Source: Desulfobulbaceae bacterium
GTDB lineage: Bacteria > Desulfobacterota > Desulfobulbia > Desulfobulbales > Desulfobulbaceae
Assembly: GCA_019163135.1 (NCBI GenBank)
Contig: JAFLKR010000065.1
Coordinates: 1-45,583 of the forward strand
DNA: 45,583 nt
Reading direction: 5' to 3'
Positions 1 through 45,583 of this stretch are shown here, in pieces. Below the pieces are notes generated by a model. It was given only the letters and a program-made list of their open reading frames with translations, was not told where the DNA came from and ran no database searches. A program made the translations under genes and the position numbers. Positions within the stretch are counted from its first letter, which is position 1. Each line of letters begins with the position of its first letter.

Positions 1-58
1 GGGTTCCCTGCTGATTCCTTTGCAAATCTCATATATTATCAGGCGGTTTCCTCTCAAA

Positions 59-100
59 GGGGGTTTTTAAGCGCCGGCTTGAGCGCTAAGGTCAACCCCC
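59..100. repeat. Imperfect two-tier hairpin
   Basis: A 7-bp outer stem (GGGGGTT with AACCCCC) encloses a 5-bp inner stem (AGCGC with GCGCT). It lies in the first 360 bases, where I see no gene. It has no T tract, so it is not a clear intrinsic terminator; it may be an RNA structure at the end of a gene upstream of the window. The rest of 1-350 shows no other convincing feature except the inverted repeat at 144-160. Confidence 0.35.
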
Positions 101-143
101 TCGGCTCGTATTTCTTTTTCCCTATTCTCATAGTGGACCACCT

Positions 144-160
144 TGTCTCAAAATGAGTCA
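144..160. promoter_or_regulatory. Inverted repeat, possible activator site
   Basis: TGTCTCA-AAA-TGAGTCA is a 7-bp inverted repeat with one mismatch and a 3-base spacer. It lies about 200 bp upstream of the PAS-regulator relic. Spacing and symmetry suit a dimeric DNA-binding protein, for instance an upstream activator site of a sigma54-type regulator. I see no convincing -24/-12 element nearby, so the function is inference. Confidence 0.3.
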
Positions 161-362
161 CCGGTTGTCCTTGCTGTCGATGGTAACTTTCTGATTATAC
201 AATGTTTTTTGTGCATACCTTCCTGCGCTGTTTTTGTGTCGCCAATGTTTGAGTGGGGCAACGTCCCACCGTCTCCCCCATTAATCGTTGCAGCGGACAC
301 ACGATAGGCAATTTATGAAAATAGACCTGCCTGATCTTGGCGTATTACCTTGAGGAGGCAGC

Positions 363-815
363 TTGTTGAAGGCTCGTTCATCGCTGCCACTTGATTTCAA
401 GAGAGAATTTGTTGCGCCCGAATAGAGGAAATCGTTTGCCGGTTTCGTCGATATTTTTGATGGGACCCTTATCGTTCATTGCAATGGGCGTATTGCATAG
501 GTCAGTGAGCGTTTTCTGAAGTTGTTAGGCTTGCAGCGGGAAGCGGTGATTGGGAAGGTGGTGGAAGAACTGTTCCCTCACAGTTTGATGCGCCGGGTCG
601 TTGAAACAGGTAATCCGATTTTTTGGGATATCCTGGACCACGGGAAAGAATCGTGCGTCGTCATGCACCTGCATTTATATAATAAAAAGAAAGAGGTGGT
701 CGGTGCGCTCGGGTTTGTGGTTTTGAGGGCATCAAACAATTCGAACCGGTTATTTTCCGTTATGGTCAAATTCCTTAGGATATCTCGGCCACCACCACTA
801 CCAGCGTTGCCGATA
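363..815 (+). pseudogene. Decayed PAS-domain regulator relic
   Basis: A Shine-Dalgarno AGGAGG (353-358) precedes a TTG at 363 that opens a frame resembling the N-terminal PAS domain of sigma54-dependent (Fis-family) regulators. Recognisable pieces are DGTLIV, the segment VSERFLKLLGLQREAVIGK, PHSLMRRVVETG and VVGALGF. The frame is interrupted by TAG at 423-425 and TAG at 498-500. A likely 1-base deletion near 715-725 shifts it into a frame reading VVFEGIKQFEP, which ends at a third TAG. The AAA+ and HTH domains expected downstream are absent: the minus-strand gene ending at 820 takes their place. PAS homology is from motif memory, not a search. An intact small protein starting at TTG 522 is possible but unlikely. 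Confidence 0.6.
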
Positions 816-819
816 GCCG

Positions 820-1941
820 TCATGCCTTGCGAGCCTTTTTCAGCAAGCCGACCAAGGTGCCCCGGCAGGAGTGCTGGCTCTTGTCGGCTACGGGGGGGTT
901 GCTTCCTGTAAAACTTTCCCAAAACAGTTGCCGGGCCGAAATTTCCGGAAAAAGGAAGAGGTCGAGTTGGCAACGGTCGTGCTTTGCTGCGGGATAATGG
1001 TTGTTGACAAGTTGTGACCATGCTGCGGCGCAATCCGTAAAGGGGGCGGTCAGTCCTGTTTCCTGAATATTAAAAGAGGAATCAGGATTGGTCAACGTGG
1101 TCAGCGCGGTCTGCAGGCCGGCGCATTGTTCCACCAGGGGCACCTGTGGCGAGAAGGTTGCTGCAGCGGTATCCGTGGCGGGCAGTTCCAGGCAGGTTAC
1201 CAGTCGGGGGCCTTGGCGATAGTTTTTCTCAAAGGCCTCTTGCAGGGTTTCAAATGCTGCTTCATGCCGGGTGATGAAGACCTGAGGCTGTACCGGCATG
1301 GTCCCGTAAAAATATAGGCGGCTCCAGGCCTTAAGGCGATGTCGCAGCATTGCTTCGGTGTTGAGGCCGGTCGCTTGTTGCGCGGTCGTCGGTGTGAAAA
1401 GAGTATCTTCTTCCTCTCGCAGTGCTACCAGCAGAGCATCCTGGCGGTTGGTTATTTTTCGAAGCGCCGAATCCAGATCGGCCTGCTCGATATCGAAGAA
1501 TTCCCCCAGTTTTAACATCAGGCGCGACTGCCAGAGCAGCAATTCCTCTTCTTCTTGGCAACGGTCAATGTTACCGCTTTGCAACAACTCGGTTAGGATC
1601 GAATTTTTTGTTTCTTTTGGTTCCCGGCGGCTCAATCCTGCCAGGCTCAGCATGCTGAGCTGGCTGGCGTAGTCATCCCGGCGGTTTTTGATGTCGCCTG
1701 TCAGGGCAAGAAAACGCTGGCGCTGATCGCCGAGGGGGATCGGAGTGTGCAGTTGCAGTCTTCCGTGTCGTAGAAGAGTCTCGATCAAAGGGGTAGACAG
1801 GTCTTGATCCAGTGGTTCGTTCTCGGCTGCTTGCATATAGACAAGCTGTCCGAAAACCTGTACAAGGGGGAAAAGGAGCGCCTCGTCGGGGAGGGTTTCC
1901 GGAAACACACAGGCAATGATATCATTCATATATGGGCACAT
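820..1941 (-). CDS. Unrecognised soluble protein (373 aa)
   Basis: I do not recognise this family. The 373-residue product has no signal peptide or clear membrane segment. It is rich in Leu, Gln and charged residues in its middle part (about residues 85-190), which looks mostly helical, and it ends in a basic KKARKA tail. The start could be Met1 (1941) or Met5 (1929); neither has a Shine-Dalgarno sequence. Met5 would place the start codon 2 bp from the start of the divergent gene at 1932, so each gene's promoter would lie inside the other. The 3' end abuts the PAS relic. The long open frame and codon use typical of its neighbours make it a real gene. Confidence 0.75.
   Translation of the reverse strand: MCPYMNDIIACVFPETLPDEALLFPLVQVFGQLVYMQAAENEPLDQDLSTPLIETLLRHGRLQLHTPIPLGDQRQRFLALTGDIKNRRDDYASQLSMLSLAGLSRREPKETKNSILTELLQSGNIDRCQEEEELLLWQSRLMLKLGEFFDIEQADLDSALRKITNRQDALLVALREEEDTLFTPTTAQQATGLNTEAMLRHRLKAWSRLYFYGTMPVQPQVFITRHEAAFETLQEAFEKNYRQGPRLVTCLELPATDTAAATFSPQVPLVEQCAGLQTALTTLTNPDSSFNIQETGLTAPFTDCAAAWSQLVNNHYPAAKHDRCQLDLFLFPEISARQLFWESFTGSNPPVADKSQHSCRGTLVGLLKKARKA
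1915..1926. promoter_or_regulatory. Perfect 12-bp palindrome at divergent starts
   Basis: AATGATATCATT is a perfect palindrome lying just inside the 5' end of the minus-strand gene (codons for MNDII) and 6 bp before the ATG at 1932 of the plus-strand gene. With the two start codons back to back, a protein bound here could act on both genes. A 12-bp palindrome can also arise by chance from this codon run, so operator function is only a suggestion. Confidence 0.3.
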
Positions 1942-2297
1942 TACGGGAAAAAATTACATTTACGCTGACGGCCTTGGCCTATTTACTCTTTCATCTGCGC
2001 ATGGGCGCTGATCCGGGGGCCATCGTCTACGGCACGGTCTATCAGATGCTGCTTACCGCACCCTACGCATTGGGGTTTACCTATATTATTGCAGTGGTGT
2101 TCCGCAGGCTTTCAGGGAGCGGGTGGCCCCCCTGGGACAGGTTGCTGCGGATTTTTTTCACTGTCGGTATCCTCTTCGCCTTTTTTTTCGCCTTGTACGA
2201 ATATGGCGGGCAGGGGCAACCCCTGGAGGATGTCAAGATGGACAGTAGCTCTGGCGTATCACGGTTTTTCGAGGATGTAATCCGGAAGGTGCGGTAG
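1932..2297 (+). CDS. Small inner-membrane protein, unknown (121 aa)
   Basis: The product is 121 residues with hydrophobic stretches at about residues 8-22, 34-58 and 72-92, and a charged C-terminal tail of about 28 residues. It is therefore probably a three-helix inner-membrane protein with a cytoplasmic tail. I do not recognise the family. The ATG at 1932 has no Shine-Dalgarno sequence, but it is needed to keep the first hydrophobic helix. Its last 65 bases overlap the 3' end of the convergent beta-helix gene. A frame of this length with clean membrane-protein composition opposite a different gene supports a real gene, with some doubt because both ends are crowded. Confidence 0.6.
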   Translation: MGTLREKITFTLTALAYLLFHLRMGADPGAIVYGTVYQMLLTAPYALGFTYIIAVVFRRLSGSGWPPWDRLLRIFFTVGILFAFFFALYEYGGQGQPLEDVKMDSSSGVSRFFEDVIRKVR

Positions 2298-3051
2298 TAT
2301 TCGGCATAAGCAGGCTTTCCGGCCCCATAATAGTGCCGGGGCTGGTCACCGCATTGCAGCCGGTCTGCACCCCGTCGCCCAAGATGGCGCCAAATTTTCT
2401 TAAACCGGAATCCACGATGCCGTCGGGAGTCCGGACCGTTACATTACCTGATAAGAACCGCAGGTTGGCGCATTTCGTCCCTGCCCCTAGATTGACATTG
2501 CCGCCGAGGATGGAATCCCCTAAATAAGCGAAATGCCCGGCCTTGGCGTCGTTGAGAAAGATTGAGTGCTTGACTTCGGTGGTGTGGCCGACTACGCATC
2601 GTTTGCCAATCAGGCAGTAACCGCGGAGGTAGGCCCCCTGACGGATTTCCGAATAGTCGCCGATGATGGCGGGCGACTTGATCAGCGCCCCCGATTCGAT
2701 CAGTACCCCTTTGCCGATTTTAATGTTTCGGCCCACCATTACCGCACCCGCCATGATCACCGAAGCACCTTCCAGGATCTGCCCGTTTTCCCAGACAGTA
2801 AGTCCGCCCTTGGTGGCATCGCCGTAGGTAATAATGCATTCCCGCGCATTGCGCAGTTTGCCGTTAAAGGAAATGTATGGGCTCTCCAGTGGCACCCCGT
2901 CGGTCAGGCAGACATGCACAAAGGTCGGGGTGGTGTTAGCGCTGACATAGTCTTTCAGTTTTTTTAAGGGATCCCAGACGTTGGCGCAATCCGCAAACAA
3001 ATCTGTATAGGGGCAATCGTTCAGATCAAAAAATGACCCTGTGGTCAGCAT
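2233..3051 (-). CDS. Left-handed beta-helix protein, GlmU C-terminal-like
   Basis: The product (272 aa) has many hexapeptide-repeat turns from about residue 75 onward. One segment, HTTEVKHSIFLNDAKAGH followed by YLGDSILGGNVNLGAG, closely resembles the acetyltransferase domain of GlmU. The N-terminal 70 residues are not the GlmU uridylyltransferase (no GxG-T-RM motif), so this is a stand-alone sugar-nucleotide or acyl transferase-like beta-helix protein. Such proteins are often labelled UDP-N-acetylglucosamine diphosphorylase without proof. I chose the ATG at 3051 because AAGGAG lies 6 bases upstream; a longer frame starting at 3087 has no such site. It converges on, and overlaps, the small membrane-protein gene at 1932-2297. 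Substrate unknown. Confidence 0.8.
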   Translation of the reverse strand: MLTTGSFFDLNDCPYTDLFADCANVWDPLKKLKDYVSANTTPTFVHVCLTDGVPLESPYISFNGKLRNARECIITYGDATKGGLTVWENGQILEGASVIMAGAVMVGRNIKIGKGVLIESGALIKSPAIIGDYSEIRQGAYLRGYCLIGKRCVVGHTTEVKHSIFLNDAKAGHFAYLGDSILGGNVNLGAGTKCANLRFLSGNVTVRTPDGIVDSGLRKFGAILGDGVQTGCNAVTSPGTIMGPESLLMPNTTAPSGLHPRKTVIRQSYCPS

Positions 3052-3165
3052 AATCGGCTCCTTGGCAGTCAGGGGAACAAACGGCACAATACTAGTCTCT
3101 CTATATTGAGGCGTATAGAATTATTCAAGCGATATCTTCTTTGCCGGATGGAGGAAGACGCCGCC

Positions 3166-3194
3166 TTGACTTCAGATAGGGTTATGTTTACTAT
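3166..3194 (+). promoter_or_regulatory. Sigma70-like promoter of lon
   Basis: TTGACT (3166-3171) and TACTAT (3189-3194) are separated by 17 bases, close to the sigma70 consensus. Transcription would start near 3201, giving an untranslated leader of about 50 bases before the GTG at 3250. I see no CIRCE-type inverted repeat and no sigma32-like -10 here. Confidence 0.55.
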
Positions 3195-3249
3195 CGAAGG
3201 ATTATTGAGCTTAATATAATCGTTCCAGGCGATTTTAAGGAGGAATAAC

Positions 3250-5679
3250 GTGGAATTTGACGATTCATTATCGACCAGCATGGGTGATTTCGGGGAGCAG
3301 GCCCAGGATCTTGAGATCCCGGAATCTCTGCCTATGATGGCTGTCCGGGATGTTGTAGTTTTTAATTATATGATCATCCCGCTGTTTGTCGGCCGGCCTG
3401 GTTCTATTGAAGCCGTGAACGATGGTTTGAACAATAACAAGTTGTTAATGCTGGTGACCCAGAAAGATCCGACCAAGGACGATCCCGAAGAAAAGGATCT
3501 CTACGATGTCGGTATGGTTTCCATGATCATGCGGACTCTCAAACTGCCCGATGGTCGGCTCAAGGTGCTGGTGCAGGCCCTTTCCAAGGCTAAGGTACGT
3601 TCCTATCTGCAGAAAAAGCCTTTTTACAAGGTCGAAATCGACCTGATTGAGGAACCGGAAACACCGGAAATCACCGTTGAAACCGAAGCGTTGATGCGGA
3701 CGGTGCGCGAGCAGACCGAAAAGATTATGTCGTTGCGCGGCATTCTCTCCTCCGATTTGATGATGATCATCAACAATATCGAGGAACCAGGAAGGCTGGC
3801 GGATCTAGTCGGTTCTAATTTGCGTTTGAAGATATCGGAATCCCAGAAGATTCTTGAAACCATCGACCCCACCGCTCGTCTCCGCCTGGTGGCGGACCTG
3901 CTCCATAAGGAACTGGAAGTCTCTACGGTACAGGCCAAGATCCAGTCGGACGCCAAGGAGGAGATGTCGCGCAGTCAGCGGGAATATTTTCTCCGGGAAC
4001 AGATTCAGGCCTTGAAACGGGAACTCGGCGACGAGGACGGCTACTCGCAGGAGATCGAAGACCTCAGTAAGCAGTTGCGTAAGAAAAAAATGCCGAAGTA
4101 CGCCAAGAAAGAGGCGCGCAAACAGCTGAAGCGACTGGAGATGATGCACCCGGACGCCTCCGAGGCCACCATTGTGCGGACCTATCTCGATTGGTTTCTC
4201 GACCTCCCCTGGCGGGCGTCGTCTAAGGATTTGCTGGACCTTAAGGTCGCCGCCGACATCCTGGACGAGGATCATTACGGCCTGGATACGATCAAGGAGC
4301 GCATCCTTGAATACCTGGCAGTTCGTAAGCTCAATCAGGATACCAAGGGACCGATCATCTGCTTTGTCGGCCCCCCCGGCGTGGGCAAGACCTCGCTCGG
4401 TCAGGCCATTGCCAAGGCCATGGGGCGCAAGTTTTACCGCCTTTCTCTGGGCGGTATGCGTGATGAAGCGGAAATTCGGGGGCATCGCCGGACTTATATC
4501 GGCGCTTTACCGGGACGCATCCTCCAAGGGTTGAAAAATGTCGGCACCAATAATCCGGTGTTTATGATGGACGAGATCGACAAGATCGGCGATGATTATC
4601 GTGGCGATCCCTCATCCGCCCTGCTCGAGGTCCTGGATCCCGAACAGAATAATACCTTCTCCGACCATTACATGAATCTGCCCTTTGATCTTTCCAAGGT
4701 CATGTTCATTACCACCGCCAACCGTAGCGATACCATTCCCGGACCACTGCTCGACCGCATGGAAGTGATCCAACTTTCCGGGTATACCCTGGAAGAAAAA
4801 ATGGTCATCGCCAAGAAATACCTGCTGCCTCGGCAGATCAAAGAAAACGGCATTAAGGTCAGTCAGATCAAACTCGACGACGCCACCCTGGAGATCATTG
4901 TCAGCAGATACACCCACGAGGCCGGGGTCCGGAATCTCGAGCGCGCCCTGGGGAAGGTCTGCCGCAAAATAGCGCGCAAGGTCGCCGAGGGGGGCAAAGG
5001 TCCGTATGTGATCTCGGAAAATACCGTGGAAAAATATCTGGGGCCGCCTAAGTTCCTTCCGGAAACCGAACTGGATACCAGCGCCCAACCCGGTCTCGTG
5101 GTCGGGTTGGCTTGGACGGAAGTCGGCGGGGAACTCCTCCATATTGAAACCTCGGTGCTGCCGGGCAAGGGTAAACTGCTGCTCACCGGGCAGTTGGGCG
5201 ATGTGATGAAGGAATCGGCGCAGGCGGCGTTGAGCTATTGCCGCAGTCGCAGTGCTGACTTGGGCGTGGAACCCGACTACTTTGAAAAAGTCGATATTCA
5301 CATCCATGTTCCTGCCGGCGCCATTCCTAAAGACGGTCCTTCGGCCGGAATCACCATGACCACCGCGCTTTTTTCCGCCATCAGCGGCAAGGCCGTTAAA
5401 AAGGGGATTGCTATGACTGGTGAGGTGACCTTGCGCGGCCGAGTGCTGCCCATAGGTGGGCTTAAAGACAAGGCCTTGGCTGCGCTCCGTGCGGGTATAA
5501 CCAAGGTGCTTATCCCGGATGAGAATCAGAAAGATCTGGTCGAGATTCCAGAAGAACTTCGTAAGAAGATAACCTTTTTCCCGGTTAAGCATATGGATGA
5601 GGTGATTGAACTGACCCTGGGGAAAATCTCCAAGCTCGGCCGTCATCAGCGACAAGTCGCCGGCAAAGAAGAAAAATGA
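3250..5679 (+). CDS. lon: ATP-dependent protease La (Lon)
   Basis: This is the cytoplasmic AAA+ serine protease that degrades damaged and regulatory proteins. It is 809 aa, normal for bacterial Lon. It has an N-terminal LON substrate-binding domain (about residues 25-220), a coiled middle region (about 225-330), Walker A GPPGVGKT at 374-381, Walker B with MMDEID at 439-444, and a C-terminal protease domain with the catalytic pair Ser698 (DGPSAG) and Lys741 (GLKDKALAA). The start is GTG at 3250, with AAGGAGG 6 bases upstream. A sigma70-like promoter precedes it and a hairpin follows it, so it is probably monocistronic. The C-terminal tail is Lys-rich. Nothing is missing from the active sites. 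Confidence 0.97.
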
Positions 5680-5687
5680 TTGGTACT

Positions 5688-5722
5688 CTCGGGGACAGGG
5701 GCTATTTTCCCTTGTTCCCGAG
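5688..5722 (+). terminator. Hairpin after lon, no U tract
   Basis: CTCGGGGACAGGGG pairs with CCCTTGTTCCCGAG through a long GC-rich stem (allowing G-U pairs) with a short loop, 9 bases after the lon stop codon. No T run follows, so it may act as a Rho-assisted terminator or an mRNA 3'-end stabiliser rather than a classic intrinsic terminator. Confidence 0.5.
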
Positions 5723-5783
5723 GGACTGCTCCCCCTCGTAGGCCTTTCAATTCGCGGTACACCTATTTTTGTTTTTCCCGCCC

Positions 5784-6773
5784 ATGCGTAATCTGCTCCT
5801 TTTTTTTCTGTTGTTTATCCTTGTCGCTGCCAGTGGCGTAGGTTTCTGGTATCGGTCATACTTGACGACCGTATCGCCAGGGAGTGGGGAGGTTGTCGTT
5901 GTCCTCGCCAAAGGGATAGGAGTTCGGGGGGTTGGGGAAGTCTTGGCAAAGAACAGCCTGCTGGGCAATGATATCCGCTACCTTTTGCTGGTTTATTTTT
6001 CCGGCTTTACCGCCAGGCTTCAGGCCGGGGAATATAGCATCCCCCGAGGCCTGACCCCGCCGGAAGTATTACGGTTACTCATCAATGGTTCTACGCTTCG
6101 TCATCATGTCACCATTGTGGAAGGAACCACCGCCGAACAGATGGCGGCCATTTTTGAGAAGGACGGTTGGGTCAAGCGAGCCCAATTTCTTGAACTTGTT
6201 CATGATGCAAATTATATCAGCAGGTTGGGTGTTGATGCCCCGCAACTGGAGGGGTATCTTTTCCCGGAGACCTACACACTGAGCCGCCAGGAAACCGACG
6301 CGATTTCAGTAACCCGGATGATGGTCAACAGATTTCAGCATGTCTGGAATGAAATAAAGACGGAGGATCTCCATGGGTTAAACCTGCATCAACTGGTCAC
6401 CCTCGCCTCGGTAGTGGAAAAAGAAACCGGTGCGGCAGTGGAGCGACCGTTGATCGCCCGGGTTTTTCTCAACCGACTCGCCCAAAAGATGCGCCTGCAA
6501 TCGGATCCGACGGTTATTTACGGTATCCGCGAATTTAACGGGAACCTGACCAAGTCTGACCTCAAACGGGTGACCCCCTATAATACCTATGTTATTCCTG
6601 CCTTGCCGCTCGGCCCGATTTGTAATCCCGGTCGTGCCGCCTTGGAAGCCGTCCTGCATCCTGCCGATTCCGACGCCCTCTATTTTGTCTCGAAAAATGA
6701 TGGGACCCATTTTTTCTCCAATAATTTGGCTGACCATAATCGGGCGGTGGAGATCTATCAGCGGGGGCGATAG
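5784..6773 (+). CDS. mltG: Endolytic murein transglycosylase MltG
   Basis: MltG (YceG-like) cleaves nascent peptidoglycan glycan strands at the outer face of the inner membrane and is thought to end strand synthesis. The 329-aa product has one N-terminal membrane anchor (about residues 3-22), a LysM-like subdomain, then the YceG domain. The signature ASVVEKETG contains the probable catalytic Glu212, followed by RPLIARVFLNRL and QSDPTVIYG. I chose ATG 5784; a TTG at 5769 would add five residues, and neither has a clear Shine-Dalgarno sequence. It follows lon after a hairpin. It ends in TAG directly inside a GATC-rich tandem repeat. Confidence 0.93.
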   Translation: MRNLLLFFLLFILVAASGVGFWYRSYLTTVSPGSGEVVVVLAKGIGVRGVGEVLAKNSLLGNDIRYLLLVYFSGFTARLQAGEYSIPRGLTPPEVLRLLINGSTLRHHVTIVEGTTAEQMAAIFEKDGWVKRAQFLELVHDANYISRLGVDAPQLEGYLFPETYTLSRQETDAISVTRMMVNRFQHVWNEIKTEDLHGLNLHQLVTLASVVEKETGAAVERPLIARVFLNRLAQKMRLQSDPTVIYGIREFNGNLTKSDLKRVTPYNTYVIPALPLGPICNPGRAALEAVLHPADSDALYFVSKNDGTHFFSNNLADHNRAVEIYQRGR

Positions 6774-6810
6774 ATCGATCGATCGATCGATAGATTGATA
6801 GATTGAGATA
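6773..6810. repeat. GATC and GATAGATT tandem repeats
   Basis: Four tandem GATC units (6773-6788) run into two copies of GATAGATT (6789-6804) and a partial third. The array begins at the last base of the mltG stop codon. It is low-complexity and self-complementary in its first half. It could be a slippage product or a dense cluster of GATC sites. I see no link to a neighbouring promoter. Confidence 0.8.
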
Positions 6811-6939
6811 ACCGGTCAGGTTCGGTAGGACGAATACCTGCCTTGCGTCTTCTGCAAAGCCGCTCCCCGGGCCGATTTTATCTTGGATGTGACGATAAGG
6901 TTGTTGATATATTGCAAGGAAAAAGAGGCATCAATTTTC

Positions 6940-6967
6940 TTGTTTTTAATTAAATTAGTGTTATGTT
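6940..6967 (+). promoter_or_regulatory. Possible promoter of the cold-shock gene
   Basis: TTGTTT (6940-6945) and TATGTT (6962-6967) are 16 bases apart in an AT-rich tract. Transcription would start near 6974 and leave an untranslated leader of about 120 bases before the csp start at 7094. A long leader is typical of cold-shock mRNAs. The match to consensus is moderate. The stretch 6811-6939 shows no other feature I can support. Confidence 0.4.
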
Positions 6968-7093
6968 CGGCGACAAGGGTAGGCCATGTAGTATTAATGC
7001 TTGTTTAGTTCTTAATTACCGTTAATAATTAGAAACATCGCGTAGTTCTGCATGGAAAAACATTCAGCTCAATTTAAGGAGAATGAGGGAGCA

Positions 7094-7294
7094 ATGTTGA
7101 AAGGAACAGTGAAGTGGTTTAATGAGTCTAAGGGTTTCGGTTTTATTGAGCAGGAAGCAGGCAAGGATGTTTTTGTCCACTACTCTGCCATCGGTGGATC
7201 GGGTTTCAAGACATTAAATGAAGGCGATAAGGTGCAGTATGAAATCGTTGACGGGCCCAAAGGACCGGCAGCCGCTAATGTCCTGAAACAATAG
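7094..7294 (+). CDS. Cold-shock domain protein (CspA family)
   Basis: This 66-aa protein is essentially one cold-shock domain, a five-stranded RNA/single-stranded DNA-binding barrel that melts RNA structure. RNP1 (KGFGFIEQE) and RNP2 (DVFVHYSAI) are intact, and the start [10 protein letters not shown] is canonical. The frame is open upstream to an ATG at 7052, which would add 14 residues. I prefer 7094 because family members start with this motif and AAGGAGA lies about 11 bases upstream, with a second purine run GAGGGAG closer. It is flanked by a probable promoter with a long leader and by a hairpin at 7311-7338, so it is probably monocistronic. Confidence 0.95.
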
Positions 7295-7310
7295 TTTCGC
7301 AGTATGCTTT

Positions 7311-7338
7311 AACCCGGTAGTAATTTATCTGCCGGGTT
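7311..7338 (+). terminator. Hairpin terminator after csp
   Basis: AACCCGGTAG pairs with CTGCCGGGTT (one G-U pair) around an 8-base loop, 16 bases after the csp stop codon. It is followed by a weak T-rich stretch (TATCGTTTG). The position and stem fit an intrinsic terminator of moderate strength. From here to nadE (7339-7503) I see no further feature. Confidence 0.6.
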
Positions 7339-7503
7339 TATCGTTTGTGGACGGTGCGGAGCCTTTATTCTCCCTTTACAAATTCGTGCAGGTTTTCGAT
7401 CCGGTTCCTTTCTCTGCTGTCAGGTGGATTCAAGCGACCTGATACGTGTCAAGGTGACAGCGCCGCCTTTCGTGCGTCACGTTTTCCATAGGTTTAATCA
7501 GCT

Positions 7504-9129
7504 TTGAAAATCGCCCTTGTTCAGACCAATCCGGTAGTCGGTGCCTTTGACCATAACCTTCGGCAAATCCTTGGCTGGATTGAGAAGGCGAAGCATGCAA
7601 GGTGCGATCTCGTCGTTTTTCCAGAATTATCCCTGTGCGGTTATCCACCGCAGGATTTGCTGGAACGCCCCAGCTTTCTTGATGCCCACGATCGCGTCCT
7701 GGTTGAACTGGTCCGCCAGCTTGATGGCATCACCTGCATCATCGGGGCGCTTGAGCGACGGAGCGGGCCCGGAAAGCCTTTATATAATTCGGCTTTTGTG
7801 CTTGAAAAAAATAAGATAGTCTATCGGGCCCGCAAGCAGTTGCTACCTACCTACGATGTATTTGACGAGACACGCTATTTCGAGGCGGGTACCACTTCAA
7901 CGGTGTTTCCCTTGCAAGGACTGCACTGTGGCCTTACCATTTGTGAGGATATCTGGTGGCGCAGGCAATCCTATCAGACCAATCCCCTTGAGGGGTTAGC
8001 TGTTGGGCCTATTGTCCCGGATTGCCTCATTAACATTTCAGCATCTCCCTACTATCACGGCAAATTAGGTGAACGACAGCGGATTTTTAGTCAGCTTTGC
8101 CACGAGAACAATCTGCCCCTGCTGTACGTCAATCAGGTCGGGGGGCAGGATGGGCTGATCTTTGACGGCCATTCCATGGTGATCAATGGTTCCGGTGGGC
8201 TCTCGGGAGTTGCCGCCGGTTTTGCTCAAGATATGCTGATCGTGGATAGTAACACCTGGGATAAAACCAGCGAGCAAACCCTTGAGGACTCGGTGGCTCA
8301 GGTCGAAGAGGCCTTGGTGCTGGGAGTGCGGGATTATCTGCATAAAAGCGGGTTTACCAAGGCGGTGCTCGGATTGTCCGGCGGTATAGATTCGGCTGTC
8401 ACCGCCGTGATCGGTTGCCGTGCTTTGGGCCCGGAGAACGTTCTCTGCGTTGCCATGCCCTCGCCGTACACCTCCCAGCATTCCATCGATGATGCCAGGG
8501 ACCTAGCGAAAAATCTCGGCTGCGGGTTCGAAATTATCGGTATCACGAAAGCGATGGAAGCCTACCAGGCCACCTTGGCGCCGCTGTTTGCCAACCTCCC
8601 GGAGAATACCACTGAGCAGAATATTCAGGCTCGGATTCGGGGCAATCTGCTCATGGCGTTGTCTAATAAATTTGGCCGGCTGTTGTTGTCCACTGGTAAC
8701 AAGTCAGAAATGGCCGTAGGCTATTGCACGTTGTATGGCGACATGAGCGGTGGGCTGGCGGTAATTGCCGATGTTCCCAAAGGCATGGTGTATGAACTGG
8801 CACGCCTAATGAATAAAGATCAAGAAGTGATCCCCGAGCGCATTATCACTCGACCGCCGACCGCTGAACTCAAACCGGATCAGTGTGACCAGGATGATCT
8901 GCCCCCCTATGAAGTGCTCGATGCTGTTCTCCATGCCTATCTGGAAGAGCATCAAGGAATCGAGGAAATCGCAGCAGGCGGGGTGGATGTGCAACTGGTC
9001 AGGGATATTGTCCGGCGGATTAAGTTAAACGAGTATAAACGCAAACAAGCACCGCTGGGCATCAAGGTGACCACCAAGGCCTTCGGGCCAGGCCGCCGCT
9101 ATCCAGTCGTGCAGGGGTTCATGGAGTGA
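7504..9129 (+). CDS. nadE: Glutamine-dependent NAD+ synthetase
   Basis: This enzyme makes the last step of NAD+ synthesis, amidating deamido-NAD+ with ATP and ammonia released from glutamine. The 541-aa product is the two-domain form. The N-terminal nitrilase-type glutaminase domain (about 1-250) has the triad Glu41 (FPELSLCGYP), Lys111 (RKQLLP) and Cys147 (TICEDIWW). The C-terminal synthetase domain has the PP-loop SGGIDS at 292-297 and STGNKSE further on. The start is TTG at 7504; an in-frame TAA at 7495-7497 rules out an earlier start, and there is only a weak Shine-Dalgarno sequence. A strong intrinsic terminator follows. Confidence 0.96.
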   Translation: MKIALVQTNPVVGAFDHNLRQILGWIEKAKHARCDLVVFPELSLCGYPPQDLLERPSFLDAHDRVLVELVRQLDGITCIIGALERRSGPGKPLYNSAFVLEKNKIVYRARKQLLPTYDVFDETRYFEAGTTSTVFPLQGLHCGLTICEDIWWRRQSYQTNPLEGLAVGPIVPDCLINISASPYYHGKLGERQRIFSQLCHENNLPLLYVNQVGGQDGLIFDGHSMVINGSGGLSGVAAGFAQDMLIVDSNTWDKTSEQTLEDSVAQVEEALVLGVRDYLHKSGFTKAVLGLSGGIDSAVTAVIGCRALGPENVLCVAMPSPYTSQHSIDDARDLAKNLGCGFEIIGITKAMEAYQATLAPLFANLPENTTEQNIQARIRGNLLMALSNKFGRLLLSTGNKSEMAVGYCTLYGDMSGGLAVIADVPKGMVYELARLMNKDQEVIPERIITRPPTAELKPDQCDQDDLPPYEVLDAVLHAYLEEHQGIEEIAAGGVDVQLVRDIVRRIKLNEYKRKQAPLGIKVTTKAFGPGRRYPVVQGFME

Positions 9130-9162
9130 AGCTTTAAGCCCGGCCGCGTTCCGCCCTTGGGG

Positions 9163-9191
9163 CAGCCGCTTTGACGCCGCTGTTTTTTTTT
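9163..9191 (+). terminator. Intrinsic terminator after nadE
   Basis: CAGCCGC and GCCGCTG pair at six of seven positions around a 6-base loop and are followed directly by nine T residues (9183-9191). It lies 33 bases after the nadE stop codon and separates nadE from the cytochrome gene starting at 9251. Confidence 0.8.
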
Positions 9192-9250
9192 CATCCCCCG
9201 CCTGAGTTGCTGTTGCAGCCAGGCTCTATCCGAGACGATCAAAACGAGAC

Positions 9251-11020
9251 ATGGCTCGCCCGCCCCGCAGTCTCATTGCTGCTTTCCTGTTTGTGCCGGT
9301 CATTGTCCTGTCGATCGGGTACCTCGTTTTTCGTGAACAGGCCACCAAGCGGCCTCAGCAACTGTCCATCACCACCGCCGGATTGGTGGAGATGTGCCTG
9401 AGTTGCCATACCACTGAGCATCTGGACGGTGCCCATGACCGGCTTGTGGTCGGCTGTTCTCCCTGCCATCTCGGGGATCCTCTGGCTATTGATAAAGGCA
9501 AGGCGCATGCAGGCATGGTGCTCAATCCAGGCGATCTGCGCATTGTCGCCAAGACCTGCGCGGTCGAGGGCTGCCATCCGGCCGATGTTCACAAAGTGAA
9601 AAATTCACTGATGGCGACCAATCGGGGTATTCTTTCTACCCTGCTGTATTACTGGGGGGAACGGGAACATCAAAATGCCGATGTCACGGTGGAGCAGTTA
9701 CTCAAAAGCGGTGAAAGTTCGCTGGCGCTTGATTATTACCGCAAGCTTTGCGCCACCTGCCATCTTTGGAAGCAAAAAAACGATTTGCCTGGAGCGCCTG
9801 CCTTTTTTAATGATAAAGGGGGAGGCTGTTCAGCCTGTCATTATGTTTTACCGGAAGGGGTACCCCGCAATACCGTGACTATCGAAATCCCCGAGTTGAC
9901 CGCCGAGGAAAAGAAAAACCGGCCCCATCCCCGGGTGGTCAAGCAGGTTCCTGAGGAGAACTGCATTCGTTGCCATAACCGTTCCGGACGGACCGGTCTC
10001 TCCTATACCGGCATCTTTGAGGCGGAGGGCTACGGAACGCCCTATGAAAAGGGCGAGCACTCCTCGCAGCGGCTTGCCGGCGACCGATTTTACCTCAAGA
10101 TTGCAGAAGATATTCACCATGTCAAAAAGATGGCCTGTATCGACTGCCATACCCGCGATGAAATCATGGGCGACGGCACCAATTACGCCCACTACGAAGA
10201 AGCTCTGGAGATTTCCTGTCAGACCTGTCACGATAAAAAGCCGGGGATAACGCGAAAGCAGAAGCAACTGCCCAATGTGGCGGAAAAAGAAGGGCTGTTC
10301 GTGCTCACCGGTAAAATCGATGGTAAGCAGCGACCGCTCCATCCCCCCGATGAGCGGGCCTGCAGTTATCCCGGGCATAAACGCATTACCTGTGCCGCCT
10401 GTCACTCCACCTGGGTGCCGCAGTGTTACGGTTGCCATGTCAAACGGGACAAGCGCGAAAAGCATCTCGATAAACTGACCCTGCAGGAAACTCCGGGCTG
10501 GTGGGAAGAGGGACGGTCGTATATCCGCTACGAGAAGCCGATGCTGGCTGTCTGGGCCGACAAGGTGGTGATCGTCACTCCCGGTTGCCAGGATCTGGTG
10601 ACCCTGATCGATGAGAAGGGGGCTAGCGAGGGGGGCTTCAATCGTTTCACCATGGCCGCCATCAATCCGCACACTATTCAGGCAAAAGGCCGGACGTGCA
10701 AGGAATGCCACACGTCACCTAAAACGATCGGGCTTGGTGAGGGCACCGTGGTCAAAAAAGAGGGGAAATGGCATTTTTTCCCTGTGGACCGCGGGGTGGA
10801 GAATGAGGCTGGACGGACCCCGGGGTTCGATAATTTTGTGACCATTGAGGGAACCCAGTTGCAGCATGGTTCGCGCAAGAATCTGCGGCCTTTTAATGGT
10901 GAGGAACTGCAGCGGATTTTGCGGGTCGGTCTCTGCCTCGACTGCCATGCCGGCACCGACGATCCCGCCTATCACGATTATGATTGGAAGCGTCCCTGCC
11001 CGGTGTTCAAGGAGCCATAA
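9251..11020 (+). CDS. Membrane-anchored dodecaheme c-type cytochrome
   Basis: The 589-aa product has an uncleaved-looking N-terminal anchor (about residues 8-26) and a large periplasmic part with 12 heme-binding sites between residues 49 and 566. Eleven are CxxCH (CLSCH, CSPCH, CATCH, CSACH, CIRCH, CIDCH, CQTCH, CAACH, CYGCH, CKECH, CLDCH) and one is CX4CH (Cys103, Cys108, His109). It should carry electrons at the outer face of the inner membrane. No CxxCK site is present, so it is not NrfA-like. The sites are unevenly spaced, with none between about residues 400 and 475 and none in the stretch before CLDCH. The gene stands alone between a terminator and the aminotransferase promoter, so its partner is unknown. 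Start ATG at 9251. Confidence 0.9.
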   Translation: MARPPRSLIAAFLFVPVIVLSIGYLVFREQATKRPQQLSITTAGLVEMCLSCHTTEHLDGAHDRLVVGCSPCHLGDPLAIDKGKAHAGMVLNPGDLRIVAKTCAVEGCHPADVHKVKNSLMATNRGILSTLLYYWGEREHQNADVTVEQLLKSGESSLALDYYRKLCATCHLWKQKNDLPGAPAFFNDKGGGCSACHYVLPEGVPRNTVTIEIPELTAEEKKNRPHPRVVKQVPEENCIRCHNRSGRTGLSYTGIFEAEGYGTPYEKGEHSSQRLAGDRFYLKIAEDIHHVKKMACIDCHTRDEIMGDGTNYAHYEEALEISCQTCHDKKPGITRKQKQLPNVAEKEGLFVLTGKIDGKQRPLHPPDERACSYPGHKRITCAACHSTWVPQCYGCHVKRDKREKHLDKLTLQETPGWWEEGRSYIRYEKPMLAVWADKVVIVTPGCQDLVTLIDEKGASEGGFNRFTMAAINPHTIQAKGRTCKECHTSPKTIGLGEGTVVKKEGKWHFFPVDRGVENEAGRTPGFDNFVTIEGTQLQHGSRKNLRPFNGEELQRILRVGLCLDCHAGTDDPAYHDYDWKRPCPVFKEP

Positions 11021-11067
11021 GGAATATTTTTCGGATGAATTTGTTCCGGCTCTGTTTTGATTGTTCT

Positions 11068-11076
11068 TGTTATAAT
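11068..11076 (+). promoter_or_regulatory. Extended -10 promoter of the aminotransferase
   Basis: TGTTATAAT is a perfect extended -10 element (TG-N-TATAAT). No good -35 is seen at the usual distance, which is common for extended -10 promoters. Transcription would begin near 11083, about 58 bases before the ATG at 11141. Confidence 0.5.
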
Positions 11077-11140
11077 CATCCAAAAGCGTTAGAGCGCACT
11101 GTTTTTTATCAATCGGATAACGATTCACGGAAGGAGTACA

Positions 11141-12352
11141 ATGATGTTGCCAGAAAAATTAACGCTTGCGGATCGGGTCCTGCAGGTTCCACCCTCGCCG
11201 ACTCTTGCCGTCAATGCCAAGGCGAAAGCTCTCAGGGCCGCTGGGGCGGATATATTGAATTTCAGTGTGGGGGAACCGGATATGTCGACTCCGGCCCACG
11301 TTTGCGAGGCGGGGAAACAAGCCATCGATGATGGCCATACCCGTTATACTCCAGTGGCCGGCATTCTTGAATTGCGTGAGGCGGTATGCGCTCGTTTTAA
11401 GAAAGAGCAGGGTTGGGATTATACGCCGGATCAGGTGCAGGTCAGCTGTGGTGGCAAGCATGGATTGTATAATATCTTTCAGGCGATTCTCAATCCCGGC
11501 GATGAAGTCCTCATCCCCGCCCCCTACTGGGTTTCGTATCCTCCCATGGTGCAACTGGCCGGTGGCACACCGGTGATCGTCCCGCTCAAGGAAGAAAACA
11601 ATTTTGACCTTGATCCGGTGGCGCTTGCCCAATATGTGACCAGTAAAACCAAGGCCATTATCCTCAACAGCCCGTCAAACCCCACCGGTGCCGTCTACTC
11701 CCAGGCATCCCTTGAAGCGGTGGCGAAGATGGCTTTTGATAACGGTTGGCTGGTGGTTTCCGATGATATGTACGAGGAACTCACCTATACCGAAGGGAAG
11801 ATTGCCCATATTCTCAACATCGACCCGCGGTTAAAAGAGCAGGTGGTGCTCTCGAACGGTGTATCCAAGTCTTTTGCGATGACCGGGTGGCGTATCGGCT
11901 ATTCCGTCGGGCCGATCGAGGTGATCAAGGCGATGAATAAGATTCAGAGTCAGTCCACCTCGAATCCCGCCGCGCCTTCCCAGTATGCAGCCCTAGCTGC
12001 CTTGACCGGTTCGCAGGATTTTCCCGGTCAGTTGCGGGAGGCCTTCCTGCCCCGCCGCGCTTTTTTTGTGAGAGAACTGCAAGCCATCAAGGGGGTGACC
12101 TGTGTGAACCCAATGGGGGCTTTTTATGTATTCCCCAATTTCTCGGCCTATTTCGGCAAAACCTTCCAGGGTAAGGTGATTGAAGGTTCTGTCGCCCTTG
12201 CCGATTACTTCCTGAGTGAAGCCAAGGTTGCCTCCGTGCCCGGCGCTGCTTTCGGTGCGGACGCTTTTATCCGTTTTTCCTTTGCCACCTCAATGGCGGT
12301 TATCGAGGAAGGGATGGCACGGATCCGGCAGGCGCTCGCCGCCTTGCGATAA
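11141..12352 (+). CDS. PLP-dependent class I aminotransferase
   Basis: This 403-aa enzyme belongs to the aspartate aminotransferase fold-type I family (subgroup I-gamma), which usually moves amino groups from aspartate or aromatic amino acids to 2-oxo acids. Visible motifs are FSVGEPDMSTP near the N-terminus, the NSPSNPTGAVY segment, SDDMYEEL, the PLP-binding Lys243 in SNGVSKSFAMTGWRIGY, and the C-terminal IRFSFATS containing the substrate carboxylate Arg. The start ATG has AAGGAG 6 bases upstream. It is preceded by its own extended -10 promoter and converges with the LysR gene across two hairpins. Aspartate is the likeliest substrate, but specificity cannot be read from motifs alone. Confidence 0.93.
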   Translation: MMLPEKLTLADRVLQVPPSPTLAVNAKAKALRAAGADILNFSVGEPDMSTPAHVCEAGKQAIDDGHTRYTPVAGILELREAVCARFKKEQGWDYTPDQVQVSCGGKHGLYNIFQAILNPGDEVLIPAPYWVSYPPMVQLAGGTPVIVPLKEENNFDLDPVALAQYVTSKTKAIILNSPSNPTGAVYSQASLEAVAKMAFDNGWLVVSDDMYEELTYTEGKIAHILNIDPRLKEQVVLSNGVSKSFAMTGWRIGYSVGPIEVIKAMNKIQSQSTSNPAAPSQYAALAALTGSQDFPGQLREAFLPRRAFFVRELQAIKGVTCVNPMGAFYVFPNFSAYFGKTFQGKVIEGSVALADYFLSEAKVASVPGAAFGADAFIRFSFATSMAVIEEGMARIRQALAALR

Positions 12353-12359
12353 ATTCTGT

Positions 12360-12387
12360 CCGGACAGGAGACTGTGTCCCTGTCCGG
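12360..12387. terminator. 9-bp perfect hairpin between convergent genes
   Basis: CCGGACAGG pairs perfectly with CCTGTCCGG around a 10-base loop, 7 bases after the aminotransferase stop codon. It has no long T tract on either strand. Its position between convergent genes suggests a shared terminator. Confidence 0.6.
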
Positions 12388-12395
12388 TATGTAAC

Positions 12396-12421
12396 CAGCA
12401 ACAGCCACCACGCTGTTGCTG
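12396..12421. terminator. Second hairpin between convergent genes
   Basis: CAGCAACAG pairs perfectly with CTGTTGCTG around an 8-base loop. It lies 34 bases before the 3' end of the minus-strand LysR gene and right after the first hairpin, so the convergent junction carries two stem-loops in tandem. No T tract is seen. Confidence 0.5.
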
Positions 12422-12454
12422 CGGCCTTAAAATATGACTGCGCATAAGAGGTCG

Positions 12455-13468
12455 TCACTCGTCGGTTATGTCTCGGCTGCCCTCGGAAGAACGGCTGCTC
12501 TCCTGGTCTATTTTGTATTTTTCCAGCAAGGATTGCAGTTTCCATGGAGAGGCGAGGCATTCCCGCCCTAGATGACTTGCAGCGACCACTTCGCAGAATC
12601 GGAGGAATTCAGCCATCAGGCGGGTGATGATTTTGTCCTTGTGCTGGATGATCCAGAGTTGTCGGCTCATATCCATCCCTTCTATGGGCAGTATTTTCAA
12701 CCATCCTTCTTCCGCCTCCCGGCAGACCGCCAACATCGAAAGGCAGGCGGCTCCCACCCCTGATTCCACCGCCTTCTTGATAGCCTCGGTGTGTCCGGTT
12801 TTAGTAACCACTTTGAGCAGAGAGGCGTGACGTCCCAATTTTTTTGTGAAAATTTCAGCGGTTCCCGATCCTTCCTCCCGCATGACCCAACTGGTTTCCT
12901 TGAGATCTTCCGGTATCTTAAAGGTTGAATGTCCGGCCAGTTTGTGGGTCGAACTGACAATGATACCTAGCTCATCTTCAAACCAGGAGGTCGCAATCAA
13001 TGCATCCACATTGATATCCCCCTCAACGAAGCCGAGATCGGCCTGACCCGTTGCTACTAGTTTTTCCGCGGTCATGGTGTTGACCACCAGCATGTTGATA
13101 TGAGCTTCGGGGTGCATTCGCATGAACGCGCCGATGAGGTAGGGCAGGACATAGTTGCCGATGGTCGAACTGGCGACGATTTCCAGGACACCAGCGACCA
13201 CACCCTGCTGTTCGGTCAGTATGGTCTCAATATTGGCCACCTGGTGGAGGATGGCCTTGGATAGGGGCAGGAGATATCGGCCGCGGTCGTTGAGCAGAAG
13301 ACTACGGCCGTGACGGTCAAAAAGCGGGCCGCCCAATTGGTTCTCCAACTCGCCCAAAGCCATGCTGACCGCCGATTGGGTGAGGATGAGTTTCTTGCTT
13401 GCCCGGGTGACCTGCTGGGTCTCAGCGACTGCAATGAATATTTCTAGTTGCCGGAAGGTAATAGCCAT
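12455..13468 (-). CDS. LysR-family transcriptional regulator
   Basis: A 337-aa LysR regulator. The winged helix-turn-helix is at residues 4-62 (FRQLEIFIAVAETQQVTRAS, then TQSAVSMALGELENQLG). A long linker helix and a type 2 periplasmic-binding-protein effector domain follow (about 90-300) with ASSTIGNYVLP, ADLGFVEG and GVGAACLSM. The effector domain resembles the CysL/YeiE group. The C-terminus carries an extra 30 or so polar residues rich in Ser and Asp. The gene is transcribed away from nuoA across 261 bp and converges with the aminotransferase. LysR proteins often regulate the divergent neighbour, here the complex I operon, but that is inference. The effector is unknown. Confidence 0.93.
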   Translation of the reverse strand: MAITFRQLEIFIAVAETQQVTRASKKLILTQSAVSMALGELENQLGGPLFDRHGRSLLLNDRGRYLLPLSKAILHQVANIETILTEQQGVVAGVLEIVASSTIGNYVLPYLIGAFMRMHPEAHINMLVVNTMTAEKLVATGQADLGFVEGDINVDALIATSWFEDELGIIVSSTHKLAGHSTFKIPEDLKETSWVMREEGSGTAEIFTKKLGRHASLLKVVTKTGHTEAIKKAVESGVGAACLSMLAVCREAEEGWLKILPIEGMDMSRQLWIIQHKDKIITRLMAEFLRFCEVVAASHLGRECLASPWKLQSLLEKYKIDQESSRSSEGSRDITDE

Positions 13469-13501
13469 AAATTTCGTTCTTATCAGCCTGATTGAATATA
13501 C

Positions 13502-13513
13502 TTATGATCGTAA
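13502..13513. promoter_or_regulatory. Possible LysR operator
   Basis: TTATGATCGTAA is a near-palindrome fitting the T-N10/11-A form of LysR binding boxes. It lies 34 bases upstream of the LysR start codon and 120 bases before the nuo -35 element. It is short and AT-rich, so chance occurrence is quite possible. Confidence 0.25.
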
Positions 13514-13632
13514 TTGAAGATACGCTAAACTAACACTCCGGAAAAATTGGTCAATGACTTTCCGGTTGCGAACGGGAATATTTCAGGGGATGACGGAAAA
13601 AGATTGAATAATCATTCATTGGAATTATGCTC

Positions 13633-13661
13633 TTGACATCAGTTTCGCTTTTCAGTAGTTT
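13633..13661 (+). promoter_or_regulatory. Promoter of the nuo operon
   Basis: A perfect -35 TTGACA (13633-13638) is followed after 17 bases by TAGTTT (13656-13661), with TTTAAT overlapping just downstream. Transcription would start near 13668, about 60 bases before the nuoA ATG at 13730. No other clear promoter is seen until the terminator at 25222. Confidence 0.55.
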
Positions 13662-13729
13662 AATAGGTTGTGCTGATAAATAGTATCAGTTGGATTGATG
13701 TCAACGTGGCACTTTTTCAGGAGATCGGG

Positions 13730-14137
13730 ATGGACCAGGTTGTTCTTACCAATATCATCTATGTGACTATTTTTTTGATTGGTGCCTTGTTGTTTGGTTT
13801 CGGGCCGATCATTATCGTCCATCTGCTCAGTCCGTCTTCTCATACCCGGCAGAGTGCCGGACGTGCGGAGCAGTTGATTGAATGCGGCATGGAGCCTATC
13901 GGCAGCGCCTGGATTCGGTTCGGCATCGTGTATTACCAATACGCCCTTATTTTTCTCGCCTTTGATGTCGATGTCCTCTTTCTCTTTCCCGTGGCCGTCG
14001 CCTACAATAGCCCGGAACTCGGTTTCCGGGATTTTTTTGAAATCTTGATATTTGTCGCCATTTTATCCTTAGCTATAGTCTATGCCTGGTGTAAAGGAGT
14101 GTTTACATGGGAACGGAAAACATACCTTCCTCAATAG
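13730..14137 (+). CDS. nuoA: NADH-quinone oxidoreductase subunit A
   Basis: NuoA is a three-helix subunit of the complex I membrane arm that packs against NuoH and NuoJ near the quinone cavity. The 135-aa product shows the family motif [19 protein letters not shown] followed by the acidic helix [15 protein letters not shown] chose ATG 13730 (AGGAG 9 bases upstream); the frame is open to a GTG at 13670, which would add an unlikely polar 20-residue extension. It overlaps nuoB by 31 bases, suggesting translational coupling, and opens an 11-subunit operon read from a TTGACA promoter. Confidence 0.95.
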
Positions 14138-14604
14138 TGCAGTTCGCCCAACTTGACAAACTGCTCAATCTCGGCCGGGCTAATTCGCTCTGGCCCATGA
14201 CCTTCGGTTTGGCTTGCTGTGCCATTGAAATGATGTGCACCGGTGGTTCCCGTTTTGACATTTCCCGCTTTGGCGCCGAAGTGTTTCGCCCGTCGCCCCG
14301 GCAGAGCGATGTGATGATTGTGGCCGGTACCATCAATAAAAAACTGGAGATGGCGGTCAAAACTCTTTATGACCAGATGCCCGAACCCAAATGGGTGATT
14401 GCCATGGGCAATTGCGCCATCTCTGGGGGGCCGTTCAAGGGCAAGGGAAACTATAACGTGGTGGAAGGGGCCGACAAACTGTTCCCGGTTGATGTTTACA
14501 TTCCCGGTTGTCCGCCGCGTCCTGAGGCCCTGCTCGAGGGGATAATGACCCTTGAGGAGAAAATTACCGGAAAACGACGCTGGCCGCGGGTACACGTGGG
14601 CTGA
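14107..14604 (+). CDS. nuoB: NADH-quinone oxidoreductase subunit B
   Basis: NuoB carries the terminal 4Fe-4S cluster N2 that passes electrons to quinone. The 165-aa protein has the ligands Cys37 and Cys38 ([10 protein letters not shown]), Cys103 (GNCAISGG) and Cys135 (PGCPPRP). The spacing between the third and fourth Cys is 32 residues, three more than in E. coli, because of a small GKG-containing loop. AAAGGAG lies upstream of the ATG, inside nuoA. NuoC starts 14 bases after its stop codon. Confidence 0.97.
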
Positions 14605-14618
14605 ACGAGTAGCGAGCA

Positions 14619-15134
14619 ATGGAACGACAAGAACAGACCCGAATCGCATTGGCGAAACTTTTTCCGGCTGAACCCGTGGTGGCGGCCGCTGTTGCTGCTG
14701 AGGGCTCCAATCAGGAGGAACTCCCGCCAAGGTTGGCGGGCGTGGTGTCCCAGGATTTTGCCCGTCACGGCAGTCATCTAGATGTTCTTTGCCACTCGGA
14801 ACAAGTGGTGGCCGTGGCGGAGATCATGGATTCCGAAGGCTTTTTTCTTGAGTCTATTGCCGGGGTCGACTGGCTTGATAAGCAACAGCTGGAAGTCATT
14901 TATGACTACAACCGGCTAGGCGGCGAACACTGTCGGGTGACGGTTCGTACCTTGATACCCCGTATCGAACCGGTGGTGCCGACCATTTGCGGGGTTTTTC
15001 CCGCAGCCGACTGGCACGAACGGGAGACTTTCGATTTTTATGGGGTGCATTTTCAGGGGCATCCCAACCTGATCCGGATTCTCCTGCCGGAAGATGCCGA
15101 TTTTCATCCACTTTTAAAGGATTTTATGCCATGA
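14619..15134 (+). CDS. nuoC: NADH-quinone oxidoreductase subunit C
   Basis: NuoC (30-kDa subunit) is a peripheral-arm scaffold packed against NuoD. The 171-aa protein has a variable, Ala-rich N-terminal part (about residues 1-50) and the conserved end with VPTICGVFPAADWHERETFDFYG, the 30-kDa signature, then RILLPEDADFHPLLKDF. It is a separate gene, not fused to nuoD as in E. coli. Its stop codon overlaps the nuoD start in an ATGA. Confidence 0.95.
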   Translation: MERQEQTRIALAKLFPAEPVVAAAVAAEGSNQEELPPRLAGVVSQDFARHGSHLDVLCHSEQVVAVAEIMDSEGFFLESIAGVDWLDKQQLEVIYDYNRLGGEHCRVTVRTLIPRIEPVVPTICGVFPAADWHERETFDFYGVHFQGHPNLIRILLPEDADFHPLLKDFMP

Positions 15135-16249
15135 CCGTTCCTGTACACCTGCGGCATGATGAAACCTTTGTCCTCAACCTGGGGCCGCAGCATCCCGCCA
15201 CCCACGGCGTTTTGCGGGTCAAATTGACCATGGACGGCGAGTATGTGGTCAAGGCGGAACCGGTGCTGGGATATATCCACCGCATGCACGAAAAAATGGC
15301 CGAGGGCGGTACCTTTGCCCAGTTCATGCCCAATACCGCCCGTATGGATTATCTGCACGCCTTAGCCTTCAATCACGGCTATGCCCTGGTGGTCGAAAAG
15401 GCTGCCGGTATCGAGGTGCCGGAACGGGCGGAATTTATTCGGGTGATCACGGTTGAGCTCAACCGGATTGCCAGCCACCTGTTGTGGTGGGCCGCCTTCC
15501 TGCTTGATCTCGGCGGATTCACGCCGTTGCTCTATGCCTTTGACGACCGTGAAAAGATTATCGATTTGCTCGAAAGGGTCACCGGGTCTCGCCTGACCTA
15601 CTGCTACATGCGTTTCGGCGGGGTCTACAACGATATCGACGACGAATTCATTACCGGCACCCGTGAATTCATCAAACGTCTCCGCAGTCGGCTGCCCCGG
15701 TTCTATCACGATCTGGTTACCCACAACATCATCCTGATCAAACGGATCAAGAATATCGGCATCATTACCCCGGAACAGTGCCGCCGTTACGGCGCTACCG
15801 GTCCGGTAGCCCGGGGCTCTGGGATCAGCTATGACATCCGTAAGAACGAGCCCTACTCGGTGTATCCGGAATTCGATTTTGATGTCCCGGTCTTCGAAGA
15901 ATGCGATTCTATGGCACGCTATATGGTTCGCATGCATGAAATGGAGCAGTCGCTGCGGATCATCGAACAGGCTCTTGATAAACTGCCAGACGGTCCGGTG
16001 ATGGGCAAAGCCCCCAAAATGCTTAAACCCGAGGCGGGTTACTATTATTCCGCCGTGGAAACCGCGCGGGGGTCCCTGGGGCATCGGCTGGTCTGCGATG
16101 GCGGCAAAAACCCTTACAAACTGAAACTGCGCTCCCCGACCTTTTCCAATTTAAGTTTGTACGGCGAGGTGGCCGAGGGGATGATGCTGGCGGATGCGCT
16201 GGCCTTCATGGGCAGCCTGGATCTGGTTATTCCCGAGATTGACCGTTAA
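15131..16249 (+). CDS. nuoD: NADH-quinone oxidoreductase subunit D
   Basis: NuoD (49-kDa subunit) is related to the large subunit of NiFe hydrogenases and forms the quinone-binding cavity with NuoB. The 372-aa protein begins MTVPVHLRHDETFVLNLGPQHPATHG, where the loop around His in GPQHPATHG lines the quinone site. It continues with GYIHRMHEKMAEGGTFAQ (a variant of the common GYxHRG-EK motif), RIASHLLWW, GATGPVARGSG and ends near LVIPEIDR. I start it at ATG 15131, which overlaps the nuoC TGA by 4 bases; the open frame running back to 14987 overlaps nuoC and lacks homology. No hydrogenase Cys ligands are seen. Confidence 0.96.
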   Translation: MTVPVHLRHDETFVLNLGPQHPATHGVLRVKLTMDGEYVVKAEPVLGYIHRMHEKMAEGGTFAQFMPNTARMDYLHALAFNHGYALVVEKAAGIEVPERAEFIRVITVELNRIASHLLWWAAFLLDLGGFTPLLYAFDDREKIIDLLERVTGSRLTYCYMRFGGVYNDIDDEFITGTREFIKRLRSRLPRFYHDLVTHNIILIKRIKNIGIITPEQCRRYGATGPVARGSGISYDIRKNEPYSVYPEFDFDVPVFEECDSMARYMVRMHEMEQSLRIIEQALDKLPDGPVMGKAPKMLKPEAGYYYSAVETARGSLGHRLVCDGGKNPYKLKLRSPTFSNLSLYGEVAEGMMLADALAFMGSLDLVIPEIDR

Positions 16250-16268
16250 TCGAGGGGGGGGGAACGAT

Positions 16269-17261
16269 ATGGATACAAGTATTTGGCGCGCCCTGTTCTA
16301 TCTGGTGGGCATAATGGCTTTTGCCGGCCTCAATGCCGCCTATCTGGGTTGGTGCGAACGAAAGGGCGCCGCCCGAATCCAACGACGGATCGGGCCATGT
16401 GAGGCCGGATATGGCGGCTTGTGGCAACCCCTGGCCGACGGCCTCAAACTGATGAGCAAGCAATTGCTTGTGCCTCAGGGAGTCGATGGCATCATTTTCC
16501 GGCTGGCACCGGTGCTGGCCATGGTTCCGGCCATCACTTCCATGGTGGTCATACCTTTTTCCGAAAATATTCAAGCTCGGGCGATGGAACTCTCGGTTCT
16601 GCTCCTCTTTGCCCTTGCCTCGCTGGGTATGCTCGCCATCCTGCTGGGCGGCTGGGCCTCGGGAAACAAGTATGCGATTATTTCCTCGGCCCGCGCCGTT
16701 TCCCAGAACCTTGCCTACGAAATCCCTATGCTGGTGACCGTGATCACCGTGGTGATGATCTCCGGTTCAATGAACCTGCGCGAGATCGCCATCGATCAGC
16801 AGGGCGGCTTCTGGCACTGGAATATTTTCCGTCTGGAAAACGGTCATTTCCTCACCATGTGGATTTCCTTTATCATCTTCTTCATTTGCTCGGTGGCCGA
16901 AACTAACCGGGCCCCCTTTGATATGGCTGAGGCAGAGAGTGAACTGGTGGCCGGATTCATGACCGAATACGGCTCCATGGGGTTTGGCCTGTTCATGATG
17001 GGGGAATATCTCAACATCGTAGTCGGCGCCTGTCTGACCGCCACCCTGTTTCTCGGCGGCTGGGACTGCCCCTTCGGCCTGACACCTGGGGTATGGTGGT
17101 TCCTCATCAAAATCTATGTCCTTATATTTACCTTTATCTGGATCCGCTGGACTTATCCGCGTACCCAGATCTACCGACTGCTTAACTTGAGCTGGAAAAT
17201 ACTTATTCCCTTTTCGCTGGCCAACCTGCTGATTACCGCAGCCCTGATCAAGGTGTTTTGA
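16269..17261 (+). CDS. nuoH: NADH-quinone oxidoreductase subunit H
   Basis: NuoH (ND1) is the eight-helix membrane subunit linking the peripheral arm to the membrane arm and closing the quinone tunnel. The 330-aa protein has the hallmark ERKGAARIQRRIGP-like loop (residues 24-38), the acidic loop after AETNRAPFDMAEAESELVAGFMTEY, and a basic C-terminal IRWTYPRTQIYRLLNLSWK. I start it at ATG 16269, as the earlier open frame lies inside nuoD. A G-run just upstream acts as the ribosome site. Because nuoG, F and E are missing between nuoD and nuoH, this junction shows the truncated operon type. Confidence 0.96.
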   Translation: MDTSIWRALFYLVGIMAFAGLNAAYLGWCERKGAARIQRRIGPCEAGYGGLWQPLADGLKLMSKQLLVPQGVDGIIFRLAPVLAMVPAITSMVVIPFSENIQARAMELSVLLLFALASLGMLAILLGGWASGNKYAIISSARAVSQNLAYEIPMLVTVITVVMISGSMNLREIAIDQQGGFWHWNIFRLENGHFLTMWISFIIFFICSVAETNRAPFDMAEAESELVAGFMTEYGSMGFGLFMMGEYLNIVVGACLTATLFLGGWDCPFGLTPGVWWFLIKIYVLIFTFIWIRWTYPRTQIYRLLNLSWKILIPFSLANLLITAALIKVF

Positions 17262-17263
17262 AT

Positions 17264-17716
17264 ATGAATGGCTATTGGAGTGATATCTTCATCGGCAGTA
17301 AGAGCCTGGTCACCGGTCTGCTGATCACTGCCAGGGAATTTTTCAAACCGGTGGTGACCGAGCAGTATCCCTACGAAGTGCCGACTATGACCCCATTGTT
17401 CCGGGGACACATCGAACTCATCGGCAACGAGGAAACCGGAGCGCCCAACTGCGTGGTCTGCGGCATGTGTCAACGGGCCTGCCCTTCCGAATGTATCAGT
17501 TTGGACGGCAAGAAGGCAGAGGGGGGGAAAGGCAAGGTGCTGATCAGCTACATGCTCGATTTCACCAAGTGCAGTCTCTGCGGTTCTTGCGTGGAAAGTT
17601 GCAATTTCAACGCGCTGCGTTTTTCCAAGGAATACAATCTGGCCAGTTTCGATAAAAATGACTTTATCATGGACCTGCTGAAACGGTTGGAGGATCAGAA
17701 CAGATGCAAACAATAG
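17264..17716 (+). CDS. nuoI: NADH-quinone oxidoreductase subunit I
   Basis: NuoI carries clusters N6a and N6b, which pass electrons to NuoB. The 150-aa protein has two CxxCxxCxxxC motifs: Cys63, 66, 69 and 73 (CVVCGMCQRAC) and Cys103, 106, 109 and 113 (CSLCGSCVESC), with Cys77 next to the first. I start it at ATG 17264; a TTG at 17258 would overlap the nuoH stop. It overlaps nuoJ by 13 bases. Without NuoEFG, its ferredoxin-like surface is a plausible entry point for electrons from another donor. Confidence 0.96.
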   Translation: MNGYWSDIFIGSKSLVTGLLITAREFFKPVVTEQYPYEVPTMTPLFRGHIELIGNEETGAPNCVVCGMCQRACPSECISLDGKKAEGGKGKVLISYMLDFTKCSLCGSCVESCNFNALRFSKEYNLASFDKNDFIMDLLKRLEDQNRCKQ

Positions 17717-18258
17717 TCTGCCAGACGACGGCCGCCCCAGCGCTCTTTACCGCGGAAGGCATGGTCGGGGTCATCTTCTTGCTGACCGTGACCCTGGTGT
17801 TAACCGGCGCGGTAATCGCAGTCAATGCCCAGCGCCTCGTTCGGGCCGTGGCCGGACTGGCGATATGTTTTACTGGCTTGGCCGGAGTTTATTATTTTCT
17901 GCTCAGCCCCTTTCTTGCCATGATGCAACTGCTGATCTATGTCGGCGCAGTCTCCATCCTGATAGCGTTTGGCATCATGATGGCCGATCCGGAGGAAAAG
18001 CGGGGGGTCGGGATGAAAAATCGTTCGCCGCTGGCCGGCCCGCTAGCCTTCAGCACCGGCGCTCTGATGTTTGCCGCCCTGACCGTGCTGGGGCTGAAAA
18101 CCCAGTGGCAGGTTTTTCCCCGTCAAGGGACTTTTGATATCAAGGCGGTCGGCATGGCCCTGTTGACCACCCATTCCCTGGTCTTCGAACTCATCTCCAT
18201 TGTCCTTTTACTGGCCATCATTGGGGCCCTGGTCCTTGCCCAGAGGGGGAGAAACTAA
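17704..18258 (+). CDS. nuoJ: NADH-quinone oxidoreductase subunit J
   Basis: NuoJ (ND6) is a five-helix subunit of the membrane arm, whose third helix shifts during the catalytic cycle. The 184-aa product shows the signature helix FLAMMQLLIYVGAVSILIAFGIMM (residues 69-92) followed by a charged loop, and ends in a long hydrophobic helix with ALVLAQRGRN. The start ATG lies inside the end of nuoI. Length is normal for the family. Confidence 0.94.
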   Translation: MQTIVCQTTAAPALFTAEGMVGVIFLLTVTLVLTGAVIAVNAQRLVRAVAGLAICFTGLAGVYYFLLSPFLAMMQLLIYVGAVSILIAFGIMMADPEEKRGVGMKNRSPLAGPLAFSTGALMFAALTVLGLKTQWQVFPRQGTFDIKAVGMALLTTHSLVFELISIVLLLAIIGALVLAQRGRN

Positions 18259-18261
18259 CCG

Positions 18262-18588
18262 ATGCTACTGCTCAATCTCTACAACTGTCTGTCGACCTAT
18301 CTGGTCATCGGTGCGGCGCTTTTTTCTTTTGGGGTGTACGGCATGGTCGTTCGGCGAACCGTGATCGGCATGCTGATCTCCTCGGAATTCATCTTGGCTG
18401 CCGCCTCAACCAATTTCATGGCCTTTAACCGATTTCTGGCCCCGGACCCTGTGGTCGGCCAGATTTTCACCCTGTTCATCATGGCCATCGCTGCCGCCGA
18501 GGCTGCCATCGCCATCAGCATAATGATTGCCGTCTACCGAAATTTCAAGACGATTGATACCGACGATCTCGTTGATTTACAGGGGTAA
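18262..18588 (+). CDS. nuoK: NADH-quinone oxidoreductase subunit K
   Basis: NuoK (ND4L) is a small three-helix subunit with two conserved membrane Glu residues on the proton path. The 108-aa product contains both: one in helix 2 (SSEFILAAASTNFMAF) and one in helix 3 (AIAAAEAAIAISIMIAVYR). It starts 3 bases after the nuoJ stop codon, with a purine-rich GGGGGAG upstream. The family size is about 100 aa, so it is complete. Confidence 0.95.
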   Translation: MLLLNLYNCLSTYLVIGAALFSFGVYGMVVRRTVIGMLISSEFILAAASTNFMAFNRFLAPDPVVGQIFTLFIMAIAAAEAAIAISIMIAVYRNFKTIDTDDLVDLQG

Positions 18589-18602
18589 CCGGAGAAATAA
18601 CC

Positions 18603-20099
18603 ATGGATACCGTTTCTACCACTGCGCATATCGTCGAAAACTCCAACCTGCTGCTGGCGGTGCTGATCCCGCTTTTCGGTAGTCTGGTGGTCATGACTCT
18701 TAAGAATCATCCTAATTTGCGGGAACTTGTTTCTTCCTGCTCTTCGATTCTGCTCTTCTTCATGGTCCTTTCCTTCATCCCGGCCTTGAAGGCAGGCAAA
18801 ACCCTGGTTTATCCGATCTTCCAACTGCTGCCCGGACTGTCCATCACCCTGCGGGCCGACGGTTTTTCGATGATTTTTGCGATGGTCGCCTCCTCGCTGT
18901 GGGTGATCGCGGTGTTCTACTCCATGGGCTACATGCGCGCCCACGACGAGCCCTGCCAGACCCGGTTCAATGCCTGTTTCGCCCTGGCAATTTTTGGCGC
19001 TATCGGGGTGGCCCTTTCTGATAACTTCCTGACCCTCTACCTATTCTACGAGATTGTCTCGGTCTGCACCTATCCGCTGGTGGCCCATCATCAGGATGAG
19101 GAATCCTATGAAGGGGCGCGAAAATACATTATTTATCTGACCACCACCGCAAAATTTTTTCTGTTGCCGGCGCTCATCCTCATCTATGTGCTGGTCGGCA
19201 ACCTCGATTTCCCCCATAATATCAACACCGGCATCATCCCCGCCACCGCCACCGACTGGATGGTGACCATGCTTTATATCTTCTGCATCCTCGGCTTTGC
19301 CAAAAACGGGGTCATGCCGTTCCACCATTGGCTCCCTGGAGCGATGGTGGCGCCAACCCCGGTCTCGGCCCTGCTGCATGCGGTGGCAGTCGTCAAGGTC
19401 GGCGTGTTCTGCACCACTCGAACCATGCTCTATGTCTTTGGGGTGGAAACCATGGATCGGCTCAACCTGGGGATTCCCACCGCCTATTTTGTCGGGTTTA
19501 CCATCCTCATGGCCTCGGTAATCGCCTTGTCCAAAGATAATCTCAAAGCTCGGTTGGCGTATTCCACGGTCAGTCAACTTTCCTACATCATTTTGGGTGT
19601 GGCTCTGTTGACCCCGCACGGCATCGAGGGTGGCCTGATTCACATTGTCAATCACGCCTTTTCCAAGATCACTCTGTTCTTCTGCGCTGGCGCTATCTAT
19701 ATTGCCTCCCACAAGAAATACATTTCGGAGATGAGCGGACTGGGGCGGACCATGCCCTTTACTTTCGGGGCCTTTGCCGTAGCATCCCTGTCCATGATCG
19801 GTGCACCGCCGGTTGCCGGGTTCGTTTCCAAATGGTATCTCCTGGTCGGTTCGATGGAGGCGCATCAGGTCGGCATCCTGGTGATCCTCATCGCTTCCAC
19901 CGTGCTTAACGTCGGCTACTTCGCGCCGGTGACCTACAAGGCCTTTTTCGGCAAACGGCCGGAAGGGGCAGCGGAGACTGGCATTAAAGAGGCGCCGCTA
20001 AGCATGCTGATTCCTTTGCTGATTGCCGTAACGGTTTCGGTGATCATCGGTATTTATCCCAATTTCATGATGCAATTTGTCTGGATGGTAACAGGATGA
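18603..20099 (+). CDS. Antiporter-like subunit, NuoL position (498 aa)
   Basis: This 498-aa, about 14-helix protein lies where nuoL is expected but is closer in size and motifs to MrpD/NuoM-type subunits. It lacks the C-terminal lateral helix of true NuoL (about 610 aa). All charged residues thought to move protons are present: Glu150 (TM5, LFYEIVS), Lys234 (TM7, FAKNGVMPFHHWLP), Lys265 (TM8, VAVVKVG) and Lys410 (TM12, FVSKWY). The loop after TM5 has an unusual HHQDEE run. It begins 14 bases after nuoK and its end overlaps the 91-aa gene in an ATGA. It is probably a pumping subunit of the complex. An independent Mrp-type antiporter is less likely because it lies inside the nuo operon. Confidence 0.88.
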   Translation: MDTVSTTAHIVENSNLLLAVLIPLFGSLVVMTLKNHPNLRELVSSCSSILLFFMVLSFIPALKAGKTLVYPIFQLLPGLSITLRADGFSMIFAMVASSLWVIAVFYSMGYMRAHDEPCQTRFNACFALAIFGAIGVALSDNFLTLYLFYEIVSVCTYPLVAHHQDEESYEGARKYIIYLTTTAKFFLLPALILIYVLVGNLDFPHNINTGIIPATATDWMVTMLYIFCILGFAKNGVMPFHHWLPGAMVAPTPVSALLHAVAVVKVGVFCTTRTMLYVFGVETMDRLNLGIPTAYFVGFTILMASVIALSKDNLKARLAYSTVSQLSYIILGVALLTPHGIEGGLIHIVNHAFSKITLFFCAGAIYIASHKKYISEMSGLGRTMPFTFGAFAVASLSMIGAPPVAGFVSKWYLLVGSMEAHQVGILVILIASTVLNVGYFAPVTYKAFFGKRPEGAAETGIKEAPLSMLIPLLIAVTVSVIIGIYPNFMMQFVWMVTG

Positions 20100-20371
20100 C
20101 GAATCTTATTGAATATCTCCAAGCCCGCCTCAAGGCAGTGGTGACGATTTGTTTTGTCGTGCTGGCCGGTGTCGCCGCATCATCCTTGCTGGTCGACACA
20201 GGCCATGCCCACACCTGGGTAGAGCAGCATGTACCTTTTTTCTGGTCTTTTTTTGGCTTTAGCGCCGCTGCGGTGATCATTGGCGTTGCTCGCTGGCTGG
20301 GTGGTTCCGGTATCCAGGCCCCGGTCGATTTTTACGAAGTCTCCAATTCTACGCCCTGTGAGGAAGAATAA
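20096..20371 (+). CDS. Small two-helix membrane protein in nuo operon
   Basis: I do not recognise this 91-aa product. It has two predicted membrane helices (about residues 12-34 and 47-67), a short loop rich in His and Trp (GHAHTWVEQHVPFFW), and an acidic tail ending CEEE. It starts in an ATGA overlap with the 498-aa subunit and ends on the base where the 596-aa subunit starts, so all three are translationally coupled. The tight packing and position between two antiporter-like subunits suggest an accessory subunit of the membrane arm. The alternative is an assembly factor. Confidence 0.75.
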   Translation: MTNLIEYLQARLKAVVTICFVVLAGVAASSLLVDTGHAHTWVEQHVPFFWSFFGFSAAAVIIGVARWLGGSGIQAPVDFYEVSNSTPCEEE

Positions 20372-22161
20372 TGGCCTCCAGTTTTATTCATCCGTCGCTG
20401 CTGCTGATCCTTGGTGCGCTGCTGTTACCGTTTATCCAGGGGCCGTTGCGCAAACCGTACCTTTTCCTGGTTCCTCTGCTGGCTCTGGGGGCGGTGGTAT
20501 TGAACACCACGTTGACCGGAAATTTTGCCACGGTCCTGTTTCTCGACTGGCAACTAGTCTTCGGCCGCATCGATAAACTCACCACGGTCTTTGCCCTGAT
20601 CATGGCGTTGATGGCGGTGATCGGCACCTTGTACGGGCTCCATGTCGATCGGGCCGGGGAACATATGGCCGCTTGGATCTATGCCGCCGGATCGCTGGGG
20701 ACCATTTACAGCGGAGATTACCTTAGCCTCTTTTTTTTCTGGGAGATGATGGCCTTTTCCTCGGCCTTTCTGGTCTGGTTCCGCCGCCGGAAACAGTCGC
20801 TGAGCGTCGGCTACCGCTATCTCCTCATTCACACCATCGGCGGCATCGTTCTTCTGGCCGGCATCCTGCTGCGCTATCAGGCGGTCGGCAATATCACCTT
20901 TGAGCTGATGGATATTGCCCATCCTGAGCTTTACACCTGGCTGATAATGATCGGGTTCGGGCTTAATGCCGCGATGGTCCCGCTGCATAGTTGGCTGCCA
21001 GAGGCCTACTCCGAGGCCTCTTTCAACGGTGCGGTTTTCCTCTGTGCCTTTACCACCAAAACCGCAGTTTATACCCTGGCACGTGCTTGTGCCGGCATGG
21101 ACATCCTCGTGGTGCTTGGGGTGATCATGGCCCTGTACGGCGTCATTTACGCGGTCATGGAAAACGATATACGCAAGTTGCTGGCCTGGTCGATCGTCTC
21201 CCAGGTCGGGTATATGGTCGCCGGTATCGGCATAGGGACAGACCTGGCCATCAACGGGGCGGTTGCCCATGCCGTGGTCCATATTCTCTATAAGAGCCTG
21301 CTGTTCATGGGGACGGGAGCGGTCCTCTACATGACCGGCAAGACCAAATTCACCGAACTCGGCGGACTTTATCGGAAAATGCCCGCGACCTTTTTCTTTA
21401 CGATCATCGGCTGCCTGTCAATTTCAGCGGCCCCAGGTTTTGCCGCCTATGTCAGCAAGTCAATGATCATCGGCGCGGGCTTCGAGAGTCATCTTAACTG
21501 GGCCTCCTGGCTCTTGATGTTCGGGGCCACCGGCACCTTCATGTATAACGGATTAAAATTACCTTATTTTCTATTTTTCGGACCGAATAACTGCAGTGCG
21601 GCTACCTGGAAAAAGGCTGGCGATCCTACCTGGAACATGCTGATCGCCATGACACTGGGGGCCACGCTCTGTGTTCTCGTAGGTATTGCCCCCGGTTTTC
21701 TCTATGCCATGTTGCCCTATACCATGAACTACAACCCCTACACAGCCTACCATCTGCTGGAGACCCTGCAGTTGCTGGGGTTTGCGACCCTGGCTTTTTT
21801 TCTGCTCAAGAAATATGTAGAACCGGTTGATCGCATCTGTCTCGATATCGACTGGCTGTATCGCCAGGCCGGCGGTGGGTTTCTCTGGTTGGTGAAGGGG
21901 CCTCTGCAATGGTGTGATACCGCCTGGGGCGAAGCCTATCGAGTGGTGGGACTCTCTTCCCTGATGACGCTGAGCCGGTTCTGGAGTTGGTTTGATTGGC
22001 ACGCCATTGACGGAGTGGTCGATGGTATTGCCCGATCTGTTCGTGGACTGGGCGGCAAGGTTCGCGTGCTGCAAAGCGGCCATATCCAAATGACCCTTTA
22101 TTATGCGTTCTCCCTCGCTGCGATTTTGTTTGTCACCTTCATCTTTTTTCAGCTGCTCTAA
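20371..22161 (+). CDS. MrpD-like antiporter subunit with C-terminal tail
   Basis: A 596-aa member of the proton-translocating antiporter family, closest to proteins labelled Na+/H+ antiporter subunit D. Glu125 (TM5, FFWEMM), Lys230 (TM8, FTTKTAVY) and Lys363 (TM12, YVSKSM) are present. The TM7 position usually held by Lys is Asn199 (GFGLNAAMVPLHSWLP). After the 14-helix core it has about 120 extra residues: a segment with several Trp and, near the end, GKVRVLQSGHIQMTLYY followed by a last helix, much like the NuoL C-terminus. It could therefore supply the NuoL lateral-helix role. It starts on the last base of the 91-aa gene and is followed 14 bases later by nuoM. Confidence 0.87.
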   Translation: MASSFIHPSLLLILGALLLPFIQGPLRKPYLFLVPLLALGAVVLNTTLTGNFATVLFLDWQLVFGRIDKLTTVFALIMALMAVIGTLYGLHVDRAGEHMAAWIYAAGSLGTIYSGDYLSLFFFWEMMAFSSAFLVWFRRRKQSLSVGYRYLLIHTIGGIVLLAGILLRYQAVGNITFELMDIAHPELYTWLIMIGFGLNAAMVPLHSWLPEAYSEASFNGAVFLCAFTTKTAVYTLARACAGMDILVVLGVIMALYGVIYAVMENDIRKLLAWSIVSQVGYMVAGIGIGTDLAINGAVAHAVVHILYKSLLFMGTGAVLYMTGKTKFTELGGLYRKMPATFFFTIIGCLSISAAPGFAAYVSKSMIIGAGFESHLNWASWLLMFGATGTFMYNGLKLPYFLFFGPNNCSAATWKKAGDPTWNMLIAMTLGATLCVLVGIAPGFLYAMLPYTMNYNPYTAYHLLETLQLLGFATLAFFLLKKYVEPVDRICLDIDWLYRQAGGGFLWLVKGPLQWCDTAWGEAYRVVGLSSLMTLSRFWSWFDWHAIDGVVDGIARSVRGLGGKVRVLQSGHIQMTLYYAFSLAAILFVTFIFFQLL

Positions 22162-22174
22162 AGGGAAGTAGAGA

Positions 22175-23695
22175 ATGGATCTGTTACTTATCAAAGAGGG
22201 GTTGCCCCTGCTCACTTTGCTGATTTTCCTGCCACTGGCTGGGGCCTTGGTTCTCCTCTTTTATCATGGGGAATCCTTCGCCCGTCTGTGGACTTTGGTC
22301 GTCACCTCGCTGACCGCAGTCGTATCCATCCTCCTGCTTACCGGTTTTAACTCGGCCAGTCCGAAATATCAGTTCGCTGAGGCCTACGAATGGATTCCCC
22401 GGTTCCATATCAATTATATCGTCGGGGTTGATGGCATCTCCATCCTCCTTGTGATCCTGACGACCTTTATTATGCCGTTTTGCGTCCTGGCATCCTGGAA
22501 ATATATTAAGAACCGGGTCACACCTTTCATGTTCTGCCTACTGATCATGGAAACCTCCATGATCGGTGTTTTTGTCGCCCTGGATTTTGTTTTGTTCTAT
22601 ATATTCTGGGAATTCATGCTTATCCCCATGTATCTGCTGATCGCGATCTGGGGTGGCCCTCGCAAGGTTTATGCTTCGATCAAATTCTTTCTTTATACGC
22701 TGGCGGGTTCAGTGCTCCTGCTGGTGGCCATCATTGCTCTCTACCTGAAGACCGGAAGCTTTTTCATTCCTTCGATGATGTGGCAGGAGTATACGCTCAC
22801 CTTTCAGGTGTTGGTCTTTCTCGCGTTTTTCCTGGCCTTTGCTATCAAAGTGCCGATGTTTCCCTTTCACACCTGGCTGCCGGCCGCCCATGTCGAGGCG
22901 CCGACCGCCGGATCGGTTATTCTGGCTTCGGTGCTTTTGAAAATGGGGACCTACGGTCTGTTGCGCTTCTGCCTGCCGATTACCCCGGATGCCACCATGC
23001 TCCTGGCCACCCCGATTCTGTGGCTCTCGATTGCCGGGATCATTTATGGCGGTTTCACGGCACTCGCCCAGCAGGACATGAAAAAATTGATTGCCTATTC
23101 CTCGGTCGGGCACATGGGGTTTGTTACTCTGGGGATTTTTGTGCTAAATTCTCGCGGTGTTGAAGGGGCAATCCTGCAAATGATCAACCACGGCGTTACC
23201 ACCGGCGCCCTGTTTTTGTGCGTGGGCATGATCTACGAACGCACCCACAGTCGGGAACTGGCGATGGCAAGCGGGGTTGGTAAATACATGCCCTGGTTCG
23301 CGACCTTTCTTGCGGTTTTTTCTCTATCCTCCTTCGGCTTTCCCGGCACCAACTCCTTTATCGGAGAATTTCTGGTGCTGGCTGGCACCTTTGAGAAGAA
23401 TACCATTCTGGCGCTTGCTGCCATCCCTGGTGCTGTTCTCGCTGCAGCGTATACCCTGCGGATGCTGCAAAAAGTCGTTTGGGGCGGGACGGCTAATCCC
23501 GATCAATCCTATCTCTCGGATCTCTCGGTTCGCGAGATTGTTATCCTTGCGCCCTTCCTTTTCTTTGTGTTCTGGATAGGATTGGGGCCGCAACCCTTTA
23601 TCGATCTGATTCATACCTCGGTGAGCCAGCTGTTGGAAAACCTGAACAACTGGCAGCAACAGCATCAGATTGCCGCAACCGTTCTGTGGCGTTAA
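22175..23695 (+). CDS. nuoM: NADH-quinone oxidoreductase subunit M
   Basis: NuoM (ND4) is the middle antiporter-like proton pump of complex I. The 506-aa, 14-helix protein is canonical: VGVDGISILLV near the N-terminus, Glu146 (IFWEFMLIP, TM5), Lys225 (AIKVPMFPFHTWLP, TM7), Lys256 (VLLKMGTYG, TM8) and Glu398 (FIGEFLV, TM12), the Glu at TM12 being a NuoM feature. GGAAG precedes the ATG. A 91-bp gap separates it from nuoN, the longest gap in the operon. Confidence 0.96.
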   Translation: MDLLLIKEGLPLLTLLIFLPLAGALVLLFYHGESFARLWTLVVTSLTAVVSILLLTGFNSASPKYQFAEAYEWIPRFHINYIVGVDGISILLVILTTFIMPFCVLASWKYIKNRVTPFMFCLLIMETSMIGVFVALDFVLFYIFWEFMLIPMYLLIAIWGGPRKVYASIKFFLYTLAGSVLLLVAIIALYLKTGSFFIPSMMWQEYTLTFQVLVFLAFFLAFAIKVPMFPFHTWLPAAHVEAPTAGSVILASVLLKMGTYGLLRFCLPITPDATMLLATPILWLSIAGIIYGGFTALAQQDMKKLIAYSSVGHMGFVTLGIFVLNSRGVEGAILQMINHGVTTGALFLCVGMIYERTHSRELAMASGVGKYMPWFATFLAVFSLSSFGFPGTNSFIGEFLVLAGTFEKNTILALAAIPGAVLAAAYTLRMLQKVVWGGTANPDQSYLSDLSVREIVILAPFLFFVFWIGLGPQPFIDLIHTSVSQLLENLNNWQQQHQIAATVLWR

Positions 23696-23786
23696 CGAGT
23701 GCATATGATTCCTGCAAACCCTGCTAACATCCTGCCCGCCGCAATACGCGGCCGGTGTTGAAGACACAAAAAGAAAGGCGATTTCT

Positions 23787-25202
23787 ATGGTTATCCTTCC
23801 CGAACTGGTGCTGCTGATCGGAGCCCTTGCTTTTTTTGTGATCAGCCTTGGCAAGATGCCCAATCCCCAAGTGGCGAAATTCACGGCACTGTCTTTTGGT
23901 TTTGCAACGTTCCTCGCCGCCTGTCTTTCCTTTCATTCGCAGGCAACGCTTTTCTACGGGGTGTATGCCGTTGATCAGTATTCCCAGTTGTTTAAAATAC
24001 TGATCGGTTTTTCTCTGGCCATGCTTCTGGTCGTCGGACAAAATCTCAAAGGGATTGCTGACCGGGTGCGGCCTGAATATTACCTGTTTCTGATGCTTAG
24101 CGTTCTCGGGCTGATGATGCTGGTGAGTTCGGTTGAACTGATCGCCATTTTTATCTCCCTTGAGCTTTCTTCGTTTGCCCTCTATCTCCTGGTACCCATG
24201 CGAGATGATCGTACCGGGATTCGGGTGCAGATGGAGGCCGGCATCAAATATATTCTGTTCGGAGTGATGGCCACCGGCTTTATGCTGTACGGCATGAGCT
24301 ATCTGTTCGGCCTGACCGGAACCACCTATCTTAAAGATATTATAGCATTCTTATCGAAAGGGAATCTACAGCCGGCGGTAGTGGTGGCCGTACTTATGAC
24401 CCTGGGCGGTTTTTTCTATAAACTGGCCGTATTCCCGATGCATTTCTGGGTTCCGGATATTTATCAGGGGGCCTCGAACGAGACCACCGGTTTTATCGCC
24501 ACCATTCCCAAATTGGGGGCGGTGGCGCTGCTGATCAGATTGTTGACCGTGCCGACCGGGCATCCCCAGTTTCTAACCGAACTGCTGGCGGTGGTGGCGG
24601 TCTGTTCGATGTTTTACGGCAATCTCAGCGCTTTGGTGCAAAAGGATATCAAGCGGATGTTGGGCTTTTCCGGGATTGCCCATGCCGGTTTTATCACCTT
24701 GGGGCTCCTGACCATGAGCAGCGAGGGGTATGGGATTGCCATCTATTATATAGCCGGTTATGTGCTGATGAATCTTGCCTGTTTTCTAGTGATCAGCAAT
24801 GTCTCCCAGGAAGGCGAAAACTTGCTGATCGAGGACCTTAGCGGCCTCTATCAGCGGCAACCGGTGCTGGCCTTTGTCCTTGCGGTGGGCCTTTTTGGCC
24901 TCGCTGGTATTCCGCCCTTTGTCGGCTTCATGGGCAAATTCATGATTTTGGCCTCGGCCCTGCGCGCCGATCATTTGCTGGTGGTCTGCCTGGCTGCCAT
25001 TAATACAGCCATTGCCATCTACTATTATCTCTGTGTGGTCAAAGCCGCCTATACAGCCGAACCCGGTAGTCGTCCTTCGGTAGAGGTGCATCCAGCGATT
25101 CAGGCAGCCGGGGTGATTTTGGTGCTCGCTATAGTCATGCTGGGAACTCTTCCGGCCAAGTTCGTCGATTTTGCAAGCGCCGTGGTCCAGACCCTACTGT
25201 AA
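23787..25202 (+). CDS. nuoN: NADH-quinone oxidoreductase subunit N
   Basis: NuoN (ND2) is the antiporter-like subunit nearest NuoK. The 471-aa protein has the TM5 Glu in ISLELSSFALYLL, the TM7 Lys in FYKLAVFPMHFWVPDIYQGA, a TM8 Lys in ATIPKLGAVA and the TM12 Lys in FMGKFMIL. GAAAGG lies upstream of ATG 23787. The leader between nuoM and nuoN (23696-23786) has no gene or clear promoter. The gene is followed by a strong terminator shared with convergent glyA. Confidence 0.95.
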   Translation: MVILPELVLLIGALAFFVISLGKMPNPQVAKFTALSFGFATFLAACLSFHSQATLFYGVYAVDQYSQLFKILIGFSLAMLLVVGQNLKGIADRVRPEYYLFLMLSVLGLMMLVSSVELIAIFISLELSSFALYLLVPMRDDRTGIRVQMEAGIKYILFGVMATGFMLYGMSYLFGLTGTTYLKDIIAFLSKGNLQPAVVVAVLMTLGGFFYKLAVFPMHFWVPDIYQGASNETTGFIATIPKLGAVALLIRLLTVPTGHPQFLTELLAVVAVCSMFYGNLSALVQKDIKRMLGFSGIAHAGFITLGLLTMSSEGYGIAIYYIAGYVLMNLACFLVISNVSQEGENLLIEDLSGLYQRQPVLAFVLAVGLFGLAGIPPFVGFMGKFMILASALRADHLLVVCLAAINTAIAIYYYLCVVKAAYTAEPGSRPSVEVHPAIQAAGVILVLAIVMLGTLPAKFVDFASAVVQTLL

Positions 25203-25221
25203 CGCAACAATGGAATACATT

Positions 25222-25260
25222 AAAAAAGGGGACCCTCATGAGAGGATCCCCTTTTTTTTT
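25222..25260. terminator. Bidirectional terminator, nuoN/glyA
   Basis: An A6 run and GGGGA pair with TCCCC and a run of nine T. Inside, CCTC pairs with GAGG around an ATGA loop, with one mismatch between the two stem parts. T tracts flank the stem on both strands, so it can stop both the nuo operon (plus) and glyA (minus). It lies 19 bases after nuoN and 23 bases from the end of glyA. Confidence 0.9.
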
Positions 25261-25283
25261 AATGCGTCGTCGGGCGAGCCTGT

Positions 25284-26534
25284 TTACACTAAATGTTCCA
25301 GTCCCGGTGCCGGAAAAGAGGAACAGAGCTTTTCAACCGCCCCGGCGATTTTTTCCTGCAATGCGGTATTGCTAGGGTCGGCGATGACGGCATCGATCCA
25401 TTTGCCGGTCTGTACCATCTGCTCCTCCTGGAAACCGCGGGAGGTGACCGCCGCCGATCCCAGACGGATGCCGCTTGGATCAAAGGGCTTACGGGTGTCG
25501 TAAGGTACTGCGTTGTAATTGAGGACGATGCCAGCCGCATCTAGGGCCTTGGCCGCTATTTTACCGGTCACGCCTTTATTGGTGAGGTCGATCAGCATGA
25601 GGTGGTTGTCGGTGCCGCCGGTGACCAGATTGAAACCTTTGGCCATCAAGGTTGCGGCCAAGGCCTGAGCGTTCTTGACGATCTGAGCTGCATACTGTTT
25701 GAAGGCCTCGGTGGAAGCCTCTTTCAGGGCCACGGCGATAGCAGCAGTGGTATTGTTGTGCGGCCCTCCCTGGAGTCCTGGGAAGACAGCCTTGTCGATG
25801 GCCTGGGCATGCTCCTGTTTGCATAAGATCATGGCGCCACGGGGGCCGCGCAGGGATTTATGGGTGGTGGTGGTGACCACATCAGCATAGGCGATGGGGG
25901 AGGGATGGGCGCCACCCGCCACCAAACCTGCGAAATGTGCCATGTCGACCAGAAGCAGGGCCCCGCAGGCGTTGGCGATTTCGCGGAATTTGGCAAAATC
26001 AAGGACTCTCGGATAAGCGGAGTGCCCGGCGATGAGAATCTTGGGGCGGCAGGCCATAGCCTTTTCGTGGATGGTGTCATAATTCAAGAGACCGGTGTTC
26101 TGGTCGAGCGAATAGGATTCGGCATTGAAATACTTGCCGGAGATGGAGACCTTGGCCCCGTGCGTCAGGTGGCCGCCGTGGGGCAGGGCCATGCCGAGAA
26201 TGGTATCGCCGGGGTTGATGAAGGCCAAATATACAGCGAGGTTCGCCGGTGAACCCGAATAAGGCTGGACATTGACATGGTCGGCACCGAATAATTCCTT
26301 GGCCCGGTGGATAGCCAGGCTTTCTACCTGATCGATGAACTGCTGGCCCTCGTAATATCGTTTGCCAGGATATCCTTCTGAATATTTATTGGTGAGCACG
26401 GATCCGGTCGCTTCCATGACCGCCCCAGAGACATAATTTTCAGAGGCAATAAGGCGTATTTTGTTTTTCTGGCGCCATTCTTCCTGTTTGATCAGGTTGA
26501 AAATTTCCGGATCTTTCTTTTCCAAATAGTTCAT
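25284..26534 (-). CDS. glyA: Serine hydroxymethyltransferase
   Basis: GlyA interconverts serine and glycine with transfer of a one-carbon unit to tetrahydrofolate, using PLP. The 416-aa cytoplasmic protein shows RLIASENYVS, NKYSEGYPGKRYYEG, QPYSGSPAN, HGGHLTHG, the PLP Lys226 in TTTTHKSLRGPRG, and the C-terminal IRLGSAAVTSRG. Length and motifs are normal. AAGGAG lies 5 bases before the ATG on the minus strand. It is followed by the shared bidirectional terminator. Its upstream region is unusually long and structured (see 26614-26640). Confidence 0.97.
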   Translation of the reverse strand: MNYLEKKDPEIFNLIKQEEWRQKNKIRLIASENYVSGAVMEATGSVLTNKYSEGYPGKRYYEGQQFIDQVESLAIHRAKELFGADHVNVQPYSGSPANLAVYLAFINPGDTILGMALPHGGHLTHGAKVSISGKYFNAESYSLDQNTGLLNYDTIHEKAMACRPKILIAGHSAYPRVLDFAKFREIANACGALLLVDMAHFAGLVAGGAHPSPIAYADVVTTTTHKSLRGPRGAMILCKQEHAQAIDKAVFPGLQGGPHNNTTAAIAVALKEASTEAFKQYAAQIVKNAQALAATLMAKGFNLVTGGTDNHLMLIDLTNKGVTGKIAAKALDAAGIVLNYNAVPYDTRKPFDPSGIRLGSAAVTSRGFQEEQMVQTGKWIDAVIADPSNTALQEKIAGAVEKLCSSFPAPGLEHLV

Positions 26535-26613
26535 GTTGACTCCTTCTGTGTCATAGAGTTACCGGCATGCTTGCAGGATAACGCATGTGACCGGGAAAAA
26601 TTAAATAGGCGCC

Positions 26614-26640
26614 GCGATAACCGGGACTCTCCGATATCGC
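26614..26640. repeat. Hairpin upstream of glyA
   Basis: GCGATAACCGG and CCGATATCGC form a 9-10 bp stem with one bulge around a 6-base loop. It lies 80 bp upstream of the glyA start codon, within the 512-bp gap 26535-27046, and could be part of the glyA 5' leader or the end of something lost. I tried to read it as a glycine or folate riboswitch and did not find the conserved cores. Confidence 0.4.
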
Positions 26641-26832
26641 AGGAGACTTTTTGCGCAGGGGAGCGCGCCGAATCGGTTGGACGTCGGCTGGCATTGCCTA
26701 GGAATAACTACCCCGGTTAAGAGCTTTGTGCGTACTCCGCGACGAAAAGCTTAAATATTAATCAACCTTTTGTCAGTTGAACAGCATAAAGTTGTATGAA
26801 GACGTGGGATTTTCAGGCGGGTATTCGACGAC

Positions 26833-26863
26833 AAGTAATTTAAATCTGATAAGTAATTTAAAT
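26833..26863. repeat. 13-bp direct repeat, 18-bp period
   Basis: AAGTAATTTAAAT occurs twice, at 26833-26845 and 26851-26863, in an AT-rich tract 184 bp upstream of the dienelactone hydrolase start and about 300 bp upstream of glyA. A spacing of just under two helical turns would put both copies on nearly the same face of DNA, as for tandem binding sites. Low complexity makes chance possible. The rest of 26535-27046 holds no gene that I can see. Confidence 0.45.
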
Positions 26864-27046
26864 TTAGAACAAAATATATACTTGAAGCGGGGAGTGATTT
26901 ATTAAAGAAAACTTGATTCTTTGTTGCTTTCTGTGTGCCCCACTTTATTTTGTCAGATATATGAGGTGAAGGCCGTTTCTTAGTGTCAATTCAAATGTGT
27001 TTGGTGTCGACCTCTCTTGTTCCTTTTATCTTTCAGGAGGTGTGTC

Positions 27047-27784
27047 ATGCGAGTTCTCTGTTTTATTTTTCTATGTGTTCTTTGTGTCGGTGACGTCTCT
27101 GCAGCCAATGGGCCGGTACGATATCAGGTGCAGGGGGAAACTTTTGAGGGGTATTATCTCAGTCCCGCGGCACATGCGCCCTTGGTCCTGCTTGTGCATG
27201 ACTGGGACGGTTTGACCGCCTATGAAATTAAACGGGCGGAGATGCTCGCCGGGTTGGGGTATGCCGTCTTTGCCGTCGATCTCTTCGGCGCTGGAATTAG
27301 GCCCGACACTGTTGAAGAAAAAAAACAGCGAACCAGCGTCTTGTATAACGATCGTGGCCGGATGCGTTTACTGCTGCGTGGCGGACTGGAAGCCGCGAAA
27401 GCACAGGGAGGCAATACCGCCAACGGTGTGGCCATGGGGTATTGCTTTGGTGGAGCGGCGGTTCTGGAACTTGCCCGGTCCGGTGTTGACCTTAAAGGAT
27501 TTGTTTCTTTTCACGGCGGACTGGAAACCCCTGAGGGGCAGGATTACAAGGCAACCAAAGGAAAATTGCTGATTCTACATGGAACCGCCGATAGTGCCGT
27601 CAGCATGGAACAATTCGCCGCCCTGGCGGATACTCTTGAAGAACGAGGCGTGGCGCACGAAATGATCACGTATGGCGGCGCGCCCCATGGCTTCACAGTG
27701 TTTGGGACCGATCGGTACCGTGAGGATGCCGATAAGAAATCCTGGAATCGGTTTGCTGAATTTCTTGAGCAGACTCTGCGCTGA
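27047..27784 (+). CDS. Secreted dienelactone hydrolase family protein
   Basis: An alpha/beta hydrolase of the dienelactone hydrolase family. The 245-aa product has a signal peptide (MRVLCFIFLCVLCVGDVSA, cut before ANG), so it is probably periplasmic. The triad is Cys133 (GYCFGG), Asp182 (HGTADSAV) and His214 (APHGFTVF), with HDWDGL as the oxyanion-side motif. Family members hydrolyse lactones or esters; the natural substrate here is unknown. I chose ATG 27047, which has AGGAGG 6-7 bases upstream; the frame open from 27017 is an artefact. It stands alone. Confidence 0.9.
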   Translation: MRVLCFIFLCVLCVGDVSAANGPVRYQVQGETFEGYYLSPAAHAPLVLLVHDWDGLTAYEIKRAEMLAGLGYAVFAVDLFGAGIRPDTVEEKKQRTSVLYNDRGRMRLLLRGGLEAAKAQGGNTANGVAMGYCFGGAAVLELARSGVDLKGFVSFHGGLETPEGQDYKATKGKLLILHGTADSAVSMEQFAALADTLEERGVAHEMITYGGAPHGFTVFGTDRYREDADKKSWNRFAEFLEQTLR

Positions 27785-27845
27785 TGTTTTCCGTGGGATG
27801 GCCGAATCGGTGTGGCGCTAAAACGTTAACGAGGGTGTTTTTTAG

Positions 27846-28020
27846 ATGAAACCAGACGTCCGCGCCAATTATTCCTGGACTCAACAGGTACGCTGCAGGT
27901 GTTTGTCGAACTGTTAGCCGTTAGCGGACGATGAAAGGGGCAATTCGCTCCGGCAGGTTGCAGAGGCCTATACCCGTCAACTGGCGGCCACGGTTTCGCC
28001 GGGGCGTCTCGTCGACAGAA
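27846..28020 (+). pseudogene. Small frameshifted gene relic
   Basis: Three short segments in different frames read like one protein: MKPDVRANYSWTQQVR from ATG 27846, then LQVFVELLAVSG from about 27893 in a second frame, then DDERGNSLRQVAEAYTRQLA from 27927 in a third. Two 1-base indels would restore a continuous reading of about 58 residues. I do not recognise the family. Beyond about 28020, to 28366, I see only low-quality open frames and no supported gene. Confidence 0.4.
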
Positions 28021-28366
28021 TTTCTTTGTTTCCTCGCTTCTGTTCTTGGAAAAAGAGCGACAGTAGGGTATTTTAATCGTTTATCTGCTCGAAACGTGGC
28101 TATCATTAATCGTTTTTTGGTCATGCCCGATCGGTCGAAGTGCGTTGTTTCGCGACTGTTACGGGCAAGTACCACTAAGATACCCGTCGAATTGTATGCG
28201 TTAGTTCGGCAGGGAATGAGACCGCCCATTTTGAGGGGCGATAGGGTGGCGTTGAAGTTGGCAAGGGAACCAGACATTTGTGGCCGCACGGCCTTGACAT
28301 TCTACTGTGAACGTCCGGGCCTTAAGTATTTTAGAAAAGATATCGAATCACCAGGTAGGTAGAACC

Positions 28367-28807
28367 ATGGATAAAAGAGCGTTATTTTGTTATGGAACAT
28401 TGCAGTCGCCACTTGTGATGAAGGCCGTCACCGGCCAATCCTTTTCCGGTAAAGAAGCCGTGTTGAATAACTGGGCGAGATTCCGGGTGCGCGCCTCGGA
28501 ATATCCGGGAATTATCCCACGGCAAGATGCCTTGGTCACGGGCAAACTGTATTGGGGATTGGATGAGAAGGTTATGGACAAACTTGATGCCTTCGAAGGT
28601 GACAAGTATGAACGGGTTGTGGTCCAGGTTGCTATGGCCGATGGTTCTTTCGAAGAGGCCTACGCCTATGCGATCAAGGAGGATTGTCGGGATATGTTGT
28701 CCAACGATCCGTGGGACTTCGATCGATTTCTCCAGAACGGTTTGGAAAAATTTATCAACTGGTTTGTCGAAGACCGCCGGGATCTTTTTGATCGGGGTGA
28801 TCTCTGA
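28367..28807 (+). CDS. Gamma-glutamylcyclotransferase-like (AIG2) protein
   Basis: The 146-aa product belongs to the AIG2/GGCT-like fold. It has the substrate-loop motif FCYGTLQ near the N-terminus (Tyr9-Leu12) and the probable catalytic Glu77 in FEGDKYERVVV. Family members release 5-oxoproline from gamma-glutamyl amines or peptides; the exact substrate is unknown. I chose ATG 28367, where MDKRALFCYGTL matches the family start, instead of the frame opening at 28307. A weak AGGTAGG lies upstream. It is followed by an intrinsic terminator and converges with yhbY. Confidence 0.88.
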   Translation: MDKRALFCYGTLQSPLVMKAVTGQSFSGKEAVLNNWARFRVRASEYPGIIPRQDALVTGKLYWGLDEKVMDKLDAFEGDKYERVVVQVAMADGSFEEAYAYAIKEDCRDMLSNDPWDFDRFLQNGLEKFINWFVEDRRDLFDRGDL

Positions 28808-28833
28808 TCATATTTTTAACCATGCTTTCCTGC

Positions 28834-28884
28834 ACCGTTACCTTAAAACCAGGCTGTTTTCTAATTTTCAGGTAACGGTTTTTT
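28834..28884 (+). terminator. Intrinsic terminator with two-tier stem
   Basis: ACCGTTACCT pairs perfectly with AGGTAACGGT (10 bp), and inside it AAAAC pairs with GTTTT. A run of six T follows the stem. It lies 27 bases after the gamma-glutamylcyclotransferase-like gene. There is no A tract on the other side, so it acts forward only. From 28885 to 29007 I see nothing further. Confidence 0.8.
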
Positions 28885-29007
28885 AAGGAATAGTCCTTGG
28901 CCGCATACAGGCGCAAGCGGTGGTGGGGGCACTTGGAAAAGATCGCCTGTTATTATCCGTCGCGCCTTGTGTTGTCTGGGTTGCAAACGCTTGTTGGTTA
29001 TCGTCCT

Positions 29008-29331
29008 TTATACCGTGAGCCGTTTTCCTTCGGGCAAATCGGGATTAGGGCGATAGAGCAGGATCATCCGACCGATAAGCTGCACTAATACCGCCCCGGT
29101 AAGCCGTGCCAAATCGCTCCCGGCCTCATTTCGTTCCACTGGGCAGTTCTGCCCTAATTTGATTTTTATCAGTTCGTGAGCTTTCAGTGCGTTCTCTGTT
29201 GATTTAAGCAGGGCTGGCGAGAACCCTTCTTTGCCCACATAGACAACGGGTTCGAGGTGGTGTCCCATCCCCCGCAGCGATTTTTTTTGTTCATTGTTCA
29301 GTGTGATGATGGTTTCTGTCGATTGGCTCAT
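29008..29331 (-). CDS. yhbY: YhbY family RNA-binding protein
   Basis: A 107-aa protein with one CRM domain, the KH-like RNA-binding fold associated with pre-50S ribosomal particles. Typical motifs are LRGMGHHLEPVVYVGKEGFSPAL (residues 19-41), the helix with ALKAHELIKIKL, and the strand region AVLVQLIGRMILLYRP. AGGAAA lies before the ATG on the minus strand. It is the last gene of a minus-strand run and lies 64 bp after the TraB-like gene, so the two may be cotranscribed. Length is slightly over the usual 97 aa because of a 10-residue polar N-terminus. Confidence 0.92.
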   Translation of the reverse strand: MSQSTETIITLNNEQKKSLRGMGHHLEPVVYVGKEGFSPALLKSTENALKAHELIKIKLGQNCPVERNEAGSDLARLTGAVLVQLIGRMILLYRPNPDLPEGKRLTV

Positions 29332-29395
29332 GAAAATTTCCTGTTAATAATAGTTCGTTATTGTGGATGGAGAAAATAAGAAGAGTAAGGTCCGT

Positions 29396-30592
29396 TCAAC
29401 TGAACAAAGTGCTTACGATTCGATAACCTCCGATCCAGGTGCCGAGACTTGAACCGAAGGTGGTGAGTAGAAACACGAGGAAAATCCGCAGCAGTTTGTT
29501 CTTCCACCAACCCTTGAAGGTTCCGATGTCTTTGCTGGCCTCTTCGAATTCTTTGACCATCGGCGGGCAGGTGATGATTTGAATGAGGGCGCAGACATAA
29601 CCCGCTCCGATAAGCGGCGATAGACTGGTAATGGGGGCGGCGGCAAAGGCGGAAATGATTGTCGCTGGATGGGCACAGGCAATGAGTGCGCCGAGGGCCG
29701 AGGGAATGCCATGGGACATGATCCAATAGACCGCGTTGGCTGTGAATTCGGCGATCCCTTGTCGCAGTCCGATCAAGACTAGGGAAAGGATGATCAGGAT
29801 CGGGACCAGCCAGCCGATAATCTTCCAGGCCGCGCTGGCCGGAGGAACGGCAGTGATCGTATCGAGCAAGGTGTGATTATCCTGTACGATTACCCGTTTA
29901 ATGCCCTCCATGTGGCCAGCCCCGACCACGGCAACCAAGCGTTTTCCCCGGGAACTTTTGATTTTTTCAGCCATATAGATGTCGCGCTCGTCGATCAACA
30001 CCTGCTTGGTATGCGGCAGTGCCTCCCCGAGTTCCTTGATCAGTTCGGAAAGCACATCCTTATTGCGCATTTGAGCTAATTTTTCTTCGTCCAGTTCCGT
30101 TTTATCGAACAGTGAGGCCAGCAGGGTAACCACCAGGTAGCCTTTTTTGAGAAAGGAGGTGGCATGCCAAGCCCGGCGAAGGGTGACCCGCACATCGCGA
30201 TCACAAAGTACGACCGGGATGCCTAGTCGTTCAGCAGTCTGGGCAGCAGTCAGAAGTTCCGTGCCAGGCATGACCCCCAATTGGACGCCGAGTTTTTTCT
30301 GGTACGCTGCGAGGATCAGGTTCACTATCAGGGTGGCCAGTTGTTTCTTGCGGACGACCTGTTTGAGGTCCAGATTTTCCCAGTTCTGCTGCTTCGAGAG
30401 CGCCGCATATCTTTTTTCATCCAGTTCGATGCAGACCGAATCAGGCCGTTCCTGGTCGATGACGCATTTGACCAGATCTGTCGAATTTTGGGAAATATGG
30501 GCAGTGCCAACCAGCAGAATGATCTTTTCGTCAAGGGAGATGATAGCGACATCGTCGGGGTACTGATGGGCCGGAAAGGAGGGTGTTGTCAT
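29396..30592 (-). CDS. TraB/PrgY-type membrane protein
   Basis: The 398-aa protein combines a soluble N-terminal TraB domain (about residues 15-245) with a membrane part of about four to five helices (about 258-395). Motifs are LVGTAHISQNS, VCIELDEKRY, PGTELLTAA and VVGAGHMEGIK, the last two His/Glu-bearing motifs being conserved across TraB/GumN/Tiki-like proteins. Members such as PrgY limit peptide pheromone activity in Gram-positives, and related proteins act as metalloproteases. The role in this organism is unknown. The gene lies between the SDR gene (130 bp upstream, after a terminator) and yhbY. Confidence 0.9.
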   Translation of the reverse strand: MTTPSFPAHQYPDDVAIISLDEKIILLVGTAHISQNSTDLVKCVIDQERPDSVCIELDEKRYAALSKQQNWENLDLKQVVRKKQLATLIVNLILAAYQKKLGVQLGVMPGTELLTAAQTAERLGIPVVLCDRDVRVTLRRAWHATSFLKKGYLVVTLLASLFDKTELDEEKLAQMRNKDVLSELIKELGEALPHTKQVLIDERDIYMAEKIKSSRGKRLVAVVGAGHMEGIKRVIVQDNHTLLDTITAVPPASAAWKIIGWLVPILIILSLVLIGLRQGIAEFTANAVYWIMSHGIPSALGALIACAHPATIISAFAAAPITSLSPLIGAGYVCALIQIITCPPMVKEFEEASKDIGTFKGWWKNKLLRIFLVFLLTTFGSSLGTWIGGYRIVSTLFS

Positions 30593-30708
30593 GGTGTTAT
30601 GTACAGGAAGTGCGTAAGGGATAGGTGCATGCGGCTACTGTACTCTACTTTGGCAATTAATCCGATGAATTCGTTGGGTTTTGGCAGGTGCAAGCAAAGG
30701 AACAGGCG

Positions 30709-30730
30709 CAAAAAGTGGCGAACGGTCACT
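30709..30730 (-). terminator. Minus-strand terminator at end of SDR gene
   Basis: On the minus strand, AGTGAC pairs with GCCACT (one G-U pair) around a 5-base loop and is followed by five T. The TGA stop codon of the SDR gene (30726-30728) lies inside the left arm, so the stop codon and terminator are fused. Confidence 0.6.
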
Positions 30731-32183
30731 CGTCGAAAGGGGGGGGGCTGTACTGCCCCTGGGCGGCCTGCTGAACGATTTTCTTGCTCAAATCCTTAAA
30801 GACAAAAAAATGAAAAGGGAGCACCGAATACCAATATAATCGTCCCAAGAGCCCGTGGGGGATAAAATGTGCTGTTTGAGTCAGGGTGTCGTGCTGCAGA
30901 TCAAATTCTAGCCAGGCCTTGCCGGGGAGCTTCATCTGGGCGAGCAGCAACAGTCGTTTATTGGGGACCAGGTCAGCTACTTTCCAGAAGTCCAGGGCGT
31001 CGCCAATACGTAGATTCGTTGATTGCCTGCGCCCGCGGCTTAATCCGTATCCACCCACGGCCTTGTCAATCAGGCCGCGAATTTTCCAGAGAAAGTTGAA
31101 GGAAAACCATCCGTGGATGCCGCCCAGGCTGGTGATAGCGGCAAACACCTGCTCAGCGGGGATATCGGCAAATGACACGGTGCGCACGTCACGAAAAACC
31201 GATTGGTTTGGGCTGGCCGGTTCCATGATATCGCAAACGGCGCCGGCGCTGGAATCACACCAGCGACTGACGACCAGATCGTGTTCCAGTTCGCTGATCG
31301 CTTTCTGCACGGCCTGCTGAAAAGATTCAGGATGTATGGCCGGGAAATATTGTCGGGCATGGTCGTTTTGCACGAGGGTTTCCGACTTCATCCCTTCGAC
31401 TAAGGCGGACCCCACTCGAAAAGGAACAGGCGTCACCAGCGTCAGCCAGTAAGAACTCAGACGAGGGCTCAGGAATGGCACGGGCAAGAGCCATCGCCGT
31501 AATCCCATGACCGCGGCCGTTTGCTCCATCATTTGAAGAAAGGACATCGGCGGGGTACCGATGTCGACCTGCAGGTTTTCTGAAGGATTGAGGAAAAGTG
31601 CTTCGGTGAGGTAGGCGATGACATCATCGATCCCGATGGGTTGGGTCAGCGTGTTGACCCAGCGAGGTGTGATCATGACCGGTAGCTTTTCTACCAAATG
31701 CCGGATGATTTCAAAACTGGTGCTGCCAGATCCGATGATTACGCTAGCCCTGAACCAGATGGTGCGGATCTGGTTAGGGCGGCTTGACAAAATTTCGCCG
31801 GTTTCAATCCGGCTGGCTAGATGCGGCGAGGCTGATTCTCGGGTACCCAGGCCACCGAGATAGATTATTTTCCGGACACCTTCAGCCAGGCAGGCATTGT
31901 AAAAATTTTCAGCGCTGGTTCGGTCGAGTTGACTGAAGTTTCGCCCTGTACCCATGGAATGGATAAGGTAGATGGCGGTGTCACAACCGGCAAGTGCCTT
32001 TCGCAGGATGGGGGGATGGAAACTGTCGCCTTCCATAACCTCGGCGTGTCGGCGGGTCTTAGCCGTGAGCTTTTTGGCGTTGCGGACCAGTAAGCGAAGG
32101 GAGATGTCGTTTCGCTCACGGATGGCCCTTTCCAGGCGTCTGCCAATATAACCTGTGGCTCCGGTGAGTAAGACGCGTTGCAT
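30726..32183 (-). CDS. NAD(P)-binding SDR fused to DUF2867
   Basis: The 485-aa protein has an atypical short-chain dehydrogenase domain (about 1-290) with the nucleotide loop LLTGATGYIGRRL at residues 4-16 and IYLGGLGTRES, and a C-terminal DUF2867 domain (about 325-475). The YxxxK catalytic pair of classical SDRs is not obvious, as in NmrA/atypical types. This fusion occurs widely in bacteria with unknown function. I chose ATG 32183 (MQRVLLTGATG), with AGGAAA upstream. The frame open from 32246 would add a poor 21-residue leader. A minus-strand terminator ends the unit. Confidence 0.87.
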   Translation of the reverse strand: MQRVLLTGATGYIGRRLERAIRERNDISLRLLVRNAKKLTAKTRRHAEVMEGDSFHPPILRKALAGCDTAIYLIHSMGTGRNFSQLDRTSAENFYNACLAEGVRKIIYLGGLGTRESASPHLASRIETGEILSSRPNQIRTIWFRASVIIGSGSTSFEIIRHLVEKLPVMITPRWVNTLTQPIGIDDVIAYLTEALFLNPSENLQVDIGTPPMSFLQMMEQTAAVMGLRRWLLPVPFLSPRLSSYWLTLVTPVPFRVGSALVEGMKSETLVQNDHARQYFPAIHPESFQQAVQKAISELEHDLVVSRWCDSSAGAVCDIMEPASPNQSVFRDVRTVSFADIPAEQVFAAITSLGGIHGWFSFNFLWKIRGLIDKAVGGYGLSRGRRQSTNLRIGDALDFWKVADLVPNKRLLLLAQMKLPGKAWLEFDLQHDTLTQTAHFIPHGLLGRLYWYSVLPFHFFVFKDLSKKIVQQAAQGQYSPPPFDE

Positions 32184-32363
32184 GGTGTGTGTGGTTTCCT
32201 GTCTATGGAAATTGCCGTCGACAGAGCGAATATGCCGAACAGGCAAGTACGTCGGGAATGGTCAGACCTGTCCTGAAAGTAAACCGATTTGAAAGCGGTG
32301 AGGCACTGCTGGAGTGAACAAGCCGATTAAACATGACGGTGTGGTCGGCCCAAAAAACATCAT

Positions 32364-34304
32364 TCAACCTTTTTTTACAATCAATTTGTTACCGGCTTGC
32401 AGATTACCGCCATTGAGATTGTTCCATTGACGAAGATCCTGAGCGGAAATTTGAAATCTTTTGGCAATGGTTCCTAATGAATCTCCATCTTTCACCACAT
32501 ACCAGATTTTCGGTTGCGACTTAGGGTCTGGTTTGACAACCGCTACTTGAGGAGAGGGTGCTGGTGAGGCGCTCCCGATGCTACGTTTTTTGGTCGCTTC
32601 TAGAGTAGGAGGAGCCTCCCGCTTTTCAACAGTTGTCACCTTTGTCACTCGAGCCGCGACTTTTTTGGTATCAGTCGCGGATCGATCGAGTGAGAGCGCA
32701 ATCTGTTGCCCTTGTTTGGTTTGGGCCCGTTGTGCAGGAAAACTGGCTACACTTTGTTTCTTGGTTGCTTCCAGCGAGGGGATACTGCCAGAGTCCACGG
32801 TCATGGTTCCCTTTGTCGCTTGAGCCTTAACCGTCATTGCCTCAGGAGCGGGACGACGGTCAAGGTGGAGTGTTAGCTGCTGACCTTTTTTCACCTGACT
32901 CAGGCTGGCCAATTTGTTCCACTGTAAGATGTTTTTCACCGGTACCTGGTATTGTTCAGCAATTTTGGCTAAAGTTTCCCCCGGTTTCATCTGGTGACGA
33001 ACTATCTGCGGTTGTTCCTTAGTCTGCTGTTGCTCCTTTAAGTCCTTAATAGCCTTAGCCAAGCGGTCTTCGGGCTGTTCTCCGTTCTTGAGCAGGACGT
33101 ATTTGGTCGAAGTTACAGGGATTTGAAGACGCCGTCCTTTTGTCAACGTAGCAGTCCGCAGGTTGTTTGCCTTCAGCAGGTTTGTTTTACTGATATTGTA
33201 GAGACTGCAGATCATTGTCAGGGTTTCTCCATTGGTCACGGTGTGGGTCGTGTAGGCAATGGAGGTCACTGGATGGAGTTTGTCAAGATTGCTGGCAACC
33301 AGTTCTTTGGTGCCGGCAGGAATTCGCAGTGTGTAATTTTTTTGTTTTGGCGGCGTTTGATTCTTCTGTAATTCGTTGTTCAGCACCCGCAGATGTTTGA
33401 CCGAGGTATTGGCGGTTACAGCAACAGCTTCGAGGGCAATCCCGCCAGGGACGTCGATGACATCAAAGGGGGAGGATTTTTGATATTTGATATCAGTGAA
33501 TCCGAATTTTTCAGGATTGCGGGCGATGAGAATAGCGGCTATTAACTTGGGCACATAGCGTTTGGTTTCAAGGTAAATACCCTCTGAGTCAGCAATCTCC
33601 CAGAAATTTTCTGTGTTGTAATTCTTGCAGGCCGATTCTATCCTGCCCTCGCCAGCATTATAGGCCGCCACCGCAAGGTACCAGTCGTCAAAATCTTTAT
33701 AAAGTTTGGAAAGGTAACGGATTGCCGCCTTGGTGGCCTTGTCCGGTTCACGACGCTCGTCTACCCAAGTGTCAATTTTGAGACCGTGGTTGCGGCCGGT
33801 CCCTGCTATAAATTGCCAGAGGCCAGAGGCCTCGGCGGGTGAATAGGCGGAGGGGTTGAAACCGGATTCGATCATCGCCAAGTAGGCAAGGTCCCTAGGC
33901 AACCCCGCCTTTTTGAATTCATCTTGAATGGAGGGGATATATTGGGTGGAGCGAGCTAACCAGATGGTGAAGGATTTCCTTTGTTTTCCTTGGAACAAAT
34001 CAAGATAGTAAAGCACTTGTTTGTTGATAGTGACGGGAAAATCGTAATGAGAAAGGTTCAACCCTTCGGGTAAGGGCGCCAGTTCCCCTTCCTTGGTAAC
34101 GCCGAGCTGTTTGAGGGCTGCCAGTTCCTCTTGCGCCGTTATCTCGGGTTCCACGATGGTGGAAACCTCCTCCATTTGAGGAGCATGGTCGGCTTCCGAG
34201 ATTTGGTGCAGGTTGGATTGTTTGGTGCGCGGGGAACAGGCAGAAAGTGCCACCAAAATAAGAACCAAAAAACAACGATAAAGCAGATCGGGCAATATTT
34301 TCAT
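32364..34304 (-). CDS. mltD: MltD-like lytic transglycosylase lipoprotein
   Basis: A lytic transglycosylase that cleaves peptidoglycan between MurNAc and GlcNAc. The 646-aa product has a lipoprotein signal with lipobox LSAC (Cys23), then an SLT domain with catalytic Glu146 (AMIESGFNPSAYSPAEASG, then WQFI) and the AAYNAGEGR motif. Three LysM glycan-binding modules follow, near residues 370-415, 450-495 and 600-645. Between LysM2 and LysM3 a linker of about 57 residues is repeated (32570-32905), with LEATKK in both copies. I start it at ATG 34304 to fit the signal peptide; no Shine-Dalgarno sequence is visible. An open frame reaches 34412. It is divergent from the large PBP gene. Confidence 0.92.
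   Translation of the reverse strand: MKILPDLLYRCFLVLILVALSACSPRTKQSNLHQISEADHAPQMEEVSTIVEPEITAQEELAALKQLGVTKEGELAPLPEGLNLSHYDFPVTINKQVLYYLDLFQGKQRKSFTIWLARSTQYIPSIQDEFKKAGLPRDLAYLAMIESGFNPSAYSPAEASGLWQFIAGTGRNHGLKIDTWVDERREPDKATKAAIRYLSKLYKDFDDWYLAVAAYNAGEGRIESACKNYNTENFWEIADSEGIYLETKRYVPKLIAAILIARNPEKFGFTDIKYQKSSPFDVIDVPGGIALEAVAVTANTSVKHLRVLNNELQKNQTPPKQKNYTLRIPAGTKELVASNLDKLHPVTSIAYTTHTVTNGETLTMICSLYNISKTNLLKANNLRTATLTKGRRLQIPVTSTKYVLLKNGEQPEDRLAKAIKDLKEQQQTKEQPQIVRHQMKPGETLAKIAEQYQVPVKNILQWNKLASLSQVKKGQQLTLHLDRRPAPEAMTVKAQATKGTMTVDSGSIPSLEATKKQSVASFPAQRAQTKQGQQIALSLDRSATDTKKVAARVTKVTTVEKREAPPTLEATKKRSIGSASPAPSPQVAVVKPDPKSQPKIWYVVKDGDSLGTIAKRFQISAQDLRQWNNLNGGNLQAGNKLIVKKG
32570..32905 (-). 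repeat. In-frame tandem duplication in MltD linker
   Basis: Two diverged copies of a unit of 57-58 codons. Copy 1 carries KKGQQLTLHLDR and later SLEATKKQSVAS; copy 2 carries KQGQQIALSLDR and later TLEATKKRSIGS. The SLEATKK/TLEATKK codons start 171 bp apart. Copy 1 begins with the end of LysM2, so copy 2 contains a LysM tail with no LysM core before it. Confidence 0.75.
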
Positions 34305-34412
34305 ATGTAGTAGTAGGGTTTGTGCAACCTTATATTGCATTGAAATGATATTGTTTTTCTGCAAACAACAATAGTTTTGAACCCAAGATCCAAAATTACA
34401 TCTTTTTAACAT

Positions 34413-34940
34413 GATAATAAAAGGGAAGACAAGAAAAACTATTTGATTCCGTTGTTTTTATTAAATACAGGGTGGTTTTTTTGTTACAATTTTGGGGGTA
34501 TTTTGACTTTCTCCGCTTTTTCGGAATAGTTCGTTTGGTGAGTTTGCTGGTGGTGGCAAGATTAGTCAGTCATTGGCCGTCGGTAATATAACCTTTTGTT
34601 ATTTTGTGAGTTGTCTCGCAAGCTGGTTTTGGCTGTCTTCCCTTTTAAGCCAACGCTTATTTTTGCCGGTAAAATCAAATGGGGCCAGTTAGAAAACGGC
34701 TGAGTATGTTTTTGGAGACAACAAAAAAAGAACTCTTTTTTTTCTGAACATGATAAAAGCAGCTCTACAGATTTCAGGTGATATTCCTCTTTCCACTGGT
34801 CTTGATGTCCAGATATTTTGGATTGCCAACTATCTCCCCGAATATATTATTATACCTAACGGGTTGAGGTTTCTTCACGCCTCTTATTTTTTTTTCAAGA
34901 GTGCCTACCCTTCCTTTTGAGCTTCTAAAATCTTGATATA
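34413..34940. other. AT-rich divergent intergenic region
   Basis: This 528-bp stretch (637 bp counted from the chosen mltD start) separates the divergent mltD and PBP genes. It contains an extended -10-like TGTTACAAT near 34481-34489 (plus), an A7/T8 self-complementary run near 34723-34745, and no open frame that looks like a protein. It probably holds both promoters. I see no tRNA or known structured RNA. Confidence 0.5.
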
Positions 34941-37900
34941 ATGGCTAAATTTTTCAAATACCTCTTTGTCTCCTTCTTTCTTTTCTCCATGGTGGCTGCG
35001 GCGATCTGTGCTGGCGCTGTCTATTATCTGGTTGCTGTTGTCCAGGGGCCTGAGATGGAAGAGTCATACATCAACGAAATCCTCGGTCGCGAAAGTCCGG
35101 TATATTATAATGACGGCCAGACCAAACTGGGTGTGCTTTTTGAAGGCATTCACCGTCAATATCTCAAATACAACGAGCTTCCTAAAAATTTTGTCAATGC
35201 CTTGATTGCCGCCGAAGATGATCAGTTTTTCCGCCATTTCGGCATCGATATTCCAGGTATCGGCCGCGCGATGCTTGTTAACCTCAAAGCCGGCAAGATA
35301 GTGCAGGGGGGGAGCACAATCACGCAGCAGACCGCAAAAAATTTGTTTAAACGCGAGTCACGGAGTCTTGAGGCCAAGCTCAAGGAACTTTTGTTTGCCC
35401 TGCGACTTGAACACAAATACAGCAAGGAAAAGATTCTCGAATTCTACAGCAACCAATTTTTTGTGAGCGGCAACGGCCATGGACTTGGGGTAGCCGCCCG
35501 ATATTTTTTTGACAAGGAACCTCAGGAACTGAGCCTGCTGGAATGTGCATTTATCGCCGGCAGTGTTAAGCGGCCGAATTATTACAATCCCTTTCTCAAA
35601 AAAAATATCATTAACGGTGACGAGGTTAAGCAACGGGCTGATGAACGAATCGGCTATGTCCTGGGCAAGATGCTGAAAGCCGGGATGATTGGTGAGGACG
35701 AGTATCAGAGCCTCAAGGCCACTGACATTGTCTTCAAACAGGGGAAAATGGCCTTTACCCAGAATACGGCCATGGACTTGGTCAAGGAAGGCCTGGGGGC
35801 GCCGTTCATTGTCGAAAGTCTGGAGGAAAACGGTATCTCTAATGCCGCTACTTCCGGTGTTCGCGTTATTACCACCCTTGATAAAGAGATACAGAATAAA
35901 ACGCTCTACGCCCTCCGGCGCCAACTTTCCCAACTTGATGTACGGCTGCGTGGCTATCATCGACCGCTGGTCCAGACGGAATATCGGGCTCTCGATTATC
36001 CAGGGGATGCTGACATGATCACCGGCTTTTTCGTTTTTGGCACGATCAAGGAAGTGGGCGATACCCGTGAACAAGGATTGGCGGTGCGGGTGCAGTTTGA
36101 CAGCAATCAGGTCGAGGGGTTGATTGATACTGCAGGAATCGCGCGTCTGGCCGATAGCCTGGCTAAATTCAGCCGTGGCCCCGGGGCTACCGCCGGTCCA
36201 GTCGATCGAAAGGCCCTGCTGAAACAATTGCAGACCGGTGACAAGATATATGTGAGTGTTCGTGGAACCGACGACAAAGGCCAACTGCTCTTAGACCTCG
36301 AACGCTATCCGTTGGTGGAAGGGGCAGCCTTTGTCCTTCAGGAAGGCGCCATCCGGGGAATGGGCGGCGGCATGTCGAATCTCAATTTTAACCGGGCGAC
36401 CACCGCCAAACGGTTGATGGGTTCGACCTTCAAGACCTTTGTTTTTGCCGCAGCTCTGCAGTTGGGTTGGAGTCCGGTCGATATGCTCAGCAACAATCGG
36501 GACAGCTTTATGTTCATGAACCGGCCGTATGCCCCTCAGCCTGACCATGACAGTCCTTTCAGTGCGGTTTCCCTGAGTTGGGCAGGGGTCACCTCTGAAA
36601 ATGTAGCCGCCGTCTGGCTGTTGTATCACCTCACCGATCACCTGACTCCGCCCATGATCAGGGAACTGGCAACCCAACTGGATATGGCGCCGCGTATCGA
36701 GGACGGCAAGCCCGAGAGCTACCAGCGCTATAAAGAACGTATTAGGGATAAATTCGGCATCATTATGTCGCGGGAATATCTTGATCAGGCGGCCTTCAGC
36801 AGTGCCGTCCGCGTGCTGAAACCCGATTTCGTCTTCGATAACCGCACCGATGAGTATAACCAACTGGCGCGACTGCGATATGATTCCGGCTATATGGGCC
36901 TGCGTGCATTGTTGCCCCAGTTGCTTGCGTACAAGCAGTCCCTGCAGTCATCAATTGGCCTAATCGATCCGGACAGCGCTTTTGACCAATCCGGCGCAAC
37001 GACGGCAACCTCTGAAGGCCGGTTGGTCCGGGATACCGTCGGCAGATTCATTTACACACTGCGGGGCGAGTTGCCCCCCAATTGGATGGAGATCGGGCCG
37101 CAGGAACTCTCCGAGCATCTGGCCTCCCTGGACCCTGGCCAAGCCGACTCCTTCTGGCGGCAACAGGTTAAGCTTGACGGGGTTATCTCCGCTGCGACCC
37201 TGCAGCAGGTGGACGAGCAGATGAAAATCGAGCGCAATAACTATGGCACCGATAAGCTTTACTCGCTCGAAGTGCTTAGCGAGGTTCGCGATTTCCGGGT
37301 GATGCTCGGCATGCAGTACCTGGTACGCCTTGCCAAGGCGTGCGGGATCAATAGCACCTTTGAGCCGGTGTTGTCGTTGCCGCTCGGTTCCAATGTCGTC
37401 TCCCTCTCCGAGATCACCCGGATGTACGAAACTTTGATTACCGGTAACCGTCATGATGTCCTTGATACCCAAACCCTTGCCGCCATCGAGGCCGACGGCC
37501 ATTTTGATCAGGACGGCGCAGCGATCATCGAGCGCATCGAAACTCCGGAAGGTCGGGTGGTCTACTCCCGGAAAAAACTTAAAACCCCGGTAGTCGATGC
37601 CAGGATTTCGGCGGCTATCAGCAATATTCTCCAGAACGTCATCCCGTTTGGCACTGGCAAATATGCCGGGGAACATGTTCGGCTCCAGAGCAGCGATCCG
37701 GCCCGCCAACAGGTATTAACCAAGATGAATCAGGCCTATCCGCTATTGGGTAAAACCGGGACGGCTAACGATTACCGCAATGCCGCCTTTATTGGCTATG
37801 TCCCTGTTCTGTCCTCGGATAATCAAGCGATATTGAGCCTGCAAGGCGGCTATACGGTCGGCGTCTACACAGGGTATGACACCAATCAACCCATGGTCAA

Positions 37901-38225
37901 AGGGGCGACCCGGGTCAGCGGTTCCCTGGGAGCGTTGCCGGCTTGGAGCGACATCGCCCAGTCCTTGCTGAATGTGGAAAAAATTGGTGATCGCCTCGAT
38001 GCGGTTGATCTTACTTTTAACGGGTTGGCTCTGCAATATCCCGATGTTAAACAGGTTTTTGTTCCGGTTGATCCTCGCCAGGGAGGTGCGGTGGTGTCCG
38101 GTTCTCCCGCCTTACGTCAACGGACGCCGCCGTCTAGGCCGGCCAGCCTTGGTTTTGGTGAGATCACCGAAAGCGGTCGGTTTGAACCGGAGCGTCTCTT
38201 TGTCCCCTTCTGGAAAAATCGATAA
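34941..38225 (+). CDS. Class A penicillin-binding protein, very large
   Basis: A bifunctional peptidoglycan synthase of 1094 aa, well above the usual 650-850. It has an N-terminal anchor (about 8-34) and a GT51 glycosyltransferase domain with catalytic Glu92 (AAEDDQFFRHFGID), GGSTITQQTAKN and a following KLKELLFALRLE. The transpeptidase domain has SxxK at Ser495-Lys498 (STFK), SxN at Ser552-Asn554 (SEN) and KTG at Lys938-Gly940. SxN and KTG are 386 residues apart, far more than usual, so about 200 extra residues sit inside the domain (near 600-850). All catalytic motifs are intact. The ATG has no Shine-Dalgarno sequence. It is divergent from mltD and upstream of an envelope lipoprotein. Confidence 0.93.
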   Translation: MAKFFKYLFVSFFLFSMVAAAICAGAVYYLVAVVQGPEMEESYINEILGRESPVYYNDGQTKLGVLFEGIHRQYLKYNELPKNFVNALIAAEDDQFFRHFGIDIPGIGRAMLVNLKAGKIVQGGSTITQQTAKNLFKRESRSLEAKLKELLFALRLEHKYSKEKILEFYSNQFFVSGNGHGLGVAARYFFDKEPQELSLLECAFIAGSVKRPNYYNPFLKKNIINGDEVKQRADERIGYVLGKMLKAGMIGEDEYQSLKATDIVFKQGKMAFTQNTAMDLVKEGLGAPFIVESLEENGISNAATSGVRVITTLDKEIQNKTLYALRRQLSQLDVRLRGYHRPLVQTEYRALDYPGDADMITGFFVFGTIKEVGDTREQGLAVRVQFDSNQVEGLIDTAGIARLADSLAKFSRGPGATAGPVDRKALLKQLQTGDKIYVSVRGTDDKGQLLLDLERYPLVEGAAFVLQEGAIRGMGGGMSNLNFNRATTAKRLMGSTFKTFVFAAALQLGWSPVDMLSNNRDSFMFMNRPYAPQPDHDSPFSAVSLSWAGVTSENVAAVWLLYHLTDHLTPPMIRELATQLDMAPRIEDGKPESYQRYKERIRDKFGIIMSREYLDQAAFSSAVRVLKPDFVFDNRTDEYNQLARLRYDSGYMGLRALLPQLLAYKQSLQSSIGLIDPDSAFDQSGATTATSEGRLVRDTVGRFIYTLRGELPPNWMEIGPQELSEHLASLDPGQADSFWRQQVKLDGVISAATLQQVDEQMKIERNNYGTDKLYSLEVLSEVRDFRVMLGMQYLVRLAKACGINSTFEPVLSLPLGSNVVSLSEITRMYETLITGNRHDVLDTQTLAAIEADGHFDQDGAAIIERIETPEGRVVYSRKKLKTPVVDARISAAISNILQNVIPFGTGKYAGEHVRLQSSDPARQQVLTKMNQAYPLLGKTGTANDYRNAAFIGYVPVLSSDNQAILSLQGGYTVGVYTGYDTNQPMVKGATRVSGSLGALPAWSDIAQSLLNVEKIGDRLDAVDLTFNGLALQYPDVKQVFVPVDPRQGGAVVSGSPALRQRTPPSRPASLGFGEITESGRFEPERLFVPFWKNR

Positions 38226-38612
38226 GCGTTTTCTAGGAAATCAAAGACGGGATCCTTTTGCCCTGGACTCGTTCTTCGCATGCTTTCCACCCGGAATTTT
38301 GAAGGTTTTTAAAGTGATCAAAGAAAGAAATTGTTCCGGGCTTCTTTGTTTGGTATCTTTTGTCCTGCACATTTTGCCTCGGTTCTTCGGGAGGTGGCAG
38401 GGCGGTAAAAGTTTTTTATTGTCAGGGATTCCTGCCGGTTGCTCTCTGGTGATTCTGCTGATCACCGGGGTGCCCCGTTTTTTTCATCCATGTCGCTATC
38501 GCTTGCGTCAAACTTAACAGCAAGCAACCAATAATCGGTTGAAGCCCGGCGTCGAAACTTTCGTAAGCCGAAAAATCTGATACCCCTCAACATATAAAAT
38601 ATATTGTCCATC
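38226..38612. other. Intergenic stretch without a supported gene
   Basis: The 387 bases between the PBP gene and the lipoprotein gene hold only short or shadow open frames. Near the end, an AT-rich segment with TATAAAAT (about 38591-38598) could be a -10 element, but it lies only about 15 bases before the lipoprotein start codon, which is too close unless transcription gives a nearly leaderless mRNA. Confidence 0.4.
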
Positions 38613-40316
38613 ATGATGCGCCTTTCTTTTTTCGATTCCAAACGATTGTCCCTGGTTGCTTGTCTTTGCGGTCTGCTTCTTTCCGGTTGTGCCGCCGGGA
38701 CCGGGATGATCGACCCCTCTGAGGCCCGTGAAAAACGACAAGCCGCCCTGAAGCAGGAGAGCACTACCCAACAGCCTGCCAATGCCGCCCGGCGGGATCT
38801 GCTGACCCCGGCGTTAACCTCAATCAATAACCGTATCTATACCTACGGGCAGAAAGTTGAGGAGTGGAAAGGGGTAGAGAAAAAAATAGCCTTTTTGCCG
38901 ATGCCTCAGGAAAAAGCAAATAAAATTAATGAATGCAGGGCCCAGTTACAGAATATTCTTTACGAATACAGTGCGCTCCAAATGAAGCTGCTGCAGGATA
39001 ATCGGGCCGATTCCGCCCAGTTGCAGATCGGAGATTCTCTTCTCCTGCTTAATCAGCAGGATATCGACTACTTGGAAAGCGGTTGCAGCAAGTTGCTGGC
39101 TGAGCTTAAAGTCGCTCCGGAGCCCACTGTTGCCGCCAGTAGTGCCGATCCTCAGATCAAGGCCGCCTTCGAGAGCACCGACTACGACCGGGTCATTACC
39201 CTCTACGGGCAAGTTGCCTTGACACCGGGATCGATTCCCGCCTATGAAACCACTTACCAGTACGGCCGGGCCTTGCTCAAGAATCATCAGGAAGCGGTTG
39301 CCCATAAGGTTTTGGTCGATCTGCTGGGTCAGGTGCGCCAGCAGCAAGGGCAAGAGCTATTGAGCTTACACTTGATGCAGGTTGTCGCTGATCTGGATTT
39401 TGGCCTGGGTTCGTATGAAGACGCGCGCCGACTATATGAAGAGGTGGCCAGAATAGTGGCTGAAAGGGGCCAGAAAGAGGAATGGGTCGGGTTGCAGCTT
39501 GCCGCCCTGCAGAGCGGTGGCGCAACCCCGGAGGAGTTGAAGCAATATAGTGTGTTGCTGAAGAATTATCTAGCCTACACCCCCAAACGCGATGGGTATG
39601 CCGTGGCCGAACAGGCGGAGAAATTCTTGCTCACCTTCCCGGCGTCGCGGTTGGTCGCCAACGTCAATACCATTCATAAAACCACCCGGGAGCAGGCTGA
39701 TGCTTGGTTGAATCAGGGCATCAAGCGGATAGAGGCCTTGGCGGGTGAGCGTAAACCCCAGGAACCGACGGCCACGACTGGTCAGGGTCCCGCTGATGCT
39801 GCGCTGCCGGCAAACCAGGAGGTGACAAAAACTGGCGACCAGGCTGCCACTGCACAGACGGAAGTCGGTAATGAAAAGGCACTGCAGGATGAGTATGATC
39901 GTGGCGTGGCGCATCTCACCGCCAAGGAGTATGATAAGGCGATTGAGCGATTCTCCAAGCTGTTGAAGACGCCACTTGGCAATAAGGCCCGTACGCAGAT
40001 TGAGGAAGCCTCCAGACTCGGTGCTCAGGAAGATCGACAGAAGGCTGCCGATCTCTTTGTTCGTTCCACCAGCACCCGTGACCAGGAAAGCAAAAAGAAG
40101 CTGTTGCTCTCTTCCCGTGAACTGCTCCAGGGTATTCTAACCAAGTATCCGCAGGCAGGGCTGAACGAAAAGGTACAGCGTAACCTGAGTCGGATTGAAG
40201 AAGAACTCAAAACCCTCGGCTCGATTCCTTCGACAGTCCCTCCTGTCAAGGGAGGCGCCTATGTGCCCCCGGTTACCAATGTCGCCAATCCTAGTCCGGG
40301 GACCGGGGCCTTGTGA
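38613..40316 (+). CDS. TPR-like envelope lipoprotein
   Basis: A 567-aa protein with a lipoprotein signal ending in the lipobox LLSGC (Cys26 counting from ATG 38613; a second ATG follows directly). It is therefore anchored in the inner or outer membrane. The mature part is almost wholly helical, with TPR-like stretches at about residues 185-290 (DYDRVITLYGQVAL; SYEDARRLYEEVARI) and 425-530 (AKEYDKAIERFSKLLKTPLG). They are separated by a low-complexity Ala/Thr/Gln linker (about 375-415) and followed by a Pro-rich tail. Such proteins serve as scaffolds for envelope machines. The partner is unknown; the upstream PBP is one candidate. Confidence 0.82.
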   Translation: MMRLSFFDSKRLSLVACLCGLLLSGCAAGTGMIDPSEAREKRQAALKQESTTQQPANAARRDLLTPALTSINNRIYTYGQKVEEWKGVEKKIAFLPMPQEKANKINECRAQLQNILYEYSALQMKLLQDNRADSAQLQIGDSLLLLNQQDIDYLESGCSKLLAELKVAPEPTVAASSADPQIKAAFESTDYDRVITLYGQVALTPGSIPAYETTYQYGRALLKNHQEAVAHKVLVDLLGQVRQQQGQELLSLHLMQVVADLDFGLGSYEDARRLYEEVARIVAERGQKEEWVGLQLAALQSGGATPEELKQYSVLLKNYLAYTPKRDGYAVAEQAEKFLLTFPASRLVANVNTIHKTTREQADAWLNQGIKRIEALAGERKPQEPTATTGQGPADAALPANQEVTKTGDQAATAQTEVGNEKALQDEYDRGVAHLTAKEYDKAIERFSKLLKTPLGNKARTQIEEASRLGAQEDRQKAADLFVRSTSTRDQESKKKLLLSSRELLQGILTKYPQAGLNEKVQRNLSRIEEELKTLGSIPSTVPPVKGGAYVPPVTNVANPSPGTGAL

Positions 40317-40589
40317 GGACCGGTTGGGAGGGGCCTGAATTTTACAGGCGGAGTCCAGTTTCTGCCTGGTAAACTTTGTTTTCGTGAAACCGATAAAGAT
40401 ACTGGACGTCGATTCTTCAGGAATATAACATCCACGTATTGAGGCCGGCCCCGGGCCATCGTCTATGGCCAGCCATGCAGGATTTTTGCACGGATCCCCT
40501 CTGTTTTTTCCGATCGAGAAGATTTCGTCTTTTCTCCGGTATTTCTTGCCGTTCCACTCAAAATGAGCAGAAAAGAGGGCTTCGGACCG

Positions 40590-40618
40590 TTGACAAAGGG
40601 GCGCAGGTCGCTTACTTC
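40590..40618 (+). promoter_or_regulatory. Promoter before the ABHD14-like gene
   Basis: TTGACA (40590-40595) and TACTTC (40613-40618) are 17 bases apart. Transcription would start near 40625, about 60 bases before the ATG at 40685. The preceding 40317-40589 has no supported gene; a small GCCTG/CAGGC hairpin lies near 40336-40352. Confidence 0.5.
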
Positions 40619-40684
40619 TGTGACAGCCTGCAACCTTGGATGAATCACTTGATCCGGAGCGGTTGTCATTAAATAGGAGTTTGA

Positions 40685-41284
40685 ATGACGGCAATCACAT
40701 CAAAAAATATCGATCTTGGCGAGTGCGCAATTCATTTCTTGGAGAGCGGCGAACCTGAGGGAATGCCGGTTATACTTCTGCACGGCATGAAATTCCAGGC
40801 CCAAACCTGGCGGGAACTTGGTACCCTGGCGCTGCTTGCCGAAGTGGGTGCGTATGTATTGGCCGTCGATTTGCCGGGTTTTGGGCAAAGCCCGGCCGAC
40901 CAACTTGCACCGGTTGAGGTGCTGCACCGGCTGATCGATCAATTGAATCTGGGGCCGGTGGTGCTGATCGGACCCTCCATGGGGGGGCGTGTCGCCCTGG
41001 AATTCGGGATTTGCTATCCGCAGCACCTTGCCGGCCTGGTGCTGGTCGGGGCGGTCGGCGTCGAAGAACACCGTAGCGCGTTGGCCGACATCAACGCCCC
41101 AACCCTGATTGTCTGGGGAAGCGAAGATCAGATCTCGCCACTGACTAACAGTGATATCCTGCTGGCCGGGATAGCTGGGGCCAAGCGAGAAATATTTGCC
41201 GATGCCCCCCACCCTTGTTATCTGGCCCAACCGGACCGCTGGCATGCGTGCCTGCGGGATTTTTTTACCAACCTTTTACAGTAA
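40685..41284 (+). CDS. ABHD14-like alpha/beta hydrolase
   Basis: A 199-aa single-domain serine hydrolase. The oxyanion motif LLHGMKFQAQTW closely resembles that of animal ABHD14 proteins. The triad is Ser98 (GPSMGGR), Asp148 (GSEDQIS) and His176 (APHPCYLAQP). There is no lid domain and no signal peptide, so it is cytoplasmic. The substrate is unknown. TAGGAG lies 5 bases before the ATG, and a sigma70-like promoter lies upstream. It is followed 18 bases later by topB, so the two genes probably share a transcript, though I see no functional link. Confidence 0.88.
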   Translation: MTAITSKNIDLGECAIHFLESGEPEGMPVILLHGMKFQAQTWRELGTLALLAEVGAYVLAVDLPGFGQSPADQLAPVEVLHRLIDQLNLGPVVLIGPSMGGRVALEFGICYPQHLAGLVLVGAVGVEEHRSALADINAPTLIVWGSEDQISPLTNSDILLAGIAGAKREIFADAPHPCYLAQPDRWHACLRDFFTNLLQ

Positions 41285-41302
41285 CTGGCCAGCCTGCTCT
41301 TC

Positions 41303-43768
41303 ATGGGAAAAACTCTGATCATTGCCGAGAAGCCGAGCGTTGCCGCCGATATTGTTAAGGCGCTCCCCGGAAAATTCACCAAAGCCAAGACCCATTTTGA
41401 AAGTGACGATCACATCGTTTCCTTTGCCATCGGTCATCTGGTCTCCATCGCCTATCCCGAGGAAATCAATCCTGAACTGCACAAATGGACGCTTGATAAC
41501 CTGCCTATTCTGCCGGAGGTTTTCCCCCTGGCGGTGCTGCCAGACACCAAGCCGCAGTTTAACGCTTTGACCAAGCTGATCCGCCGCAAGGATGTTGATG
41601 TCATCGTCAACGGCTGCGATGCCGGGCGCGAGGGTGAGCTCATTTTTAAATATATCCTCAAGCAGGCAGCCAATCGCACGGTGGATGCCAAGGCGATCAA
41701 ACGGTTGTGGCTGCAATCCATGACCATGGAGGCAATCCGCGACGGCCTGAGCAAACTCCGGGACAATAAGGAAATGCTGCCCCTGGAGGACACGGCCCTC
41801 TGCCGCTCCGAGGCCGATTGGCTGATCGGCATCAATGCCACCCGGGCGCTGACCTGTTACAATTCCCGTTTCGGCGGGTTTCGTAAAACACCTTGCGGCC
41901 GGGTCCAGACGCCGACCTTGTCGCTGTTGGTCAAGCGCGAGATCGAGCGGCGCGAGTTCGTCCCCGCCACCTACTGGGAACTGCATGCCCGGTTCAGTAG
42001 CGGGGCGGTTCACTATGAGGGTGTTTGGATCGATCCCGCCTTTGTCAAGGACGACGAGCAATCTCATGGCCGCCGCAACCGCATCTGGGAGCAGGAGCGA
42101 GCTGCGGCGATTGTTGCCCGTTGCCTCGGCAAGCCGGCCAAAGTGGAGGAATCTAGCAAGAAAGTGACCAAGGGCGCCCCGCCGCTCTATGACCTCACCC
42201 TCCTGCAACGAGAAGCCAACAGTCGTTTTGGCTTCTCGGCCAAGAATACCCTGTCCCTGGCCCAGGCCCTCTACGAACGCCATAAACTGCTCACTTATCC
42301 GCGTACCGACAGCCGTTGCCTGCCGGAAGATTACCTGCCCACTGTCGAAAAGGTGGTGGAGCGGCAGCAGGACTGGCAGTATGGCCGGTTCGCTGCCGAG
42401 GCCCTGCAGAAGAACTATATCAAGAAAGACAAGCGGATCTTTGATAACAAAAAGATCTCCGACCATCACGCCATTATCCCTACCGGCGTGCTGCCGAAAA
42501 CCCTGTCGGAACCGGAACTGAAAATCTACCAGATGGTAGTGCAGCGATTCCTGGCGACCTTTTTTCCGGTGGCGGTGTATCATAATACCCGGCGGCTCTC
42601 CCTGGTTTTGGAGGACACCTTTCTCACCGAAGGCAAGATTCTGGTGGAGCCCGGCTGGAAAGCGATTTACGGGGCGACCAGTGAAGAGGAGGGTGAAAAG
42701 GTGCTGCAGGCACTGCCTCCCCAGACGGCAGTGTGCTGCGATGAGATCGACCAGCAGGAGCATCAGACCAAGCCTTCGCCCCGGTTTAACGAGGCGACCC
42801 TGCTCTCGGCCATGGAGAATTCGGGCAAATTGGTGGAGGACGAGGAACTCGCTGAAGCCATGAAAGAACGAGGGCTGGGCACCCCGGCGACCAGGGCGGC
42901 GATCATCGAGAAACTGATCAACGAGAAATACCTGGTTCGGGAACAGCGTGACCTGGTGCCCACAGGCAAAGCTTTTGAACTGTTGTCGTTGCTCGAGGCT
43001 CGACATATCGATGTGCTGGCTTCACCGGAACTCACCGGGGATTGGGAATACAAGCTCAATCAGATCCTGAAAGGGACCATGACCAGGGCGCAGTTTATGA
43101 AAGAAATTAGAGACATGACCAGCGTCATTGTCGATAAGGTCAAGCAGGGCGGCGGTGCCGAGCGGCAGGAGGCCGGGTTTTCCCCGATAGGCGACGTTCA
43201 ATTTTATGAGACAGCCTCTGCCTTTGAGTCCGCCGATAAAGCCCTGATGATTCGTAAGGTTCTTGGCGGTCGAGTCATGGAGGAAAAGGAGATCGTTGCC
43301 CTGATCAAAGGACAGACCCTGGGACCGTTCAGCGATTTTCGTTCAAAAAAAGGCAAGCCGTTTACCGCTTCGGTCCGCATTACCAACTCCAAGGTTGAAT
43401 TCCTCTTTGCCGATTCGACAGCCGAACTTGATCTCGACGAGATCCGGCAGCAGGAACCCCTGGGCGAATCCCCCATCGATCACACCCGGGTCTTTGAAAC
43501 CCCGGCCGGATTTCTTTCGGAATCGGCCCTGGAGGGGGATCAGAAAAAGGGTTTGCGAATCTCCAAGGTGATCCTCGATCGTCGGCTGGAACGGGAACAT
43601 ATCAGCCAGTTGCTGACCATCGGCCGCACCGAATTGATCGCCGGTTTTATCTCCAAGAAAAAGAAACCCTTTGACGCCTTTCTACTGCTTGACGCCAAGG
43701 GAAAACTCAGTTTTGAATTCCCTCCCCGAGGGAAAAAAGGGGCGGACAAAGACGCCAGCAACGGCTGA
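41303..43768 (+). CDS. topB: DNA topoisomerase III (type IA)
   Basis: A type IA topoisomerase that passes single DNA strands and helps decatenate replication intermediates. The 821-aa protein has an N-terminal Toprim domain with catalytic Glu (IAEKPS) and CDAGREGE, the type IA core with catalytic Tyr332 (LLTYPRTDSRCLP), and HHAIIPTG. The C-terminus has no Cys zinc ribbons. Instead it holds two copies of a topoisomerase C-terminal repeat, around SDFRSKKGKPFTASV and AGFISKKKKPFDAFLL, and a Lys-rich tail. It follows the ABHD14-like gene by 18 bases. No clear Shine-Dalgarno sequence precedes the ATG. Confidence 0.94.
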   Translation: MGKTLIIAEKPSVAADIVKALPGKFTKAKTHFESDDHIVSFAIGHLVSIAYPEEINPELHKWTLDNLPILPEVFPLAVLPDTKPQFNALTKLIRRKDVDVIVNGCDAGREGELIFKYILKQAANRTVDAKAIKRLWLQSMTMEAIRDGLSKLRDNKEMLPLEDTALCRSEADWLIGINATRALTCYNSRFGGFRKTPCGRVQTPTLSLLVKREIERREFVPATYWELHARFSSGAVHYEGVWIDPAFVKDDEQSHGRRNRIWEQERAAAIVARCLGKPAKVEESSKKVTKGAPPLYDLTLLQREANSRFGFSAKNTLSLAQALYERHKLLTYPRTDSRCLPEDYLPTVEKVVERQQDWQYGRFAAEALQKNYIKKDKRIFDNKKISDHHAIIPTGVLPKTLSEPELKIYQMVVQRFLATFFPVAVYHNTRRLSLVLEDTFLTEGKILVEPGWKAIYGATSEEEGEKVLQALPPQTAVCCDEIDQQEHQTKPSPRFNEATLLSAMENSGKLVEDEELAEAMKERGLGTPATRAAIIEKLINEKYLVREQRDLVPTGKAFELLSLLEARHIDVLASPELTGDWEYKLNQILKGTMTRAQFMKEIRDMTSVIVDKVKQGGGAERQEAGFSPIGDVQFYETASAFESADKALMIRKVLGGRVMEEKEIVALIKGQTLGPFSDFRSKKGKPFTASVRITNSKVEFLFADSTAELDLDEIRQQEPLGESPIDHTRVFETPAGFLSESALEGDQKKGLRISKVILDRRLEREHISQLLTIGRTELIAGFISKKKKPFDAFLLLDAKGKLSFEFPPRGKKGADKDASNG

Positions 43769-43862
43769 TTGCGAACGCCCGGTTCCTGGAAAGATAAAAA
43801 ATTTCGGGTGGCGGCAGAATTTGCGACAGACATAACACTACACTGTCATACCAATTGAATTT

Positions 43863-44261
43863 ATGAGACATTTAAAAAAAGACTACGCCGATAAAGAAGG
43901 AAGAGAACTGGTAGCCGCTTGCGTTCGCATTGCTCTGGATACCAAAGCCGAGGACCTGATGGTGCTTGATGTGCGCGGACTGGCCTCCTTTACCGATTAT
44001 TTTGTGATCATGAGCGGTCGATCCACCCGGCATGTCCAGGGGTTGGCCGAAGCGATCTCAGAGGAACTCCGCTCCAAGCGCATCAGCAGCAAGCACAGCG
44101 AAGGCATGCGCGAGGGCTTATGGGTCCTGCTTGATTTCGGCGATGTGGTGGCCCATATCTTTTATCATGAAACCCGCGCGTTTTACGATCTGGAAGGGTT
44201 GTGGCACGATGCCCCGAGGATTGATCCGGAAGAACTGCTGGCCGGTGAGGCGCAGGCATAA
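43863..44261 (+). CDS. rsfS: Ribosome silencing factor RsfS
   Basis: RsfS (Iojap/YbeB family) binds ribosomal protein uL14 and blocks subunit joining when nutrients are short. The 132-aa protein shows DLMVLDVRGLASFTDYFVIMSG (residues 31-52) and the hallmark end WVLLDFGDVVAHIF, then YHETRAFYDLEGLW. No clear Shine-Dalgarno sequence precedes the ATG at 43863; the 94-bp gap after topB has no other feature. It is followed 18 bases later by gpmI, probably in one operon. Confidence 0.95.
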   Translation: MRHLKKDYADKEGRELVAACVRIALDTKAEDLMVLDVRGLASFTDYFVIMSGRSTRHVQGLAEAISEELRSKRISSKHSEGMREGLWVLLDFGDVVAHIFYHETRAFYDLEGLWHDAPRIDPEELLAGEAQA

Positions 44262-44279
44262 CCGCTAAGGAGGCCTGAG

Positions 44280-45583
44280 ATGCGTACCCCTGTTCCGATA
44301 GTTTTGACCATCCTTGACGGCTGGGGGCTTGGCGACCCCACGCCCGCCAACGCGGTTTTTGTTGCCGATACCCCGAATATGGACCGCTTGAGCCGGGAAT
44401 TTCCCGCCACCCGACTCATCGCCCATAACGGTATGGTCGGTCTGCCGGAGGGCCAGATGGGCAACTCCGAGGTCGGGCATCTCAATATCGGCGCCGGCCG
44501 GGTCGTGTATCAGGATTTCACCCGAATCAGCCGAGCCGTGGATTTGGGCGAGTTGGCCGTCAATCCGGTGTTGAACAGCGTGATCGATGAAGTGTGTAAG
44601 GCCGGAACCCGCTTGCATCTTTGCGGCCTGCTCTCCGACGGCGGCGTCCATAGCCACATTCGTCATCTGATTGCCCTGATTGAACTGGCAGCGGCCAAGG
44701 GGGTAGGGGAGATTCTGATCCACTGTTTCATGGACGGCCGGGATACGCCGCCTTCCAGCGGCGTCGGCTATATGGAGATATTGATCGCAGCCTTGGCCCG
44801 GATCGGCCGGGGGCGGGTAGCCACGGTCTCCGGACGCTATTGGGCCATGGATCGGGATAAACGCTGGGACCGGGTCAAGAGGGCTTGGGACGCCATGGTC
44901 GGCGGCCAGGGGACTATGGCTACGGAAGCAGTTCACGCGGTGCAGGAGGCTTACAGCCGTGGCGAGACTGATGAATTCATCGCTCCGACCGTGTTAGTTG
45001 ATGCGGATGGAGTGGCGGTGGGCCGGATTGCGGATGGGGATGCGATTATCTTTTTTAATTTCCGTGCCGATCGGGTTCGGGAACTCTGCCATGCCTTCGG
45101 CGATGCTTCGTTTACCAGCTTCGATGCCGGCGCGCGCCCCCGGCTCTTGCACTTGGCGACCATGACCGAGTATGAGGCGGATTTTACCTTTCCGGTTGCC
45201 TTTCCGCCGGTGACCCTTACTCGTATTCTCGGGGAGGAAGTCAGCCGGCACGGACGCCATCAATTGCGGATTGCCGAGACCGAGAAATACGCCCATGTTA
45301 CTTATTTTTTCAACGGCGGCCTCGAGGTCCCTTTTGCCGGGGAAGACCGGATTCTGATTAATTCGCCTCGGGATGTGGCCACCTATGATCTCAAACCGCA
45401 GATGAGCGCCGTCGAGGTCACCGACACACTCCTGCAGGTCCTGGCCGATCAGGAAGCGGCGGGTACGCCCTACGATCTGGTCATTCTCAATTTTGCCAAC
45501 GGCGACATGGTCGGCCATACCGGGGTGATGGCGGCCGCAGTTGCCGCCTGCGAGACCGTGGACCGCTGTGTCGGCAGGATTCA
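44280..45583 (+). CDS. gpmI: Cofactor-independent phosphoglycerate mutase, 3'-truncated by window
   Basis: GpmI interconverts 3- and 2-phosphoglycerate in glycolysis and gluconeogenesis using two metal ions. About 434 of the expected 510 or so residues are in the window and the frame is open to the last base. Seen are Asp13 (ILDGWG), the phosphoacceptor Ser63 in GNSEVGHLNIGAG, the SDGGVHSH loop, CFMDGRDTPP, SGRYWAMDRDKRWDR, FFNFRADRVREL and EKYAHVTYFFNGG. Near the edge, ILNFANGDMVGHTG carries metal ligands. The start ATG at 44280 has AAGGAGG 7 bases upstream and lies 18 bases after rsfS. Confidence 0.97.
   Translation, partial: MRTPVPIVLTILDGWGLGDPTPANAVFVADTPNMDRLSREFPATRLIAHNGMVGLPEGQMGNSEVGHLNIGAGRVVYQDFTRISRAVDLGELAVNPVLNSVIDEVCKAGTRLHLCGLLSDGGVHSHIRHLIALIELAAAKGVGEILIHCFMDGRDTPPSSGVGYMEILIAALARIGRGRVATVSGRYWAMDRDKRWDRVKRAWDAMVGGQGTMATEAVHAVQEAYSRGETDEFIAPTVLVDADGVAVGRIADGDAIIFFNFRADRVRELCHAFGDASFTSFDAGARPRLLHLATMTEYEADFTFPVAFPPVTLTRILGEEVSRHGRHQLRIAETEKYAHVTYFFNGGLEVPFAGEDRILINSPRDVATYDLKPQMSAVEVTDTLLQVLADQEAAGTPYDLVILNFANGDMVGHTGVMAAAVAACETVDRCVGRI

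What the first reader, a model, noticed from the sequence alone, without database searches (positions are those of the whole stretch)
18603..23695. Complex I membrane arm with four antiporter-like subunits
Standard complex I has three antiporter-like subunits (L, M, N). Here one operon encodes four: a 498-aa subunit with all four charged residues, a 596-aa subunit, canonical NuoM and NuoN, and a 91-aa membrane protein between the first two. No ordinary nuoL of about 610 aa is present. If all assemble, the pump could move more ions per electron pair, or one subunit could carry Na+. Complex I homologues with an extra pumping subunit (a duplicated NuoM) have been described in other bacteria. This arrangement differs because the extra members look MrpD-like and occupy the L position.
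Basis: partly seen in the sequence, partly recalled or inferred. Interest (0 to 1): 0.72.

Follow-up and report, generated by a model that had tools for sequence, protein, structure and literature searches.

The report
Green-type complex I in a Desulfobulbus
A bacterium related to sulfate reducers carries a respiratory proton pump in which one standard membrane subunit is replaced by three proteins; the swap is known from nitrogen-fixing bacteria, but one replacement lacks a residue thought essential for pumping, so it need not pump more.

Summary
One operon (about 13730-25202) encodes nuoA-B-C-D-H-I-J-K, then 498-, 91- and 596-aa proteins, then nuoM and nuoN, with neither nuoL nor nuoEFG. It is not new in kind: it is the published "green complex I", in which two "MrpD-like" proteins replace NuoL. 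A Sinorhizobium plasmid carries the same K-487-84-586-M-N block (52% and 47% identity). The 596-aa family is over cut-off in 46 of 55 relatives and also occurs in Verrucomicrobiota.

Three refinements. (1) In a tree the 498-aa family is sister to NuoL+MrpA, and the 596-aa family is its own clade; neither joins the sampled MrpD. (2) The 596-aa protein carries NuoL's lateral helix with a tail 26-31 residues longer than in three compared NuoLs, as expected if it straps one extra subunit. But its TM7 lysine, essential in NuoL, M and N, is Asn in 89 of 91 sequences and Ser in 2. Four subunits therefore need not mean four canonical pumps. (3) The same block follows MrpD, where no MrpA N-domain was seen, in the 11 Mrp-type operons examined: it looks like a portable module.

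The genome also has two ordinary nuoL genes, in other complex I clusters. Assembly, stoichiometry and ion are untested.

The parts
13730..14137 (+). nuoA (frame open from 13670, GTG; ATG at 13730 taken as start by eye)
   Evidence: NCBIfam subunit A models, best E 3.5e-23, below their cut-offs
14107..14604 (+). nuoB
   Evidence: PF01058, E 2.8e-30
14619..15134 (+). nuoC
   Evidence: PF00329, E 4.1e-31
15131..16249 (+). nuoD (start inferred within the frame open from 14987)
   Evidence: PF00346, E 8.5e-89
16269..17261 (+). nuoH (start inferred within the frame open from 16194)
   Evidence: NF004741, 315 bits, over its cut-off of 305
17258..17716 (+). nuoI
   Evidence: TIGR01971, E 4.4e-28, below its cut-off
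17704..18258 (+). nuoJ
   Evidence: NF005168, E 2.7e-26, below its cut-off
18262..18588 (+). nuoK
   Evidence: NF004322, E 1.5e-28; NF004320 over its cut-off
18603..20099 (+). 498-aa antiporter-like subunit (counterpart of green complex I 'MrpD1'); NuoL/MrpA-related core without the C-terminal lateral-helix part, all key charged residues
   Evidence: NF006236, 813 bits; TIGR01974 positions 4-484 of 630; tree; residues
20096..20371 (+). 91-aa membrane protein; helices 12-29 and 49-73 predicted; H39, W50, F53, Y80 invariant in a 39-row alignment
   Evidence: no Pfam or NCBIfam match; alignment A4; AF2 pLDDT 81.6, pTM 0.51; family found in 87 of 88 loci with one 498 and one 596 gene
20371..22161 (+). 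596-aa antiporter-like subunit (counterpart of green complex I 'MrpD2') with lateral helix and last TM; TM7 Lys replaced by N199
   Evidence: NF009310, 710 bits; AF2 pLDDT 86.9, pTM 0.81, helix 494-568
22175..23695 (+). nuoM
   Evidence: TIGR01972, 612 bits
23787..25202 (+). nuoN
   Evidence: TIGR01770, 345 bits

Best explanation
This is a green-type complex I without the NADH module (13 genes), from a Desulfobulbus-like bacterium. NuoL is replaced by a block of three proteins that travel together. The 498-aa protein acts as the NuoL-like terminal pump next to NuoM. The 596-aa protein sits distal to it and supplies the lateral helix that runs back over 498, NuoM and NuoN. The 91-aa two-helix protein probably seals or assembles the 498/596 interface. 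Electrons enter through NuoI/NuoB from an unidentified donor (ferredoxin, or an NADH module encoded elsewhere) and reduce quinone at NuoB/D/H; the charge wave passes through N and M into 498. Because the 596-aa protein lacks the Lys of the TM5-TM7 ion pair, I think it more likely (about 55%) that it does not pump canonically, so that H+/2e- stays near 4 rather than 5. Shown: gene content, order, conservation, residue loss, tail length, relationship to the rhizobial block. Inferred: assembly, subunit order, electron donor, pumping, role of the 91-aa protein.
For: A rhizobial plasmid has the block J-K-487-84-586-M-N in the same order, 52% and 47% identity for the two large proteins, and its 84-aa protein belongs to the 91-aa family (E 2.1e-23). 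PMC9040806 describes green complex I as two MrpD-like subunits replacing NuoL (passages). In the 80 named-genome loci kept, the 596-aa gene has Nuo genes beside it in 74, Mrp genes in 4, neither recognised set in 2; no NuoL was recognised within the stretches held of the 94 loci examined. Of 55 genomes (own and relatives), 46 have the 596-aa family and 48 the 498-aa family over cut-off. Lateral helix: D494 lies in the same DWLY motif as D542 of E. coli NuoL, and several structural alignments with rmsd under 3 end with model 512-514 at NuoL 560-562, the same register. From that Asp to the C-terminus there are 103 residues, against 77, 77 and 72 in three NuoL. [quoted passage not shown] TM7: Asn in 89 and Ser in 2 of 91, never Lys; mutating that Lys in NuoL, M or N gave loss of function (PMC3046159, passages).
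Against: No protein-level evidence that the subunits assemble together. E125, K230, K308 and K363 are conserved in the 596-aa family, so it may still pump. [quoted passage not shown] if that held for a distal 596, the family-wide Asn would have to be functional or bypassed. Only single chains were modelled, and the lateral helix is the least certain part (pLDDT 59 for 491-500 and 49-66 for 541-580). Mrp-context 596 proteins have similar tail lengths (101-107 in 8 of 11) although fewer antiporter-like subunits are expected there; their tail sequence differs, so tail length is not a clean ruler. The described rhizobial operon has nuoEFG; this one does not. The original 2016 and 2018 papers could not be read.
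Confidence: 0.8

Rival explanations
1. Same complex, but all four antiporter-like subunits pump, giving about 5 H+ per 2e-. Asn199 plus water or another residue replaces the TM7 Lys.
For: Four PF00361 proteins in one operon; E125, K230, K308, K363 conserved in the 596-aa family; PMC9040806 proposes a total of 5 to 6 ions for complexes with 1-2 extra subunits (passages); PMC9802314 concludes that a blocked subunit blocks catalysis (passages), which argues against a dead fourth subunit in the chain.
Against: TM7 Lys absent in 91 of 91 sequences; mutation of this Lys in NuoL, M or N gave loss of function (PMC3046159, passages).
Confidence: 0.3
2. The 498/91/596 block is an Mrp-like Na+ (or K+)/H+ antiporter element coupled to complex I, so that part of the exported charge is Na+.
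For: The same block follows MrpD in the 11 Mrp-context loci examined; the 498-aa family is sister to NuoL+MrpA.
Against: No MrpE, F, G or B was found in the window; PMC7684303 tentatively assigns Na+ in MBS to other subunits (passages); the genome has a separate cluster with a MrpA-like and a MrpD-like protein on C120.
Confidence: 0.1
3. The operon makes an ordinary complex I using a NuoL encoded elsewhere, and 498/91/596 form a separate complex.
For: Two full NuoL genes exist in the genome; related blocks sit in non-complex-I operons in other genomes.
Against: Each NuoL lies beside its own NuoM and NuoN; here the block lies between nuoK and nuoM with overlapping genes, and in 47 of 80 kept loci the order 498-91-596-M-N was recognised in full (others lack a gene in view or were truncated).
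Confidence: 0.05

Closest known systems
Green complex I of rhizobia (Degli Esposti & Martinez-Romero 2016; not read, known through passages of PMC9040806 and PMC7415380)
   Same: Two antiporter-like proteins in place of NuoL; in the S. medicae plasmid also a small protein between them and the order K-487-84-586-M-N; same TM7 Asn in the 586-aa protein (alignment A2).
   Different: The plasmid operon has nuoEFG and another order of the remaining genes; 47-52% identity.
Complex_I_3 of Candidatus Manganitrophaceae (PMC9040806, passages)
   Same: Two MrpD-like subunits in place of NuoL.
   Different: Five antiporter-like subunits, with two NuoM; a further 26-aa insertion in the lateral helix relative to rhizobial MrpD.
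2M complex I of Nitrospira (Chadwick et al. 2018; not held, known through PMC9040806)
   Same: Four antiporter-like subunits; a lateral-helix insertion of similar length in its NuoL.
   Different: Extra subunit is a second NuoM; NuoL kept.
MBS sulfane-sulfur reductase, chain 6u8y_X (MbsH')
   Same: Best solved sequence relative of the 596-aa protein (E 3e-41); carries the lateral helix (PMC7684303, passages).
   Different: Has the TM7 Lys (K217); two antiporter-like subunits in the proton module.
Mrp-type operons MrpE-F-G-B-C-D-498-91-596 in Desulfobacterota (this work)
   Same: Same 498-91-596 block, TM7 Asn (11 of 11).
   Different: No Nuo electron-transfer genes beside them; block stands where an MrpA N-domain would be expected; different C-terminal tail of 596.

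Membership tests
Green complex I | Two antiporter-like ('MrpD-like') subunits replace NuoL in a complex I operon | tested here: met
   definition from PMC9040806
Green complex I | The two proteins are counterparts of the rhizobial pair | tested here: met
   52% and 47% identity (596 aa: 98-100% of the query covered in the 40 listed plasmid rows); each falls in one clade with its rhizobial counterpart
Green complex I | NuoEFG in the operon (present in S. medicae; I do not treat it as defining) | tested here: not met
   No NuoE, F or G in the window; of 74 Nuo-context loci only L083 has a NuoG-like frame, on the other strand; L143, a truncated locus of unresolved context, has NuoE/F-like frames
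Complex I (Nuo) | NuoA, B, C, D, H, I, J, K, M, N present | tested here: met
Complex I (Nuo), canonical | One NuoL protein with antiporter core and lateral helix | tested here: not met
   Neither the 498- nor the 596-aa protein reaches TIGR01974's cut-off (217 and 140 bits against 407.5)
Mrp antiporter | MrpE, F, G, B subunits beside the antiporter-like subunits | tested here: not met
   None found in the window; present in the related Mrp-context loci
MrpD | Groups with MrpD in a tree | tested here: not met
   498 aa sister to NuoL+MrpA+HyfD (SH-aLRT 95); 596 aa its own clade (100); the 8 sampled MrpD elsewhere (quick tree, deep branches weak)
2M complex I | Second NuoM | tested here: not met
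   One NuoM only
Canonical antiporter-like pump | TM5 Glu / TM7 Lys ion pair in the 596-aa protein | tested here: not met
   E125 present, Lys replaced by N199
Four-subunit membrane arm | All four antiporter-like subunits assemble in one arm | not testable with these tools
   Only single chains could be modelled

The most novel reading that the evidence does not exclude
498-91-596 is a portable cassette that replaces the NuoL/MrpA N-unit in both complex I and Mrp antiporters, and its strap-bearing member has, throughout the family, given up the TM7 lysine held to be essential. These complexes would then have a longer arm but no additional canonical pump, separating arm length from H+/2e- stoichiometry.
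Probability: 0.45. Interest if true: 0.6.

Novelty: new member of a known kind. Interest (0 to 1): 0.4.

Why it matters
Complexes with extra antiporter-like subunits have been read as pumping 5 or more ions per electron pair (PMC9040806, passages). If the extra subunit lacks a working ion pair, that reading fails for green-type complexes, and they become natural test cases for whether each antiporter-like subunit pumps one proton. The 596-aa family is over cut-off in 131 of 296 genomes drawn across the phylum and occurs in Sinorhizobium, a cultivated model genus. Its presence in Mrp-type operons also offers an explanation for Mrp clusters reported without mrpA, such as that of Desulfurivibrio alkaliphilus (passage in PMC5016858); that genome was not checked here.

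Tried and rejected
Considered and rejected: MrpD membership of both proteins; a nuoL lost through frameshift or misassembly (frames intact; block found in many other genomes); chance gene neighbourhood.

Led nowhere: Pfam and NCBIfam on the 91-aa protein gave no match. No paper that discusses the TM7 substitution appeared in the listings; I claim only that. Degli Esposti & Martinez-Romero 2016 and Chadwick et al. 2018 were not read. Other papers were seen as passages only.

Rows dropped and limits: four of 94 loci were left out (596-type frame split or outside 560-640 aa); L057 and the truncated L123 were counted in its Nuo group although no J/K/H genes were seen beside them. Tail measure: 76 of 80 Nuo-group and 8 of 11 Mrp-group sequences had the anchor motif; of four NuoL sampled, the Prevotella one lacked the motif and was left out. 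In one search, 81 of 88 loci had the 91-aa family at first; 6 of the 7 misses came from a length cap and were recovered; L057 lacks it. The tree is a quick one with SH-aLRT support only; it warns of long branches (L057, HyfD, several NuoN). Against repeated transfer of the block: the 498 part of the tree does not force more than one change between Nuo and Mrp contexts, although the 596 part does. The NuoE/F/G and Mrp absence test in the window used BLASTP with one or two reference proteins per subunit, so very distant forms could be missed.
Full report
WHAT IS THERE. The window holds one complex I operon: nuoA-B-C-D-H-I-J-K, a 498-aa, a 91-aa and a 596-aa protein, nuoM, nuoN. The 498- and 91-aa genes overlap by 4 bases, the 91- and 596-aa genes by 1; 596 and nuoM are 13 bases apart. 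No NuoL, NuoE, F, G or MrpE, F, G, B was found among the window's ORFs. The genome (98.95% complete) has 14 PF00361 matches. Two are full NuoL, on C30 and C8, each beside its own NuoM and NuoN; C110 carries nuoEFG with nuoB/D-like genes and a partial nuoH, probably the missing part of the C8 cluster (inference). PF01512 (NuoF-type) occurs three times in the genome, none on the window's contig.

ORIGIN. The closest named 596-aa relatives are Desulfobulbus (86-88% identity; D. elongatus L064, Desulfobulbus sp. GS12 L070). I infer that the window is from that genus or near it.

WHAT IT IS. A Sinorhizobium medicae plasmid (CP140910.1, L048) has nuoJ-nuoK-487-84-586-nuoM-nuoN-A-B-C-D-E-F-G on one strand, with 52% and 47% identity for the two large proteins, and its 84-aa protein matches the 91-aa family (E 2.1e-23). 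[quoted passage not shown] PMC7415380 (passages) adds that it is upregulated in symbiosis. The window operon therefore belongs to that kind, without the NADH module.

HOW WIDESPREAD. NF009310 (596 aa) is over cut-off in 46 of 55 genomes, own and relatives, and 131 of 296 drawn across the phylum; NF006236 (498 aa) in 48 of 55. Of these 80, 74 have Nuo genes beside the 596-aa gene, 4 have Mrp genes and 2 have neither set in view. No NuoL was recognised in the stretches held of the 94 loci examined. The 91-aa family is present in 87 of 88 loci that have one 498 and one 596 gene.

RELATIONSHIPS. In a tree of 104 antiporter-like proteins (quick method) the 498-aa family is one clade (100), sister to NuoL+MrpA plus HyfD (95); the 596-aa family is another clade (100), away from MrpD, NuoM and NuoN. 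The database label "subunit D" should not be read as kinship to MrpD. Deep branches are weak (78-80).

THE 596-AA PROTEIN. AlphaFold2 (47-row alignment) gives pLDDT 86.9 and pTM 0.81, one helix 494-568 and a last helix 571-595. Confidence is low in parts of this region (59 for 491-500, 49-66 for 541-580). Its DWLY motif (D494) matches D542 of E. coli NuoL; several structural alignments to E. coli NuoL with rmsd under 3 end at model 512-514 paired with NuoL 560-562, the same register (ranges give only the ends, and other rows with rmsd near 10 or more run further). From this Asp to the C-terminus there are 103 residues, against 77 and 77 in the genome's own NuoLs and 72 in E. coli. [quoted passage not shown] This favours 596 as the distal subunit, strapping 498, M and N. 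A caution: Mrp-context 596 proteins have tails of 101-107 residues too, with a different sequence.

THE MISSING LYSINE. The TM7 Lys is opposite N199 in the five solved-structure alignments printed and in an L-INS-i alignment of 104 proteins. There the 28 sampled 596-type rows have Asn, and the sampled NuoL (4), NuoN (13), MrpA (3), MrpD (8), Hyf (3) and 498-type (28) rows have Lys; NuoM has it in 12 of 13, and the two L057 rows have Ser and Thr. Across 91 596-type sequences: Asn 89, Ser 2, Lys 0. PMC3046159 (passages) reports loss of function when this Lys is mutated in NuoL, NuoM or NuoN. E125, K230, K308 and K363 are kept in nearly all, so the protein is not simply decayed. My reading is that it is more likely a strap and distal cap than a fourth canonical pump, but this is inference at about 55%. 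[quoted passage not shown]

THE BLOCK IN ANOTHER MACHINE. In the 11 loci classed as Mrp context (L049-L055, L117, L121, L135, L139) the order is MrpE-F-G-B-C-D-498-91-596, MrpB being in two pieces in two of them. Pfam confirmed MrpE, B (with an MbhE domain) and C in L049, and E, F, G, B and C in L055. No MrpA N-domain was seen, so the block seems to stand in for it. On the 596 part of the tree Nuo- and Mrp-context proteins interleave (at least three changes forced by well-supported branches), but the 498 part does not force more than one, so repeated movement between the two machines is suggested, not shown.

NOVELTY. The kind is known and both large proteins have curated NCBIfam models. I did not see the TM7 substitution or the Mrp-operon role in the listings of the open-library searches, but the two key original papers were not available.

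Noticed in passing
L049-L055, L117, L121, L135, L139: Mrp-type antiporter operons in which 498-91-596 follows MrpD and no MrpA N-domain was seen; PMC5016858 reports an mrpBCDEFG operon without mrpA in Desulfurivibrio alkaliphilus (passage).
   Followed up: partly
L057 (G018) about 6104-12318: Diverged pair of 498-/596-like proteins with an M-like and a 772-aa N-like frame, no 91-aa gene, and no J/K/H gene recognised nearby; the 596-like protein lacks the TM7, TM8 and TM12 lysines.
   Followed up: partly
L094, L099: Alternative order K-M-498-91-596-N; the L094 NuoN groups with a NuoN of a canonical cluster of the window's genome, suggesting exchange of the block between complex I backgrounds.
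   Followed up: partly
L056 (G027) 7343-18712: A second, more diverged green-type complex I in a genome that also has the common form (49% and 52% identity for 596 and 498).
   Followed up: no
L046 (G000:C46) about 2017-9802: Frames similar to NuoB, NuoD and an antiporter-like subunit that groups with HyfF, near two large frames of 397 and 854 aa; possibly a group 4 hydrogenase-like complex.
   Followed up: no
window 9251-11020: 589-aa multihaem cytochrome c (Cytochrome_C7 match) upstream of the operon, with an aminotransferase-like and a LysR-like gene between (those two names by eye).
   Followed up: no
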